Assembly (NCBI GenBank): GCA_942159475.1
Contig: OW804094.1
Location: 13,212,132-13,276,131, forward strand
Direction: 5' to 3'
Length of the DNA: 64,000 bases
From: Sthenelais limicola
Taxonomy: Eukaryota; Annelida; Polychaeta; Phyllodocida; Sigalionidae
The translations under genes were made by a program, and so were the position numbers. Shown one piece after another: positions 1 to 64,000 of this stretch; positions within the stretch are counted from its first letter, which is position 1, and each line of letters begins with the position of its first letter. The notes beneath the pieces are model-generated. The model saw only the letters and a program-made list of their open reading frames with translations, did not search any database and was not told the DNA's origin.

Positions 1-97
1 TCTTTGACTGTTTAGGCTTCACCTACAGTATAATCTGAACTGTTCTATATTATATATTATATTTCATAAAATTATGATGGAATAGGTGGATCGCCGA

Positions 98-303
98 ACA
101 CAGTCTAGGCCCAAAGTTGAGAGAGTCCCTTCAAAAGAAGGGAAAGCCTCTCGCCTCAAACCAGAAAGTGTCATTATAATTCCATTAAGACCGCAAAATG
201 TCATTATATTCCCATTAAAACACCGACTCCCAGCCCATGAAACCGATTAGTGAAGTAGGCTAACATACCATACTTATCTGATCTGAGGGTTTGGACCTAG
301 AGT
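98..303 (+). mobile_element. Family 3 short TIR element, complete copy
   Basis: The left end reads CACAGTCTAGGCCCAAAG and the right end is its imperfect inverse (TTTGGACCTAGAGTG). The inside carries two copies of a GCAAAATGTCATTATA-like motif. There is no ORF. Further copies lie near 10.86, 17.5, 29.83 and 30.1 kb, so it is an interspersed repeat. Confidence 0.75.
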
Positions 304-704
304 GAACAAGTAAGTACTCCGAGAGTAGTTTTTAAATCATGTTTTATTTGCTTAAAATAGTGGCGAAATCCCTACGCGTTTCAGCTTAGCCTTCGTCAGG
401 GGAATTTCATATAATTAATTGATTTTTATCGTAACATCTGCTTGTTAGTTATGCTTATGCCTTATGCTTATACAATTACAACAGTCAGGCAACACTGAGA
501 ATATCAACGTCTTGGCGCTGAAATGTAACGTTGTTCCTGAATAAACTTATTTTTAAAACCAAATCAAATCTTTATCTGTACCTGAACACGATGTACAAAT
601 AGGAGCCATGGTCCTTGACTCCTGAGACGGATAATTTAGTTGAAATTAAAGTTTGGAAAGAATCGAAAGTTATTGATTGCTAGTCTGAATATGTAGACTA
701 CTTA
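304..704. other. Intergenic, no feature recognised
   Basis: AT-rich sequence without an ORF, RNA gene or repeat that I can recognise. Confidence 0.5.
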
Positions 705-912
705 TGGGTCAGGTTTTCAGAAAATGTACAATTCACCTTCACCAATCCTCTCAAATGAACCAAATTTAAGAAGAAAATTAGGTACAAAATACAGTTCGAC
801 ATAACCAGACATGTTTATTAAATGAATACAATACAGAATACATTCAGATACACCTAGTATTTATCAATTTTCTTTCCAATTTAGCAGAATTTGATAGATG
901 TATAGAAAAAAA
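705..912 (-). mobile_element. Family 1 (GGGTCAG) element, one end truncated
   Basis: Begins TGGGTCAGGTTTTCAGAAAA and follows the family consensus through the CTCTCAAAT and TTTAGCAGAATTTGATAG blocks. It then dissolves into an A-run before the second terminal repeat. It belongs to the subfamily that carries GATAGATGTGTAG near that end. Confidence 0.85.
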
Positions 913-1123
913 AATTAGAAAAATACTATATTATCTCCATTACACTGAGGTTGATATATGTGTGTATATTATTACTCAATACCTTTAATTCATTAGAATT
1001 GTATACTGTATATATATGTTCGATTTTTTGTTTGGTTAATTAGTTTTGTTTTCGCAGACCAGGTCCGATCCGATTTTGAACACCCCGATCTGGGGGGCAG
1101 ATAAGAGAATGCCACCAAATGAC

Positions 1124-1187
1124 TGGAGAAGGGGGACCCTCTAAACCACAGGACCGGTCCTGTGGTTTAGAGGGTCCCCCTTCTCCA
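1124..1187. repeat. Perfect 64-bp palindrome
   Basis: The two 32-nt arms are exact reverse complements with no spacer. The centre is ACCGGT at 1153-1158. Nothing in the palindrome matches the element families elsewhere in the window. It can form a cruciform or a long hairpin in RNA. Confidence 0.95.
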
Positions 1188-1582
1188 TTTCTCAGATTTG
1201 AGGCTCTCTAAGTAGGACAAGAGATAGGAAGTGTATTTGATCAGAAATAAATATATGAACACAACAAATTATTTTTTTCTTACATTAATTCAGAATTATC
1301 ATTTTACTAGTGTTTTCTCCTTTTTCTGGTGAGTGTAAGTGATAAGAATAATAAAAGGAAAAACTATCATATCTGTGATTTAGCGTCCAGACCCCCTTTC
1401 TCTGTAATGCTAACCACTTGTGGTCAAGTGTTAATTTATTTATATACATTGGGTCAGCAAGGCCAACATGCAGCATAAAGATGGATATCACAACTCTCCG
1501 GAACGGCCCTGGTCTGTTTGGGCCGAGTGCCATACTGAATGTCAAAATATATATACAGAACTACCCGGGATTTGAGGTGGGA

Positions 1583-1646
1583 GTGAATATTCACCGATGA
1601 CGGTCAAGGGGCGGTAGCCCCGCGACCGTCCTCGGTGAATATTCAC
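1583..1646. repeat. Nested hairpin
   Basis: Arms GTGAATATTCACCG..ACGGTC and GACCGT..CGGTGAATATTCAC surround an inner GGGGC-GGTA-GCCCC stem-loop. Each outer arm itself begins with the palindrome GTGAATATTCAC. It is GC-rich against an AT-rich background. Function unknown. Confidence 0.85.
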
Positions 1647-3428
1647 GACGCCGAGAATCCAAGGGTTGTTCTGTGTTTATTTCACCCCGCACCCTAAACT
1701 TATGTTAAATTAACATGATTTACAGCGATTTTGAGAAATAAATCGTTAAATAATTAGTTCTTTAGCTTGATTCGCTTCGAAAACATGTCTCCGAAAAAGT
1801 ACCGGAACTGGCAAAGATCAGAAAGCACGCATGCGCACAGTGTATAAAAAACTAGGTCGGCCGTGTATTGCCCGCGTGCAATGTCGATTTAGTTACTGAC
1901 CAGCTAAACAATATACAGAGCCTATGTTATTTCTATGGACAGAGCATATCAAGGGTGAAATAAAATACCATATTTATAAATCTCCTCTGTCAGCTCAGGG
2001 CTTGGAGGAAGACCACCGCAATGGTGAGCCAATGGGTTGTTTTTATGAAATGAACTGAGTCTAAAAATGATGTATGTAGCTCTAAACCTGAATAAAAACG
2101 AATTAAAAAAAATGTGTATAACTGTAGATTGTGCATTTTCTGAAAATCTGACCCTTATGATCAAGATAGGATGCAATGACTCAGGATAAAGGTGAAATGA
2201 TAGCATAATGTAATTTTACAATTGAAAAGGCTTTAAATGAAATAATAAATAGCATATACGTCATTGACTTCCTGCAAATAAAATGTGCTGATATGTAAGT
2301 TTCTAACACATGATGTGTTGGTTCCTGCCTGCAAGGATGTTTATTTTTGAGCGACAGGGAAGTTCTTAGAGCGAGCAGAAAGCATGAGATCATGATGACA
2401 TGACATAAATACAACTGGAATATGTCTCCTGATGTGCACGTGCGATGAACGATGCGATATTTCTTACTATTATTATTAGAGAATTTTTATTCAAGTTTTT
2501 CTTTTTTTTTTTTTTTTTTAAAGATTTATTATTATTACTTGCCTGCTGTTATATGTAAAATGTTAGAAGTTGTATCGCCTCCAAACTTACAACCGTCTGA
2601 TCTCCTTGTATATATTCTGCAACTATTATTTACTATATAGTATTATATCGGAAATGTGATTATACTAGTCAAGTGTTCATAACCAAATCCTACTGAATAT
2701 TTTGACTCCACTAGCCAGTAATTTTTTACCATCTCACCTCATCTCATCTCATTATTTATCTATATCACGTCGCACTCACAATGTAAGATAGATAACTGTA
2801 TATTCCTGAACTTGGTAATTATTAGGAAACTTATGTTTATTTAATAATTCTTATGGAAATATTGTAAACCTGCACCGACGAATAGCTAATTGTAATTAGC
2901 ACTGTCTGGGACACTACGAAAATCACCTTTTGAGTGAGAGTGACCAGGCAACCGTTTTTGAATAAAAGCCTTTAAAAATAAGAATATAAGAATAGGACAT
3001 GTAATTCTACTAATAGATCTTCCAGCCCTAGTTTGCTACGGACATCAATTAGATTACAAAATAGATGTTCATTTTTACATTAATAGTGACTATATCAACC
3101 TTTACATTTATTACAATGACACTTTCATTAGAAGTATCAAAAGATATGGAGGAGTCTTGTTTATATAGAATTAATTACCATCTCCTTTATCTACTTGGTT
3201 TTATTTCATTCTATTTCATCATATTTTATCTGCTCGGTCCAGTACAAGACTCACGTACTCAAAATTAAAGGTAACTGTCGGCAGAAGTGGAATATTACTT
3301 TTCATACAGACATGTAAACCTATTTGTCCTTTTCATGATCATGTAACTACGAGCAGTTTGACAAATAAAAGATTTTCTTATCTTATCACAAGATCAAACC
3401 TCTATCTAGATGGAAGATGTGAGAAACT
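1647..3428. other. Intergenic, one element remnant and a poly-T tract
   Basis: No gene recognised; short open frames here lack any coding signature. Near 2120-2155 the right end of a family 1 element survives (ATTGTGCATTTTCTGAAAATCTGACCC). A run of about 19 T lies near 2500-2519. Confidence 0.5.
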
Positions 3429-3732
3429 CATCCTCCCGTAGGCAGACCCTCTATTCCGCAATGAGTTACTCCATACTAGATTAGGGGTTTCCGGTCCAGT
3501 TTTGTCCCTAAATTGCCCTTGTTACGGACAATCCTAAGAGCGGATAGAGTCTGTGGTCAACCCCTAAAGGACTTGGGAGGTTGTGGTTTGGAGGGAATAG
3601 CCTTATGGACATGTGATAGAGAACTCGCTATCGCTCGTCCTCTATCACATGCCATAAGACTCTTCCCTCCAAACCACAACCTTCTAAGTCCATACTGGTT
3701 GCGGAGTACAAAGGGCCTGCCTAGGGAGGATG
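3429..3732. repeat. Fold-back element able to form a three-way junction
   Basis: Three nested complementarities are visible. 3429-3459 pairs with 3701-3732. 3481-3489 (TTAGGGGTT) pairs with 3559-3567 (AACCCCTAA). 3569-3622 pairs with 3640-3691 over roughly 50 bp with a few mismatches. Together they make a closing stem with two internal hairpins. A short open frame across it is a by-product of the GC-richer arms. Confidence 0.8.
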
Positions 3733-4630
3733 GAGAAACTTAACTTCAACATCATCAAGTGTCTTACTTCAAGTACATTAATAGTATGGCCTATACTATA
3801 TATATTGTTATTGACTTGTGTAGATATATTTATTTCATAATTTCCTTGGGGATTTTAATGAAAGAAATAACAATAGTTTCCCTGGCACTTAACATAATAA
3901 ATAAACCACAATATATAAGAACTTATCCTAAATGTGCGAGCATTTCGACGATGTATGTAGATTTTATATCGTAAGATAAATCTTATATCGATCCCGAATA
4001 CCTATAAGATGACCAATTTCAATTTAATCAACTGAGAGTGAGAAGCAAGAATGTCATGAATTATGCCATGAGAAAACGTCAAAACTAGGTTAAAAATGAG
4101 TTTGTATCCGTAATTAGTGCTCATTTGTTGATTAATATGCTGCCTATCAGAATGAATATTCCATGGTTGTGTGATTGTGTGTATAACATAGAATATGGAA
4201 TTGTAGCGTTTGGATTTGAATGTAGAAGACTTGATGATATGATGATGTTGTACATCTGTTGAAATGTATTGGTAGCTAAAATTCTAAAGATTGCTAATAT
4301 TTAATGATTGGATGATTGAAGATTAGAGGCGACACAAGAAAACATCCACATGGTGGACAGGCGTTTTTTGTTTACCATTTATAATTGTAGAGCCATATTT
4401 GTAATAAAAAAAAAGTTGATTATGGGTGAAATGATTACCAGCTGGGGCCCGTTGCTCCGTTTTCTCGCTAACCATTTCTCCATTGGAAGTGTATGGAGAA
4501 ATCGAGAAAACTCAGCCCGAGCGCAGATGATATAAAAAGGCTTTTATTGTACCTCTCATTATATAGAATTTTTTTATATAGGAAAGGTGTATATAATTTG
4601 AGTGGTATTTTATTGTCGCGTTCTTAACCG
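3733..4630. other. Intergenic, upstream of the tRNA gene
   Basis: AT-rich sequence without a recognisable gene. Small open frames show no domain or codon pattern. Confidence 0.45.
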
Positions 4631-4702
4631 TCCTCGATAGTATAGTGGTGAGTATCCCCGCCTGTCACGCGGGAGACCGGGGTTCAATTCCCCGTCGGGG
4701 AG
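4631..4702 (+). tRNA. tRNA-Asp: tRNA-Asp (anticodon GTC)
   Basis: A 72-nt cloverleaf with no intron. The acceptor stem TCCTCGA pairs with TCGGGGA, with one T-G wobble. The A box is TAGTATAGTGG-like and the B box is GGTTCAATTCC. The anticodon stem CCCGC/GCGGG closes a CTGTCAC loop with GTC at 4664-4666. The discriminator base is G and CCA is not encoded. It differs from the usual animal tRNA-Asp by a compensated pair in the acceptor stem (A-T in place of T-A), which argues for a functional gene rather than a tRNA-derived SINE. Confidence 0.96.
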
Positions 4703-4707
4703 GAATG

Positions 4708-4713
4708 TTTTTT
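4708..4713 (+). terminator. Pol III oligo-T terminator of tRNA-Asp
   Basis: A run of six T begins five bases after the mature tRNA end, the normal RNA polymerase III stop signal. Confidence 0.85.
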
Positions 4714-4723
4714 CAAGTTCTAT

Positions 4724-4782
4724 TTACCAGAATTTACTACATGTGTAGAGCTGGCGTTTGTTCATTTTCTGGAGACCTGACA
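4724..4782 (-). mobile_element. Family 1 element fragment next to the tRNA
   Basis: Reads CAGAATTTACTACATGTGTAG then TTCATTTTCTGGAGACCTGAC. This is the terminal quarter of a family 1 copy, lying 10 bp after the tRNA terminator. Confidence 0.7.
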
Positions 4783-5458
4783 ACGCGGATTTTCAATATC
4801 AAACTTGAATGTAGGACTACTCTAATAATATTTCTGGCCATACTATACTATGCGCCTATTTTTCTTCATAATCTAAATAGTCATGGTTTGTATACTTGTG
4901 TGTAGCTGGTTTAACTATCCCAAGACTTGCAGACCTTGCTGCGCGGAGACAGGTACCCTGGCTATTTTAGTGCCACAGCATTACTTGTTTGGAGGGTCGG
5001 TCAAGAGTATTAATATTATTAATCGATTATTACATTTAGTACTCTAGAGATTAACTTTTCTCTAAATCCTTTCACAAAAACCTTATGCGAAGTTGGATCA
5101 ACGAGATTTCCATGGACATAATATATGTTAATATATAGTCTCGTTGGTTGGATATACAATGTCGTCAGTTTATTTTAATTGTACCCATAGATATATATAT
5201 CATTAGTAATATTTTTCTATTTGCCCAAGGGTTGTGTATTCAACACTATCGCTTCATCAGACTCTACTTGTCCCATAATATCCTTCAAGAGTACCACGTT
5301 AGGTTCTAAAGAAGATTGGAAAAAATGAAATTCTGTGGAAGATACTGAAGAACTCATTGTAAAGTTGTGAAAGGTCATAGTATAAGAAAATGCCTGTAGT
5401 GAAAATAGAAATATTTGTTGACTCAAATCACGCTTGAATTTACTTGTGTTTTCCTAGT
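4783..5458. other. Intergenic, no feature recognised
   Basis: No gene, repeat or RNA recognised. The minus-strand open frame at 5217-5426 has no recognisable signature. Confidence 0.4.
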
Positions 5459-5706
5459 ATAATAGCGGAACTCCACTAACGTGTTAGTATAGAGAGAAAA
5501 ACGGCGTCGACAAATTTTGTTGTTGCCCACTAGTTTGTTGCAACAAATATCATCCACACAGAAACAATAGTTCCCAGAGAATGTGGCAACACATCTGACA
5601 CTCCTCCATTTGTGTTTTCATTGCAAACATGAAATGAACTGATGTTAGTGGGCAACAAAAAGATTTGTCGGCGCCGTTTTTCCTCTAGTGGAGTTCCGCT
5701 ATATTA
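5459..5706. mobile_element. 248-bp non-autonomous TIR element
   Basis: The left end is ATAATAGCGGAACTCCACTA and the right end is the inverse, TAGTGGAGTTCCGCTATATT. A second inverted block lies inside: AAAAACGGCGTCGACAAAT versus ATTTGTCGGCGCCGTTTTT, then TTGTTGCCCACTA versus TAGTGGGCAACAA. No ORF. A TA-type target duplication is possible but blurred by the AT-rich ends. Confidence 0.8.
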
Positions 5707-5966
5707 GAAGGTTAATGTAGACTTTAAAAAAGAAAATAAAGAAACATATGGACAATAAGCTGACTAGAGCAAAGTATTCAGTACAAATTGTTTGATACCT
5801 GTTGATACTGTTTGATGAAATAAAAGTATATGATGTTCTGATTCGGAACAGTAATACCTCTTTTAAAAAATTCTAAAATCTTGACGACCATCCGCATTAA
5901 GATTTTCGCTTTAAGATTTTGAGAGTTCCAGAGGGTGTAAGCAACGAATGAGAGGAACATGAGGGG

Positions 5967-6362
5967 AAAACACAATCTCTATTTCTTTTTAAAAAAGTCA
6001 CATATATCCTGCGTTGAACTTAATTTTTCGCGCAGATAAATTTTCGCGCACTAAGTACTTTGACACCTTTTCGCGTGGATTTAAATTCGTGCAGGAAGGA
6101 AGTCTCAACCTTGTTTATGCAATAATTATACCTTTTGCGCCAGATTTATTTTTCACGCACAAAGATGGGTGCGCGAAAATAGCGAAAATAAATACTACGC
6201 GAACATTAATACGTTTAAAATAGCATGAACAAGACTTCTCCATTACGTTTCATCGTATGCTGGTGATTCACTAAACAATCAACGAAGGGAAAACACAATA
6301 TCTATTTCTTTAAAAAAGATAAGTCACATATATCCTGCGTTGAACTTTATTCTATACAGCAT
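5967..6362. repeat. Direct repeats flanking a CGCG-rich insert
   Basis: The block with GGGAAAACACAAT, CTATTTCTTT and CACATATATCCTGCGTTGAA at 5967-6020 recurs at 6288-6345. Between them, 6022-6200 is rich in TTTTCGCGC-type motifs on both strands. The likely history is a segment duplication or an insertion into one copy. Confidence 0.6.
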
Positions 6363-6365
6363 GAA

Positions 6366-6560
6366 CAGGGTCTGGTCACCAGAAAATGTACAATTAGTTA
6401 ATCCAGCTAAATTAGGCTGAAAAATGATAAATACATGTACTACGTATATCTGAGTATATTTGGTATCGAGTTGATTCAAAGGATGTGTTTGGTTATGTTG
6501 AACTGTGGTTTGAGTCCGTTTCTAAATATGTGAATTGTATATTTTCTGGAAATTTCACCC
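6366..6560 (+). mobile_element. Family 1 element, diverged copy
   Basis: Ends AGGGTCTGGTCACCAGAAAA and TATTTTCTGGAAATTTCACCC. About 40 bp shorter than most copies and the most diverged plus-oriented copy in the window. Confidence 0.75.
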
Positions 6561-6674
6561 AACAAGACCCAACCCTCCATAACTGTTCATCTTATGCTGG
6601 TGATTCACCAAACAATCTACCCATCAGGTGAGCTATAGTAACATGGAATGACATGTATGTAAAAACGTGCACTA

Positions 6675-6905
6675 TTATATTTTCAGAAATGTACAATTGG
6701 CAGCTGTACACATTTAGCAAATCCTGCTAAATTAAGCTGAAAAGTGGCCAATACTAGGTGAATTCGAGTATATTCGGCATTGCACTGATTGTAGCAATGT
6801 GTTTGGTTAGGTTGAACTGTATTTTGAACTTTATTTTCGTCTGACATTTGGAATATTTGAGAGGATTGGTGAAGGTGAATTGTACATTTTCTGAAAATCT
6901 TACCC
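6675..6905 (+). mobile_element. Family 1 element
   Basis: The left terminus is worn (TATATTTTCAGAAATG). The GGCAGCTGTACACATTTAG block and the right end CTGAAAATCTTACCCAT are well preserved. Confidence 0.88.
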
Positions 6906-7012
6906 ATATAAGCATGACCAAGGCTTTCCTTGGTATTTCATATTGTAGACATTAAACAAATATTCTTTTACTTCCTCTTCTCTGAATTGTATGTCTTGGC
7001 ACACGCTTTATA

Positions 7013-7247
7013 GGGTGAAGTCACCAGAAAATGTACAATTCACCTTCACCAATCCTCTCAAATAACCCACATTCAAGACAATAATGATGGTAAAAATTCA
7101 GTTCAACCCAGCAAACAGATTGTTTGAATCAAGGCAATATCAAATATACGCAGATTTACCTGGTATTTACGATTTTCCAGTGTAATTTAGCAGAATTTAC
7201 TTAATGTGTAGATTTGAGCATTGTACATTTTCTGAAAATCTGACCTT
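7013..7247 (-). mobile_element. Family 1 element
   Basis: Minus-oriented copy from AGGGTGAAGTCACCAGAAAA to CTGAAAATCTGACC. Both terminal repeats are recognisable. Confidence 0.88.
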
Positions 7248-7994
7248 TAATAGTCAGGTGCTGGAAGGTGGAAGTAAAAATGTCTAATAAAACCCATATA
7301 CGGGTGTTTATACCAACAATTCACTTCTCTCCCATCCTATAGTGATATTCAATTCAATTCACTATATCATATATTGCGGCACTCCTTTGAAGAACTAATT
7401 CATAGAAATGATCGATCGAATTGTAATAACATCTGCAATAAAGAATTGTTGAATTGAATTGAATTTATTTGCGCCTACAAGTGTACAAAAAGGACTTCCA
7501 GGTCTTCCAGTATGTTTCTGGACTGGACTACTCAGCTACATTTAAAAAGCGAAATTAAAATACAAAATCAAACCATCTCCAAGAGAGAGAATTTGAGTTT
7601 ATCAACTAACTAATTAATCAACTAAACTAAACGCAAGTGTAAACTGGCGTTAACCAGTGAAAATCAGCAATAGGCACACCCTATATGGATTGTTACACAT
7701 TTTTCATATAATACTATTTATTATACATACATTGCTCTGAAAACAACATATCTAGAGTGATTTACGCATAGTGCGTATTTCACTAGTGATTTACGTGGGG
7801 TTGTCATGGCAACAAATTTGGCTTCTTTTTTTTTTACTAAGATTACCGGTAAAATTCAAATTTATGACTCGATTTTTTTCTATTTTCATGAATGAAAGCA
7901 TGTATAATAAATCTGTTAACTAACGAGTTGGTTGAAGGAGCGTGAATATAGCACTTAGTTTACCTCCATGCTGTAAACTGTTACCTCGATAGAA
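7248..7994. other. Intergenic, no gene recognised
   Basis: AT-rich, with a GAATTGAATTGAATT stretch near 7450. Nothing further supported. Confidence 0.45.
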
Positions 7995-8408
7995 TATGTG
8001 GTGTGTTTCAGGAAAATGAGTCATAAGTCGCAAAATTGATATTTTTCAAAGTGTTTTTTTTTCACAAGATCACCCTATTGGAATGTTCTAATTTTGGTGG
8101 GTAGATCACTTATAGTTACATCAATCAATGTATCAAATTTCAGGACAATCTATGTAATCTATCCTTTCGTTTTAAAGGTCCTCATATGGACTACATTTAG
8201 TTAATTTACTGTTTATTGACCCCAAGAAATATTGAAAACTTTTTTTCAAAAACGAAAATATCAAACCTAAAATCTAGAAATACTTATGGGATCATTTAAC
8301 TGTTTACTATCATTGGAGTCGGCCGGATCTCATCTTTTCAAATATAATGGTATCTCAAAATCTATTTTTTGCGACTTATGACTTATTTTCCTGAAACACA
8401 TCACATAT
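7995..8408. mobile_element. Family 2 short TIR element
   Basis: Termini ATGTGGTGTGTTTCAGGAAA and TTTCCTGAAACACATCACAT are inverse repeats. They continue inward as ATGAGTCATAAGTCGCAAAA and its inverse, giving about 45 bp of paired end. No ORF of its own. Confidence 0.9.
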
Positions 8409-8583
8409 GTAAATAACTCATGTAAATGAATAATCTGAATCTGAAAAAGAATCGACTAGTTTACTTCGGGAAGCAGGAAAGTTGTGGAATGCACGTGACG
8501 CTGAAGTTCATCTCACTGAAAATCATTTATTGCTGCGTCACTGCGGAGAAACTTGAATTATCATGCATTGTTGTAAATGGAAA

Positions 8584-8823
8584 TATGGGACAGATTTGTA
8601 AAAAATGTACAATTGGCAGCTCTACACATTTAGTAAATTCTGCTAAATTAGGCTGCAATTTGGTCAATACTAGGTAAATTCGAGTAAATTCGGCATTGCA
8701 TTATTCCAGCAATCTGTTTGGTTAAGTTGAACTATATTTTGAACTTTATTTTCGTCTGAAATTTGGGTTATTTCAGAGAATTTGTGCAAGTAAATTGTAC
8801 ATATTCTGAAAATCTGACCCATA
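8584..8823 (+). mobile_element. Family 1 element
   Basis: Flanked on both sides by ATAT. Left end GGGACAGATTTGTAAAAAAT, right end CTGAAAATCTGACCC. A short plus-strand open frame at 8426-8677 runs into it and is not a gene. Confidence 0.9.
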
Positions 8824-8853
8824 TGCGTTACTACATTTAATTCCATGAAACAT

Positions 8854-9094
8854 TAGTGGGTCAGATTTTCAGAAAATGCATAATATACAGTTCTACACAT
8901 CTCTCAAATTCTGCTAAATTAGAGCGAAAAATGATAAATACTGAGTATATCTGAGTGTATTCTGTATTGTACTCATTCAATAAATCTGTCTGGTTATGTT
9001 GAACTGTATTTTGAACCTGATTTTCGTCTTAAATTTGGGTTATTTGAGGGGGTTGGTGAAGGTCAATTGTACATTTTCTGAAGATTTGACCCAA
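8854..9094 (+). mobile_element. Family 1 element, ACAGTTCTACAC subfamily
   Basis: Left end GGGTCAGATTTTCAGAAAAT followed by ACAGTTCTACACATCTCTC, right end GAAGATTTGACCC. The same subfamily recurs near 14.24, 57.04 and 58.73 kb. Confidence 0.92.
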
Positions 9095-9667
9095 GTATTA
9101 ACGTAGTATCTGCCAGGATCAATACCTTATAATCTAAATTAGTCTAAACAGAGAAACACGACATAGTCACTGTATAGACATCCCTTACACTGTCCTGTCA
9201 TTGTCCTTTAGAGTTACACAAGGTTATTTAATAATCTACTTGAATTTATAGATAATGCAATGTTGATGTATAACACTTTATAACATAAGTTGGTGTAGTG
9301 ATCAAGCACTGGGGTTTGATTGAAGGAGTAAGAAGAATTGTCGCGTTATTTGTATGATGATGTATGATGTTTTATATTGTGTGATTTTGAATGCATAAAG
9401 CAGAATGTGTCATAGTAGCATCACTAGATGAATTTTCTTTCTTTTATATAGGCGACGCTTGAAAAATATCCATGATGGATATAGTGTTTTTCCATTGAAT
9501 TATTGTTAAATGTATTGGTCTTTAAAGACATAAATTTGTATTAACTTTAATAACTTTTTATAACGAGATAGATAGATTTCCAGAAACATTTTCTAGGTTT
9601 TTGCGGGGGCTTTTTTATTTAGAATTTGTATACAGCCAATCTTCCGTAAAATGACAGTTGAAAATAT
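9095..9667. other. Intergenic, no feature recognised
   Basis: No gene or repeat recognised. Contains the AT-rich stretch before the next family 1 copy. Confidence 0.45.
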
Positions 9668-9900
9668 TGGTCAGATTTTCAGAAAATGTACAATTGGCAG
9701 CTCTACACATTTAGGAATTTTTGCTAAATTAGGCTGAAAAATGATGAATACCGGGTATATCTGAGTATATTTGGTATCACATTGATTTATAAAATTTATT
9801 TTGCTATGTTAAACTGGATTTTGAAGCTTATTTTTGTCTTATATTAGTTATTTGCGAGAACAAGTGAAGGCAAATTGTACATTTTCTGAAGATCTGACCC
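9668..9900 (+). mobile_element. Family 1 element
   Basis: Left end GGTCAGATTTTCAGAAAATG, one G short. GGCAGCTCTACACATTTAG block intact, right end GAAGATCTGACCC. Confidence 0.9.
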
Positions 9901-10316
9901 CTAAACACACATGCACAAGTTCCGAGGGAGACTAGGTAAACCTGTGCGGGCACTGATAGTTTATGAATAGATTGTTGTCTTTTTTTGTCCCCTTTTCCTG
10001 AAACTGCATTATAACTCTGTAATTGTAAGACTGGAAATAAAGTTATTGCTTACATGTAAAGTTCCGAAACGTGAAACCGACGAGGATCTCCGCCCCTGGA
10101 CCAAACCCGAAACCCACAGCAAATACTTCCTGACCACAAGTTATTTATAATTTTGGGTTCCGTCACAGTTTCGTGACATCAGAAAATGAAAGCCGTGAAC
10201 TAAGAACATAGAGAAATCCTATATATTGAACACGTGCACTTTCATATTGCTTCTGTAATTTCCAAATACATATTCTAGTAGGAATTCTATTTAGATATTT
10301 GTTAAAAAGGATATAA
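9901..10316. other. Intergenic, no feature recognised
   Basis: An AAATAAAG (10036) and several AT-rich stretches are present but no linked gene is visible. Confidence 0.4.
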
Positions 10317-10729
10317 TATGTGATCCGTTTGAGGAAAATGAGTCATAAGTCGCAAAATATGGATTTTGAGATATCACCTTATTTGGAAAGATGAGACCAA
10401 CCCGATTCCAATGAATGTAAGCATTAAGGATATCTAATAAGTACTTTTATCTTTTTAGTTAGATATTTTTATTTTTGAAAAAAAGGTTGCAATATTTCTG
10501 GGTATAATTACCAGTAAAGTAGCTAAATGTACTCAATGGGATGATCTAAGAAATGCACTGATATAATTAATGAACAGTCTTGAAATTTGGTAGATGTATT
10601 CATACAACCACAAGGACTAGACACTCCAAAAATGAAAATATTCCAACAAAGAGATCTTGTAAGTAATCGACTTTGAAAAACACCAATTTTGCGACTTGTG
10701 ACTCATTTTCCTGAAATACATCACATATA
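10317..10729. mobile_element. Family 2 element
   Basis: Left end TATGTGATCCGTTTGAGGAA, right end TTTCCTGAAATACATCACAT. The left terminus carries a CCG variant. Confidence 0.9.
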
Positions 10730-10857
10730 CGTCGCCAGTGGTACGGTACTCATTCATGAATATATCTCATAATTTCATTTTTCATGCTTTACCGGGATTA
10801 TACATTCTCAACAACAATCAAAGTTCACAAATTAATTTAGTGAAACTCAGCGTTATA

Positions 10858-10976
10858 AACACAGTCTAGGCCCAAAGTTGAGAGAGTCCCTTCAAACGAA
10901 GGGAAAGCCTCTCGCCTCAAACCGCAAAGTGCCATCATAATTCCATTAAGACCGCAAAATGTCATTATATTCCATA
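10858..10976 (+). mobile_element. Family 3 element, right half missing
   Basis: CACAGTCTAGGCCCAAAGTT and the two GCAAARTG motifs are present. The match stops after ATTATATTCC, so only the left 120 bp remain. Confidence 0.75.
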
Positions 10977-11080
10977 TTCTTTGGGCATAGACTGTGGAAG
11001 GTTTGTCTCACAAAAGCTCTCGACCCATTTGTCAATCAACACCTGGCAAATAAAGCAGATTCCCACCAATATTTTGTATA

Positions 11081-11316
11081 TGGGTCAGATTTTAACAAAA
11101 TATACAATCGGCAGCTCTACAAATTTGGTAACTTCTGTTAAATTAGACTGAAAAATGATACATAATGGGTATGTCAGAGTATCTTTGGCATTGTGTTGAT
11201 TAGAAATATCTCTTTTATTGGGTTAACTGCATTTTGAACGTCACTTTTTACTTAAATTTGGGATATTTGAGAGGAATGGTGAAGGTGAATTGTACATTTT
11301 CTGACATTCTGACCCA
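11081..11316 (+). mobile_element. Family 1 element
   Basis: ATAT lies directly outside both GGGTC ends. Left end TGGGTCAGATTTTAACAAAA, right end CTGACATTCTGACCC. Confidence 0.9.
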
Positions 11317-12138
11317 TATATAAATTAGACCCGTAATAAAACAGATTGACAATGGAATCTGAAAATCTTCAAATAATACACATTTTGCATTGAATGACTG
11401 GATGATTAAGTCAAACTTTCACCAAAACCTGAAACGGGGAGATATCATTCACATCCTCGAACATATTCCATCAGTGCATGAGTTTGTATAAAAAGGATAA
11501 TTTAATAATAATAATAATAATAATATTAGGAGCGACCCATTTGTTAAGCAATAAAGCGAATAAAGCATATATTCCAATCAATCAATATTATTCTATACAA
11601 GTTAGACCGGTTAAACCAGATTAACAATGGGTGCGAAGGAAGACCGGGTCTGACCCGAGTCACATTAAGTACGCCCGTTGCCGTCATATCAACCTGAATA
11701 AAATTCGTCAATAAAAACCAATAGAATCTGAAAAGCTTTAATACAAATTGTCCACAGAAGATGAGTCAATGACTTGATAATCAAGTCCAACTTTCACCAA
11801 AACCTGAAACGGGGAAATACCATTCATATCCTTGAACACATTCATTCCATCACTGCATGGAGTTCAGAATTTGGGTAAAAAGGACGTGATGTAAATACAA
11901 CATAATGATTTATGATTATCACAGTACACGAAACGGCCAGGAAATAAAATAAATGTGAAATAAGGCTATGGATGTATGCTAGGGAATGTTTAATACGGAC
12001 AAGAGAAAATAACTGAGATCATTGAGATCTAAGTCCGATAGGCCTAGATAATTTAAGAGGTAATTTAGATACAGTTTTCTGTTTATTTTATTTCGAGAGG
12101 CAACGCCTGAGACCCATCCATGACGGACAGTGCGTATT
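11317..12138. repeat. Diverged direct duplication with an (AAT)n microsatellite
   Basis: A block with ACTTTCACCAAAACCTGAAA and CGGGGAGATA..ATTCACATCCT at 11408-11462 recurs at about 11784-11838, with similar flanks on both sides (period about 375 bp). An (AAT)n run lies near 11505-11524. No gene recognised. Confidence 0.65.
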
Positions 12139-12375
12139 TGGGTCAGATTTTCAGAAAATGTACAATTGGCCTTCACGAATCCTCTCAAATAACACACATT
12201 TAAGACAGAAATGAGCTTCAAAATGCAGTTTAACATAACAGAACTGATACTTTAAATCAATGTGATACCAAATATACTTAGATATACCTGGTATCCTTGA
12301 TTTTTCAGCCTAATTTAGCAGAATTTCCTAGATGTGTAGAGCTGCCAATTGTACATTTTCTGAAGATCTGACCCA
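12139..12375 (-). mobile_element. Family 1 element
   Basis: ATTT lies outside GGGTC on the left and outside GACCC on the right, a clean 4-bp target duplication. The overlapping minus-strand open frame at 11979-12236 is not a gene. Confidence 0.92.
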
Positions 12376-12577
12376 TTTATGTAATGTATTAAATATTATA
12401 TTGGCCTTAACGAAATAGAACAGATGTTTCCTTCACTATTATAAAGACTCAATGAATCATGAGAAGGGGAAACAAGTGGAAAGTGTGGAATTCCCCATCA
12501 CTTGAGGTAGTGACCCTGAGACGCTGTCATGACTTGTTGGCTCACACCCCTTGTGGCAGGGTGCATCAGACAATGTA

Positions 12578-12815
12578 CGGGTCAGATTTTCAGAAAATCT
12601 ACAATTGGCAGCTGTACACATTCAGTAAATTCTGCTAAATTAGGCTGAAAAATGGTGAATACTGGGTATATCTGAGTATATTTTGGTATCGCATTGATTT
12701 AATGTATCAGTTCTGTTATGTTAAACTGCATTTTGAAGCTCAATTTTGTCTTAAATGTGGATTATTTGAGAGGATTGGCGAAGTTGAATTGTACATCTTC
12801 TGAAAATCTGACCCA
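12578..12815 (+). mobile_element. Family 1 element
   Basis: Left end CGGGTCAGATTTTCAGAAAA, right end CTGAAAATCTGACCC. No matching flank bases. Confidence 0.92.
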
Positions 12816-12831
12816 TGCAACCAACAGCTCT

Positions 12832-13141
12832 AGGGTGAGGTTTTCAGAAAATGTACAATCGCCAGCTCTAAACATTTTAGTCAATTCTGCTATATTCTGA
12901 TAAAAATGATAAATATTAGGTATATCTGAATATATTTGGTATTGTTGATTCGAAAAAAATGCTCGGTTATGTTGAACTTTTATTTTAAACTAATTTTGTC
13001 TTTAATTTGGGTTATTTGAAAGCATTGGTAACATCTGTTTGGTTATATTGAACTATACTTGGAGCATATTTTTTGCCTTAAATTTGGGTTATATGAGAAG
13101 ATTGGTGAGTGTGAATTGTACATTTTCTGACAATCTGCCCC
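12832..13141 (+). mobile_element. Family 1 composite element
   Basis: About 70 bp longer than its relatives. The internal GTTATGTTGAACT..TTTGGGTTATTTGA block appears twice (12966-13022 and 13038-13094), so the copy carries a partial internal duplication or is a fusion of two copies. Confidence 0.8.
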
Positions 13142-13258
13142 ACCAGTATAGATGGGACTCGTGACTACACAGGTCACCAGGGGGCAGGTGAAGCGTGCGG
13201 TGTTCTGTAACATGCTTCGGAAGTAAAAAAAAAAAACAACAACAAAAACACAAGAAGG

Positions 13259-13303
13259 AAGCATTAGGAAGCATTAGGAAGCATTAGGAAGCATTAGGAA
13301 GCA
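13259..13303 (+). repeat. 10-bp microsatellite (GCATTAGGAA)n
   Basis: Four and a half tandem copies of GCATTAGGAA. Confidence 0.95.
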
Positions 13304-13317
13304 TATAGTAAGCTATA

Positions 13318-13553
13318 TGGGTCAGATCTTCAGCAAATGTACAATCGGCAGATCTACATTTTTAGTCAATTTTGTTAGATTGGACTGAAAATGGTCAATA
13401 CAATGTATATCTGAGTATATGTGGTATTGCCTTGAGTCAGACAATCTGTTTGGTTAGGTTGGACTGAATTTTTAACCTTATTTTTGTCTTAAATGTTGGT
13501 TATTTGAGAGGATTGGTGAAGGCGAATTGTACATTTTCAGGCGATTTGACCCA
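13318..13553 (+). mobile_element. Family 1 element
   Basis: Left end TGGGTCAGATCTTCAGCAAA, right end CAGGCGATTTGACCC. Inserted just after the GCATTAGGAA array. Confidence 0.9.
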
Positions 13554-14242
13554 TAGGGAAGCTAAAGGGAAGCTCAGGTCTGGGGTTTTAGACAGAAGCA
13601 CATGTGTATAAGTTCACACGAAATACGAAAATCACACGAAAATCTAAAAGAAGGGAAGTATACATTTTGGAACATGCCCGCAAAATAAGCAAACACTTGG
13701 AAAACGCCGACTATTGCATGTTAAACTCGTGATGTACCCATACCCAGCTCATAGACAGTAATATTCAAACTGAAGTAATTAGATATAGTAAAGTAAAGTT
13801 AAACAGAAAACCGACAGGACAATGACATTTAACTTTTCACAAAACAGTCGGTATATATATTAATAATGTCATTAATAGTATCACAATTAATGGCAGTAAA
13901 ATTGGAAAATAGAGTCGAATTGATAGGTGCTTGGGAGTGAATGTAGGTGATGGTATTTGCATTTTTGAATCGGACAGATTTATGTACATCCCTATATCAT
14001 GTTTAACGAATAACTGGTATTAGTAATATAGGATACTCTCCGAATGGAGAGGCTGGAGTCCTTTTCTGGAAATATGATGTAATTGCTCGACTCAGAATAA
14101 AAATACAATATATATATGTCGTAATTGAAAAAAACAATAATCATTTGGAAAATAATTTGGCATTACACAAATTGTATTATAGAGGAAACAATATCAAATT
14201 TGTAAAAGTTAAAACATACAAAGAGAGATGATCAACAAAGTA
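13554..14242. other. Intergenic, no feature recognised
   Basis: AT-rich sequence with no gene, RNA or repeat that I can support. Confidence 0.45.
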
Positions 14243-14480
14243 TGGGTCAGATTTTCAGAAAATGCACAATCTACAGTTCTACACATCCCTCAAATTCTGC
14301 TAAATTAGAGTGAAAAAAGATAATTACTGACTATATCTGAGTATATTCTGTATTGTATTCATTCAATAAATCTGTTTGGTTAGGTTGAACTGAATTTTGA
14401 ACCTGATTTTCGTCTTAAGTTAGGGTTATTTGAGAGGAATTGCTGAAGACCAATTGTACATTTTCTGAAAACTTGACCCG
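14243..14480 (+). mobile_element. Family 1 element, ACAGTTCTACAC subfamily
   Basis: GTAT occurs immediately before GGGTC and immediately after GACCC, the clearest 4-bp target duplication in the window. Confidence 0.93.
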
Positions 14481-14529
14481 TATACATCTGTATAGACTAT
14501 TTTAAAGCTGTATTCTCAGTTATTACACA

Positions 14530-14756
14530 AAGGGTCAAATCGTCATAAAATGTACAATTCGCATTCACAAACCCTCTCAAATAACCCAAAATTTTCGACT
14601 GAAATAAGGTTCAAAATGAACATCATAATCACTAAACATGTTCTTTGACTCTACATAATCCCAATACTCGGATATTTGGAATTGTATAACCTAATTAATC
14701 AGGATTTACTCAATGTTTAGAGCTGCCGATTGTACATTTTCTGATGACATGACCCA
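14530..14756 (-). mobile_element. Family 1 element, diverged
   Basis: Left end AGGGTCAAATCGTCATAAAA, right end CTGATGACATGACCCA. Fifty base pairs from the preceding copy and in the opposite orientation. Confidence 0.85.
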
Positions 14757-14840
14757 AAAGCATTGTTACCAAATCTACCCATAATGTGACCTATTGGAGT
14801 GAATTTATCAATGTTCTGTTACTTTTGTATACGACAGAAA

Positions 14841-15207
14841 GTGTGATCTGTTTTTAGGAAAATGAGTCATAAGTCGCAAAATATGGATTTTGAGATATCA
14901 CCATATTTGAAAAGAGGAGATGATGATAGTAAACACTAGAACACCTAATAAGTATTTCTATATTTTAAGTTTGATATATATATGTCCAGTAAAGTAACTG
15001 AATATTATACTCCATACGAAGGCCTTCAAAACGCAAAGATATACTTAAAACCATGTCCCGAAATTTGTTACACGGATTTATATGAATATAATCGTTAAAC
15101 CCTCTAAAAGTCAAAACATTTTAATAAAGAGATCTTGTGAAAAAACACTTTGAAAAATTTCAATTTTGCGACTTGTGACTCATTTTCCTGGGACACATCA
15201 CAAATGT
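14841..15207. mobile_element. Family 2 element
   Basis: Left end GTGTGATCTGTTTTTAGGAA, right end TTTCCTGGGACACATCACAA. Slightly short (about 367 bp) through internal loss. Confidence 0.88.
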
Positions 15208-15999
15208 CCGCCGGTGAAAGTGAAACTATCGCAGGAAATGATTTCGGCGAATATAAATGTGGATTTTCATGAAGTCCTGATGTAAAACAACCGCATAAAA
15301 TACGCCAAATTTGTGGTAAAATGAGTTTCAGAATTGAACAAAAAGTAGAAAATCTGTAGTTTTGGACCGACGTTAGGCAGGGGTGCAACCAAAAGAAATT
15401 GGCTTAGATTGTAATGTGATTTTGTTCTCTTTTTTTATTTAGAAATTTTATAAGTCAATCTTCATTAAAATGTCAGTTGAACATAGACATGCATTCATGT
15501 ACAGTGTACAACGAATGTTTTGATCAATGGATGTCATGTACATATCAAGATAATGGGCTCGGTGGTAATAATTCAATGCAGAATAACCATGGTCTTCCTC
15601 CCACTGCAGTATCTAGCTACACTAGGCTCTATGTATCAACATCTACTCGAAAGCAAAATCAAAGACAAAAAAAATATAAAAATAAGAACAAAAATAGAAT
15701 AAGAATAAAAATAACAATAAAAAAATCCACACAGAGCTGTGTCATGAAACTTTCTTGTGCTACTTGAAACTCAATTTCTGGAAATGCAATATAATAACAG
15801 GTTAAAACACAAAGAGGTGTTATACCAATTCGGAAATAATCATTTCCTGTATAGTCTACTCACAAAAACCGGTAATTGCCCTTTTTATAACTAATTCCCA
15901 GCTGATTTTTTCCAATAATAACCGGGTGGATTACAGCACTGAAGTCAGCGCTTTCCTTCAAAACGTGAATACCGGTAATACGTCAACTTGTGAAGCATA
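15208..15999. other. Intergenic, A-rich tract
   Basis: A purine-rich AAAAATAAGAAC-type stretch lies near 15663-15725. The open frames across it are compositional. No gene recognised. Confidence 0.45.
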
Positions 16000-16235
16000 T
16001 GGGTCAGATTTCCAGAAAGTGTAAAATTGGCAGCTGTACACATTTAGGAAATTCTGCTAAATTAGACTTAAAAATGATGAATACCAGGTATATCTGAGTA
16101 TATTTAGTATCGCATCGTTTAAACTATCGATTCTGTTATGTTAGACTGCATTTTGAAGCTTATTTTTGTCTTAGATGTGGGTTATTTGAGAGAATTGGTG
16201 AAGGTGAATTGTACATTTTCTGAAAATCATTCCCA
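16000..16235 (+). mobile_element. Family 1 element
   Basis: ATAT flanks both ends. The right terminus is changed to ATCATTCCC. Confidence 0.9.
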
Positions 16236-17380
16236 TATATGAGGTTTGCGGAGGGGACTTCCCAAGAATATGCTGACATGTCTACTATCGTCACTGCTAT
16301 TGTTATAATATCGGCGAGACTATATATAGACTTAGAAGATCAGAAAAAATGTATACCATTATAGAAAGATGACTCAGATGGTTTAGATGAATGTGAAAGT
16401 AATAATAGGATGAAACAATATTGGAGAAATTGATATATTGTTTTTATTACATTTCAAACCAAACATTTTCGTGTTACAAAGACGCATGTCATATTTGTAA
16501 AGCCTATATGCGGCCTCAGTGAATAGCGAATTTTCTTTCCTGAATATAGAGTTATTGTAGATAATATCAACTCGCTTAATTACGATGTTTTTTAGGTTTT
16601 CCTGCGGATAACAAGACTACTTTTCACCAGACCTTGCTCTTGATGCGGACAGAATGGGCTCTTGTATCTAAAGATGTTAATTGCCCTGGGTGGATCAGTT
16701 TTGTTGATAGATTGAATAAAGTTTGTTTTTAAAAAAACATATTATCGCCCTGCTTCAAAAAATTCTACATAACATGAATAATTAGGACATTTCTACTCAA
16801 TTGTTATCCTCTCTCTTAAGTTATATTAGGCCTAATTACATTTCTAATACTACATGGATTCTATCAATACTCTACTACTTGAAATTTCGTTCTTCTAACA
16901 ACACCTCACATATAAGCTGGTATCTCCTTCAATGATGATAATTAGAGATTGAAATATATTAAAAAGTTTTGAACTGGATTTATTTTGATTAAAGAATATG
17001 TTATGTTTAATTGTGCATAACGTAAGATTATTGTTGTGTAGCTTTAATCAGATTTCTTTATATTGTAGTTTAATGTCAATGCATGAAAACTGTTCATGTA
17101 TAAGCTTATGCGGATTTTTAGTAACTGACTTGTTTAAATAAAACTTATTTTTTAAAAACTGGTCATTGGCTATCTAAATAAATATTTTTCTTCCGGAAAT
17201 AATAAAGGCTATAATGTATATACTTAATAAGGATTACCATGATTTAAATATGATTATATATATTTTGTGTCAGTACATAAATCTGTGAAATGGTTGGCAA
17301 ATTTACTATATGAATTGGTGTGACGGGACTATTTTCTAAACGGGATATAAACTACTTTCGAATTTTCGAAACTAAACATC
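16236..17380. other. Intergenic, no feature recognised
   Basis: 1.1 kb of AT-rich sequence. AATAAA appears several times (for example 17136) without a linked coding region. Confidence 0.45.
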
Positions 17381-17466
17381 AATGTTTGGTTAACTTGAAC
17401 TGTATTTGGAATGTCTTTTTTGTCTGAAATTTAGGTTATTAGAAAGGATTGGTGAAGGCGAATTTA
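17381..17466 (+). mobile_element. Family 1 element, right-hand fragment
   Basis: TGTTTGGTTAACTTGAACTG through GGATTGGTGAAGGCGAATTT matches the right half of the family. Both ends are lost. Confidence 0.75.
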
Positions 17467-17660
17467 CATAGCATTTTATATAGCTCAAGAGAATCCCTCT
17501 AAACTGAGGGGAAGCCTCTTCAGTCTAGGTTCAAAGTTGAGTGAGTCCCTCCAAACTGAGGGAAAGCCTCTCGCTCCAAACCGCAAAATGCCATTAAAAT
17601 CATAGGACGCCTACTCCAGGGCCTGGAAATCCACTAGCGCAGTAGGCGTTCAATCACTAA
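17467..17660 (+). mobile_element. Family 3 element with duplicated left end
   Basis: The motif GAGnGAnTCCCTC then AAACTGAGGG and AAGCCTCT occurs twice in tandem (17488-17520 and 17539-17570). It is followed by the usual CGCAAAATGCCATTA and AGCGCAGTAGGCGT blocks. The LTR retrotransposon is inserted 36 bp downstream. Confidence 0.7.
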
Positions 17661-17696
17661 ATACTATTTCTAACAAACCCAATTATATCATACTAT

Positions 17697-18105
17697 TGTA
17701 GTAGTTCTATGATCCTCCGTGAGTCCTTTCCATAAAGGAATGGTTCTCTTTAGTAACACTAGAGGTGCCTTACGCTCTGGCTTGTGTGTTTACACAATGT
17801 TACTCTTAAATCTCTCTATTTCCCTTTATATCTTATCTTAACCCTTATGTTATTATTCTAGTTGTATTCCTCTATCTGTTTATGCCTATTCAATATGTCA
17901 TTACACCAGTTGTTCACTACTCTAAGTTCTTATGAGTATTGCAGGGAACTGTAACTACCTCTTAGTAGTGCATGTGAATTCCCTTACCCTTTCCGGATAA
18001 GCCGGACTCGGGGCCGTTGAGACGGACTGTGTGGAATAAACAGACGTGTGAGGAATTGGCCTTGTAGACTTGTTTATTTCATTGTCGAGAGTGCGAATCA
18101 CCACA
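17697..18105 (+). repeat. 5' LTR
   Basis: Starts TGTAGTAGTTCTATGATCC and ends GCGAATCACCACA (TG..CA). Contains a TATA-like TTTATATC near 17824-17831 and a polyadenylation signal AATAAA at 18035-18040, which would define U3-R-U5 boundaries near 17.85 and 18.06 kb. A GTGAGT lies at 17719-17724 in presumed U3. Confidence 0.98.
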
Positions 18106-18107
18106 AT

Positions 18108-18120
18108 TGGTGCCGTGACC
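18108..18120 (+). promoter_or_regulatory. Primer binding site
   Basis: TGGTGCCGTGACC starts two bases after the LTR. TGG is the complement of a tRNA CCA end, as in other LTR elements. I do not assign the tRNA species. Confidence 0.85.
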
Positions 18121-18207
18121 AGCTCTTGACCAGTTCGCTTTGACTAAGCCTGGCCGGATTAGGAAATCCGTGGATTTTATTGACTTGATTGGTTTCTCTT
18201 GCAGAAA

Positions 18208-20466
18208 ATGGCAGCAGCAGCTCCTGCAGCGGACGGCGGACCCCCGCCGGACTTTGGACGGACGGCTAAGCGACCAGTGCAGCCGGGCAGGCTGCTTGCC
18301 TCAGGGTCTACGTTGGCAGAAATGAAATTTGAGCGAGATTTCGCTCGAGTTATTCTGTCTGATGTGGCTTCCGATTCTGAAGATTACAGGACTAGCCGGG
18401 AGGATCGTGCAGCCTTCACGGACTACAGGTCCCCGGTCAGCGATGTTGAGTCGGACGAAGAAAGCTTGTTAAAAGCGACTCGTCTTCAGATGTTGAGTTT
18501 GCAGAGAGATTTAGCTGGAGAAAAAAGGAAGAACCTCGAGTTTGTTGCACAAGTGAAACAACTCGTGTTCCAGAATCGGGACATCCAGGAAACACTGGAT
18601 GTGGTAACGGAGAGGGATTCTGCATTTATCAAAAAATTGCAGGTAGAAAATGAAAAGTTGAAGTGTGAGATTTCTCGAGTAGACGATCAATCTCGTCTCC
18701 AGAATGTCTCTGAAGATCAGTCAGCTTCAACTCAGACTGACTTTATGGCGTCCCCTATGTGGACCACTCTTCCGAGAACAGGCAGGGCATCTTCTGTGAA
18801 TACCAGTAGAGCTGCTCCTGTGTGTTCTACTTTTGCTGATCCACAGGCTGGATTAGAGTCAGGAAGGGTTAGGATGGACTTCTTTGGGTCTCCAGTCGGC
18901 ATGACTGAGGATACAACGAAGAGAGTGACATTCCGGGATCACAAGAGTTCGGGCATGTCAACCTCATCCCCTGCTAGTGGGTCGTTTAGTGAAAGTCAGG
19001 GAACATCCCCTCAATCCGCTCAGAAAGGTTCCCAGCGCAGCTTCTCTGTAACAAGTAGGAGTTTCAGTACTCAGACACCGTGTGATTCTGATGCTGTGGA
19101 TACTAATGATTTGTCTACCAGTACAGGTACACAAACTGAGAAAACTCCTGAGGGAGAAGGGAAGAAGGGTAGCGGTGCAAGTAAAAAGAAAAAGGATAGC
19201 ACTACTGGTACGGACGCTGATTTCGAAAGGGGTCAGGTGAAAGGATCTGTTTACAAACCAAAGATACGGGTTGTGGCTGGTTCTCCTGATGATCCGTCGG
19301 ATCCCAGCGGTTCATCTTCTTCCTCTTCCTCGTCCTCTGACTCGGAAACTCCTGTCCCTAGGAAGAAGAAAGAGAAGAAAACCAAGAGCGATAAGTCGCG
19401 GAAGGCCAGGGAGCGATCTCGGATCGCTAAGAAGGATCGATCCCTTGTCCAGGGATTAAGTTATGATGGAACGGACGACTCGGACTTTGGTGAGTTTGAA
19501 TATACTCAAGGTCCGGGTAAGAGCAAATACACCATGCGTCCGCCCGTCATAAAGATGTGGGACCAAATGGACCCTTGGCGTGTTTACCTGGCTGAGATGC
19601 GGGTAATGGCAGTTGCATGCAACTGGTCAGAGGAAGAGTTCCTGCTTCAGTTGCAGTGGGGATGCAAGCGGCAGTTGGCGGATATGGGTGATCTGCCTGC
19701 AGGTCTGTCTCTGAAGGAATTCGTTCAACACATGGACGCGAATTTCGGCGAGGTTTCTCGTATAAAAAGACAGGCTGAATTTCGTGCTTGTCGCCAGACT
19801 CCCGGACAGACTGTCCGGCAGTTTGGTAACGAGGTAGCCCGCAGAGCTAGGTACGCTTTCGGTAAGAGGATGAATAGTACCATAGTCAATATGGCTCTTC
19901 ATACTTACCTGAAGGGGTTGACTAGCTGTGAGCAGGCCAATTGGGCTCGTCTGAAGGAACCCGTAGACCTACAGGAGGCCATTCATTGGTCTGAAGTTTA
20001 TGAGGGATGCCTTATGGACACAGAATCCAGTGTGGTAGTCCAAAAACTTGCCGCGCTGCCAGCTCCTGAACCAGTGCAGGAGCGCGCTTTGGCTGTGAAG
20101 AAGAGAAGGTCTCGCCGCAGATCCGGTGCTGCTGTAGCCCAGGTGTCTGAAACCCTGGATGATGGCGTTACCTCCTCTGGTTCGGAGACACAGGACGTGA
20201 CAACAGTCATCTGTCAGGCCTTGCAAGCTTATAGGGATTTCAGGAAGAATAAGCCTGGAGACAGCAAGGACGGACAACCCTGGAAGAAATCATTTTCTGG
20301 GACATTCTCCGGACGGAGAAAGGAGGGGCCCAAGAAATGCTACTTCTGTGGGGTGGAAGGACATATCTCTCCTGATTGTCCGACCATTAAGATTCTGAAA
20401 GGGGTTGCCGAGTCTACGAAGGTACCCGCCTCCGTGACTCCGGAAAACCCCGCACGGCCCTTATAG
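18208..20466 (+). CDS. gag: Gag (capsid/nucleocapsid) of the Ty3/gypsy element
   Basis: 752 codons from the first ATG (18208). The frame is open slightly upstream but only with TTG. It forms the particle and binds RNA. Residues about 86-160 are charged heptad-like sequence, a probable coiled coil. Residues 170-430 are Ser/Thr-rich, with a poly-Ser run and lysine-rich patches. A capsid-like helical region follows, around WDQMDPWRVYLAEM and later QAEFRACRQTPGQTVRQF. A single CCHC zinc knuckle C-x2-C-x4-H-x4-C (C711, C714, H719, C724) sits near the end, as in gypsy nucleocapsids. The gene ends in TAG 8 bases before the pol ATG. A pyrimidine-rich stretch ending TTGCAG lies just before the ATG and would work as a splice acceptor. 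Longer than usual for gypsy Gag because of the low-complexity N-terminal half. Confidence 0.95.
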   Translation: MAAAAPAADGGPPPDFGRTAKRPVQPGRLLASGSTLAEMKFERDFARVILSDVASDSEDYRTSREDRAAFTDYRSPVSDVESDEESLLKATRLQMLSLQRDLAGEKRKNLEFVAQVKQLVFQNRDIQETLDVVTERDSAFIKKLQVENEKLKCEISRVDDQSRLQNVSEDQSASTQTDFMASPMWTTLPRTGRASSVNTSRAAPVCSTFADPQAGLESGRVRMDFFGSPVGMTEDTTKRVTFRDHKSSGMSTSSPASGSFSESQGTSPQSAQKGSQRSFSVTSRSFSTQTPCDSDAVDTNDLSTSTGTQTEKTPEGEGKKGSGASKKKKDSTTGTDADFERGQVKGSVYKPKIRVVAGSPDDPSDPSGSSSSSSSSSDSETPVPRKKKEKKTKSDKSRKARERSRIAKKDRSLVQGLSYDGTDDSDFGEFEYTQGPGKSKYTMRPPVIKMWDQMDPWRVYLAEMRVMAVACNWSEEEFLLQLQWGCKRQLADMGDLPAGLSLKEFVQHMDANFGEVSRIKRQAEFRACRQTPGQTVRQFGNEVARRARYAFGKRMNSTIVNMALHTYLKGLTSCEQANWARLKEPVDLQEAIHWSEVYEGCLMDTESSVVVQKLAALPAPEPVQERALAVKKRRSRRRSGAAVAQVSETLDDGVTSSGSETQDVTTVICQALQAYRDFRKNKPGDSKDGQPWKKSFSGTFSGRRKEGPKKCYFCGVEGHISPDCPTIKILKGVAESTKVPASVTPENPARPL

Positions 20467-20474
20467 GAAGCGAT

Positions 20475-23400
20475 ATGGGGGTCGTGGGGACGCCGCTTCA
20501 CAGTACTACAGCTCGGACGAATTTGGCTAGTAGTATAGAAACTGGGGGTGTTGCTCAGGCACTTGTTAGTAAGGGGTTAGCTTTGACGCAAGGTCAGGCG
20601 CTCCCGGAAGCAAGAGATCCTAGGTCGTTGCCGGAAAAGAACACCTGTCCAGGTGAGGATATCTCCCCGGACAGCCCGGATACTGGTTCTCTTGTGAGAT
20701 GGGGACAAGACGGGTACCAAGCTGTTGAAGGTCAGATCGTTGTGGTTGGACAGAACCCCAACAGGTCGGCACGGATACAGAAAGTTTCTGTACAGCAACC
20801 AAAGACGCTGAGGATCACGGATAATTTGATTGTCTGTGAGAGATGGTATGCCCCAGTGGGGTTAGACAGTGAGAATGGGGATTTCTTGGTGGACCCTGGT
20901 GCTACTACTAGCCTGGTTACCAAGAGATTTTATGATTCTCTTTCTTCCAAACCACCTTTGGTTCCGGTCCAAATGGTGTGTGCAATGGGGAATGGGCTGC
21001 CTATAACCACTCATGGGAGCGCGCTTTGTCCTTTGAAAATAGGAGATCGGACATACATGATTACATGTCTAGTAGTTTCCGGCTTGAAGGGCCCGGAAGA
21101 TGGACTGATTGGGGCGGATTTTTATTACGTCCACAAATGTAATCTTGACTGGTCTGGATTGCTATTCCTTGAGAATCAAGCAGTATCTGTAATGTGTAAG
21201 CAATGGAAGCACATGAAGAGAAGTTTGAGTCAATCCACTGTTCAAGCTGTTGAAGTGAGAGAGTTCGTGGACGGGGGAGAAGTCAGGTTGAAAGAACCTG
21301 TGGTCCTCCAACCCCGGTCCGTGACACTTGCTAAGATAGACTTGGGTAGAGGCTCTGACACATCAGGTGGATTGATGTTCGAGCCTGATCAGGGATTGTT
21401 GAAAGACTTTGCCTTGGGAAGCCTTAATACATATGTATCGGGTAACGTTAATTCGTCCGTGGTAGCTTTTTCCAATCCGTCCGGTTCTACCGTTAGACTG
21501 AATTGTGACATGATAGTAGGGAGAGTTAGCATTGTGACTTTGGTGTCCGATGCTTCCCTACCTGACGAGGAAGAGAATGAAATGATTAGGACGGCTATCA
21601 TTAATTCCATACAGGTGATGGACTCGCCTATTGTGGATGATGAACTGCTGGTTCCTGATATAGTTGTCCCTCCTTGTCCGGAAAATCCGTTAGAGAAGTT
21701 GGTGAATGAAACTCATCTGTCTGAAAAAGAAGAAAAAGAGTTAGTTAGGAAACTGCTCTATGATTACCAAGACTGTTTTTCCTTACCTGGCACCAAAGTT
21801 GGTTGCACTCACTTGGTCCGCCATGTGATTGACACTGGGGATGCAATCCCTGTAAAGCAAGCCTATCGTAGGTTGCCAGTGGCCAGGCGGGATGGAGCAG
21901 AGGCGGAAATCTGGAAGATGTATAAAGAAGGCAGAATAGAGCATAGTAATAGTCCGTGGGGAGCTCCCATCGTGATGGTTGCTAAGAAAGATGGGACCCA
22001 GAGATTTTGTGTGGACTATCGCCAACTGAATTCCGTGACTAAGAAGGATAGTTTCCCTCTTCCCCGGATTGACGAATGTGTTGAAGCCTTGGGTGGGAAC
22101 CAATGGTTTTGCACTTTAGACTTAGAGTCCGGATATTGGCAGGTTGCAATGGATGAGGAAAGTAAGCACAAAACTGCTTTTCTATCCAGTGTGGGTCTGT
22201 TCCAGTTTAAAGTTATGGCTTTTGGACTGTGTAACGCCCCTGCCACTTTCCAGCGCATGATGGACCGTATGTTGGACGGATTGCGTTGGAAAGCTTGTTT
22301 AGTATACCTGGATGATGTGGTGGTCTTTGGAAAGACTGTCCAAGAATGTGCGGACAACCTGAAATTGGTATTAGAACGCATTAGGGAATATGGGCTGAAG
22401 CTCAAACCTAAGAAATGCGAGTTCTTCCGAAAAGAGGTGAAGTATTTGGGTAGGATCGTTTCTGCCGCTGGAATCCGGGCGGATCCGGCTAAGATAGTTA
22501 AAGTACAGGAATGGCCTATCCCAAAGACTGCTAAAGAAGTAAGACAATTCCTTGGGTTTGCTTCCTATTATAGGGAGTTTCAACCGAACTTTGGCGGAAT
22601 TGTAGCTCCTCTGCAACAAATTGTGACGGATGCTGGGGTTGAGAAACGCTATAGTAAACCTATAGTGTGGACCAAGAAGTGTGATGAAGCCTTTAAGACG
22701 GCTAAGACTTTATTAACTTCAGCACCAGTTCTTGGGTATCCTAGAAAGGAAGGTTATTTCATCTTGGATACTGATGCCAGTGGCTTTGCAATGGCCGGAG
22801 TTTTGTCGCAGATGCAAGACGGCAAAGAAGTCGTATTGGGATACGCTAGTAATAGCTTCACCAAGCCGCAGAAAAATTACTGTGCTACTAAACGTGAACT
22901 ATTGGCAGTGCTGTCCTACTTGAAAAAGTTCAGACATTATCTCCTTGGCAATCGTAATTTTTACGTACGAACTGACCACGCTTCCCTTAGGTGGCTCCTG
23001 AATTTTAAAGATCCAACGGATATGCTTGCTAGATGGTTAGCCACGATGCAAGAATATGGCTTGGAGCAGAGTATGATACTTCACCGGGCGGGCAAGAAAC
23101 ATACCAATGCGGACGGATTGTCTAGAATTCCTACCAGGAAATGTGGGAACCCTGGCTGTCCCGATTGTGGTGTCCATGATGCTGTAATCGCGGAAGCTGT
23201 GGCGGTTCTAGGCTCCTTGGAGGATGAAATCCGGGATGCTCAACAAGCAGATCCTTTGTTGAAGAAAGTTATGGATGTATTGGACGGATCCAGTCCGGTT
23301 CCCAGCAAGGAACAATTGTCTGGTGAGCCACAGGAATTCTGTACATACATCCGTAATAAAGATAGTTTGGAGATGGTCCAGGGTGTTTTATGTCTGCGTT

Positions 23401-25064
23401 GGCTGCGTAAAAACACTGGACACACGTATGTCAGGAAGATAATTCCTGCCTCTATGAGGAAAAACATTTTCCGTTGTTTGCATGGCTCCCAATTGGAGGG
23501 CCATTATGGTGATTTCAAGACCAGCTGGAAGGCGAAAATGAAATATTTTTGGCCTGGAATGCGGTATGACTTGAAAAGGTGGCTTAGGGCTTGCCCTGAA
23601 TGCAGCATGAGGAAATCTAGAGGTGGACGAGGTATTACACCTTTGAAGAAGGAAATCCATGGTGAACGATGGAGTAGAATAGCGTTGGATATTATTGGTC
23701 CATTTAAGACTACCCCTAGAGGTAACAATTACGTGATGGTGATTACGGACCATTTTTCGAAATGGGCAGAAGCATTTCCTATGCCAGACCACACGGCAGA
23801 AAGATGTGCTGAAGTTCTGTTTAGAGAATGGGTTCTGAGGTTCGGCTGTCCGGTTTCGTTGCAAACGGACGGGGCGCCGGAATTCAGGTCTCGACTATTG
23901 CGGAGTTTGTTAGACATGTTGGGGGTCGAAAAGCTAGTCACTCTTCCGTACAGGCCTCAGTCGAATGGTCAGGTGGAGCTTTTTAACAGAGTTCTTGTTG
24001 AGCAGCTCTCTTGCCTGACTAACTACTCGGATTCGAATTGGGACTTGCTCGCTCCGTGTATAGCGCATGCTTACAGGGGTACGGTGCATGCCAGTACTTT
24101 GTGTACGCCTAATTCAGTAGTTTTTGGGACTGAGCTTGTGACTCCTGTGGATTTAATCCATGGAGTTGAACCTGGAGGGCTGGATTTTCCTTGTCGGATG
24201 TCATACGTGGAGAACTTGAGACAGTCATTGAGAACCGGACACCAGTTTGTCAGAGAAAATCTGGGCGTTGCTGCAGTGCACCAAAAGAAAGACTTTGACA
24301 GGCGGGCTCGTCCTAGGCGCTTTGAGGAAGGGGCTATTGTGTATAGGTACTGTCCCCCTAAGGCTAATAAGAAATACGGTCCCAAATGGGATGGGCCTTT
24401 CAAAGTGCGTAGATTCATAGGGGGTACTACCTATGAATTAGAGACAACTGAGGGAATCGTCAGATATCATGTTGATTATCTGAAACCCGCCTTTGATGAG
24501 GACGGACCGATTCAGGCTGTAAATTTACATAAGGCACCTGAATTCCGTAAGTTAGAGAAGGCTGGGCGCGAGATCCTGAAGTTTGAAGGCGGAAAAGTTC
24601 TAGCTGGTGCTGAATGTCCGGAAAGAAAAGAAAAGAAGAAAATTACCGTTGGGGTGAAGCCCAGAGGTAGGCCTAAGAAAATTAAAACAGCTGGAGTGAA
24701 ACTTCCTCCTTCCAACGAGAAACAGACAGTAGATGTTGGTCCTGCTGTTGTCGGGGTTGGTAGGAGGAAGCCTCAGAAGAAGAAAAAGAAATTAAAAATT
24801 TCTCCGGTTGTGTTACCTCTTAAGAAAAGAGGCAGACCCAATAAAGCTAAGACGGATACAGTTGTGAAAAAGCAATCTGTTCCTCTGGTTTTGGCGGATT
24901 CTGCTAAGCCCTTGAAAAGAGGGAGGGGGAGGCCAAGGAAAAATTTGGACATCGTTCAAAATGTTCCTATTTCTCCTGTGAAGAAGACGGACAGTGTTCC
25001 ACCAGTAATTGCAAGGGCTAAGCGCACGTGTAAAGCTCCATCAAGATTGCAATATGGAACTTAG
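20475..25064 (+). CDS. pol: Pol polyprotein: protease, RT, RNase H, integrase, AT-hook tail
   Basis: 1,529 codons from ATG 20475. Domains in order: aspartic protease with DPGATTS (about 140-146). Reverse transcriptase about 450-640 with FCVDYRQLNSV, LDLESGYWQVAM, FGLCNAPATFQ and the YLDD catalytic box near 611-614. RNase H from ILDTDASG (about 764) to RTDHASLRWLL (about 832). Integrase with an HHCC zinc finger (H-x7-H then CPEC, about 1003-1042) and DDE residues in ALDIIGPF, QTDGAPEF and NGQVE (about 1070, 1131, 1165). A GPY/F module follows (YGPKWDGPFKV, about 1300). No stop or frameshift is visible. The C-terminal 170 residues are lysine-rich with three AT-hook cores (GRPKK, GRPNK, GRGRPRK). 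Pol lies in the -1 frame relative to gag. That frame is open back to 20391, so either frameshifting in the overlap or reinitiation at this ATG could express it. Confidence 0.98.
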   Translation: MGVVGTPLHSTTARTNLASSIETGGVAQALVSKGLALTQGQALPEARDPRSLPEKNTCPGEDISPDSPDTGSLVRWGQDGYQAVEGQIVVVGQNPNRSARIQKVSVQQPKTLRITDNLIVCERWYAPVGLDSENGDFLVDPGATTSLVTKRFYDSLSSKPPLVPVQMVCAMGNGLPITTHGSALCPLKIGDRTYMITCLVVSGLKGPEDGLIGADFYYVHKCNLDWSGLLFLENQAVSVMCKQWKHMKRSLSQSTVQAVEVREFVDGGEVRLKEPVVLQPRSVTLAKIDLGRGSDTSGGLMFEPDQGLLKDFALGSLNTYVSGNVNSSVVAFSNPSGSTVRLNCDMIVGRVSIVTLVSDASLPDEEENEMIRTAIINSIQVMDSPIVDDELLVPDIVVPPCPENPLEKLVNETHLSEKEEKELVRKLLYDYQDCFSLPGTKVGCTHLVRHVIDTGDAIPVKQAYRRLPVARRDGAEAEIWKMYKEGRIEHSNSPWGAPIVMVAKKDGTQRFCVDYRQLNSVTKKDSFPLPRIDECVEALGGNQWFCTLDLESGYWQVAMDEESKHKTAFLSSVGLFQFKVMAFGLCNAPATFQRMMDRMLDGLRWKACLVYLDDVVVFGKTVQECADNLKLVLERIREYGLKLKPKKCEFFRKEVKYLGRIVSAAGIRADPAKIVKVQEWPIPKTAKEVRQFLGFASYYREFQPNFGGIVAPLQQIVTDAGVEKRYSKPIVWTKKCDEAFKTAKTLLTSAPVLGYPRKEGYFILDTDASGFAMAGVLSQMQDGKEVVLGYASNSFTKPQKNYCATKRELLAVLSYLKKFRHYLLGNRNFYVRTDHASLRWLLNFKDPTDMLARWLATMQEYGLEQSMILHRAGKKHTNADGLSRIPTRKCGNPGCPDCGVHDAVIAEAVAVLGSLEDEIRDAQQADPLLKKVMDVLDGSSPVPSKEQLSGEPQEFCTYIRNKDSLEMVQGVLCLRWLRKNTGHTYVRKIIPASMRKNIFRCLHGSQLEGHYGDFKTSWKAKMKYFWPGMRYDLKRWLRACPECSMRKSRGGRGITPLKKEIHGERWSRIALDIIGPFKTTPRGNNYVMVITDHFSKWAEAFPMPDHTAERCAEVLFREWVLRFGCPVSLQTDGAPEFRSRLLRSLLDMLGVEKLVTLPYRPQSNGQVELFNRVLVEQLSCLTNYSDSNWDLLAPCIAHAYRGTVHASTLCTPNSVVFGTELVTPVDLIHGVEPGGLDFPCRMSYVENLRQSLRTGHQFVRENLGVAAVHQKKDFDRRARPRRFEEGAIVYRYCPPKANKKYGPKWDGPFKVRRFIGGTTYELETTEGIVRYHVDYLKPAFDEDGPIQAVNLHKAPEFRKLEKAGREILKFEGGKVLAGAECPERKEKKKITVGVKPRGRPKKIKTAGVKLPPSNEKQTVDVGPAVVGVGRRKPQKKKKKLKISPVVLPLKKRGRPNKAKTDTVVKKQSVPLVLADSAKPLKRGRGRPRKNLDIVQNVPISPVKKTDSVPPVIARAKRTCKAPSRLQYGT

Positions 25065-26272
25065 GCTTTAAAGTACAGGTGGAGCTTTCCTGATGGTTCC
25101 ACGGAAGTTATACACAACGAGAAGTCGGTGGCTGATATATCGGATAAGTCATGCTGCCCTTTCACGACATTTGAGAAATTCTTTATTGAATTTATTGAGT
25201 GGCTGGGAAAGAACCATCCAGTCCGTAGAGCTTGGTAGAAACTGCACTGAGAAATGGCTTAGCTTGGGAGAACCCTTGAGTTCTAGCTGAACTAAGACTC
25301 CCCGGGAAGCTTGAATCAGCTCAGAAATTGGGTTGAAATTGCTATTAAAATCGGCTAAGTGGACAGTGGGCTTTATGGACAATGTATCCGCATTTGTCTC
25401 CGCGGAAGACCAGAGTAGGCTGCATACTTAAACATCCTTGTACGCCCTACAGTAGAGAACTAGAAATAGCTTTGTAACTGGCGGGAATCGGTGGCGCTGA
25501 GAGAGGTGGTGGTTTTGAGAACTACGGTTACCACGCTAGCCGTGGGAGCTGTGTTGCACCCTTTCACTCTGCTTCCGGATTCAGCCACAACAACAGCTAG
25601 CCTGCATATCGCCGACAGTGTTCCCTTGGAAAGAAGTGAGTTGAACTGGGTTAAAACTTGCTTGTCATATACTGTGTTGGTATCAATGTGAAAATTGAGA
25701 GTTGTCTGCTACTAGACCCGATATGTTGTAGTTTGTAAAACGTTTTGATTGTGCATGATGGAAGGAGAAAGTTCGGTGAAATGTTTGAGACGTCAGCCAT
25801 GACACCGGTGCTTTTTGAATGAATGGCGTACGAATGGGGGTGAAGCTATAGTGTTATGCGAGGCTCTATACACCACCAGTAACTGGTTGTTGCTAACCTA
25901 TAGAGTTCTTTAAAAGAATTCACCTTGAGAATTTGTTTTTTTGGGTAACTTCTAGGAAGAAGTTAGTCTGTGATATTTGGAATTTCGCTATTTATTTTAC
26001 TAGGCCTGTACTGTCTGTATGTAATACGGCGGGGAGGGTTTTTGTTATTTTGCTGTGATATTTGCTTTTCTGTTTCCTTCCTACCACCTATATGTAATAT
26101 AAGGAGTAGACGGAATGGTATTGTGATATATTGCATTGTTTTTGCTGTTTGTACTTGTAAACACTTTTTGTGTGGGGATAATTCCATCAGAGTCTGAGTG
26201 TTTTCCTTTTTCTTCTAGGAGAGAGGGAATTTTTAGTAAGACTGCCCTGAAGAATTGGAGACTAGCCACGTC
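25065..26272 (+). other. Non-coding spacer between pol and ORF3
   Basis: 1.2 kb inside the LTR element with no long frame. It ends in a strong splice acceptor: the pyrimidine tract TTTTCCTTTTTCTTCTAG with AG at 26217-26218, 54 bases before the ORF3 ATG. This suggests ORF3 is translated from a spliced subgenomic mRNA. The donor is not fixed; CAG/GTGAGG at 20650-20658 is one candidate. Confidence 0.6.
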
Positions 26273-28411
26273 ATGGATGTGGACGGATCCTCCGATCCGG
26301 AGACTTACGGAATGACAGAGGCAGAGGAGAGACGCCTCTTGGATGGCGCTGGGGATTTACTGGAGCTAAATCCGGCCAACGCGGACGAAGCTCAGCGTGC
26401 CCGGGCTGTTCAAGCTGAGGCTTCTGCCAAAGATGAAGCCATAGACACTCGCCCCCTTGGTAGGGAGATGACGCCTCTCCGTGATAACCAGGTTTTTGGA
26501 GAAGATTCCGGACAAGATGTTCCGGGCAAGCCTACTCCTGTCCCTAGGCGACGTAGTCTGCGCAAGTCCGTGTCTCCACGGAAGTCCGCCAAGTCCGTGG
26601 ACAAGGAAAATACAGAGAAACGTCGTTCCTCTCCATCCCCTGTTCCACGTCGCCGTTCTAGTCGCGGAAGAAGTCCTGGGTTCCGTCATACCACCAGCGG
26701 CCCCATGACAGTCTCCAAAGATGGAGAAGATACCTCTGCTAGTGCTGCTAAGCAGGGAGAAAAGAAAAGATGTAGAATCAAGAAAAGGCATTATCATCGT
26801 GCAGAACAACGCCGGATTCAACTATCTAGATGTGGGAACATGGATGCCTTTCGTAAGGCTTTAGATTCAGCGACAGAGATTGTGCCCATAGATCCAACGT
26901 CGGACCAGCCGGGGTCTGAGGTACGAATTTGTCCGGAGTCGGATTCGGAGGAAAGAGAAGTTCCGGATGACGGGCAAATGGCCCGGTACGAGTCCCGGAT
27001 TTGGCCTGAACTTGTCCGGAGGGACTCAATGGATCCCGGCACTCACCAAAAAGTGATAGAGGCACATCGACTTTGGCAACCAGGCCATCGCTGTCCGTTT
27101 TTGGTCTGTCGGTATGTACCTTTCAATCTGGGTGGGATCCGGGCGTTTTCCACCAGAGAAAGGCTGTTTCGCCACCTATGCGAGGAGCATGCCCCATTCA
27201 TGTGGGTGTGGATCTGTCCATCCTCCTGTTGTGCTCAAGTCTTGGATAGGAGGGTGGAGCTTATTCAGCACCTCATGAATGGGGAAGAGGTGCAGCACCA
27301 CTTGACCAGAAGTGAAGCGCGTGAAAAGGCCATGAAGGTGATGCCCTCTGTGCGTCCCAACCACGCTTTCCAGAAAATGGCTTATATGGCTGGACAGCAT
27401 TTACGTATCATGAGGCGCACCACCACTACCAAAAAGATTCCAAAGAAAGGCAAGTCTGACAGGGACCAGTCAGTCGAACGGGAGTCAGTTCTGGGTCGAT
27501 CCTACTCCTCTTCCAGAGCTGCAGCTTCCGCGGGAAGTAGTAAGTCTGTTGCTACGGACGCGGACGGGTCCTCGACTTGTTCCTCCCGCCGGAAGAGAGA
27601 CAGATCTCACTCTCTGGATAAGAATGTAGTGGAAGCAGCTCCTCTCTCGAAAAGGGCTTGTCGCCGTGCCAGAGAGTGGTCCAGTGAGATTTTGAAGAAC
27701 ATTCCCTCTGAGGAAGAGAACCGGACATTGATTGAGCGAGCCAAAACAGTAGTCGATGGGGCTCTGAGTGAAGTTGTGTCCGCCGCTGACAAAGTCACTT
27801 CGGTGGTTGACTCGGCCAAGAAAGATCTGGTCGCCCTGTTGGATGAGGTAACTCAGCCCTTGTTGGTTCTGTCGGACGTCAAGGCCTCAGTGGAGAATTT
27901 GAGTGAGATGAGGGAGGACACCAAAAATCAAGAAGGTGTCGTCTCTGGGCTAAGGAAGTCCCTTGCCTCCAGTGATGCCAGAATCCGCCACCTTGAGGAA
28001 GAAAACTTACGACTTCGCTCTATGTTGGACCAGGAATCATCCTCTCCATCGGAGTCCGTGTGTCTTCCGCCTTCCCAAGCAGCGCCTGTCGTCTTACCTC
28101 CTGCTGCTCCTGCATCTGCAGCACAAGTTCCTGCCATGCCATTGGATGCCGGACAACTGCCTCAATTGCTGATGCTCAGCAATTTGCTGAGATCCCTTCA
28201 GCAAACTCCTGTGTCAGTTCCTCCTCCCCAGACCGCTGTGGTCCCACCTGTCCGGACCCCGGGGCGTGACACTCAGGACCCCGGTTTATACACCATTCCT
28301 AACTGGCTGTTTAGTCCGACCACTTTGACCAACCCGGACAACATTCCAGCCAACACGGGAAACCCGGAACAGCTGAGCAATAAGACGGATGGGGATGCAC
28401 CAATGGAATGA
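26273..28411 (+). CDS. ORF3, accessory protein of the LTR element, function unknown
   Basis: 712 codons from ATG 26273; the frame is open six codons earlier but only with a TTG. I do not recognise the family. The N-terminal third is acidic, then rich in Ser-Pro-Arg (VPRRRSSRGRSPG) with a basic nuclear-localisation-like stretch (KKRCRIKKRHYHRAEQRR). Residues about 272-340 hold two Cys/His clusters: CPFLVC..HLCEEH, then CPSSCC..HLM. They are plausible zinc fingers with unusual spacing. About 500-590 is heptad-rich, ending in IRHLEEENLRLRSML, a probable coiled coil. The C-terminus is Pro/Ala/Gln-rich. There is no signal peptide or membrane segment, so despite its env-like position it is not an envelope protein. 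The base composition matches gag and pol, which argues that it is a genuine part of the element. Confidence 0.88.
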   Translation: MDVDGSSDPETYGMTEAEERRLLDGAGDLLELNPANADEAQRARAVQAEASAKDEAIDTRPLGREMTPLRDNQVFGEDSGQDVPGKPTPVPRRRSLRKSVSPRKSAKSVDKENTEKRRSSPSPVPRRRSSRGRSPGFRHTTSGPMTVSKDGEDTSASAAKQGEKKRCRIKKRHYHRAEQRRIQLSRCGNMDAFRKALDSATEIVPIDPTSDQPGSEVRICPESDSEEREVPDDGQMARYESRIWPELVRRDSMDPGTHQKVIEAHRLWQPGHRCPFLVCRYVPFNLGGIRAFSTRERLFRHLCEEHAPFMWVWICPSSCCAQVLDRRVELIQHLMNGEEVQHHLTRSEAREKAMKVMPSVRPNHAFQKMAYMAGQHLRIMRRTTTTKKIPKKGKSDRDQSVERESVLGRSYSSSRAAASAGSSKSVATDADGSSTCSSRRKRDRSHSLDKNVVEAAPLSKRACRRAREWSSEILKNIPSEEENRTLIERAKTVVDGALSEVVSAADKVTSVVDSAKKDLVALLDEVTQPLLVLSDVKASVENLSEMREDTKNQEGVVSGLRKSLASSDARIRHLEEENLRLRSMLDQESSSPSESVCLPPSQAAPVVLPPAAPASAAQVPAMPLDAGQLPQLLMLSNLLRSLQQTPVSVPPPQTAVVPPVRTPGRDTQDPGLYTIPNWLFSPTTLTNPDNIPANTGNPEQLSNKTDGDAPME

Positions 28412-29002
28412 TTGTTCCATCTGGGAACTTTGCGAACATTGAGAATATTCTTCTCTTCTGTTTTCCACGTGTTTGTGTTTCTCCGTTGAGAAAACTTGTT
28501 TTTGTTTCATGTTGATGAGATGTTTGATATTTTTCTACTCACGAATGATTGTGTGCCTATACATCATCGAGGTCTCAGGAAGCACCTTTTTGTACCGGAT
28601 TTGTATTTTTCTTCGCTTAAAAATATTTTTGATAAATCCTCTACATGTTTTCCTATATAGTTAGGACACTGATGCTCCTGTATGTATTTCTTACCTCTTG
28701 TATTTAACCGTTTTTTTTTAATATGACAGATGTCATTTTCACTTTTGGGTTTTTGGATAATTTTATGCTTGAGATGTGGCGACCTGAGTTTTGTTAAGTA
28801 TGTAGCTAGGACACCATTTGCTGCTCCTATTTGTCACCATGAAGACATTTTTCTAACTTTAAAAACTTTTCAGGTCCGCAATGTGAATTCTCTTTTTATT
28901 ACTATCCATTTAATCCTTGATTGTATTTTGTACTGAATTTATTTCTTACAATACGATTTTTTCAAAGGGTTTTTTAAAAATCTTAAATAAAGGGGGGGGT
29001 AT
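28412..29002 (+). promoter_or_regulatory. 3' untranslated region with polypurine tract
   Basis: Non-coding, T-rich. AAATAAAGGGGGGGG at about 28985-28999 is the polypurine tract that primes plus-strand DNA; the 3' LTR begins four bases later. Confidence 0.85.
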
Positions 29003-29411
29003 TGTAGTAGTTCTATGATCCTCCGTGAGTCCTTTCCATAAAGGAATGGTTCTCTTTAGTAACACTAGAGGTGCCTTACGCTCTGGCTTGTGTGTTTACA
29101 CAATGTTACTCTTAAATCTCTCTATTTCCCTTTATATCTTATCTTAACCCTTATGTTATTATTCTAGTTGTATTCCTCTATCTGTTTATGCCTATTCAAT
29201 ATGTCATTACACCAGTTGTTCACTACTCTAAGTTCTTATGAGTATTGCAGGGAACTGTAACTACCTCTTAGTAGTGCATGTGAATTCCCTTACCCTTTCC
29301 GGATAAGCCGGACTCGGGGCCATTGAGACGGACTGTGTGGAATAAACAGACGTGTGAGGAATTGGCCTTGTAGACTTGTTTATTTCATTGTCGAGAGTGC
29401 GAATCACCACA
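29003..29411 (+). repeat. 3' LTR
   Basis: Identical to the 5' LTR except for one A/G difference near 29320. AATAAA at 29341-29346 would direct polyadenylation of the element transcript. Confidence 0.98.
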
Positions 29412-29827
29412 CTATCTTTTAATATTTGTTTCTCAGACAAATTTAATTGCAACACCTGCTTTACAGATTTCTGCATTTGTAAAATGGAATAAAAAATCAA
29501 TTTAATATATGAAGACAGCTTTAGTTCCTACTTCCATAACCACGGAAACTGGGGAATTCACACAACCCCAGTTCACACGATGATGCCTGTGGCGGGAAGT
29601 AACATGTAATTATGCGCTCTATATAACATATGCCTTGTCTGCCTTCCAAGCCATGAACTGACGGGTTGTGACAGTCACTACAGGTCGTGTCAACAAAAAA
29701 GGTACAATTTGTCCTTTTTTTTCTTTTTTTTTGAAACACGTTTCTTACTGAAACAAAATTTAACAAAATTTTATTGACAAAAGTGTCACAGTTTGTGAAT
29801 ACATGCACCAGAAGAGAGAGTTTATTT
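29412..29827. other. Intergenic, no feature recognised
   Basis: Begins with the 3' copy of the LTR element target site (CTAT). No gene seen. Confidence 0.45.
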
Positions 29828-30040
29828 ACAGTCTAGGCCCAAAGATGAGAGAGTCCCTCAAACGAAGGGAAAGCCTCTTGCCTCAAATCGCAAAGTACCA
29901 TTATAATTCCATTAAGTCCGCAACATGTAAATATATTCCCATTAAAACACCGAGTTTTAGGCAGGGATAAGATTAGCGCAGTAGGCGTCCAAACACTGAC
30001 ATACCATTCTTATCTGATCTGAGGGTTTGGACCTAGAGTG
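29828..30040 (+). mobile_element. Family 3 element, left member of an inverted pair
   Basis: Runs from ACAGTCTAGGCCCAAAGATG to GGTTTGGACCTAGAGTG, a full-length copy. Confidence 0.82.
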
Positions 30041-30074
30041 TCTCGTCAACCAAATATGTAAAGTCTAAGCTCAA

Positions 30075-30245
30075 AGCCCCTCAAATCAGATAGTAGTGTT
30101 ATGTCAGTGGTTGGACGCCTACTGCGCTAATGGCTTCCCAGGGCCAGGAATAAGCATTCTTATGGCACTAGAATTGTATTTTGCGGTCCTAATGGGATTA
30201 TAACGACATTTTGCGGTTTGGAGCGAGAGGCTTTCCCTTCATTTC
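30075..30245 (-). mobile_element. Family 3 element, right member of an inverted pair
   Basis: The same element reversed: CCCCTCAAATCAGATAG, GGACGCCTACTGCGCTAAT, then TTTTGCGGTTTGGAGCGAGA and GGCTTTCCCTTC. The outer terminus is lost. Together with the left copy it makes a roughly 400-bp imperfect palindrome. Confidence 0.78.
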
Positions 30246-30609
30246 TTTTCTCTTTTCTTTGGGAAACATGTTTATTACTGAAAAATGACGTCTTGTGCGA
30301 CAGTTACTTCTAGATAAAGGGGTTTACGCATTACAGATCGCGAGCAGGAGATATTTATATTTTCAAATCATTAATATACACTTCTATGTCTTCCTTTCGT
30401 CAGAGCAATGTGTAAAATTATTTATACATAGCTCTGCTTTATAGTCTTCTCCGTAGTTGTAATTCAAGTAATTCAAGCCATTAAAAGTGTTCTGAACACT
30501 CAAAGACAGTGCCTCTTTCAGTTTCCTCGTATGGTAACGAATTTAAGATTTGGAAAGGTTTTTATGGCGACTTGCCATCTGCTCCTGTGCCCATTTTCCA
30601 AGGGATCTT
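30246..30609. other. Intergenic, no feature recognised
   Basis: No gene or repeat recognised. Confidence 0.4.
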
Positions 30610-31022
30610 TGATGTGCTAAATATGATGATTTTCAGGGAAAAGACGCAAAATTGATATTTTTCAAGTAATCTATTTACAAGATCTCTTTATTGGAATGTT
30701 CTGATCCTTGGGGGATGTAGCACTGTTAGTCATATGAATCCATGCACCAAATTACAGGACATTGTATCAAATATATTCTTGCGTTTTGAAGGTCATCCTG
30801 TAGAGTATATAGCTATACTTTACTGGTAATTGCTCACCCAGAAATATTGCCAACTCTTTTCAAACATAGAAATATCAAACATAAAATATAGAAGAATTTC
30901 TTAGATGTCCTTAATGTTTACTATCATTGGAATCGGTTTGATCTCATGATTTTAAATATGATGATATCACAAGATCTATTTTTGCGACTTGTGACTCATT
31001 TTTCCTGAAAGACATCACAAAT
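30610..31022. mobile_element. Family 2 element with a worn left end
   Basis: The left terminus is degraded (TTTCAGGGAAAAGACGCAAAA), the body matches, and the right end reads GACTCATTTTTCCTGAAAGA then CATCACAA. Confidence 0.82.
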
Positions 31023-32268
31023 GTAGTATTGTGTGTCTTTTCTCGAGTGAGAAGATGGCGTCATATGAAAACAAGAGTGATGTAGATCTTTGTGGACACG
31101 CTTCACTGTTGTCTTTGTCTGCTTCGCGAATAAAGACCCGGGGTTATGGGGAAAATAAAAAAAGGCAATTTCTCGCCATCCATTACGCTAACACTGTATT
31201 TACTCTATGTATACCTATACCTTATTGTATTGTGAAATTTAAAAAATATGACTCTTGTTAAAATCGTAATCTAAATTGACAACAAAGTCTCCAAGTATAT
31301 TTGTTTCGGTATGATTTTTGTTTGGATTCCCATGAGATTATCATTGTATGAAAATGGCTCCAATAGAATTTATTAAAAAAAAATAAAACAAACCAAAAAA
31401 ATACAATAATGATTGGACGACAAGTGCATAAAGTGCGTCTGTCCGCCCCCATCAGGCAAAAAAGAAAATAAGTGTTTCCGATTTACCCCCGCCCTACCTA
31501 GAAAAACCTTCCCCTACCTAAAAAAGAATTTGACCATACCTGATTTTTTTTAAACCATACCTTACATTTTTTGGATTTGGGGGGCAAAAATAAAAAATGG
31601 CTAATAAAAGCAGGACAACAGGTGGGTTTTTTAAAAAAAACTTTTATTGGCAAAATTTCACATTCGTGATACGTTTCAATTGCCAAGAAAACCTATTATT
31701 AATCTTATCATTATGGAAATTATACATCGAAATTATAATAGCTAATAATTGTAATCATAATTATTGACGCAAAGAGACAATTTGTAATAATGTATAGCAG
31801 AATTTCTCCTTGAGAATTTAACATTTATACATATACCAAGCCCATCTAACGTTTTGGGCAGGCTATCAGATGTTATATTAACTTAATTCCGTCGATCTTG
31901 TTACGGTGTAACGCGGGACTGTCAAAAAGCACATTTCCTTTCTATTGTTTAAATCAACTATTGTTATAAAATAGGTTTTCAGATAAATCAGAATCTATTT
32001 TTTTGTTGGCCTGATGTAGCCTAGAGAAGTGTGAGGTTTCCGTGGTTTGTATTCTCGTCACGACGAGGCGCCAGCAGCAGTCACGGACCTGGGTTTCCCC
32101 GCCACATGTGGTAGCTCATGTTAGGAGGAAGTTGTGTGTGGTTTTACGGCTATAAGCGTGATAACCTGACGCTTGGATGGGAAGCCGCCTTAACATGTAC
32201 AAATTCTCTCAAACATTAACACAAATTTAACACAAAATAAACTCTTTTCATCAACCCAATACAAAATA
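31023..32268. other. Intergenic, no gene recognised
   Basis: AT-rich with T and A runs near 31375-31385 and 31625-31640. The segment around 32195-32268 is weakly similar to the middle of family 1 and may be a remnant. Confidence 0.4.
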
Positions 32269-32295
32269 TACCCAGGTATACCTATATATGTAAAC

Positions 32296-32520
32296 ATGTA
32301 CAATGTGGAACATGAAGAAGTTCCGGTCGTGACTACAGTAATTAGTAGAAACACGGCACTCATCATTGCATTAAGAGGAACTACAGTTAATAGTAGTACC
32401 TATGTTAAGGTAGAAGGATCTCATGTCATTAGATCAAAAAAGGTATTCTGTTTGAAACAAAAAAATCCAGTGAGTAAATTGGTATGCTTGCTAAGTACAA
32501 CAAGCTTTTCTAATGGATAA
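32296..32520 (+). CDS. Short upstream ORF of the LINE, probable ORF1 remnant
   Basis: 74 codons beginning six bases after the upstream target duplication and ending in TAA within ATGGATAA, so its last 8 bases overlap the ORF2 start. This stop-start overlap is the arrangement used for coupled ORF1/ORF2 translation in several LINEs. No zinc knuckle or RRM is visible. The frame is open to the element edge, so the ATG may be an internal methionine of a truncated ORF1. It could also be chance. Confidence 0.45.
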   Translation: MYNVEHEEVPVVTTVISRNTALIIALRGTTVNSSTYVKVEGSHVIRSKKVFCLKQKNPVSKLVCLLSTTSFSNG

Positions 32521-35428
32521 TGATAATGACGATGTAAAAATATTCAAGAGCCTTAAAGGGCTCAAGGTCGTATCTTGGAATGTGAGAAGTCTGATACCTA
32601 AGTTTGATCAGATAAAACACTTTATTATCGAATGTAATCCCCAAATCGTTTTATTACAAGAAACGTGGTTGAATAGTAAGATATTGCCGGCCCATATTGG
32701 AATTCAAAATTACCAGACTATCAGAAATGATAGAACATTAATAAAAAGAGGGGGAGGATTAATAGCATATATACACTCATCCATTGCGGTGGAGGAGGAC
32801 AAATATGTCAATCTATGTAAATCTACTAAAGACATTGAACTGCAAGTTTTTGAAATCTCCAGGGAGTTTATGAAAAGTAAAATAATTCTTAATGTTTATA
32901 GGAGACCTCAAGGAAACCTAAAAGAAGCGCTGGATTTACTAGATGACAAGTTGAATGAAATAGATACGACAAAGGAAGTGATTATAATGGGGGATTTCAA
33001 TTATGAGGCATCTGACATAGAAGGGGGGAAATCAATAGGGGCTGAAAGGTTTAAAGTGTTGCTGTATAAATTTAACTTACAACAGGTTATCAATGTTAAA
33101 ACGAGGATCAGCAAGTCTTCCGCCACCTCCATTGACCACGCATACACTAACTGTAATATTATAAATGGTAGCGGGACGCTTAATGTAAACGTGAGTGATC
33201 ACCTGCCAATATATATCCAGATAAAAAAAGCAAGAAATAGTTATCATACTGAATCATTTAAAGCAAGGAATACAAAATGCCTTGATGTGAAAATCCTTAA
33301 AGAAATCCTACAAAATTTAGATTGGTCTGACTTTTACAAAATAGAGGAGGTGGAGGCGGCGTGGGAAGTGCTGATGTCGTACATCATCAAATATGTGGAT
33401 AGGATGTGCCCGATAAAATATTTTAATAGAGTTAGAAGGTTACCAGAATGGTATGATAAACAAATTATACAACATTCTAAAGAGAGAGATAAGGCGTTCG
33501 CAAGGGCAAAGCGTACTAATAAGGATGAGGACTGGGTAGTGGCTCGAAACTTGAGATTCCAATTTAATAAGGAAATTAAGAAAGCAAAAAACAACTACAT
33601 AAGAACACAAATTAAAGAAAATAGAGGAAACCCCAACAAGTTCTGGGATATAATAAAACCTCTAATGTCACCGGATAAGGTGGCTAATAAAGGAGATAAA
33701 ATTAAACTTAACTCTCCAGAAGGTATAAAACTTGAAGGGAAAGATATATCAGATGAGTTTAATAAATTTTTTGTTAATATTGGGCCACAGTTGGCCAAGG
33801 TTATTGACAAGAAACTAGGGAATGACACTAATTCAGACCCCATATCACATACTCTAACTGATACAACCCCTGAAAAAATCTTCTCACTTTCTGAGATCAC
33901 TTGGACACAAGTGGAATCAGCAGTAAGGAAGGTTGGTAATAACAAAGCCTCGGGAATTGAGCTACTCCCAACCAAAATTCTCAAGCCATGCATGATAGCC
34001 CTCTCCGAACAATTTGCGTTTCTTTATAACTTATCTATTAAGACATCGTCGATACCCTGTGACTTCAAAAATGCTACAGTCACTCCATTGTATAAAGATG
34101 GTGCTAGAGGTACCCCTGGGAATTACCGTCCCATCTCGTGTATAAAGCTCCCAGCAAAAATCTTGGAAAGCTGTGTCCAACAGCAACTATCGTCATATCT
34201 AGAGGACAATGAGTTCCTTAGTGAGGGTCAGTATGGTTTTAGGAAAGGGACATCGATAGTGGACGCCCATGATCATTTATTAGAAAATGTTTATAACGAT
34301 CTTAACAATAAAAAAGCCGTGGACCTTATATTTTTAGATTTCCGTAAAGCTTTTGATACGGTTAACCACGAGCTTCTTCTCCACAAATTACAAGATTATG
34401 GCGTCACTGATGATTCTCTAAATTGGTTTAAAAATTATTTAGAAAATAGAACACAAAGAGTACTTGCTAATGGCATACTCTCTTCCCCTCGAGGGGTGAC
34501 CTGTGGTGTACCACAGGGGACCTCTCTTGGACCACTAATGTTCCTAATTTATATAAATGATCTAAGTAATGTTGTTAAGGATAGCTCAGTTCAATTATTT
34601 GCTGACGACACGGTTTTATTTAAAAGTAGGGACTTAAAGGAGCAAGATGGTTCGGTATTACAGGGAGATCTAGACAATATTATTAACTGGTGCAACTGTA
34701 ATAAGATATCATTGAATATAAAAAAGTGCAAGTCATTGTGTATAAGTACAAAACCTAAGTTAACAAAAAACATTAGGTACTTTATTGAAGGATCTGAACT
34801 AGAAAATGTGAACTTTTATAAATATCTCGGGATAGAACTTGACAGTAATCTTAACTTTAAAAAATTCCTTGAAAGGAAGTCAAATGTTATCAGACCTAAA
34901 GTTAGGGCCTTTTCTAAACTATATGGTTTATGTGATCAAAAAACTATGACCCTTTTATATAAAACGATGATTCTCCCCCACATCGACTACGGGGATGTCT
35001 TTTATGACTCTGCCCCGCAAGTATATTTGCAAAAGTTACAAGCTTTGCAAAATTCATGCTTTAAAATCATATTAAAATTACCCAAGCTAACGAGTACAAA
35101 AGACATACATGTCAAATTGAATACTCCTTCTTTAACCACAAGGAGAGAAAAACACATATTAGAAAGGGCCCATAGTAGATCACTGAACGAATCTTATGTA
35201 GATAGGAAAGGAGTCAACTTAAGGAGACTAGCCCACGGAAAGAAATTGAAGGTCCCGCTTCCTAATAACGAGACTTTCAAGAAATCTTATCTATATAAAA
35301 TGGCTACGTTGTGGAATAATCTACCTGACAAGAAACAAATCGTTCCATTTAAAGAGTTTAGGTATTACTTAAAGCATATTTATCACCAAGACTTTGATAC
35401 ATTTTTCAACGATACACCTCAAAAATAA
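32513..35428 (+). CDS. LINE ORF2: apurinic-type endonuclease and reverse transcriptase
   Basis: 971 codons from ATG 32513, uninterrupted. Residues about 18-235 form an endonuclease/exonuclease/phosphatase domain with VVSWNVRSL, LLQETWL, MGDFN (about 160) and VSDHLP (about 228); these carry the metal-binding and catalytic residues. Residues about 500-770 form the reverse transcriptase with GNYRPIS, GFRKGTS, FLDFRKAFDTV, GVPQGTSLGPLMF and the FADD active site near 696. The C-terminus has the LQNSCFK and LWNNLP blocks common in Jockey/CR1-like elements, and no RNase H. The enzyme nicks genomic DNA and copies element RNA at the nick. No stops or missing catalytic residues are visible, so the protein may be functional. 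The exact clade is not resolved. Confidence 0.97.
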   Translation: MDNDNDDVKIFKSLKGLKVVSWNVRSLIPKFDQIKHFIIECNPQIVLLQETWLNSKILPAHIGIQNYQTIRNDRTLIKRGGGLIAYIHSSIAVEEDKYVNLCKSTKDIELQVFEISREFMKSKIILNVYRRPQGNLKEALDLLDDKLNEIDTTKEVIIMGDFNYEASDIEGGKSIGAERFKVLLYKFNLQQVINVKTRISKSSATSIDHAYTNCNIINGSGTLNVNVSDHLPIYIQIKKARNSYHTESFKARNTKCLDVKILKEILQNLDWSDFYKIEEVEAAWEVLMSYIIKYVDRMCPIKYFNRVRRLPEWYDKQIIQHSKERDKAFARAKRTNKDEDWVVARNLRFQFNKEIKKAKNNYIRTQIKENRGNPNKFWDIIKPLMSPDKVANKGDKIKLNSPEGIKLEGKDISDEFNKFFVNIGPQLAKVIDKKLGNDTNSDPISHTLTDTTPEKIFSLSEITWTQVESAVRKVGNNKASGIELLPTKILKPCMIALSEQFAFLYNLSIKTSSIPCDFKNATVTPLYKDGARGTPGNYRPISCIKLPAKILESCVQQQLSSYLEDNEFLSEGQYGFRKGTSIVDAHDHLLENVYNDLNNKKAVDLIFLDFRKAFDTVNHELLLHKLQDYGVTDDSLNWFKNYLENRTQRVLANGILSSPRGVTCGVPQGTSLGPLMFLIYINDLSNVVKDSSVQLFADDTVLFKSRDLKEQDGSVLQGDLDNIINWCNCNKISLNIKKCKSLCISTKPKLTKNIRYFIEGSELENVNFYKYLGIELDSNLNFKKFLERKSNVIRPKVRAFSKLYGLCDQKTMTLLYKTMILPHIDYGDVFYDSAPQVYLQKLQALQNSCFKIILKLPKLTSTKDIHVKLNTPSLTTRREKHILERAHSRSLNESYVDRKGVNLRRLAHGKKLKVPLPNNETFKKSYLYKMATLWNNLPDKKQIVPFKEFRYYLKHIYHQDFDTFFNDTPQK

Positions 35429-36308
35429 GAAGGGGAAAGGGATAAACTTAGGGGATAAACTTAGGGGATAGTGGGTAATCATACATGTCTATGTCTATAC
35501 ATTATATGAATTCTTAGTAAGAGTGCTACTCTAATCTATTGTAGCAAATTGAAACTTGAAAAAGTTGTCACCATCAAAGGCCTGTAAGTCCTGAGAATAT
35601 AAAGACCGATATAACGGTAATTAACCTAACAAAATATTCATATATTTTAATTTGTACCGAATCAGGAATATGGAAAAACTGATTAAAACAGTCTTCACTG
35701 TAGTGTTTCCTCCTAATACCAAAGGAGTTTATTTTATTGTATTAATTCATATTATATAGTTGATTGTTAACCAGTCTAACTGTCATAATAGTTAGGCGGT
35801 ATTATTGTAAGCTTACTGTAAACTGGTTAGCTGCTATTTGAATTTTGAAGAATGTATCCATATCTTCAGGTTAAATTAGTACCCATCGAAAATGTACATT
35901 GAAAATGTCAAGTCTCCCTAGTAGAAGGGTTTCTATAAAAAATTTAATAATTTCTCTCATATTCGAAGAAGTATATCTTTGAATGGAGACGTTAAATTGC
36001 TTGTGAGTTATGTTTTAATCACACAATGTAATCATAGTAAATCGAGTACTGTAAACTTTTAATCACACAATGTATTCAAAGCAAATCGCTAAATGTGAAA
36101 CCTCTAGAAAATAACTTTTATTTCCCATTCACTCGCTTGTACCGCATTATGATATCTTCGTTTTAAGGGACCCCGTGGAAGAACTCATTGTAACGCACTG
36201 CGACTTTGAGAGGGACTGTTTCCCCATTCGATAATGCATTATACTGATGTACATGTCTATTGAATAAAAATTGTTATATATATATCTACCCAGGTATACC
36301 TATATATA

Positions 36309-36541
36309 TACTGGTAAAATTTCCAGAAAATGCACAATTCACATTCAGAAACCCTCCAAAATAACCCGAATTTAATAAGGAAAATGAGACTTGAAACATA
36401 TTTCAACATAACCAAACAGATCCTTTGAATCAACTCAATGCCAAATATACTAAGATATACCCAGTATTTATCATTTTTCAGCCTAATTTAGCAGAATTTA
36501 TTACATGTATGTGTAGAGCTGGCGATTATACATTTTCTGCC
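36309..36541 (-). mobile_element. Family 1 element directly downstream of the LINE
   Basis: Left end TGGTAAAATTTCCAGAAAAT, right end TTATACATTTTCTGCCCC. It starts 2 bases after the 3' target duplication, so the LINE landed at the edge of this element. Confidence 0.85.
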
Positions 36542-36682
36542 CCACATACAAGACATACTTGTAAGGTGTCACGCGGAACGGGGAATGACTTCCCTGAATC
36601 GTGGTAAAGTTTGTCTTAGAAACATTCTTGTGTGTTTCAGGTTTCTGATAACGATGTGTTATTGTCCTGGTGTTTTTATATA

Positions 36683-36919
36683 TGGGGGAAACCACCAGAA
36701 AATATACAATTCAACTTCACCAATCCTCTCAAATAACCCAAATTTAAGACAAAAATGAGCTTCAAAATGCAGTTTAACATAACAGAACGGATACTTTAAA
36801 TCAATGCGATATAAAATATACTCAGATATACCTAGCATTGACAAATTTTTAGTCTAATTTAGCAGAATTTCCTAAATGTGTAGAGCTGCCAATTGTATAT
36901 TTTCTGATGATCTGACCCA
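36683..36919 (-). mobile_element. Family 1 element
   Basis: ATAT flanks both ends. The left terminus is changed to GGGGGAAACCACCAGAAAAT. Confidence 0.88.
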
Positions 36920-37047
36920 TATATCTGACCAAAGAAATTGTAGGTGTCTGTATTGGAGCATTCCAGCGGTGTTTGGCATCCTTTGGTCAGTAAACTGTAT
37001 CCTCATCTATCACGACAAAAAGTTCTCACCAAATTTCCCCATCTCGT

Positions 37048-37590
37048 GACTTATAGGACTGGATTTATCAACATTCTGCTACTATTATATATTTATATGA
37101 GAGTTACTCATATTATGACTTATAGGACTGAATTTATCAATATTCTGCTGCTGTTATATGTTTATACAAGAGTTACCCATATCATGACTTATAGGGCTGG
37201 ATTTATCACACATTCTGCTACTATTATATATTTATATGAGAGTTACTCATATTATTACTTATAGGACTGAATTTATCAATATTCTGCTGCTGTTATATGT
37301 TTATACAAGAGTTACTCATATCATGACTTATAGGACTGGATTTATCAATATTCTGCTACTGTTATATGTTTATACAAGAGTTACTCATATTATGACTCAT
37401 AGGGCTGGATTCATCAATATTCTGCTACTGTTATATGTTTATACAAGAGTTACCCATATCATGACTTATAGGGCTGGATTTATCAATATTCTGCTACTGA
37501 TATATGTTTATACAAGAGTTACTCATATTATGACTTATAGGACTGGATTTATCAATATTCTGATGCTTTTATTGGTTTCTACAAGAATTT
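37048..37590 (+). repeat. 69-bp tandem repeat, about 8 units
   Basis: The unit begins GACTTATAGGACTGGATTTA and contains ATTCTGCTACTGTTATATG; starts at 37048, 37117, 37186, 37256, 37325, 37394 and 37463 show the period. Because 69 is a multiple of 3, the array creates long repetitive frames that I do not treat as genes. Confidence 0.97.
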
Positions 37591-37681
37591 GTCGAAATTG
37601 GCTATAAGGATGTTTGTTGTTGAAATTCTTTATTCGTCATAAGATTGTTCCGACAAAAAGGTTGTAGTCATCTCCAAAGTA

Positions 37682-37918
37682 TGGGTCAGATTTTCAGAAA
37701 ATGTACAATTTGCTTTCACCAATCTTTTCAAATAACCCAAATTTAAGACAAAAATCAGGTTCAAAATACAGTTCAACATAACCAGATAGATTTATTGAAT
37801 GAATACAATACAGAATACACTCAGATACACCTAGAATCTATCACTTTTCACTCTAATTTAGCAGAATTTGATAGATGTGTAGGACCGTCGATTGTGCATT
37901 TTCTGAAAATCTGACCCA
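37682..37918 (-). mobile_element. Family 1 element
   Basis: TGGGTCAGATTTTCAGAAAA to CTGAAAATCTGACCCA, both termini well preserved. Confidence 0.93.
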
Positions 37919-38259
37919 TATATATCCAGTACTAGCTCATAGAGACTTAGCTCCCTTATTTTTCAGGGAAGTGCATTAATCACATCCCTCGTGCGCCGCC
38001 CTTCCCCATGCTTCACCGCAGACAGAGATAAGGATGGTTCAAGTATCAGTTGGGCTCGTTCCAACAATGTTTGAATGGAAACATGAATTAGTGCCTGTTG
38101 ACTCCATACATACTCCATACATATTACTCCTTATATAGTTCCATTTCCATAGCTTGTTATTTTAATTTTTAAAGTTGGTACTTTTTCATATAAATCTTCT
38201 ATGGCTAGAATTGTTCTATGCCCAACACATTTTCTAAATTTTATAAGTAAGTTACCAAC
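37919..38259. other. Intergenic, no feature recognised
   Basis: Short unique stretch before the T-rich array; contains a tandem CTCCATACATA pair near 38102-38122. Confidence 0.4.
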
Positions 38260-38703
38260 TATTTTTTAACGACAATTTTTTATTCGACCAACTTTTTTTC
38301 AACCAACTTTTTTTTTTACGACCAACTTTTTTTTACGACTAACTTTATTTTCCGACCATTTTTTTTTACGACCAACTATTTTTTTTACAACCAAATGCTT
38401 TTTTACGACCAACTTTTTTTAACGATAATTTTTTTCCTAACGACAATTTTTCCCGACCAACTTTTTTTCAACCAACTTTTTTTTTTTACGACCAACTTTT
38501 TTTTACGACTAACTTTATTTTACGACCATTTTTTTTTACGACCAACTATTTTTTTTACAACCAAATGCTTTTTTACGACCAACTTTTTTTAACGATAATT
38601 TTTTTCCTAACGACAATTTTTCCCGACCAACTATTTTTTTAACGACAATTTTTTCCCGACCAACTTTTTTTCAACCAACTTTTTTTTAAGGACAATTTTT
38701 TTC
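38260..38703 (+). repeat. T-rich tandem array (ACGACCAACTTTTTTTT-type)
   Basis: A degenerate 17-20 bp unit is organised into a 169-bp higher-order repeat (CAACCAAC at 38300 and 38469 starts matching blocks). Open frames rich in Phe and Leu here are compositional. Confidence 0.93.
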
Positions 38704-39274
38704 CGAAGTAATTGAGCCTGAGAAATCGTTTCCATTGGAAACGCCATGTATATAAATTAAGTTGACACTAATTGTAATATTAAATAGATAAACCAAACTT
38801 AACTTGATAATTTCTTAACTTATTACTTGTTTTTCATCTGCCTTGTGTTGTATAAGCTTAGGAAGGAAAATTATATAAGACAAGACAGGGGTTGGAAGAA
38901 GGGAGACAGGGACTAAATCTGCTATTACGTTGCTTGGACGTTGTATTAATCAATGTCTGTCTGGTTAAACTTAAATTGGATAATTAAAGTTTATATTTAC
39001 AGAGGTAAATTTCTAGTTTCTATGTGAATATGGCCACAGTCAATCATTATTATTGAAATAAGCTCATAGTAAGATTGTTGTTATGATATTGGGCATTTTA
39101 TTAGGAGAGATCATGACACATAAAACATAAAACAAGTTGCTTTTTGTACATGATATTCAGAAGCGCAATATTAGACCTCTTCATTAGTGGGTCAGTTCTA
39201 CAATCCATACATAGTTCCAGAACATCAATTACTGGGGAAAGAAAGTCATAGAAGCTCATGTTTGTCAAGTGGTG
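38704..39274. other. Intergenic, no feature recognised
   Basis: No gene seen. The end adjoins the LINE fragment and may be decayed element sequence. Confidence 0.4.
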
Positions 39275-39667
39275 TCATCTAAATCCACCCTGCGATCGAC
39301 TAAATAGGTCATTTAGCTCCATATGATTAACCACAGCTGTACAAATAATTTTTTCTAAAATTTTTGACAATGTAGGCACAATCGCAATGGGTTGTAAGTT
39401 GTTAAATAGTCGTAAATTCCCATCTTTGGGTATAGGCTTAATAGTGTATTCCTTCCACTCGAAGGGCATTATACCTGTTGCAATACAGCATTTCATAAGC
39501 AGGGTAATCTGGGACACAAATAGTTTGAGGAATATTTTTAGGGCCTTCGTATTAATCCAACTGAATCCACAGTTCTTATTAGTATCAATGCTATCAATCA
39601 GAACTACAATTTCCTTCTCAGTAATAAGTGTTCTAGTAGACAGGTTTGTTTCCCGAACAATTTCCAA
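39275..39667 (-). pseudogene. LINE reverse-transcriptase fragment
   Basis: The minus-strand frame encodes a typical N-terminal RT segment of a non-LTR element: a SIDTNKNCGFSWINTK block, then EWKEYTIKPIPKDG, NLQPIAIVPTLSKILEKII and finally RSQGGFR, where a TGA interrupts. The palm domain with FADD is absent downstream. It differs clearly from the LINE at 32.3 kb, so it is a remnant of a second family. Confident as RT-derived; the clade is not assigned. Confidence 0.8.
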
Positions 39668-40000
39668 ATACTTGCTGAAATGATTCGAACATATACATTT
39701 TTTTTTCGCAAATTTGTTTATTCAGGAAATTATTACAAAACTATAGCACGCTCACCCGTAGGTGAATTTTCGTTGTGCCCTGATAAATTTTAAGTTATTG
39801 TTAAACATATATAGAGAGAGGGCATGAGTTATTATACAACAATACATATAAAGCATACATTCGATTCATACAAGATCACAAGAATAATGATCAGTTGATG
39901 AGATGAATGAAATATGAGTGAAGGGTGAAAAGAGTTCCTGTCTATTTGATAACATTACATTTTAAATAGAGGTGTGAGAGTTATGGTGATCTCTGAACAT
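39668..40000. other. Intergenic, no feature recognised
   Basis: Sequence between the RT fragment and the satellite; no gene seen. Confidence 0.4.
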
Positions 40001-42209
40001 ATATACAATATGAACTTGTTACATATACAATTACATACAACATAAGTAAATTACGAACGGACGGTTGGACATAGAGGGTTAACACAGTTTCGAGTTTTAA
40101 CCACATCTATTAGGTCAGAAACAATGTACAAACAGCAAACAAGGTTGGCCCAGGTGGGCGCGTTGTGTGAGGATATAATCCAGGGTACAATACAGTGTAC
40201 TATATACAGTACTCGCACGTGGGGCGGGTCGGGTCAGTATCATACTAATAGCAATCAACAGGTATACATTACTTGGTACTCCATAAGTGAAGGTCTAAGG
40301 ACCTCGTGACATTTGGTCATATATACAATATGAACTTGTTACATATACAATTACATACAACATAAGTAAATTACGAACGGACGGTTGGACATAGAGGGTT
40401 AACACAGTTTCGAGTTTTAACCACATCTATTAGGTCAGAAACAATGTACAAACAGCAAACAAGGTTGGCCCAGGTGGGCGCGTTGTGTGAGGATATAATC
40501 CAGGGTACAATACAGTGGGCGGGTCGGGTCAGTATCATACTAATAGCAATCAACAGGTATACATTACTTGGTACTCCATAAGTGATGTGTAAGCGCGTTG
40601 TGTGAGGATATAATCCAGGGTACAATACAGTGGGCGGGTCGGGTCAGTATCATACTAATAGCAATCAACAGGTATACATTACTTGGTACTCCATAAGTGA
40701 AGGTCTAACACAGTTTCGAGTTTTAACCACATCTATTAGGTCAGAAACAATGTACAAACAGCAAACAAGGTTGGCCCAGGTGGGCGCGTTGTGTGAGGAT
40801 ATAATCCAGGGTACAATACAGTGGGCGGGTCGGGTCAGTATCATACTAATAGCAATCAACAAGTATACATTACTTGGTACTCCATAAGTGATGTGTAAGC
40901 GCGTTGTGTGAGGATATAATCCAGGGTACAATACAGTGGGCGGGTCGGGTCAGTATCATACTAATAGCAATCAACAGGTATACATTACTTGGTACTCCAT
41001 AAGTGAAGGTCTAAGGACCTCGTGACATTTGGTCATATATACAATATGAACTTGTTACATATACAATTACATACAACATAAGTAAATTACGAACGGACGG
41101 TTGGACATAGAGGGTTAACACAGTTTCGAGTTTTAACCACATCTATTAGGTCAGAAACAATGTACAAACAGCAAACAAGGTTGGCCCAGGTGGGCGCGTT
41201 GTGTGAGGATATAATCCAGGGTACAATACAGTGGGCGGGTCGGGTCAGTATCATACTAATAGCAATCAACAGGTATACATTACTTGGTACTCCATAAGTG
41301 AAGGTCTAACACAGTTTCGAGTTTTAACCACATCTATTAGGTCAGAAACAATGTACAAACAGCAAACAAGGTTGGCCCAGGTGGGCGCGTTGTGTGAGGA
41401 TATAATCCAGGGTACAATACAGTGGGCGGGTCGGGTCAGTATCATACTAATAGCAATCAACAGGTATACATTACTTGGTACTCCATAAGTGATGTGTAAG
41501 CGCGTTGTGTGAGGATATAATCCAGGGTACAATACAGTGGGCGGGTCGGGTCAGTATCATACTAATAGCAATCAACAGGTATACATTACTTGGTACTCCA
41601 TAAGTGAAGGTCTAACACAGTTTCGAGTTTTAACCACATCTATTAGGTCAGAAACAATGTACAAACAGCAAACAAGGTTGGCCCAGGTGGGCGCGTTGTG
41701 TGAGGATATAATCCAGGGTACAATACAGTGGGCGGGTCGGGTCAGTATCATACTAATAGCAATCAACAAGTATACATTACTTGGTACTCCATAAGTGATG
41801 TGTAAGCGCGTTGTGTGAGGATATAATCCAGGGTACAATACAGTGGGCGGGTCGGGTCAGTATCATACTAATAGCAATCAACAGGTATACATTACTTGGT
41901 ACTCCATAAGTGAAGGTCTAAGGACCTCGTGACATTTGGTCATATATACAATATGAACTTGTTACATATACAATTACATACAACATAAGTAAATAAGTAA
42001 TAAGGTCAGAAACAATGTACAAACAGCAAACAAGGTTGGCCCAGGTGGGCGCGTTGTGTGAGGATATAATCCAGGGTACAATACAGTGTACTATATACAG
42101 TACTCGCACGTGGGGCGGGTCGGGTCAGTATCATACTAATAGCAATCAACAGGTATACATTACTTGGTACTCCATAAGTGAAGGTCTAAGGACCTCGTGA
42201 CATTTGGTC
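40001..42209 (+). repeat. Higher-order satellite array, 2.2 kb
   Basis: Two building blocks alternate. One is a core of about 115 bp (CGCGTTGTGTGAGGATATAA to CTCCATAAGTGA). The other is a longer block that adds CACAGTTTCGAG through AACAAGGTTGGCCCAGG. Together they form a 306-bp higher-order unit, clearest between 41.31 and 41.92 kb. A third segment starting ATATACAATATGAACTTG occurs at 40001, 40321, 41037 and 41944. Copies are nearly identical, so the array is recent. A 22-24 bp insert with TACAGTACTCGCACG is present only in the first and last copies. The repeated 60-88 codon frames on both strands follow from the repeat. Confidence 0.97.
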
Positions 42210-42325
42210 TTCCGAGTATCGAGGTAGAGAGTAAAAACATGAGGAACGATAGGTAAAAACGCAGTAATCTCTTCTCTATCTGATTGAAATCAGCTACAAT
42301 GACCATACAGTATCATATATATATG

Positions 42326-42355
42326 TTGGTTGGGGGGGTGGGGGGTGGGGGGGTA
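42326..42355 (+). other. G-run cluster, possible G-quadruplex
   Basis: Three runs of 6-7 G separated by single T, after TTGGTT. It lies past the 3' end of the minus-strand gene, where its transcript would be C-rich. Confidence 0.6.
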
Positions 42356-42430
42356 ACTGACTCTGCAGTATCATAACTGGAGATGCAATAACAAAGACAT
42401 GGTTTGGCCATGAACTCAGCAAAAGCAGGG

Positions 42431-42436
42431 TTTATT
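42431..42436 (-). terminator. Candidate polyadenylation signal of the minus-strand gene
   Basis: AATAAA on the minus strand about 310 bases after the stop codon at 42748. No closer canonical signal was seen. Confidence 0.4.
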
Positions 42437-42747
42437 TTCACCAAACAGCCGAACCAAGACAGAAGTAATGGTTAAGTTTTTTCCAGGCATAGACAAATGA
42501 CCACTCCCCCCGAAGTTGGTCCATGGGAGAAGGGAAAGGTAAAAGTATACAGTAGCGGCAATGAATATTTCAATTCAGGAAAATGATACACCAAAGAAAG
42601 GATCTTTGGTAGCGAGAAGATTCTGCATATTAAATGGTTTGTGTGGGCATTTAGGTTGGTGTTGGTGTATTTTGACTTTCTTACTTCTTGAAGTTCCTCA
42701 ACAGTAATAAACAATTTTGATATGGGACATATTGGAATAGTACTTTT

Positions 42748-45700
42748 TTAAAATAATTTTTTTCTGGATTGTCCAGTGGGACCAGTGCATCCTCGCTTCC
42801 AAGCCCCATGACTTGTTCCTTTCTTTGGGGTATCATTTTCCTGAATTGAAATATTTTCCTGATAAGCTTCAGGTCCAAAGTCATAAACTATGTTTCCTCT
42901 TGAACCTATTGCAAAACATCCTGCCTCATCAAAATCGGGCAATTTTGCCTCATGCTCTCCAGCCGTCATCAGATATTGAATAACAAGATGTGTTAGCTTG
43001 CACATTGTTTTGATGCATGACAGGGGAGGGAGCCATTTGTCAGCACATCTCAATGCACCGCCCCTCTCGTACATGGTTTTGTGCCTTAAATGTGAAAATT
43101 CTAGATCCGATGTACCTTCCCGTGGGCTGTACAATTGTTTGATGAATTCGACATACACATTTTCATCCAACGTTAGTTTATCTGCGCTTTCACATCTGAT
43201 CAATTTATTTAAGAAATAGGGGGAAGATGTCAGTAATTTTAAGACCTTGCTGTGATTTCCAACGATATTATACTTTGGTAGGAAATCATTTCCTCCAATG
43301 CATAGACCAATAGCCACCTTAACTCCTATCCATCGATCTCTCGTCACTTCCTCTAAAACCTCTAATATGCCAGTGATATTGTAGCAATCGAACCTGTTGT
43401 ATGGTTTGGCCAATATGACATAAACAGCAGAGAGAAATTTTCCTTCCTCATCTCTTGGCCATTTTCTACTGATGAAGAAGAGATGGGCGACTACTGCATC
43501 TATGTCCCCCGATGTGACGATACTTAAAATAGGGGCTGATTCATAAGATCTTTCACCAACCGACATCACCCAGTCACATTGACTCATTTCCCCTTCTCCT
43601 TTTCTCTGCTTAATATCAAGGGCTTCCTTCTTAATGAATCCATCTTGGGCTGAGAATTTGTAGAGTAGAGGCACCGCATATTTTTCACAGTGTGGTAAAC
43701 AATGGTCTCTTTCACAGGTGCACCCCAACAAGTTCTTCTCGCTGTCAAATATGATGTCAACATTTTTCATGATCTTCAGTGATGGTATATTTTCAGCCAG
43801 GTAGTTACTGAGCAAGGTCTTTCCTTCGGTAGTTGTTGTTACCGCTTCCTTTGAAAATATACCATCACTGACAATTTCCTCACCTTCTTTTAGATGGGAC
43901 ACAGATGAAGAAATTTTTACCCTCTGTTGTCGGGTGTGCTCTTTGAGGATGTCTGGAGTAAAGCTATACTTCTCCTCGCACATCACTACCAACTTAAGGT
44001 TGGGAAATTGGTTCATGTAAGAACCCAGCACATTTTGCTGCACATGTTGCAGATAATGCACACCTGATGTTGTAGAAGTCTTTAACTTGTACTTTATCCC
44101 TGCCATTTCGAATACTGCAACTTCAAATAGGTTACGATCTTGGGGTAACAGCAAGCTCATCGGTTTGCTGAACATAATGAGTTCCTCATCATCGATGACA
44201 TTTCCAGTCTGTCTCTGTGATTTCAGGTATTCTAACAAGGCGGTTGGCATGGTCTGCGATTTTTGCACTTTCGGTTTTGAACAATCCGGATGGACCAAGG
44301 CCTGACATGCATTCATTCGGGAAGAGAGTCTATTGATTTTCTTTGATTCTTGGGAAACAACTTTCTGCCGTTTCTCTTCCTCCTTTTCTTCCCTGGATTT
44401 ATTAAGCTGCAAAGACATTTTCTTGATTGCTGCTCTGCGTATTGTGGTAGATTTTGATGAAAGGACTCTCCGTTTTAAATAGGCTGGGCCTTCTAATCTT
44501 TCTGAAGGAAGAAAGTCCATTTTGGTCAAGCCTAGTAGTCCCAGGTTGCAGGCAGTTCTATGCATGAGGTAGATTCCAGCTCCTGGAGCACTAACACAAT
44601 CCAATATAACAGGATCAAGATGGGTAGGATGTCGAGTATACACATTTTTCGGTATTTCATCAATGTGGGTAGAAAGAGCCTTTCGTCGAAGTATAACAGT
44701 TGCAGTTGGTATGATGTGTTTCCAATCTGTTTTGGACAATTGCCAACCAAGGTTATCTGTCTTTTCAGAGGTACCAACCTTGCCATCAGAAAATCCTTGG
44801 TGAATTTCATTAAATAGATCAACTAAAGCCATGCGCTTGCTGACACTCGCTGTTGTGGACCCAGATCTAAATCCCTTGAGTGCATCTAAATGATCCAACT
44901 CTCTCTTTGTGTCCCCAGAAAAATTAACTTGGCTTCCTGGTCGGGGAGTTGAAAATAAAGACATTTTCATGCACTGATGAAAATGACTGGCTTGGTAATG
45001 TTCCAGCAACAACTCCATGGTGAATGGTGCATATGCAACGGCACCATTAAGAAAGGAAAACAGCAAAGATGACTTAAGTGCAGACAAGAGCAGATTATAG
45101 CCATCCCTTCCACCCAAGCGCTCTGCAAGGGCTACTGCAACTACATCATCGAGGTGTTGCATTATCTCAAAATGCAGGCAAAATGTAGCATTGCTTGTAC
45201 AACCCTCTTTGATGAAAGAAGTGTACTTCTCATGCCATTTTTCGGCAGCAATGTAACTTTCTTGTTTCATATCTAACAAAATAGCAGATTGCATTTCACT
45301 GGGTAAACTTCGAATGAAGACTACTAAGAATGCTATATGGAAGCTGGCTGAAAGTCTCCTTATATGTTTGGTGGCAGTATCTATGTGTTCAGCAGAGAGG
45401 AGCTTCCGCCAATCGTCTTGTTCTTCATCTCGCATAAACTGAAGGAGTTGTAGGAGCCCAGTCTCTTTGTATGCAGTAAAGAGAATTGTTATTTTATGTT
45501 TACGCACATGAAGTAAGGGAAATTCTGCCAAGAAGACATCATACTTTGAATTTGAATTCTTCAAACGGAGCAGATTTTTACCAATTTTATGGTCAGGACC
45601 AAAAAGTATTTTTTCCTTTACTTGTGAATTGTCATGATACCCAAGTTTCAACAATACATCATCAAGGATCATTTTTAATTTATCAGGATCATCATCACGT

Positions 45701-46029
45701 CCAGTAGCAGGTGCTGGATGTCGGGTTAAGAGCTCAGGACATACAAACTTCTTAAATCCAAATTTCTCCGGCTGGCTAGTTGCTCTGCTGTCATTTGGAG
45801 AAGGTTCAGAAATTGTTTGATCATTTTCTGCTGGATTAACATCTGACTGCTGCAACACTTGGACTTCTGGATCATGGTATTGTTGAAGATCGTAGCCTTC
45901 CATGATGGCGGTAGAGAGTAACTCAGCAAGGTTGGGTTCATCGTCTACATCAGATTGTAGGGGAATGTCTGGTTCAAGGTGAGATGATTCATCCATACAC
46001 GGATCCCATAGCACATCCTCATGGTGGCC
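42748..46029 (-). CDS. Last exon: XPG/FEN-like nuclease region
   Basis: 1,093 codons after the acceptor TTCTTTTGTAG, opening GHHEDVLWDP. Residue numbers here count V of VLWDP as 1. Acidic, unstructured sequence fills about 1-80. The helical middle includes FGPDHKIGKNL and FPLLHVRKHKI (about 140-175) and GRDGYNLLLSALK (about 300). A charged KKMSLQLNKSREEKEEEKRQK stretch follows, then a Cys/His group CTCERDHCLPHC (about 760-771). The C-terminal part matches the FEN/XPG layout: KLVVMCEEKYSFTPDILK and HTRQQR resemble the N-region. GEGEM (806-810) corresponds to the E-x-E pair, SGDIDAVVAHL to D-x-D (837, 839), and IGGNDFLPK (906-914) to the G-x-D before the helix-hairpin-helix. In FEN1 these residues bind two metals and cut branched DNA. 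Substrate and activity here are inference. The N-region aspartates are less clear. Confidence 0.7.
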   Translation of the reverse strand, partial: GHHEDVLWDPCMDESSHLEPDIPLQSDVDDEPNLAELLSTAIMEGYDLQQYHDPEVQVLQQSDVNPAENDQTISEPSPNDSRATSQPEKFGFKKFVCPELLTRHPAPATGRDDDPDKLKMILDDVLLKLGYHDNSQVKEKILFGPDHKIGKNLLRLKNSNSKYDVFLAEFPLLHVRKHKITILFTAYKETGLLQLLQFMRDEEQDDWRKLLSAEHIDTATKHIRRLSASFHIAFLVVFIRSLPSEMQSAILLDMKQESYIAAEKWHEKYTSFIKEGCTSNATFCLHFEIMQHLDDVVAVALAERLGGRDGYNLLLSALKSSLLFSFLNGAVAYAPFTMELLLEHYQASHFHQCMKMSLFSTPRPGSQVNFSGDTKRELDHLDALKGFRSGSTTASVSKRMALVDLFNEIHQGFSDGKVGTSEKTDNLGWQLSKTDWKHIIPTATVILRRKALSTHIDEIPKNVYTRHPTHLDPVILDCVSAPGAGIYLMHRTACNLGLLGLTKMDFLPSERLEGPAYLKRRVLSSKSTTIRRAAIKKMSLQLNKSREEKEEEKRQKVVSQESKKINRLSSRMNACQALVHPDCSKPKVQKSQTMPTALLEYLKSQRQTGNVIDDEELIMFSKPMSLLLPQDRNLFEVAVFEMAGIKYKLKTSTTSGVHYLQHVQQNVLGSYMNQFPNLKLVVMCEEKYSFTPDILKEHTRQQRVKISSSVSHLKEGEEIVSDGIFSKEAVTTTTEGKTLLSNYLAENIPSLKIMKNVDIIFDSEKNLLGCTCERDHCLPHCEKYAVPLLYKFSAQDGFIKKEALDIKQRKGEGEMSQCDWVMSVGERSYESAPILSIVTSGDIDAVVAHLFFISRKWPRDEEGKFLSAVYVILAKPYNRFDCYNITGILEVLEEVTRDRWIGVKVAIGLCIGGNDFLPKYNIVGNHSKVLKLLTSSPYFLNKLIRCESADKLTLDENVYVEFIKQLYSPREGTSDLEFSHLRHKTMYERGGALRCADKWLPPLSCIKTMCKLTHLVIQYLMTAGEHEAKLPDFDEAGCFAIGSRGNIVYDFGPEAYQENISIQENDTPKKGTSHGAWKRGCTGPTGQSRKKLF

Positions 46030-49000
46030 CTACAAAAGAATAATTGTGCATATACAAATCTATAATACAATTTTAATTTCAAGACATATGCACCCCTGTG
46101 TGTTTATCATATGCACCCCTGCATTATCATGTCCATCCCAATTTCCTGCCATATTCTTGTTACCAATCCTCATCAAAATAATTGTGAAATATATTTGATC
46201 GGTATATTTGATTGACAATACTGTGATAATGCACACTTTAAAATAGCTAGTAGGTTTTATTGCAGCCTATATTACTACCCATCTACTGCTTTCAGGGCTG
46301 GTGATCAACTTGCCTCCTAACTTTTCTTAAATGTTTAGTGTCAATACTCTGTATGATATTGACATGTAGAAATGAAAGAATGTCACAACCACTGAAAGTA
46401 ATGTGATTAGGCCCAATGAGAAAAAGCATTATTCAAGACTTACATGTTGTGTTAGTGGTGACATCATATTGAAAACTAACGGACGCAAAGGATGCTGCTC
46501 TGTGTTGGATGTTGCAGGAGTACTTTCTATGTCTAAAAATATATATACATTCGTTATGATTGGACAATCTACTAGAAATAGAATGTGGACATTGTTGCAG
46601 GCACAATAGCATATTGTAGTTGCCTTTGAATTAGAGGTTGGTCCTTAACTTTAGAAAATGATGAATTACCAGAATGCAATTTCCTTGCTGATAGAGGAGT
46701 TTTCTGTAAGGTGCTTATGAATTGCATATCCTGTAGCGAAGTAGAGGTGCTAGCAAGTCCTGGCGATTGGCACAAACCTGCAAGAGTGATATGAAGGAAG
46801 ATCAGAATTAAGTGTCTGGAAATGTCAAAGGCTGTGAATACATAATAACAGCATGATGTTTATTGACAACATTAAGTGAATATGATATATAATATACATG
46901 TATATATATAAACAGGAAGTGGGAGCGAATATTACAGGATTATAGGAATACAGTATTTTAGACTCCACTTAAAAAGAACTAAAATACATTTTAACATAAT
47001 TTACCTCCTTCTTGGACAGCACCTTGGGAAGTGCATGGTGTCTTCTGTAGGTTATCGATATGAGCAGTTGGAGTGGGTGAACTTCTGTCATCAGTCTTTG
47101 ACAGTGAAGGAGACCCTGTGGAAATACAAATACCTCTAAACATTTTGTAATGATTGGTCACTGATATAAATAACTTTTAGCCACCTATTTTTGAATTTAG
47201 AAATGGGTTTGACATCTTTAGCAAAGGCATACTCACGAGTGCAAAGAAATGGATGTGCTGAAGCTAGAGTTTTATCCCTGGTTTCTTGCTCATCAGATGA
47301 CTGTTCATCATCTTCATGATTATCTTCATGCAGGAAGTTCTCTTTAAATTGTAACAAAAATTTGTTAAATAAGGCCTGTAGTATACCATAGTTTGAGAAA
47401 AGCTTTAATTAAGATGTTGTCTGTTACAATTGAATGGCATCTGTACTAAAATATTTATTGTTTTCTTATTTGAAAAATATAGATCTGGATTATGGTACAG
47501 TTAGCTTAATTATGCTATAATTATGAGAAATGAACTAATGTACTTACTTAATTGAAAGAACAAAGAAGGTAACCCCCATGTACTCAATCTTGCAAAACGT
47601 TGGGATGCTTCTTCCTCCTCTGGTAATAGTGTAACCATTAGTGGGACTAGTTCTTCTTTCGGAATAGGGGTTGCTTCCTTGCAATCACAATTGATTTCAA
47701 CAAAACAGTCTGACTGATGCCATGATCCAACTTCATCTGAATCATGTGGAAGGCCCTGCAGTGTTATAGGGAGTGTGTTCATCTGCTTTGATCTACACTC
47801 TCCAGGGTCAGGATCTTCCTTGAACTTTAAGCGAACCAGATTGTCCATCATCAAGATGATCATGCATTGCCGCAGATTCACATGAATTGTGTCACATGAT
47901 CCATGCCTCTGAACTGATATTGGATACTGTTTCACATATGCATTGAAATAGAGCAATTCATCGATAGTTCTAGAGTCAAGAAACCGCTTGGCTGATGCGA
48001 GGCTCATGGAAACTCCAGAACTGGAAGCAACATGAAATACTGTGTTAATAGTCTTCGAATGCATAATGAGTTCCAAGGTATTAGCCTTTTGGATGATGCC
48101 AGTATGTCTGTAATTAAAGATATGGAGCATAGTGTCATAAAGAATGTAAAGCTTCTTCAATTTTGTCTGAATCACATTCTTCCTTTCAGGTCCAGTCATA
48201 TGTGTAGCATTGAGTGCTGACTCCATGATTATTTGAACATTTAGCGGAACATCTGTCAGCCATTCTCTGAAAAGATCAAATGAATTAAAGTCAAGAGGTT
48301 TTGGTGCATTTGATGGAAAGCAGCTCAAACATTGATGGCCAGTGGAATCCTCTTGCTGAGAACATTCATCCGTATTTTCTAGGACATATTCTTGTACTGG
48401 AGTTACAATGCCACTGAGAATATCATCACACAGAATATGACGTGCATAATTTTGGAGCTCCTGTCGGTAGAACTGTTTGGATGTGCCTCTGTTAAGAACA
48501 AGGACGTTAGCACAATCAAGCTTATGCACTCTATTCAAACAAGAATGTACTACAGAATGGATCTGATGTAACAATTCTGGGTGATGTATTTGCTCCTCAA
48601 TGGAAATAGTTACACTATTCAAACTTGCATTTGGGAGAACAATAGCACTGTCTGAAATAATGTGAGGAAAGTATAACTGGAGCTCATTCCTGATGCTGTG
48701 GTCCAACTTTTCATATGAATGCACGAAAGATCCTTGCATCGTCAAGTTGGAAATGTTTGTGGCTGTCGTAACCCTCTCCCTTCTTGATTTTATTACTTTT
48801 TTGTTGGTTGCTGATAATGAGGCAGCAATTTCTTTGCATTTAACTAGGGTATCAAAATATTCCGTCCTCTTACTCAGTTCCTTGGCATAGTTTGGAAATG
48901 GATCCTGACCATATTCCTTGCCAAAATGGTGCTCAAAGAACACAATGCTGGCCCATTCTTTCTGCGAAAAATTTTCCCTGTGCACTTCATAAGCTGTTGG

Positions 49001-49482
49001 CACCGATTTCTCATCCAGGGGCATCTCCCCATATGCCTGTAGGAGAACTTCATCTTGGAACATGTAAGATGCAACTTTTTGGTACAGTTGCAAAATTGTT
49101 TTTGTTGGTTCAGGCTCTTTTTCATGATTGTCTTCATTGGGGAGTGTATCGCAAGATGCATTGTATAGAATCGATACAATTTCTTTTGTTAGCCTACTGC
49201 ATACTGAAACTCTTGCAGCATATTTGAATAGAAATTGTACTATTGACGAAGCTGAGCAATATTTCCTGCCATCATCCTCATGTGTAACAAATGGAGTGTA
49301 ATTCTTCATACCAGATTCCACATTGTCCTTTCGAAGGGTGACAGAATCTCTCTTAGAAAAGTTAGCAGATAGGAAATTCCAAAATGCATCAAACTGTACA
49401 ATTGAACCATACACTGCATGTTCTCTCACAGATAACTCCCCATAATGTTTTTTCAGGAAGCACATGTTGTATGAACTGCCAT
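42748..49482 (-). CDS. Large six-exon gene with C-terminal XPG/FEN-like nuclease domain, 5' end incomplete
   Basis: Reading splice sites on the minus strand joins six exons without breaking frame: 49482-47548, 47341-47237, 47115-47005, 46777-46670, 46526-46444 and 46029-42748. All introns begin GT (GTAAGT, GTGAGT, GTAAAT, GTAATT, GTAAGT) and end AG. The phases are 1,1,1,1,0 and each split codon is completed correctly. From the ATG at 49465 this gives 1,868 codons plus stop. The first listed exon is preceded by the acceptor TTTCTTTTCCAG, with the frame open through it. So either translation starts at 49465 with a 5' UTR exon upstream, or coding exons are missing. The function is unknown overall. 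The last exon carries a nuclease signature; the rest resembles large multicopy invertebrate proteins, some perhaps derived from transposases. Intact splicing and a long frame argue against a pseudogene. Confidence 0.75.
46444..47341 (-). CDS. Four short internal exons of the nuclease gene
   Basis: Exons of 105, 111, 108 and 83 bp (47341-47237, 47115-47005, 46777-46670, 46526-46444). They encode a low-complexity Ser/Thr/Pro/Glu-rich linker: HEDNHEDDEQSSDEQETRDK, then SPSLSKTDDRSSPTPTAH, LASTSTSLQDMQ and TSNTEQHPLRPL. Each is too short to stand out as a frame but has a pyrimidine-rich acceptor and a good donor. They connect the two large exons, likely as a flexible hinge. Alternative splicing is possible because three of the four are multiples of three. 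Confidence 0.7.
47548..49482 (-). CDS. First large exon of the nuclease gene, N-terminal domain unrecognised
   Basis: 1,935 bp, starting after TTCTTTTCCAG and ending at a GTAAGT donor. First methionine at 49465 (MCFLKKHYGELSVREHAVYG). The protein is mostly helical and soluble-looking, with no signal peptide or membrane span. Recognisable blocks are KSRRERVTTATN (basic), CLSCFPSNAPKPLDF, SSGVSMSLASAKRFLD, MMDNLVRLKFKEDPD and CFVEINCDCKEATP (a Cys cluster). The SSGVSMSLASAKRFLD and MMDNLVRLKF pair resembles blocks I associate with DUF6589-type invertebrate proteins, but this is a memory-based impression, not a match. No RNase H or DDE triad could be fixed by eye. The frame at 49510-47548 end runs on into the intron for 12 codons, which is not coding. 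Confidence 0.7.
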
Positions 49483-51559
49483 CTGGAAAAGAAATGTATA
49501 TTGTTCGTGTTCGAAATCCCGTAGATTATAGTGTTTGGAATTTATGTGTCAACCAAAATAGAAAAAGTTATTATCATGTTGTTCGAGGTGCTGCACCCTT
49601 CACCCACCCCCGTTTTATTGATCCGCTTGAGTCCTCAAATTTACAAACTTAAGGTCTTTATTTTGAGAGACCCTTGAAAGGGTCTCCATTTCCCTTTTTG
49701 AATACCATTTTTGAGACGATCTCATAACTATTTGAATAAAGCAATAAGGCAGTTACCAATTGATATCATAAAGGTAGAGAAGGGTGCAAACACCTACAGA
49801 CACCTGTAATATTTTTCAGCAAAAACACTTTACTTGACATGTTGATAGAAAGCAAGGAAAATTAATAAACTTAGGAAACTTAATATAAATAAGGAAAATT
49901 GACATGCATTCCTATGCCCTTCTGAGTGAGGGGGCACAAGGACCCATTATAGGGGGTTCTAGGTTGGGGGGGGGAGACTACCTACACTGGCATTTTGCCT
50001 CCCTTCTCCCCCTACTCTCTCTGTCTCCCTCTATTCCAACACCCCCCACCATCTGCTTACCTCCTCACCTAATCTCAATCCCTCTTCTCTCACACCTTTT
50101 TTCCTAACCCCACCCTCTCAACCTTCTTGCCTCCCTACCTCCCCTACCTTCCAACATCTCTTTTCTCACCACCACCCCCACACACACACACTCTCCCTCT
50201 CCTCCTACCCCTCCGTTCGCCTCCCATATCCACCCTCTCTCTCTGCTGTCCCACTCAACTACCTCTCTTCCTCTCCCCTCTATTTCCCTCGCTCACCCCT
50301 CTGCTCTCCTCTCCCCCTATACCTCTCTTCCTCTTCGCTCTATTTCCTTGCTCTACCCCTCCCTTCACCTCCCGTATCCCTTCCTCTCTCTCCTTTCCCA
50401 CTCACCTACCTCTCTTCCTCTCCCCTCTATTTCCCTCGCTACCCCCTCTGCTCTCCTCTCCCCTATACCTCTCTTCCTCTTCCCTCTATTTCCTTGCTCT
50501 ACCCCTCCCTTCACCTCCCGTATCCCTTCCTCTCTCCTTTCCCACTCACCTACCTCTCTTCCTCTCCCCTCTTATTTCCCTCCCTCTCTCCTCTATTTCC
50601 CTCCTCTTCCTCTGCTCTACCCCTCCTATATCCCCCTCTTTCTCTGCTGTCCCACTCAACTACCTCTCTTCCTCTCCCCTCTATTTCCCTCGCTCCCCCC
50701 TCTGCTCTCCTCTCCCCCTATACCTCTCTTCCTCTTCCCTCTATTTCCTTGCTCTACCCCTCCCTTCACCTCCTATATCCCTTCCTCTCTCTCCTTTCCC
50801 ACTCACCTACCTCTCTTCCTCTCCCCTCTATTTCCCTCGCTCCCCCCTCTGCTCTCCTCTCCCCCTATACCTCTCTTCCTCTTCCCTCTATTTCCTTGCT
50901 CTACCCCTCCCTTCACCTCCCGTATCCCTTCCTCTCTCTCCTTTCCCACTCACCTACCTCTCTTCCTCTCCCCTCTATTTCCCTCGCTCCCCCCTCTGCT
51001 CTCCTCTCCCCTATACCTCTCTTCCTCTTCCCTCTATTTCCTTGCTCTACCCCTCCCTTCACCTCCCGTATCCCTTCCTCTCTCCTTTCCCACTCACCTA
51101 CCTCTCTTCCTCTCCCCTCTTATTTCCCTCCCTCTCTCCTCTATTTCCCTCCTCTTCCTCTGCTCTACCCCTCCTATATCCCCCTCTTTCTCTGCTGTCC
51201 CACTCAACTACCTCTCTTCCTCTCCTCTATTTCTCTGCTCTACCCCTCCCTTCATCTCCCATATACCTTCCTCTTTCTGCTACTCATTGCTACTGCTATA
51301 CAACTCCCAACTCAATCCTACCTTGGAGTAATATCATAGATCCTACCTACCCTCTCTCTAACTTCTAAGCATACCCTGTTACTAGTGTACATGGTGTACA
51401 TGCATTACCAATTAACCAACATCTAACATACTTTGATACTACAATCTAAGGATATGTAGTTTTTCCCCCATGCCTTGTTTAGACATCCCAAAAGTAGCCT
51501 AAGCACCAGTACTATCATGTACTATTAATAAATAAATCATAACTAAGTCTTACACTTAC
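49483..51559 (-). other. Probable 2.1-kb intron of the nuclease gene
   Basis: Lies between a consensus donor (CAG/GTAAGT, exon end 51560) and the acceptor at 49483. It contains the pyrimidine-rich minisatellite. Joining the donor in phase 1 gives EVYKILADGSSYNM across the junction, but an upstream TGA lies nine codons before, so the upstream exon may be mostly 5' UTR. Confidence 0.5.
50020..51260 (+). repeat. CT-rich minisatellite, about 145-bp units
   Basis: Almost pure C/T on the plus strand. TTTCCCACTCACCTACC-type starts near 50397, 50541, 50798, 50945 and 51090 show 144-147 bp spacing. A 549-bp higher-order block is repeated (50541 and 51090; 50651 and 51199). A CT-only sequence cannot form stop codons, so all three plus-strand frames stay open for 280-410 codons of Pro/Ser/Leu. 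These are artefacts. Confidence 0.95.
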
Positions 51560-51700
51560 CTGCCAATATCTTGTATACTTCAGTAATAAGCTTTCTTCAT
51601 ATAAGTCTTGACTATAAGACCTGCTTGTATCCTGTGCCTCTCTCTCTGTGTGCTATGAATGAGTAGCTCAGAGTGAAACAGGCCTTGTGTTGAGGCCAAC
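51560..51700 (-). other. Candidate upstream exon of the nuclease gene (end only defined)
   Basis: The minus strand reads GATATTGGCAG/GTAAGT at 51560/51559, a perfect donor consensus. The exon start is not determined; 51700 is only a nominal limit. Probably 5' UTR or the first coding codons. Confidence 0.4.
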
Positions 51701-51893
51701 AGAGGCCTGTTAAAACGATTAGCATGACCTCGAGGGGGTCTTATCTGAGGTCTGACCCGGTCTGACATTTTTACGACCGTCGTCCTCGCGGAACGTCCAT
51801 GTATGAGCTCTGACTGTATCCTCCAGACCATGCCTTTCTTGTACCGTTGTAATAGCTGCGAATAAAACTTTCGCCATGCGATCTTTTCTATAA

Positions 51894-52124
51894 TGGGTGA
51901 AATTTCCAGAAAATGCACAATTCACATTTAGAAACCCCTCCCAAATAACTCGGATTTAATACAAAAATGAGACTCAAAACACAATTCAACATAACCAAAC
52001 ACATCCTTTGAATCAAGGCAATACCGAATATACTCAGATATAGCTAGTTTTAATCATTCTTCAGTCGAATTTAGCATAATTTACTAAATGTACAGAGCTG
52101 CCAATTTTCTGAAAATCTGACCCA
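51894..52124 (-). mobile_element. Family 1 element
   Basis: Left end TGGGTGAAATTTCCAGAAAA, right end GAAAATCTGACCCA; about ten bases are missing just inside the right end. It lies upstream of the candidate first exon. Confidence 0.88.
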
Positions 52125-52926
52125 TATAAGGGAAATTTATGTAAGTAATCTCGTCCGATATTTCTTCGATTACCGGCGTCTTGTTAATTCTCTCTATTCA
52201 TCCAACGAGAGCAACAAAATGACTTGCATGTAAATATAAATGCCTTCTCAAATAGCCAGAATGTTTGAGTAATACCCGAACCAGAAAATTTTCTCTGAGG
52301 AATATATTCATTTATCTGTAAATTATTGACTCTGGATGGAGATATTTTTGGTGAGATGCCATTTCAGTCGTACTTGCTGATTTTGTTGATCCTTTTTTTT
52401 AATCATTTTTTTGGTATATTGTCTGCGTGAAAATATAAACGAAGCTCCTAGGACTGTTGCAAAAGGATGCTGCCCGGGTGATGGTTTTATTGTGTGGAAT
52501 TTGTGATTTTGTATGATAATTATCTCCTTTGTAATCTTTGAACTATATTTTTCTCTCCTTAAAATTGTATCAATGAAAGCACTTTGTAAGATTTTTCCAT
52601 CATATCAGCCTCGAATGAGAATAGTGTATAACTACATAATTTCACTATGCTGAATAAACATATTTAAAAGCAAAAACAAAAAACAAAAAACAAAAACAAA
52701 ATGTGGGACGAGGTGGTATGTATTGAAATCGGAAAATAATAATAAAAACAAGATAAGTATTTAAGTTCAGCAGGATTTTTATTCAGCAAACAGCAAACTT
52801 GTACATATTATATGTGCGCTAAAATATTTAGTTACACATACTCGGCTAAAACTGACCTATTATGTCACACTCGAGCCTAAGGGTACATGTCTATGTTAAT
52901 ACACCAAACATGAATTAAAATCCAAA
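52125..52926. other. Intergenic with (CAAAAA)n tract
   Basis: A CAAAAA-type microsatellite at about 52670-52700; otherwise nothing recognised. Confidence 0.45.
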
Positions 52927-53340
52927 TATGTGATGTGTTTCAGGAAAATGAGTCATAAATCGCAAAAAATAGATTTTGAGATATCATTATATTTGAAGAG
53001 ATGAGATCAAGCCGATTCCAATGGTAGTAAACACTAATAATCTAATAAGTATTTCTAGATTTTAAGTTTGATATTTTCATTTTTGAAAAAAAAAAGGTTT
53101 CCACTATTTCTCGGGGGCAATAAACAGTAATAACTCAATATACTCCATATGAGGACCTTTAAAACAAAAGGATATATTACATAGATTTTACTGAAATTTG
53201 ATACATCGATTGATATAGTTATAAGTGATAAATCCTCTAAAAACTAGAACCTTCCAACAACGTGATCTTGTGAAAAAAATACTTTGAAAAATACCAATTT
53301 TGCGCCTTGTGACTCAATTCCCTGAAACACATCGCATATG
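52927..53340. mobile_element. Family 2 element
   Basis: ATGTGATGTGTTTCAGGAAA to CCCTGAAACACATCGCATAT. The open frame beginning at 53300 starts inside its terminus and is not a gene. Confidence 0.92.
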
Positions 53341-53872
53341 TATGATAAAAGCACATAACTTGTTCAACGCCAGCGCCGACAAAGTAAACAATTGTTTTTC
53401 AACAAATACATTAATATCCAACATGGAAAATATGGAACTAATACAGTCCGGCAGTTCATGGTGCACTGGAACGAACACTGGCGTTTCCTTCCTTTTGCAA
53501 ACAAGTGGAATTACTCTTTTCCTACATCTACCTATCCAAGTGCATATTCCTTTCCGTTCTCGTCTAAGAATTGTTCCACCATTTGTTATTGATTAAGGAG
53601 ATTGTGGATTTACACCCCAACTTGGCAGTAAAATGATGTGGCCAATAAAAATATTTAAAAACATTTTTTTAAAAAAAGAAATAAAATGCGGTTACACGGC
53701 ACTGACACTCTATGTTTAAAACTTTGTTTAATTTTTCTTTATATTTTAATTCAGTTAAATTAATTCTGTTAATTAATACACAGCAGGAGACAGTCAAAAT
53801 GCTGCTGTTGAAATGATAATCAATGGCTACATACAATATGATACAATGATGCATGTATATACCAATGTATTA
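53341..53872. other. Intergenic, weak open frame
   Basis: A 98-codon frame (53300-53596) shows no recognisable motif and starts in a repeat. I see no gene. Confidence 0.4.
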
Positions 53873-54135
53873 TTAAGGGTGGTCTCCACTGACTGCGGTA
53901 AGCTTTGCGGTAAGCTTTGTGGTAAGCTCTGCGATAAGCTTTGCGGTAAGCTCTGGGATAAGCTTTGCGGTAAGCTCTGGGATAAGCCTTGCAATGGTGC
54001 TGTGATGGTGAGAAGTGGCGAGGTCCTGCCTACATGGTTCACTGGTCATCACTCCTTTCCACCTACAGAACCAGCACAAACCATTGCAAGGCTTACCGCA
54101 GAGCTTACCACAGCCAGTAGAGACCACCCTTTAAT
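53873..54135. mobile_element. TTAA-flanked TIR element with subterminal tandem repeats
   Basis: Left TTAAGGGTGGTCTCCACTG and right inverse CAGTAGAGACCACCCTTTAA. Inside the left end is a 12-bp tandem repeat (GCGGTAAGCTTT and variants, about eight copies, 53898-53990). Inverted copies (GCAAGGCTTACCGCAGAGCT) lie near the right end. TTAA at both boundaries recalls the piggyBac target, and the subterminal repeats recall transposase-binding sites. The frames on both strands are repeat-driven. Confidence 0.75.
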
Positions 54136-54645
54136 GTTCAGTACACAATGCTTGATTCGTAATGCTATGCTGAAAAGAGTAAATTATGCCCCTGTTCCAA
54201 CAATCGGTCATGGTAGGTTTTTAAATTTTCAGAAAAGATTCAAATTTGATTCTTTTTTTTTCTCGAAAATATTTTAAAAAACTGACCATGACCAAATCGT
54301 CAGATTACAATGCTTTAGGGATGGCTGTGTGGCTGTTCCAACAAACGGACCGATACATCAGTCTTCATCGGATCTTATTATTCTCAAAATATTAATATTA
54401 ATATTAATTAACAAGATCCAAATCAATGATTGACGTAAATTTGAGACACGGTTTACCTTAAATCTGTCTCAAACACTGACAATACAAAGTCTGATAGAAA
54501 CTGATTGTAAGCGAGCTAGCCATCCTTCTGTTTGGTGGGACAGCCCCATCATGTGAGTGCTACACTGTTGTTAACCTTGGTGTCACAATCTGTATATATG
54601 CATCATGTATGAGAAGTAAGGGATGTATAGATAATGAATAATATG
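54136..54645. other. Intergenic, no feature recognised
   Basis: AT-rich with ATTAATATTAATATTAA near 54390-54407; no gene. Confidence 0.4.
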
Positions 54646-54810
54646 ATAGTACCGCATCTCGTAGGTGGTCTGACATAAAGGATCACATTGACCCAAGACG
54701 TTTCTTTTCGCATGGCACACAAGCCGATAGGTGAGTGTGTTATATCGAAAAGAATTGTTGAGGGTCAATGTGATCCTTTATGCCAGACCACCTACGAGAT
54801 GCGGTGCTAT
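54646..54810. mobile_element. 165-bp TIR element with about 49-bp ends
   Basis: ATAGTACCGCATCTCGTAGG through AAGGATCACATTGACCC at the left is repeated inverted at the right with two mismatches. Only about 65 bp lie between the arms. Confidence 0.88.
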
Positions 54811-54812
54811 TT

Positions 54813-55126
54813 TTACTCCACGGTGGTGTTTAATTAATAATGAATTACAACAAATAGTCCTTTATTTACTTACAAAGTTTCGGCCATTCTTCTCTCATTG
54901 ATGCCGGCGACAATGCAATAGTGTACATCATAATGTCGCAACATTAGTATCGCTAGTGAGAGTCATTGACAATGCATTTTCCAGCCTAGACAGGAACCAA
55001 TCAAATGAGTTTATTTTGCACAAGATAGGCCCCGCCCATGTGGTTCAAAACAATGTACCACACGGTATGTATACCACATGCCTCTACATACAAATGTTAT
55101 GTAATACACACTTCACCGTGGAGTAA
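54813..55126. mobile_element. 314-bp TIR element abutting the previous one
   Basis: Left TTACTCCACGGTGGTGT, right inverse ACACTTCACCGTGGAGTAA. It starts 2 bp after the neighbouring element ends. No ORF. Confidence 0.75.
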
Positions 55127-55774
55127 TGCATGAACACATGCTGTATATAATGCAGTAGTTAGTGAGTATGGATTGTTGTTGTTGACATCTTATTCCAGTT
55201 TCCTAATGCTTTATAATAAATCATGTGCAAAAAGTGAATCTCATCCTTGATGGTTGCATATATAATATAATGATCTGAATATATGTCCAGAATGAACCAA
55301 TGCAGGGAATACCGGCTCTATAGCGTTCTAGGGCAGAACCCATTCTAGGGCAGAACCCATAGAATTATTCTTTTATATTCTGTCAAAAAAAACTTTTAAC
55401 ATTATAATAAGACAGAAACATTCCTCAATAAATAGGACTGCCCGGTCAATTTTAATGTCCATTTTCTTTCCTTCCAAGACATCATTAAACATTAGTTATT
55501 ATGACTCTGTCGGCTGTAAATCAGTAACTAATCGCATGTCAGTGTTTCAAGGGTATAATGTTGAGGTCTAGAGACAAGCATAAAACCTAACAACCACACA
55601 TGTCAAACACCTATACCTAGAATAGGGCAATATAATCAAGCACAACTCGTGAGTTATCGCTCTTGAAAACCTTTTCCAAAGTCTTTTCATATCACAAGAT
55701 CAAGTGAGAACACAAATGGTAAATGTATATATAAATTTGAACCTTACTCAATAATCCATACCATTATTATTATA
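55127..55774. other. Intergenic, short direct repeat
   Basis: TTCTAGGGCAGAACCCAT is repeated in tandem at 55327-55362. Nothing else recognised. Confidence 0.45.
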
Positions 55775-56011
55775 TAGGTCAGATTTCCAGAAAATGTACA
55801 ATTGGCAGCTCTACACATTTAGGAAATTCTGCTAAAGTAGGCTGAAAAATGATGAATACCAGGTATATTTGAGTATGTTTGGTATCGCATTGATTCAAAG
55901 TAACAGTTCTGTTGTGTTAAACTGCATTTTGAAGCTCATTCTTGTCTTAAATGGGGGTCATTTGAGAGGATTGGTGAAGGCGAATTGTACATTTTCTGAA
56001 ATTCTGACCCA
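55775..56011 (+). mobile_element. Family 1 element
   Basis: TAGGTCAGATTTCCAGAAAA to CTGAAATTCTGACCCA. Confidence 0.9.
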
Positions 56012-57037
56012 TGTGGAGTTTCTATTTGTTATAGACATTATTGAAATATAGGAATTTATATGCCTTCCTGTATATGATACATTCAATATTCTTTGCCCTC
56101 TATCCTTATGTCACCATTAATACTTAATGATATAACCAACATGCAGGAAAACTGATTATATTTTCATTTTATTCAAATTGGTGGTTAACTTTTCTCAGAC
56201 CAACCCGGCAGAGGGAGTGGAAACATTAACCACAGATGTATCTGAAATCCACCAAAAGCAGCAACAGATGGCAGACTTTCCATTAATTAGAACTTTCATT
56301 GACACATTTAACTACATTATGTAAGAAATAAGCACAAAATATAGGTAAGGTTGTATTTGATGGCCAAAACATTACTCTAAAAGGATTAGAAGCCTCCACT
56401 GCAACACTGGCATAAGGTAGGCCCTATACAGCCTTGGTTGGTTATGCAACCATGACAACACAGATAGAACAGCTTCATCTAATCCTAGAGTAGACTTTCA
56501 CCTGATGACCTCAAACATCCTTGAACCTGCCATATCATTCCAAGGTCAAGTTGTCACTAATCATTAACTCTTCGTTACTATAGAAATAAATGTTAACAAT
56601 ATCCCCTGGTGGCACTTTGCCCAAGAGTTGTGGTCTTGAGAGTACAATGCAATAAAACTTGTCCTGATCAACCATTTGTTCTACCCTCACATGAACTTGC
56701 ACATCCGCGTGGACGTAGAACAGAGTCAAGATCAACCACACGCCTTGTTAACATAGAATCCCACAAATAAATGTGAACAATAAAGTCTTTAAACAACATA
56801 CCATAACCTTCATTGGAAATCTTATTCACAATTCAATGACAACAGACCTGGTGTATTTATTTCCATTATCAAATATAGAACACATTACGTGTGATTTACT
56901 CACCCACCCACCCCTTTGTTGAAAAATGAACCAACTTTGTTCAAGTGCATATATTATGTGCGCTATACCTACTTCACAAGGAAGATGAAAAGAGGATTGG
57001 TGTAAGATATTCAACACTAAGTGAGATAAGATACAGT
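56012..57037. other. Intergenic, no gene established
   Basis: The minus-strand frame at 56741-56535 (with VDQDKFYCIVLSRPQLLGKV) has a fairly protein-like composition but no motif, splice sites or neighbours that would support it. Confidence 0.4.
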
Positions 57038-57262
57038 TGGGCCAGATTTTCAGAAAATGCATAATTTATCTCTCAAATTCTGCTAAATTAGAGTGAAAAA
57101 TGATAAATACTGGGTATATCTAAGTGTATTCTGTATTGTTTTCATCCAATAAATCTGTCTGGTTATGTTGAATTGTATTTTGAACCAGATTTTTGTCTTA
57201 AAATTGGGTTATTTGAGGGGATTGGCGAAGGCCAATCGTACATTTTCTGAAGATTTGACCCA
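57038..57262 (+). mobile_element. Family 1 element, short ACAGTTCTACAC subfamily
   Basis: AGTT precedes GGGCC and follows GACCC, a 4-bp target duplication. The left subterminal block is shortened (AATTTATCTCTCAAATTCTG). Confidence 0.9.
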
Positions 57263-57289
57263 GTTACTAATCATGATTTCTGCACTATG

Positions 57290-57525
57290 TGGGTCAGATT
57301 TTCAGAAAATGTACAATTCACCTTCACCAATCCTCTCAAACAACCCACATTCAAGATAAAAATAAGCTTCAAAATGCAGTTTAACAAAACAGAACTGATA
57401 CTTTAAATCAATGCGATTCCAACTATACGCAGATATACCCTGTATTCATCATTTTTTAGCCTAATTTAGGAGAATTTCCTAAATGTGAAAAGCTGCAAAT
57501 TGTACATTTCCTGAAAATCTGATTC
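57290..57525 (-). mobile_element. Family 1 element
   Basis: Starts TGGGTCAGATTTTCAGAAAA. The right end is damaged (CTGAAAATCTGATTCA). Opposite orientation to the copy 28 bp before it. Confidence 0.9.
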
Positions 57526-58725
57526 AGGAAGGGAGAGAGGGAGCAGGGGATGGGGGATCAGGGACGAGACTTAAGCCTGTGTCCCACCACACCGATAGTC
57601 TCATCCTGCCGATTGTCACCCATGCGATTAACAGATAAATGGGTTTTTGGTGGAACATGCACCTAATATAATGACTACTGTCAACAGCCTCATTGGAGGA
57701 GAATCTTACAACAATCTGATTAAAACGATCTAACCGATTCAATCGTACTAATGGAACCCGGGCTTTTAATGTTAAATAAATACCAGTCAGAAAAGTACTA
57801 GTGGTTTTGTTTTAGCATTGATGAGTTAGTAATGAGTTACTCTGAGTCTATTTAATCTACTCCTCACTATTGGCATGTCTTGTACAGTGAACACATTTTA
57901 CAGTGGCAGTATATGCAGCTCGTTATCAGTGCTAAAACCCTGACTCCACAGTTGCGATATGACGTGCGTTATGTGTGCGATATTAATCACTAGTTTTCAT
58001 TTAATTTTCATTTAGCTGAGTTTATGTCGACTCATTTGAATACCTACTTAGTTACTAGATAATTTACTTCAAATGTAAAGAATAAAATCAGGCTATTCTG
58101 AGAAAATCTGTACTATATGTATGGAAATGTCTTTGACCTGAATAATATATTTTCAAAATCAAATCAAAATCCTATCCTATCCAAAAAGTCAATTAGTATA
58201 CATGTACATATATATAGTTTTTACCAGATTTATTGCCAGAATTCAGCTCTAAAATTTTCCATTTTAGACTCCATTTTAGACTCATTGGTTCCAATTGCTT
58301 ACAATCTTGCACTCATCGCTGCGTAACTCATGCGATATTCACACTCCTTCAACCAACATGTTAGTTAACATGTATCCATCACATGCAACAAAAAAGGGTG
58401 AAGAACATGCGGCAAAAGTGTTATTTATACCACCTTATATCACTTGTGGAGATGCAATAACGCAGAATTATCGCAACACTTTTTTGTCATATCGCACATC
58501 ACATTGCGTCGGTGGAGACCTGGTTTAACATTAGCGATTTCCTCAGCAAATTCTAACCTATAAACCTGCTAGAGCTGCTTGTTGGGAGAAAGTTTGAGGT
58601 GGTGATACACTTAGTCCTTTCTCATCCAAATTTGGTCCCACTTATTTGAATTTTGCCATCCATAACAAAATTTAGCAAGTATTTTCATTTTGCAAGTGTT
58701 ATTTAGCTTGCATGTGGTTGCCAAT
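57526..58725. other. Intergenic, no gene recognised
   Basis: A G/A-rich GGGAGAGAGGGAGCAGGGGA stretch at 57530-57565 and an ATTTTAGACTCC tandem pair near 58260-58282. Nothing else supported. Confidence 0.45.
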
Positions 58726-58947
58726 TGGGTCAGATTTTCAGAAAATGCACAATTTACAGTTCTACACATCTCTCAAATTCTGCTAAATTAAAGTGAAAAA
58801 TTATAAATACTGAGTATATCTGAGTGTATTCTGCATTGTATTCATTCAATAAATCTGTCTGGTTATGTTGAACTGAATCTTAAACCTAATTTTTGTCTTA
58901 AATTTGGGTTATTTGAGGGTATTGGCGTTTTCTGAAGATTTGACCCA
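58726..58947 (+). mobile_element. Family 1 element, ACAGTTCTACAC subfamily
   Basis: AATT lies before GGGTC and after GACCC. About 14 bp are deleted in the right subterminal region (GGCGTTTTCTGAAG). Confidence 0.92.
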
Positions 58948-59101
58948 ATTATCTATTTATTAGGATTATCACAGCAAGCACACACATGTATATATATGTA
59001 TAGCCAGCAGCAGTTTTAGTTTCCACAATCTACAATACACACATTGACAAAACACAATATGTACCAGAGGTTTCACCTATCTCGTCCTCTGATCATCTAA
59101 T

Positions 59102-59490
59102 TGTGATGGGTTTCAAGAAAATGAGTCAAAAGTCGCAAAATTGATATTTTTTAAAGTGTTTTTTTCTCACAAGATCTCTTTGTTGAAATGTTCTGATATT
59201 TAGAAGGTTTAGCACTTATAGTCAAATTTCGGGACAATGTATTATATATATCCTTGCGTTCTGAATGCCTTTTTACGGAGTATATTAAGTTACTTTACTA
59301 GTAATTACCCATCCAGAAACATTGCAAACTTTTTTTCAAAAATAAAAATATCAAACTTAAAATACAGAAATACTTATTAGGTGTTTTAGTGTTTACTATC
59401 ATTAGAATCGGCTTGATCTCCTTTTTTCAAATATGGTGATATCTCAAAATCCATATTTTGCGACTTATGACTCATTTTCCTAAAACGGAT
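59102..59490. mobile_element. Family 2 element
   Basis: TGTGATGGGTTTCAAGAAAA to TTTCCTAAAACGGATCACC; both ends slightly diverged. Confidence 0.88.
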
Positions 59491-59807
59491 CACCTATATT
59501 TACCTTAATTTAGTTTACAAACATTCCATCCACAATAATACTCTATTGTTCGTTTTCTTGCTCAGTTCCTTGTTCAAAACTTCAAAGAGTGACTTATTCT
59601 TACTAACAAAGAAAATATGCTTCGTCATATATAGTCAGGTACTAAAGCCTTATTTAGAAATGACATGTAAATGAAAGCTTTAATAGATGATACTATATGT
59701 TTAAACTATAGTTAGACCTGAATCTGATAACTTCCATTGAATCATAAGCGATGAATCGTGTTGAAAATGCCATAAAAGGAGATGCTTAGGACTGCACCTA
59801 TATATAT
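59491..59807. other. Intergenic, no feature recognised
   Basis: Unique AT-rich spacer between two family 2 copies. Confidence 0.4.
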
Positions 59808-60197
59808 ATGTGATGTGTTACAGGAAATGGATTTTGAGATATCAACATATTTGAAAAGATAAGATCAAGCAGATTCCAATGATGGTAAACATTAAGGGCA
59901 TCTAGGATGTCTTTCTATATCGTATGTTTGATATTTGTATGTTTGAAAAAAGTTTGCAACATTTCTGGGTGGACAATTACTAGTAAAGTAGCTAAATATA
60001 CTTTATAGAATGACCTTTGGAATGCATAGATATATTTAATACACTGTCTTGAAATGTGGTACATGTATTTATACAATCTCAAGGACTAGACACCCCAATA
60101 ATAAAAACATTCCAACAAAGGAATCCTGTAAATGAATGACTTTGAAAAACACACATTTTGCGACGGTGACTCATTTTCCTGAAACACATCACAAATG
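59808..60197. mobile_element. Family 2 element with internal end deletion
   Basis: The left end ATGTGATGTGTTACAGGAAA jumps directly to TGGATTTTGAGATATC, missing the GAGTCATAAGTCGCAAAA part. The right end is complete. Confidence 0.88.
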
Positions 60198-60519
60198 ATA
60201 AATGGCCCTTATCGATCGGGAAACGGTTAATCTAGTTCTTCAGACACAATTGGTGGAGACCACATGTCTTCCCTATTATGGTCAAGATGATAAACAAGCC
60301 TAAAGTCCTTAACAATGAGATAAGTCAACACAAGGCCGTTTGGGGTAAATCATTATAACTGGTTTGTACTTGATAACATGCAGGAAATAGGATGTTTCGT
60401 GATATACTTATCACTAGGTTTCATCCATAGACTAAAAAATAAACCTGCTATCAACTTGATATCTGTTATCAATGTTACAGCCTGTTCATGCCTCCAGTGC
60501 CTTTACCTCACAAACAAAT
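60198..60519. other. Intergenic, no feature recognised
   Basis: No gene seen; ends in the CTTGCGCCTCTTCAGCC segment that is repeated after the next element. Confidence 0.4.
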
Positions 60520-60542
60520 ACTTGCGCCTCTTCAGCCAATAT

Positions 60543-60780
60543 GTGGGTCAGATTTTCAGAAAATGTACAATTGGCAACTGTACACATTTAGTAAATATTG
60601 CTAAATAATGCTGCAATTTGGTCAATACTAGGTAAATTCGAGTATATTCAGCATTGCATTGATTTTAGAAATCTGTTTGGTTAGGTTGAACTGTATTTTG
60701 AACTTAATTTTCGTCTGAAATTTTGGTTATTTGAGAGGATTGGGGAAGTTGAATTGTACATTTTCTGAAAATCTGACACA
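60543..60780 (+). mobile_element. Family 1 element within a 25-bp direct duplication
   Basis: TGGGTCAGATTTTCAGAAAA to CTGAAAATCTGACACA. The flanking segment starting CTTGCGCCTCTTCAGCCAAT occurs at 60520-60544 and again at 60781-60805, much longer than the 4-bp duplications of other copies. Confidence 0.88.
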
Positions 60781-60799
60781 CTTGCGCCTCTTCAGCCAA

Positions 60800-61249
60800 T
60801 ATGTGATATGTTTCAGGAAAATGGATTTTCAGATATCATCATATTTGAAAAGATGGGATCAAGCCGATTTCAATCATAGTAACCAGAAAGATATCTAATG
60901 ATGAATATTCCTATATTTTAAGTTTGATATTTTTATTTTTGTGAAAAAAAAAAGGTTTGCAATATTTCTGGGTGGACATTTACTATTAAAGTACTAAATG
61001 CATGGATATATTTTGTACAGTCTCTTTAAATTTGATAAGTCTACTCATGGTACAGACAGCCCGATCCTTATACACTAATAGTTATGGCATATGCCAGCTT
61101 ATATTCCCTGAATAAAGATATGTTCAAAAAAAAATTAAAAAAATTAAGCACCCCAAAAATGAAAACAAATACACCTTGCAAATAAAACAATTTGGAAAAT
61201 ATCAATTTTACGACTTGTGACTCATTTTCCTGCAACACATCCATATATG
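60800..61249. mobile_element. Family 2 element with insertion
   Basis: ATATGTGATATGTTTCAGGA to TTTCCTGCAACACATCCATA. About 80 extra bases near 61060-61145, ending in an A-run, are absent from the other copies and may be a nested insertion. The left end lacks the same GAGTCATAAG part as the copy at 59.8 kb. Confidence 0.82.
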
Positions 61250-61577
61250 GTATTGTGTGTAAATAGTGTATTTTTATCTCGCCTTTTTTGTCACAAATAC
61301 TTGATACTGCATGACCTTGTTTGATAAGATAATTGGCATACACACATAAGGTGAGCTATATATCAAGTTAAATGTTCCCGATCACCATCGAGGGAAGCAC
61401 CTATATGGTGCAATACTATAGCATGTATAGCACTTGTTCTGTTAGAGCAAAAACAAGTATATTATTATATAATATAATCACATTACAATTCAAATTTAGC
61501 AGCAGATACATATTGGCAACATGGGTTTGAACACATTGATTACGTATAGTTGACGTTGTTGTAATTTTTTACCCAAT
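61250..61577. other. Intergenic, no feature recognised
   Basis: No gene or RNA seen. Confidence 0.4.
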
Positions 61578-61977
61578 ATGTGATGTGTTTTAGGAAAATG
61601 AGTCATAAGTCGCAAAAAATAGATTTTGAGATACTATTATATTTGAAAAGATGAGATCAAGCCGATTCCAATGATAGTAAACAGTCTAATAATCTCATAA
61701 GTATTTCTTTGATATTTTCGTTTTTGAAAAAAAAGTTTCCAATATTACTAGGGTGAATAAACATTAAAGTAACTTAATTTAGTCCATATGAGGACCTTTA
61801 AAACTAAAAGATATACTACATAGATTGTCCTGAAATTTAATACATCGATTGATAGAGGTATACGTGATGAACCCTTCAAAAACCAGAACATTCCAATAAT
61901 GTGATCTTGTGAAAAAAACACTTTGAAAAATATCAATTTTGCGACTTATGACTCATTTTCCTGAAACACATCTCATA
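61578..61977. mobile_element. Family 2 element
   Basis: ATGTGATGTGTTTTAGGAAA to TTTCCTGAAACACATCTCAT, complete. Confidence 0.92.
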
Positions 61978-62351
61978 TAAGCATCGTGATGTTAAATAAC
62001 CCCCATACACTTAACATCAATTTTTGACTGTACATAAAGTCATCACTCGCAGTGAATCAACATTACAATGGATTAGTTTAAAGTATTCATTGTCATTATG
62101 AACTGCATTATGTGTTGGCAAGTGCGGGATGGGAGCAAAACATGGCCGTTAGCAGAGGCATCGAGGGAGTGAAAAGATTTCAATGATTTGTTTGATATTA
62201 AGTGCCTTCCACTAGATTGCAAGCATCAAGTGATCCACTAACAACACGTGATCCTGGATAATACAATAGGAGGTTCACACATTACCAGAACACCAGCTTG
62301 ACCCTAGGTCAGGGTCACATGGGGCACTCATCCAGCTCTTATATACTTTTA
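61978..62351. other. Intergenic, no feature recognised
   Basis: Unique sequence leading into the minisatellite. Confidence 0.4.
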
Positions 62352-63010
62352 CCTAGGGGGGAAATGTCCTGTGGGGAAAGCTTCTAGGGGGAGTCCTGGG
62401 GGAAATATCCAAGGGGAAATGTCCAAGGGGAAATGTCCTAGGTGGAAGGTCCAGATGGAAAGGTCCTGGGACCCAGGAAATATTCAGGGGGGTCCAGAGG
62501 GAAAGGTCCTTGGGAGAATGTCCTGTGGGGAAAGCTCCTAGGGGGGAAGTCCTAGGAGGAAATATCCAGGGGGAAGGTCCAAGGGGAAATGTCCTTGGGC
62601 GCAAGGTCCAGGGGGAAAGGTCCAGATGGAAATGTCCAGGGGGAAAGGTCCTGGGAGAAAAGGTCCCAGGGAGGAAATGTCCCAGGGGGTGAAAGGTCCT
62701 AGGGGAAACGTCCTAGGGGAACAGGTCCCAGCGTGGAAACGTCCTAGGAACGAAAGGTCGCAGGGAAGGGTCCTAGGGAGGAAATGTCCTAGGGAGGAAA
62801 GGTCCTAGGAGGAATGTCTCTGGGAAAGGTCCAAGGGGAAATGTCCCTGGGAAAGGTCCTAGGGGGAAATGTCCCGGGGAAAGGTCCAAGGGGGAAATGT
62901 CCCAGGGAAAGGTCCAAGGGGGAAAGTCGAGTGGGAAGGCTCCAGCGGGAAGGTCCAGGTGGATGTTCTAGGGGGAAAGGTCCAGGGAAAGGTCCTAGGG
63001 GGAAAGGCCC
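62352..63010 (+). repeat. G-rich minisatellite (GGTCCTAGGGGGAAAT-type, about 17 bp)
   Basis: Around forty degenerate units built from GGTCC, (A/T)AGGGGGAAA and TGTCC. Frames on both strands stay open and encode Gly/Lys/Arg-rich or Pro/Phe/Leu-rich repeats; these are artefacts. Frequent runs of 4-6 G make quadruplex formation possible. Confidence 0.96.
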
Positions 63011-63489
63011 GTTCTGCACTCACAGACTGGATAATTTGTGAGACCTACTATTAGACATTTCCTCACACAAATCGCTTGCAACACTAGCCCTTACAATCTA
63101 GTGGAGAATAATCATAAGATTATATTCTCCATCAATACAACTGCATGGAAGTGATAGAGATATACGTTACAATATAGGGGAGGTGGCTATTGGTGAATAC
63201 ATGTAATATGGTTCAAAGAATGATTAAATCTTGATTTATTTATTTATTTTCTGCCACGTTAGCATGTATGACAGTCTTGTATCAGGCTTAGAAAGTCTAT
63301 GGAATCATTTCTAGAAATTCTGTGCTAAAAATATTTTTCACCAAGTCATTATCTCAGAACTAGACAGTCATCCCTGTATCGGGTTTCAGATGGGTCACTT
63401 ACGGGAATTTAATGATTACATGAATCTAATGAATGAGGTGACACCAAAAGAGCAACACTTTAATCAAAGTGGAAGATTGGTTTGATAAA
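63011..63489. other. Intergenic, no feature recognised
   Basis: Unique AT-rich sequence between the minisatellite and the last two family 1 copies. Confidence 0.4.
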
Positions 63490-63724
63490 TGGGTCAGATT
63501 TTCAGAAAATGTACAATTGGCAACTGTACAGGTTTAGTAAATTCTGCTAAATTACACTGATTTGGTCAATACTAAGTAAATTCGAGTATATTCGGCATTG
63601 CATTGATTATAGCAATCTGTTTGGTTAGGTTGAACTGTATTTTGAACTTTATTTTCGTCTGAAATTTGGGTTATTGGAGAAGATTGGCGAAGTTAAATTG
63701 TACATTTTCTGAAAATCTGACCCA
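63490..63724 (+). mobile_element. Family 1 element
   Basis: TGGGTCAGATTTTCAGAAAA to CTGAAAATCTGACCCA, very well preserved. Confidence 0.94.
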
Positions 63725-63806
63725 TTTACTGATAAGCTTCATTGCACCAAAGTCTGAGTGAAACTCGTTTCCTTATATGGGCATGGCATTCTCCAGTATC
63801 TAGTAT

Positions 63807-64000
63807 GAGGGTCAGATTTTCAGAAAATGTACAATCGGGAGATCTACACGTTTAATAAGTTCTGCTAAATTAGACTGCAAAATGTTAAATACTAGGTATA
63901 TCTGAGTATATTTGATATTGCCTTGATTCAAACAATCTCTTTGGTTATGTTGAATTGAACTTTTGACCCCAGTTTTGTATTAAATTTGGGTTATAGGAGA
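63807..64000 (+). mobile_element. Family 1 element cut by the window end
   Basis: Begins GAGGGTCAGATTTTCAGAAA and reaches the TTGGGTTATAGGAGA block; the right terminus lies beyond the window. Confidence 0.9.

Follow-up and report, generated by a model that had tools for sequence, protein, structure and literature searches.

The window, by which we mean the whole 64,000-nt stretch of Sthenelais limicola DNA analysed here, carries on its minus strand a long spliced gene that ends in an XPG/FEN-like nuclease, and this raises the question of what such a gene is for and whether it belongs to an undescribed system, as the earlier note had proposed. Our results indicate that it very probably belongs to an autonomous DNA transposon as its principal gene, with the AcademX lineage of the Academ superfamily as the most likely placement.

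Six exons fused in frame (intron phases 1, 1, 1, 1 and 0), and all five introns had GT..AG borders. Rebuilt from these splice sites, the product was 1,870 residues long with a single stop at its end, in agreement with the earlier reading by eye of six in-phase exons and at least 1,868 residues. Exons 2 to 5 are based on splice sites and phase alone, with neither homology nor RNA behind them, and all five introns lie within a linker that is acidic and poorly conserved. Translation is likely to start at the ATG at 49465, from which point the relatives can be aligned; the start of the span given previously (42748 to 49482) therefore lies slightly upstream of it, and the 3' end at 42748 was kept. 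The 3' coding end is partly duplicated in inverted orientation (42564-42602 versus 42817-42855; 39 nt, 97%), and matches to this inverted duplicate were also seen in three other genomic copies (C1, C3 and C4; see below). The window protein differs at its C terminus from its relatives, which have a TPQKG..TSTP tail. Feature coordinates are given in Table 1.

Table 1. Positions in the window of the exons, protein domains, catalytic residues and element ends
Feature	Position	Strand	Content or basis
Exon 1	47548..49465	-	N-terminal region; ANL-type domain; transposase catalytic D1
Exon 2, linker	47237..47341	-	Splice sites and phase
Exon 3, linker	47005..47115	-	Splice sites and phase
Exon 4, linker	46670..46777	-	Splice sites and phase
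Exon 5, linker	46444..46532	-	Splice sites and phase
Exon 6	42748..46029	-	Remainder of transposase and nuclease, including stop
DIP2/FAAL-like ANL C-terminal domain	48404..48784	-	Protein residues ~228-354
Transposase catalytic D1 (D541, MDNLVR)	47843..47845	-	13/13 full-length proteins
Transposase catalytic D2 (D923, FGPDHK)	45592..45594	-	46/49 rows; other 3 gapped
Transposase catalytic E (E1154, TKRELDH)	44899..44901	-	49/49 rows
FEN/EXO1/XPG/XRN-fold nuclease domain	42886..44262	-	Exon-6 residues 590-1048, protein residues 1367-1825; fold and acidic residues
Complete transposon copy (13,890 bp)	37927..51816	-	Collinear homology to C1, C3 and C4 copies; verified ends
Target-site duplication TATC, left	37923..37926	+	
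Target-site duplication TATC, right	51817..51820	+	
5' terminal inverted repeat CAGTCAGAGCTCATAC	51801..51816	-	12/16 bases identical to 3' repeat
3' terminal inverted repeat CAGTACTAGCTCATAG	37927..37942	+	

Protein searches, in which only part of the candidates was scored, gave at least 62 relatives of exon 6 and at least 13 of exon 1, and a profile of the transposase-containing relatives gave at least 42 matches under the same scoring limit. Judged from the relatives of these two exons, the gene's open frame is far beyond what chance would give, and a chance open frame was ruled out. Relatives of 1,749 to 1,902 residues covered both large exons, and 12 long predicted proteins aligned along the whole spliced protein with 30.6 to 37.1% identity. 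For four of the five closest scored relatives of exon 6 (P0001 to P0004, not P0005), an exon-1 relative was present on a contig of exactly equal length. The relatives bearing an organism name were molluscs, except for one bacterial bin. Pairwise identity was 33 to 39% among three M. galloprovincialis proteins and 29 to 55% among five M. coruscus proteins, except for one pair at 87%. Two predicted Mytilus coruscus proteins named KIF21 and UBE2D (P0062 and P0079) include this transposon protein and are probably gene-prediction fusions. Scans of the viral contig and genome contig collections yielded no relatives.

The extent of the mobile unit was defined by comparing copies. Collinearity with the C1, C3 and C4 copies ended at about 51,820 in all three, and at about 37,925 in both copies whose 3' end was reached; along the longest aligned stretch, the three were 97 to 98% identical to the window. 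The terminal repeats were revealed solely by this comparison. Inverted-repeat searches near the gene gave nothing convincing, because the repeats, which are short and imperfect, sit at element ends that lie kilobases away from the gene. Perfect 4-bp duplications were found in the window (GATA in coding orientation), in C1 (GACA) and in C3 (TCTA). The gene noted earlier is thus real, and its suspected link to a large transposon was confirmed by copies, ends and target duplications, but the mobile unit (37,927 to 51,816) is larger than had been noted. In the 1.13-Gb host assembly, exon 6 gave at least 51 matches (42 of 79 candidates scored), and 11 of these, the window's included, extended across 960 residues or more with no stop.

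A second subfamily (B, or G000) has a last exon about 46% identical to that of the window. Its copies were found at C7:107048102, C7:117301031, C3:57397283 and C8:21002. Measured lengths in this subfamily are 7,958, 7,960 and 9,722 bp, the longest with an extra stretch of 1,759 bp; the frames are open, and the copies are 99.6 to 99.8% identical to each other along the long stretches compared, so that this subfamily was apparently active very recently. Its ends begin with CACT (15 of 20 bases alike), and its target duplications are TATC, TAAT and ATCA. A 4-bp duplication was therefore present in all six copies with both ends read, a count that leaves aside the C4 copy, read at its 5' end, and the C8 copy, read at its 3' end, since their other ends lie outside the compared stretches, as well as the ends of a C6 copy whose likeness to the B copies is no more than about 75%.

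Several other stretches were observed inside the element. It contains 306-bp tandem repeats (40,400-41,921) and CT-rich repeats (50,205-51,268), both at least partly common to other copies. The other copies are longer than that of the window by 820 to 835 bp at 39223-39225 (3/3) and by 660 to 780 bp at 38213-38219 (2/2 measured). A minus-strand frame at 39275-39721 resembles, by eye, a piece of LINE reverse transcriptase, without a Pfam match; since the stretch containing most of it (39223-39699) is common to all three other copies at 97 to 99%, the piece was probably in the transposon before dispersal. Beyond the 5' end, 52,928-53,339 also matches the copy loci (68 to 81%, not collinear) and is taken for another dispersed repeat. 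Elsewhere on the plus strand of the window, 18184-25064 contains LTR retrotransposon frames that we label Ty3/Gypsy-type (zinc knuckle at 18184-20466; protease, reverse transcriptase, RNase H and integrase at 20391-25064). Behind it lies a 723-residue open frame (26240-28411) with no Pfam match at E 0.001, and 32495-35428 holds a LINE-type frame (977 residues) that encodes an endonuclease and a reverse transcriptase.

In the predicted structure, the transposase domain was of the DDE, RNase-H type and carried a helical insertion, and its best fold match was the P element transposase (PDB 6p5a). The predicted model, this match and the invariant D, D and E together display the DDD/E trait; in the model of one relative (P0082), D1 lies at the end of a predicted beta strand. 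No Pfam transposase family matched the exons or 12 aligned members. The same search gave no match at E 1 to DUF6589, which the earlier note had suggested for comparison with the N-terminal part, and this identity was rejected.

Between the N terminus and D1, the fold of an ANL (DIP2/FAAL) C-terminal subdomain is present. Among 22 domain fragments, PF24919 matched three (best E 2.4e-5) and PF23024 five (best E 0.0035), with every score listed for them falling under the curated cut-off; unrelated Pfam families also appeared at E 0.016 to 0.26, and the window's own fragment matched unrelated Pfam families only. A PDB profile search with one alignment (A1) gave weak FAAL matches (E 0.095 to 0.76), along with unrelated ones; the place of the FAAL matches is explained by the ANL domain. 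In contrast to DIP2 and fatty acyl-AMP ligase, this domain is fused to a transposase, lacks a conserved SGK lysine (the usual catalytic Lys motif), and is accompanied by no Pfam match to the adenylating N-domain in the exons and 12 aligned members. Our guess is that its role is most likely in binding or assembly.

At the C end, structure comparison confirmed the FEN/XPG-superfamily fold that had been proposed. The acidic residues follow the order described earlier (E1418, E1462/E1463, E1589, E1591, D1619, D1621 and D1692) and are invariant in all 13 full-length proteins, the window's included. Sequence profiles told less: no Pfam family for FEN1/EXO1/XPG/GEN1, XRN or a helicase matched the exons or 12 aligned members, a PDB profile search gave nothing but the IpgC chaperone (E 0.04 to 0.12), and a viral fold library gave no match (all E > 1). 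The hhalign comparison with three archaeal FENs, a thin set, gave P 0.17; that with four XRNs gave P 0.0014, across 55 columns only, and nothing in global mode. The nuclease is about equally close to XRN exonucleases and XPG. Under one alternative, it would degrade RNA as an XRN-type 5'-3' exonuclease instead of cutting DNA flaps. The first five Foldseek rows were XRN2, XRN1 or Rat1, with XRN2 on top; the alignment with XRN1 was longer than that with EXO1 (334 versus 267 residues), and the only stretch aligned in profile comparison, GGNDFLP, did so with Xrn1. However, the Z scores of EXO1, XPG and FEN1 equalled or exceeded those of XRN, and the domain adjoins a DNA transposase. We consider action on RNA rather unlikely.

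The placement of the whole element was weighed in the same way. An immobile host gene, either a domesticated transposase or a repair nuclease, would fit the unbroken 1,870-residue frame of the window copy and its modelled splicing. It is nevertheless extremely improbable, and we rejected it on the inverted repeats and target duplication enclosing the gene, the target duplications of the same element type at other loci, and the near-identical copies of both subfamilies; the Mytilus proteins, moreover, diverge within species. It is also unlikely, if less strikingly so, that the element represents a separate, unnamed P-element-like DDE superfamily that gained its FEN/XRN nuclease independently of Academ. 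The best transposase fold match and the lack of a Pfam transposase family speak for this, as does the fact that the likeness to Academ rests on described traits and not on reference sequences. Against it, C/DxxH between D2 and E, a trait of the hAT/P/MuDR/Kolobok/Dada group according to the available part of PMC9587614, formed no majority columns in our 49-row alignment. The accessible portion of PMC10045372 gives target duplications of 3 or 4 bp for AcademX and of 9 or 10 bp for AcademH, and its author relates these lengths to the nuclease of the former and the helicase of the latter. Both AcademX traits, a nuclease instead of a helicase and the short duplication, are present here. The name AcademX thus probably applies, as a well-supported inference from described traits (nuclease and target-site duplication) rather than from reference sequences.

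In our interpretation, the transposase would bind the terminal repeats, and its DDE domain would excise the element and join it to a target cut with a stagger of 4 bp. By its fold, the fused nuclease is of the 5' flap or 5'-3' type, and it would strip 5' single-stranded flaps or ends from the non-transferred strand; alternatively, it might process the donor site. In its fullest form, the reading is of a widespread animal lineage whose transposase combines three modules: an ANL C-terminal domain of DIP2/FAAL type that has degenerated, the DDE core, and a 5' nuclease, closer to XRN than to XPG, which is fused to them and works on the non-transferred strand as part of one polypeptide. We hold the chances of this reading to be evenly balanced. 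If it is true, no domain of the ANL type would have been known in DNA transposases until now. The element also shows, unexpectedly, a domain of metabolic (fatty-acid-activating) enzymes put to use within a transposase. The B subfamily (7.96 kb, defined ends and open frames) combines a transposase and a flap/exonuclease in one polypeptide; with such recent copies, the link between enzyme and duplication length proposed for Academ, as worded in the available part of PMC10045372, becomes testable.

Among known systems, FEN1, EXO1, XPG, GEN1, XRN1 and XRN2 share the fold and the ordered acidic residues of the window nuclease, although in our reading a Glu replaces the first Asp and a Cys-containing insertion is present; the three archaeal FENs compared lack sequence-profile similarity to it. 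In FEN1, EXO1, XPG and GEN1, the nuclease N-region opens the protein, whereas here the domain lies behind about 1,360 residues, beginning at residue ~1,367, so that the architecture is indeed unlike theirs, as noted earlier. To our knowledge, the P element (PDB 6p5a) has no nuclease or ANL domain, and the C/DxxH motif of its group was not found in the window family. KolobokD, E and P are likewise DDE transposons with an added nuclease, but, in the part of PMC9587614 at hand, the nuclease types differ and KolobokP has long terminal direct repeats. Among the literature matches listed, nothing relevant was found on Academ with XPG/FEN1, on DUF6589 or on a transposase with FAAL/DIP2, although print may hold some. 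AcademH belongs to the same superfamily, but its helicase and 9-10 bp duplications were not seen here. AcademX comes closest by description, as an animal DNA transposon with a DDD/E transposase, a nuclease, 3-4 bp duplications and richness in bivalves, where Academ elements are amplified with a mean curated length of 5,565 bp (PMC10294476, as far as its available text goes), which the window element exceeds. The earlier claim of an undescribed system falls, because AcademX has already been reported with a DDE transposase, an accessory nuclease and duplications of 3-4 bp. What appears new here is the set of recently multiplied copies and, in comparison with AcademX by description only, the DIP2/FAAL-like ANL-type domain that the window element carries.
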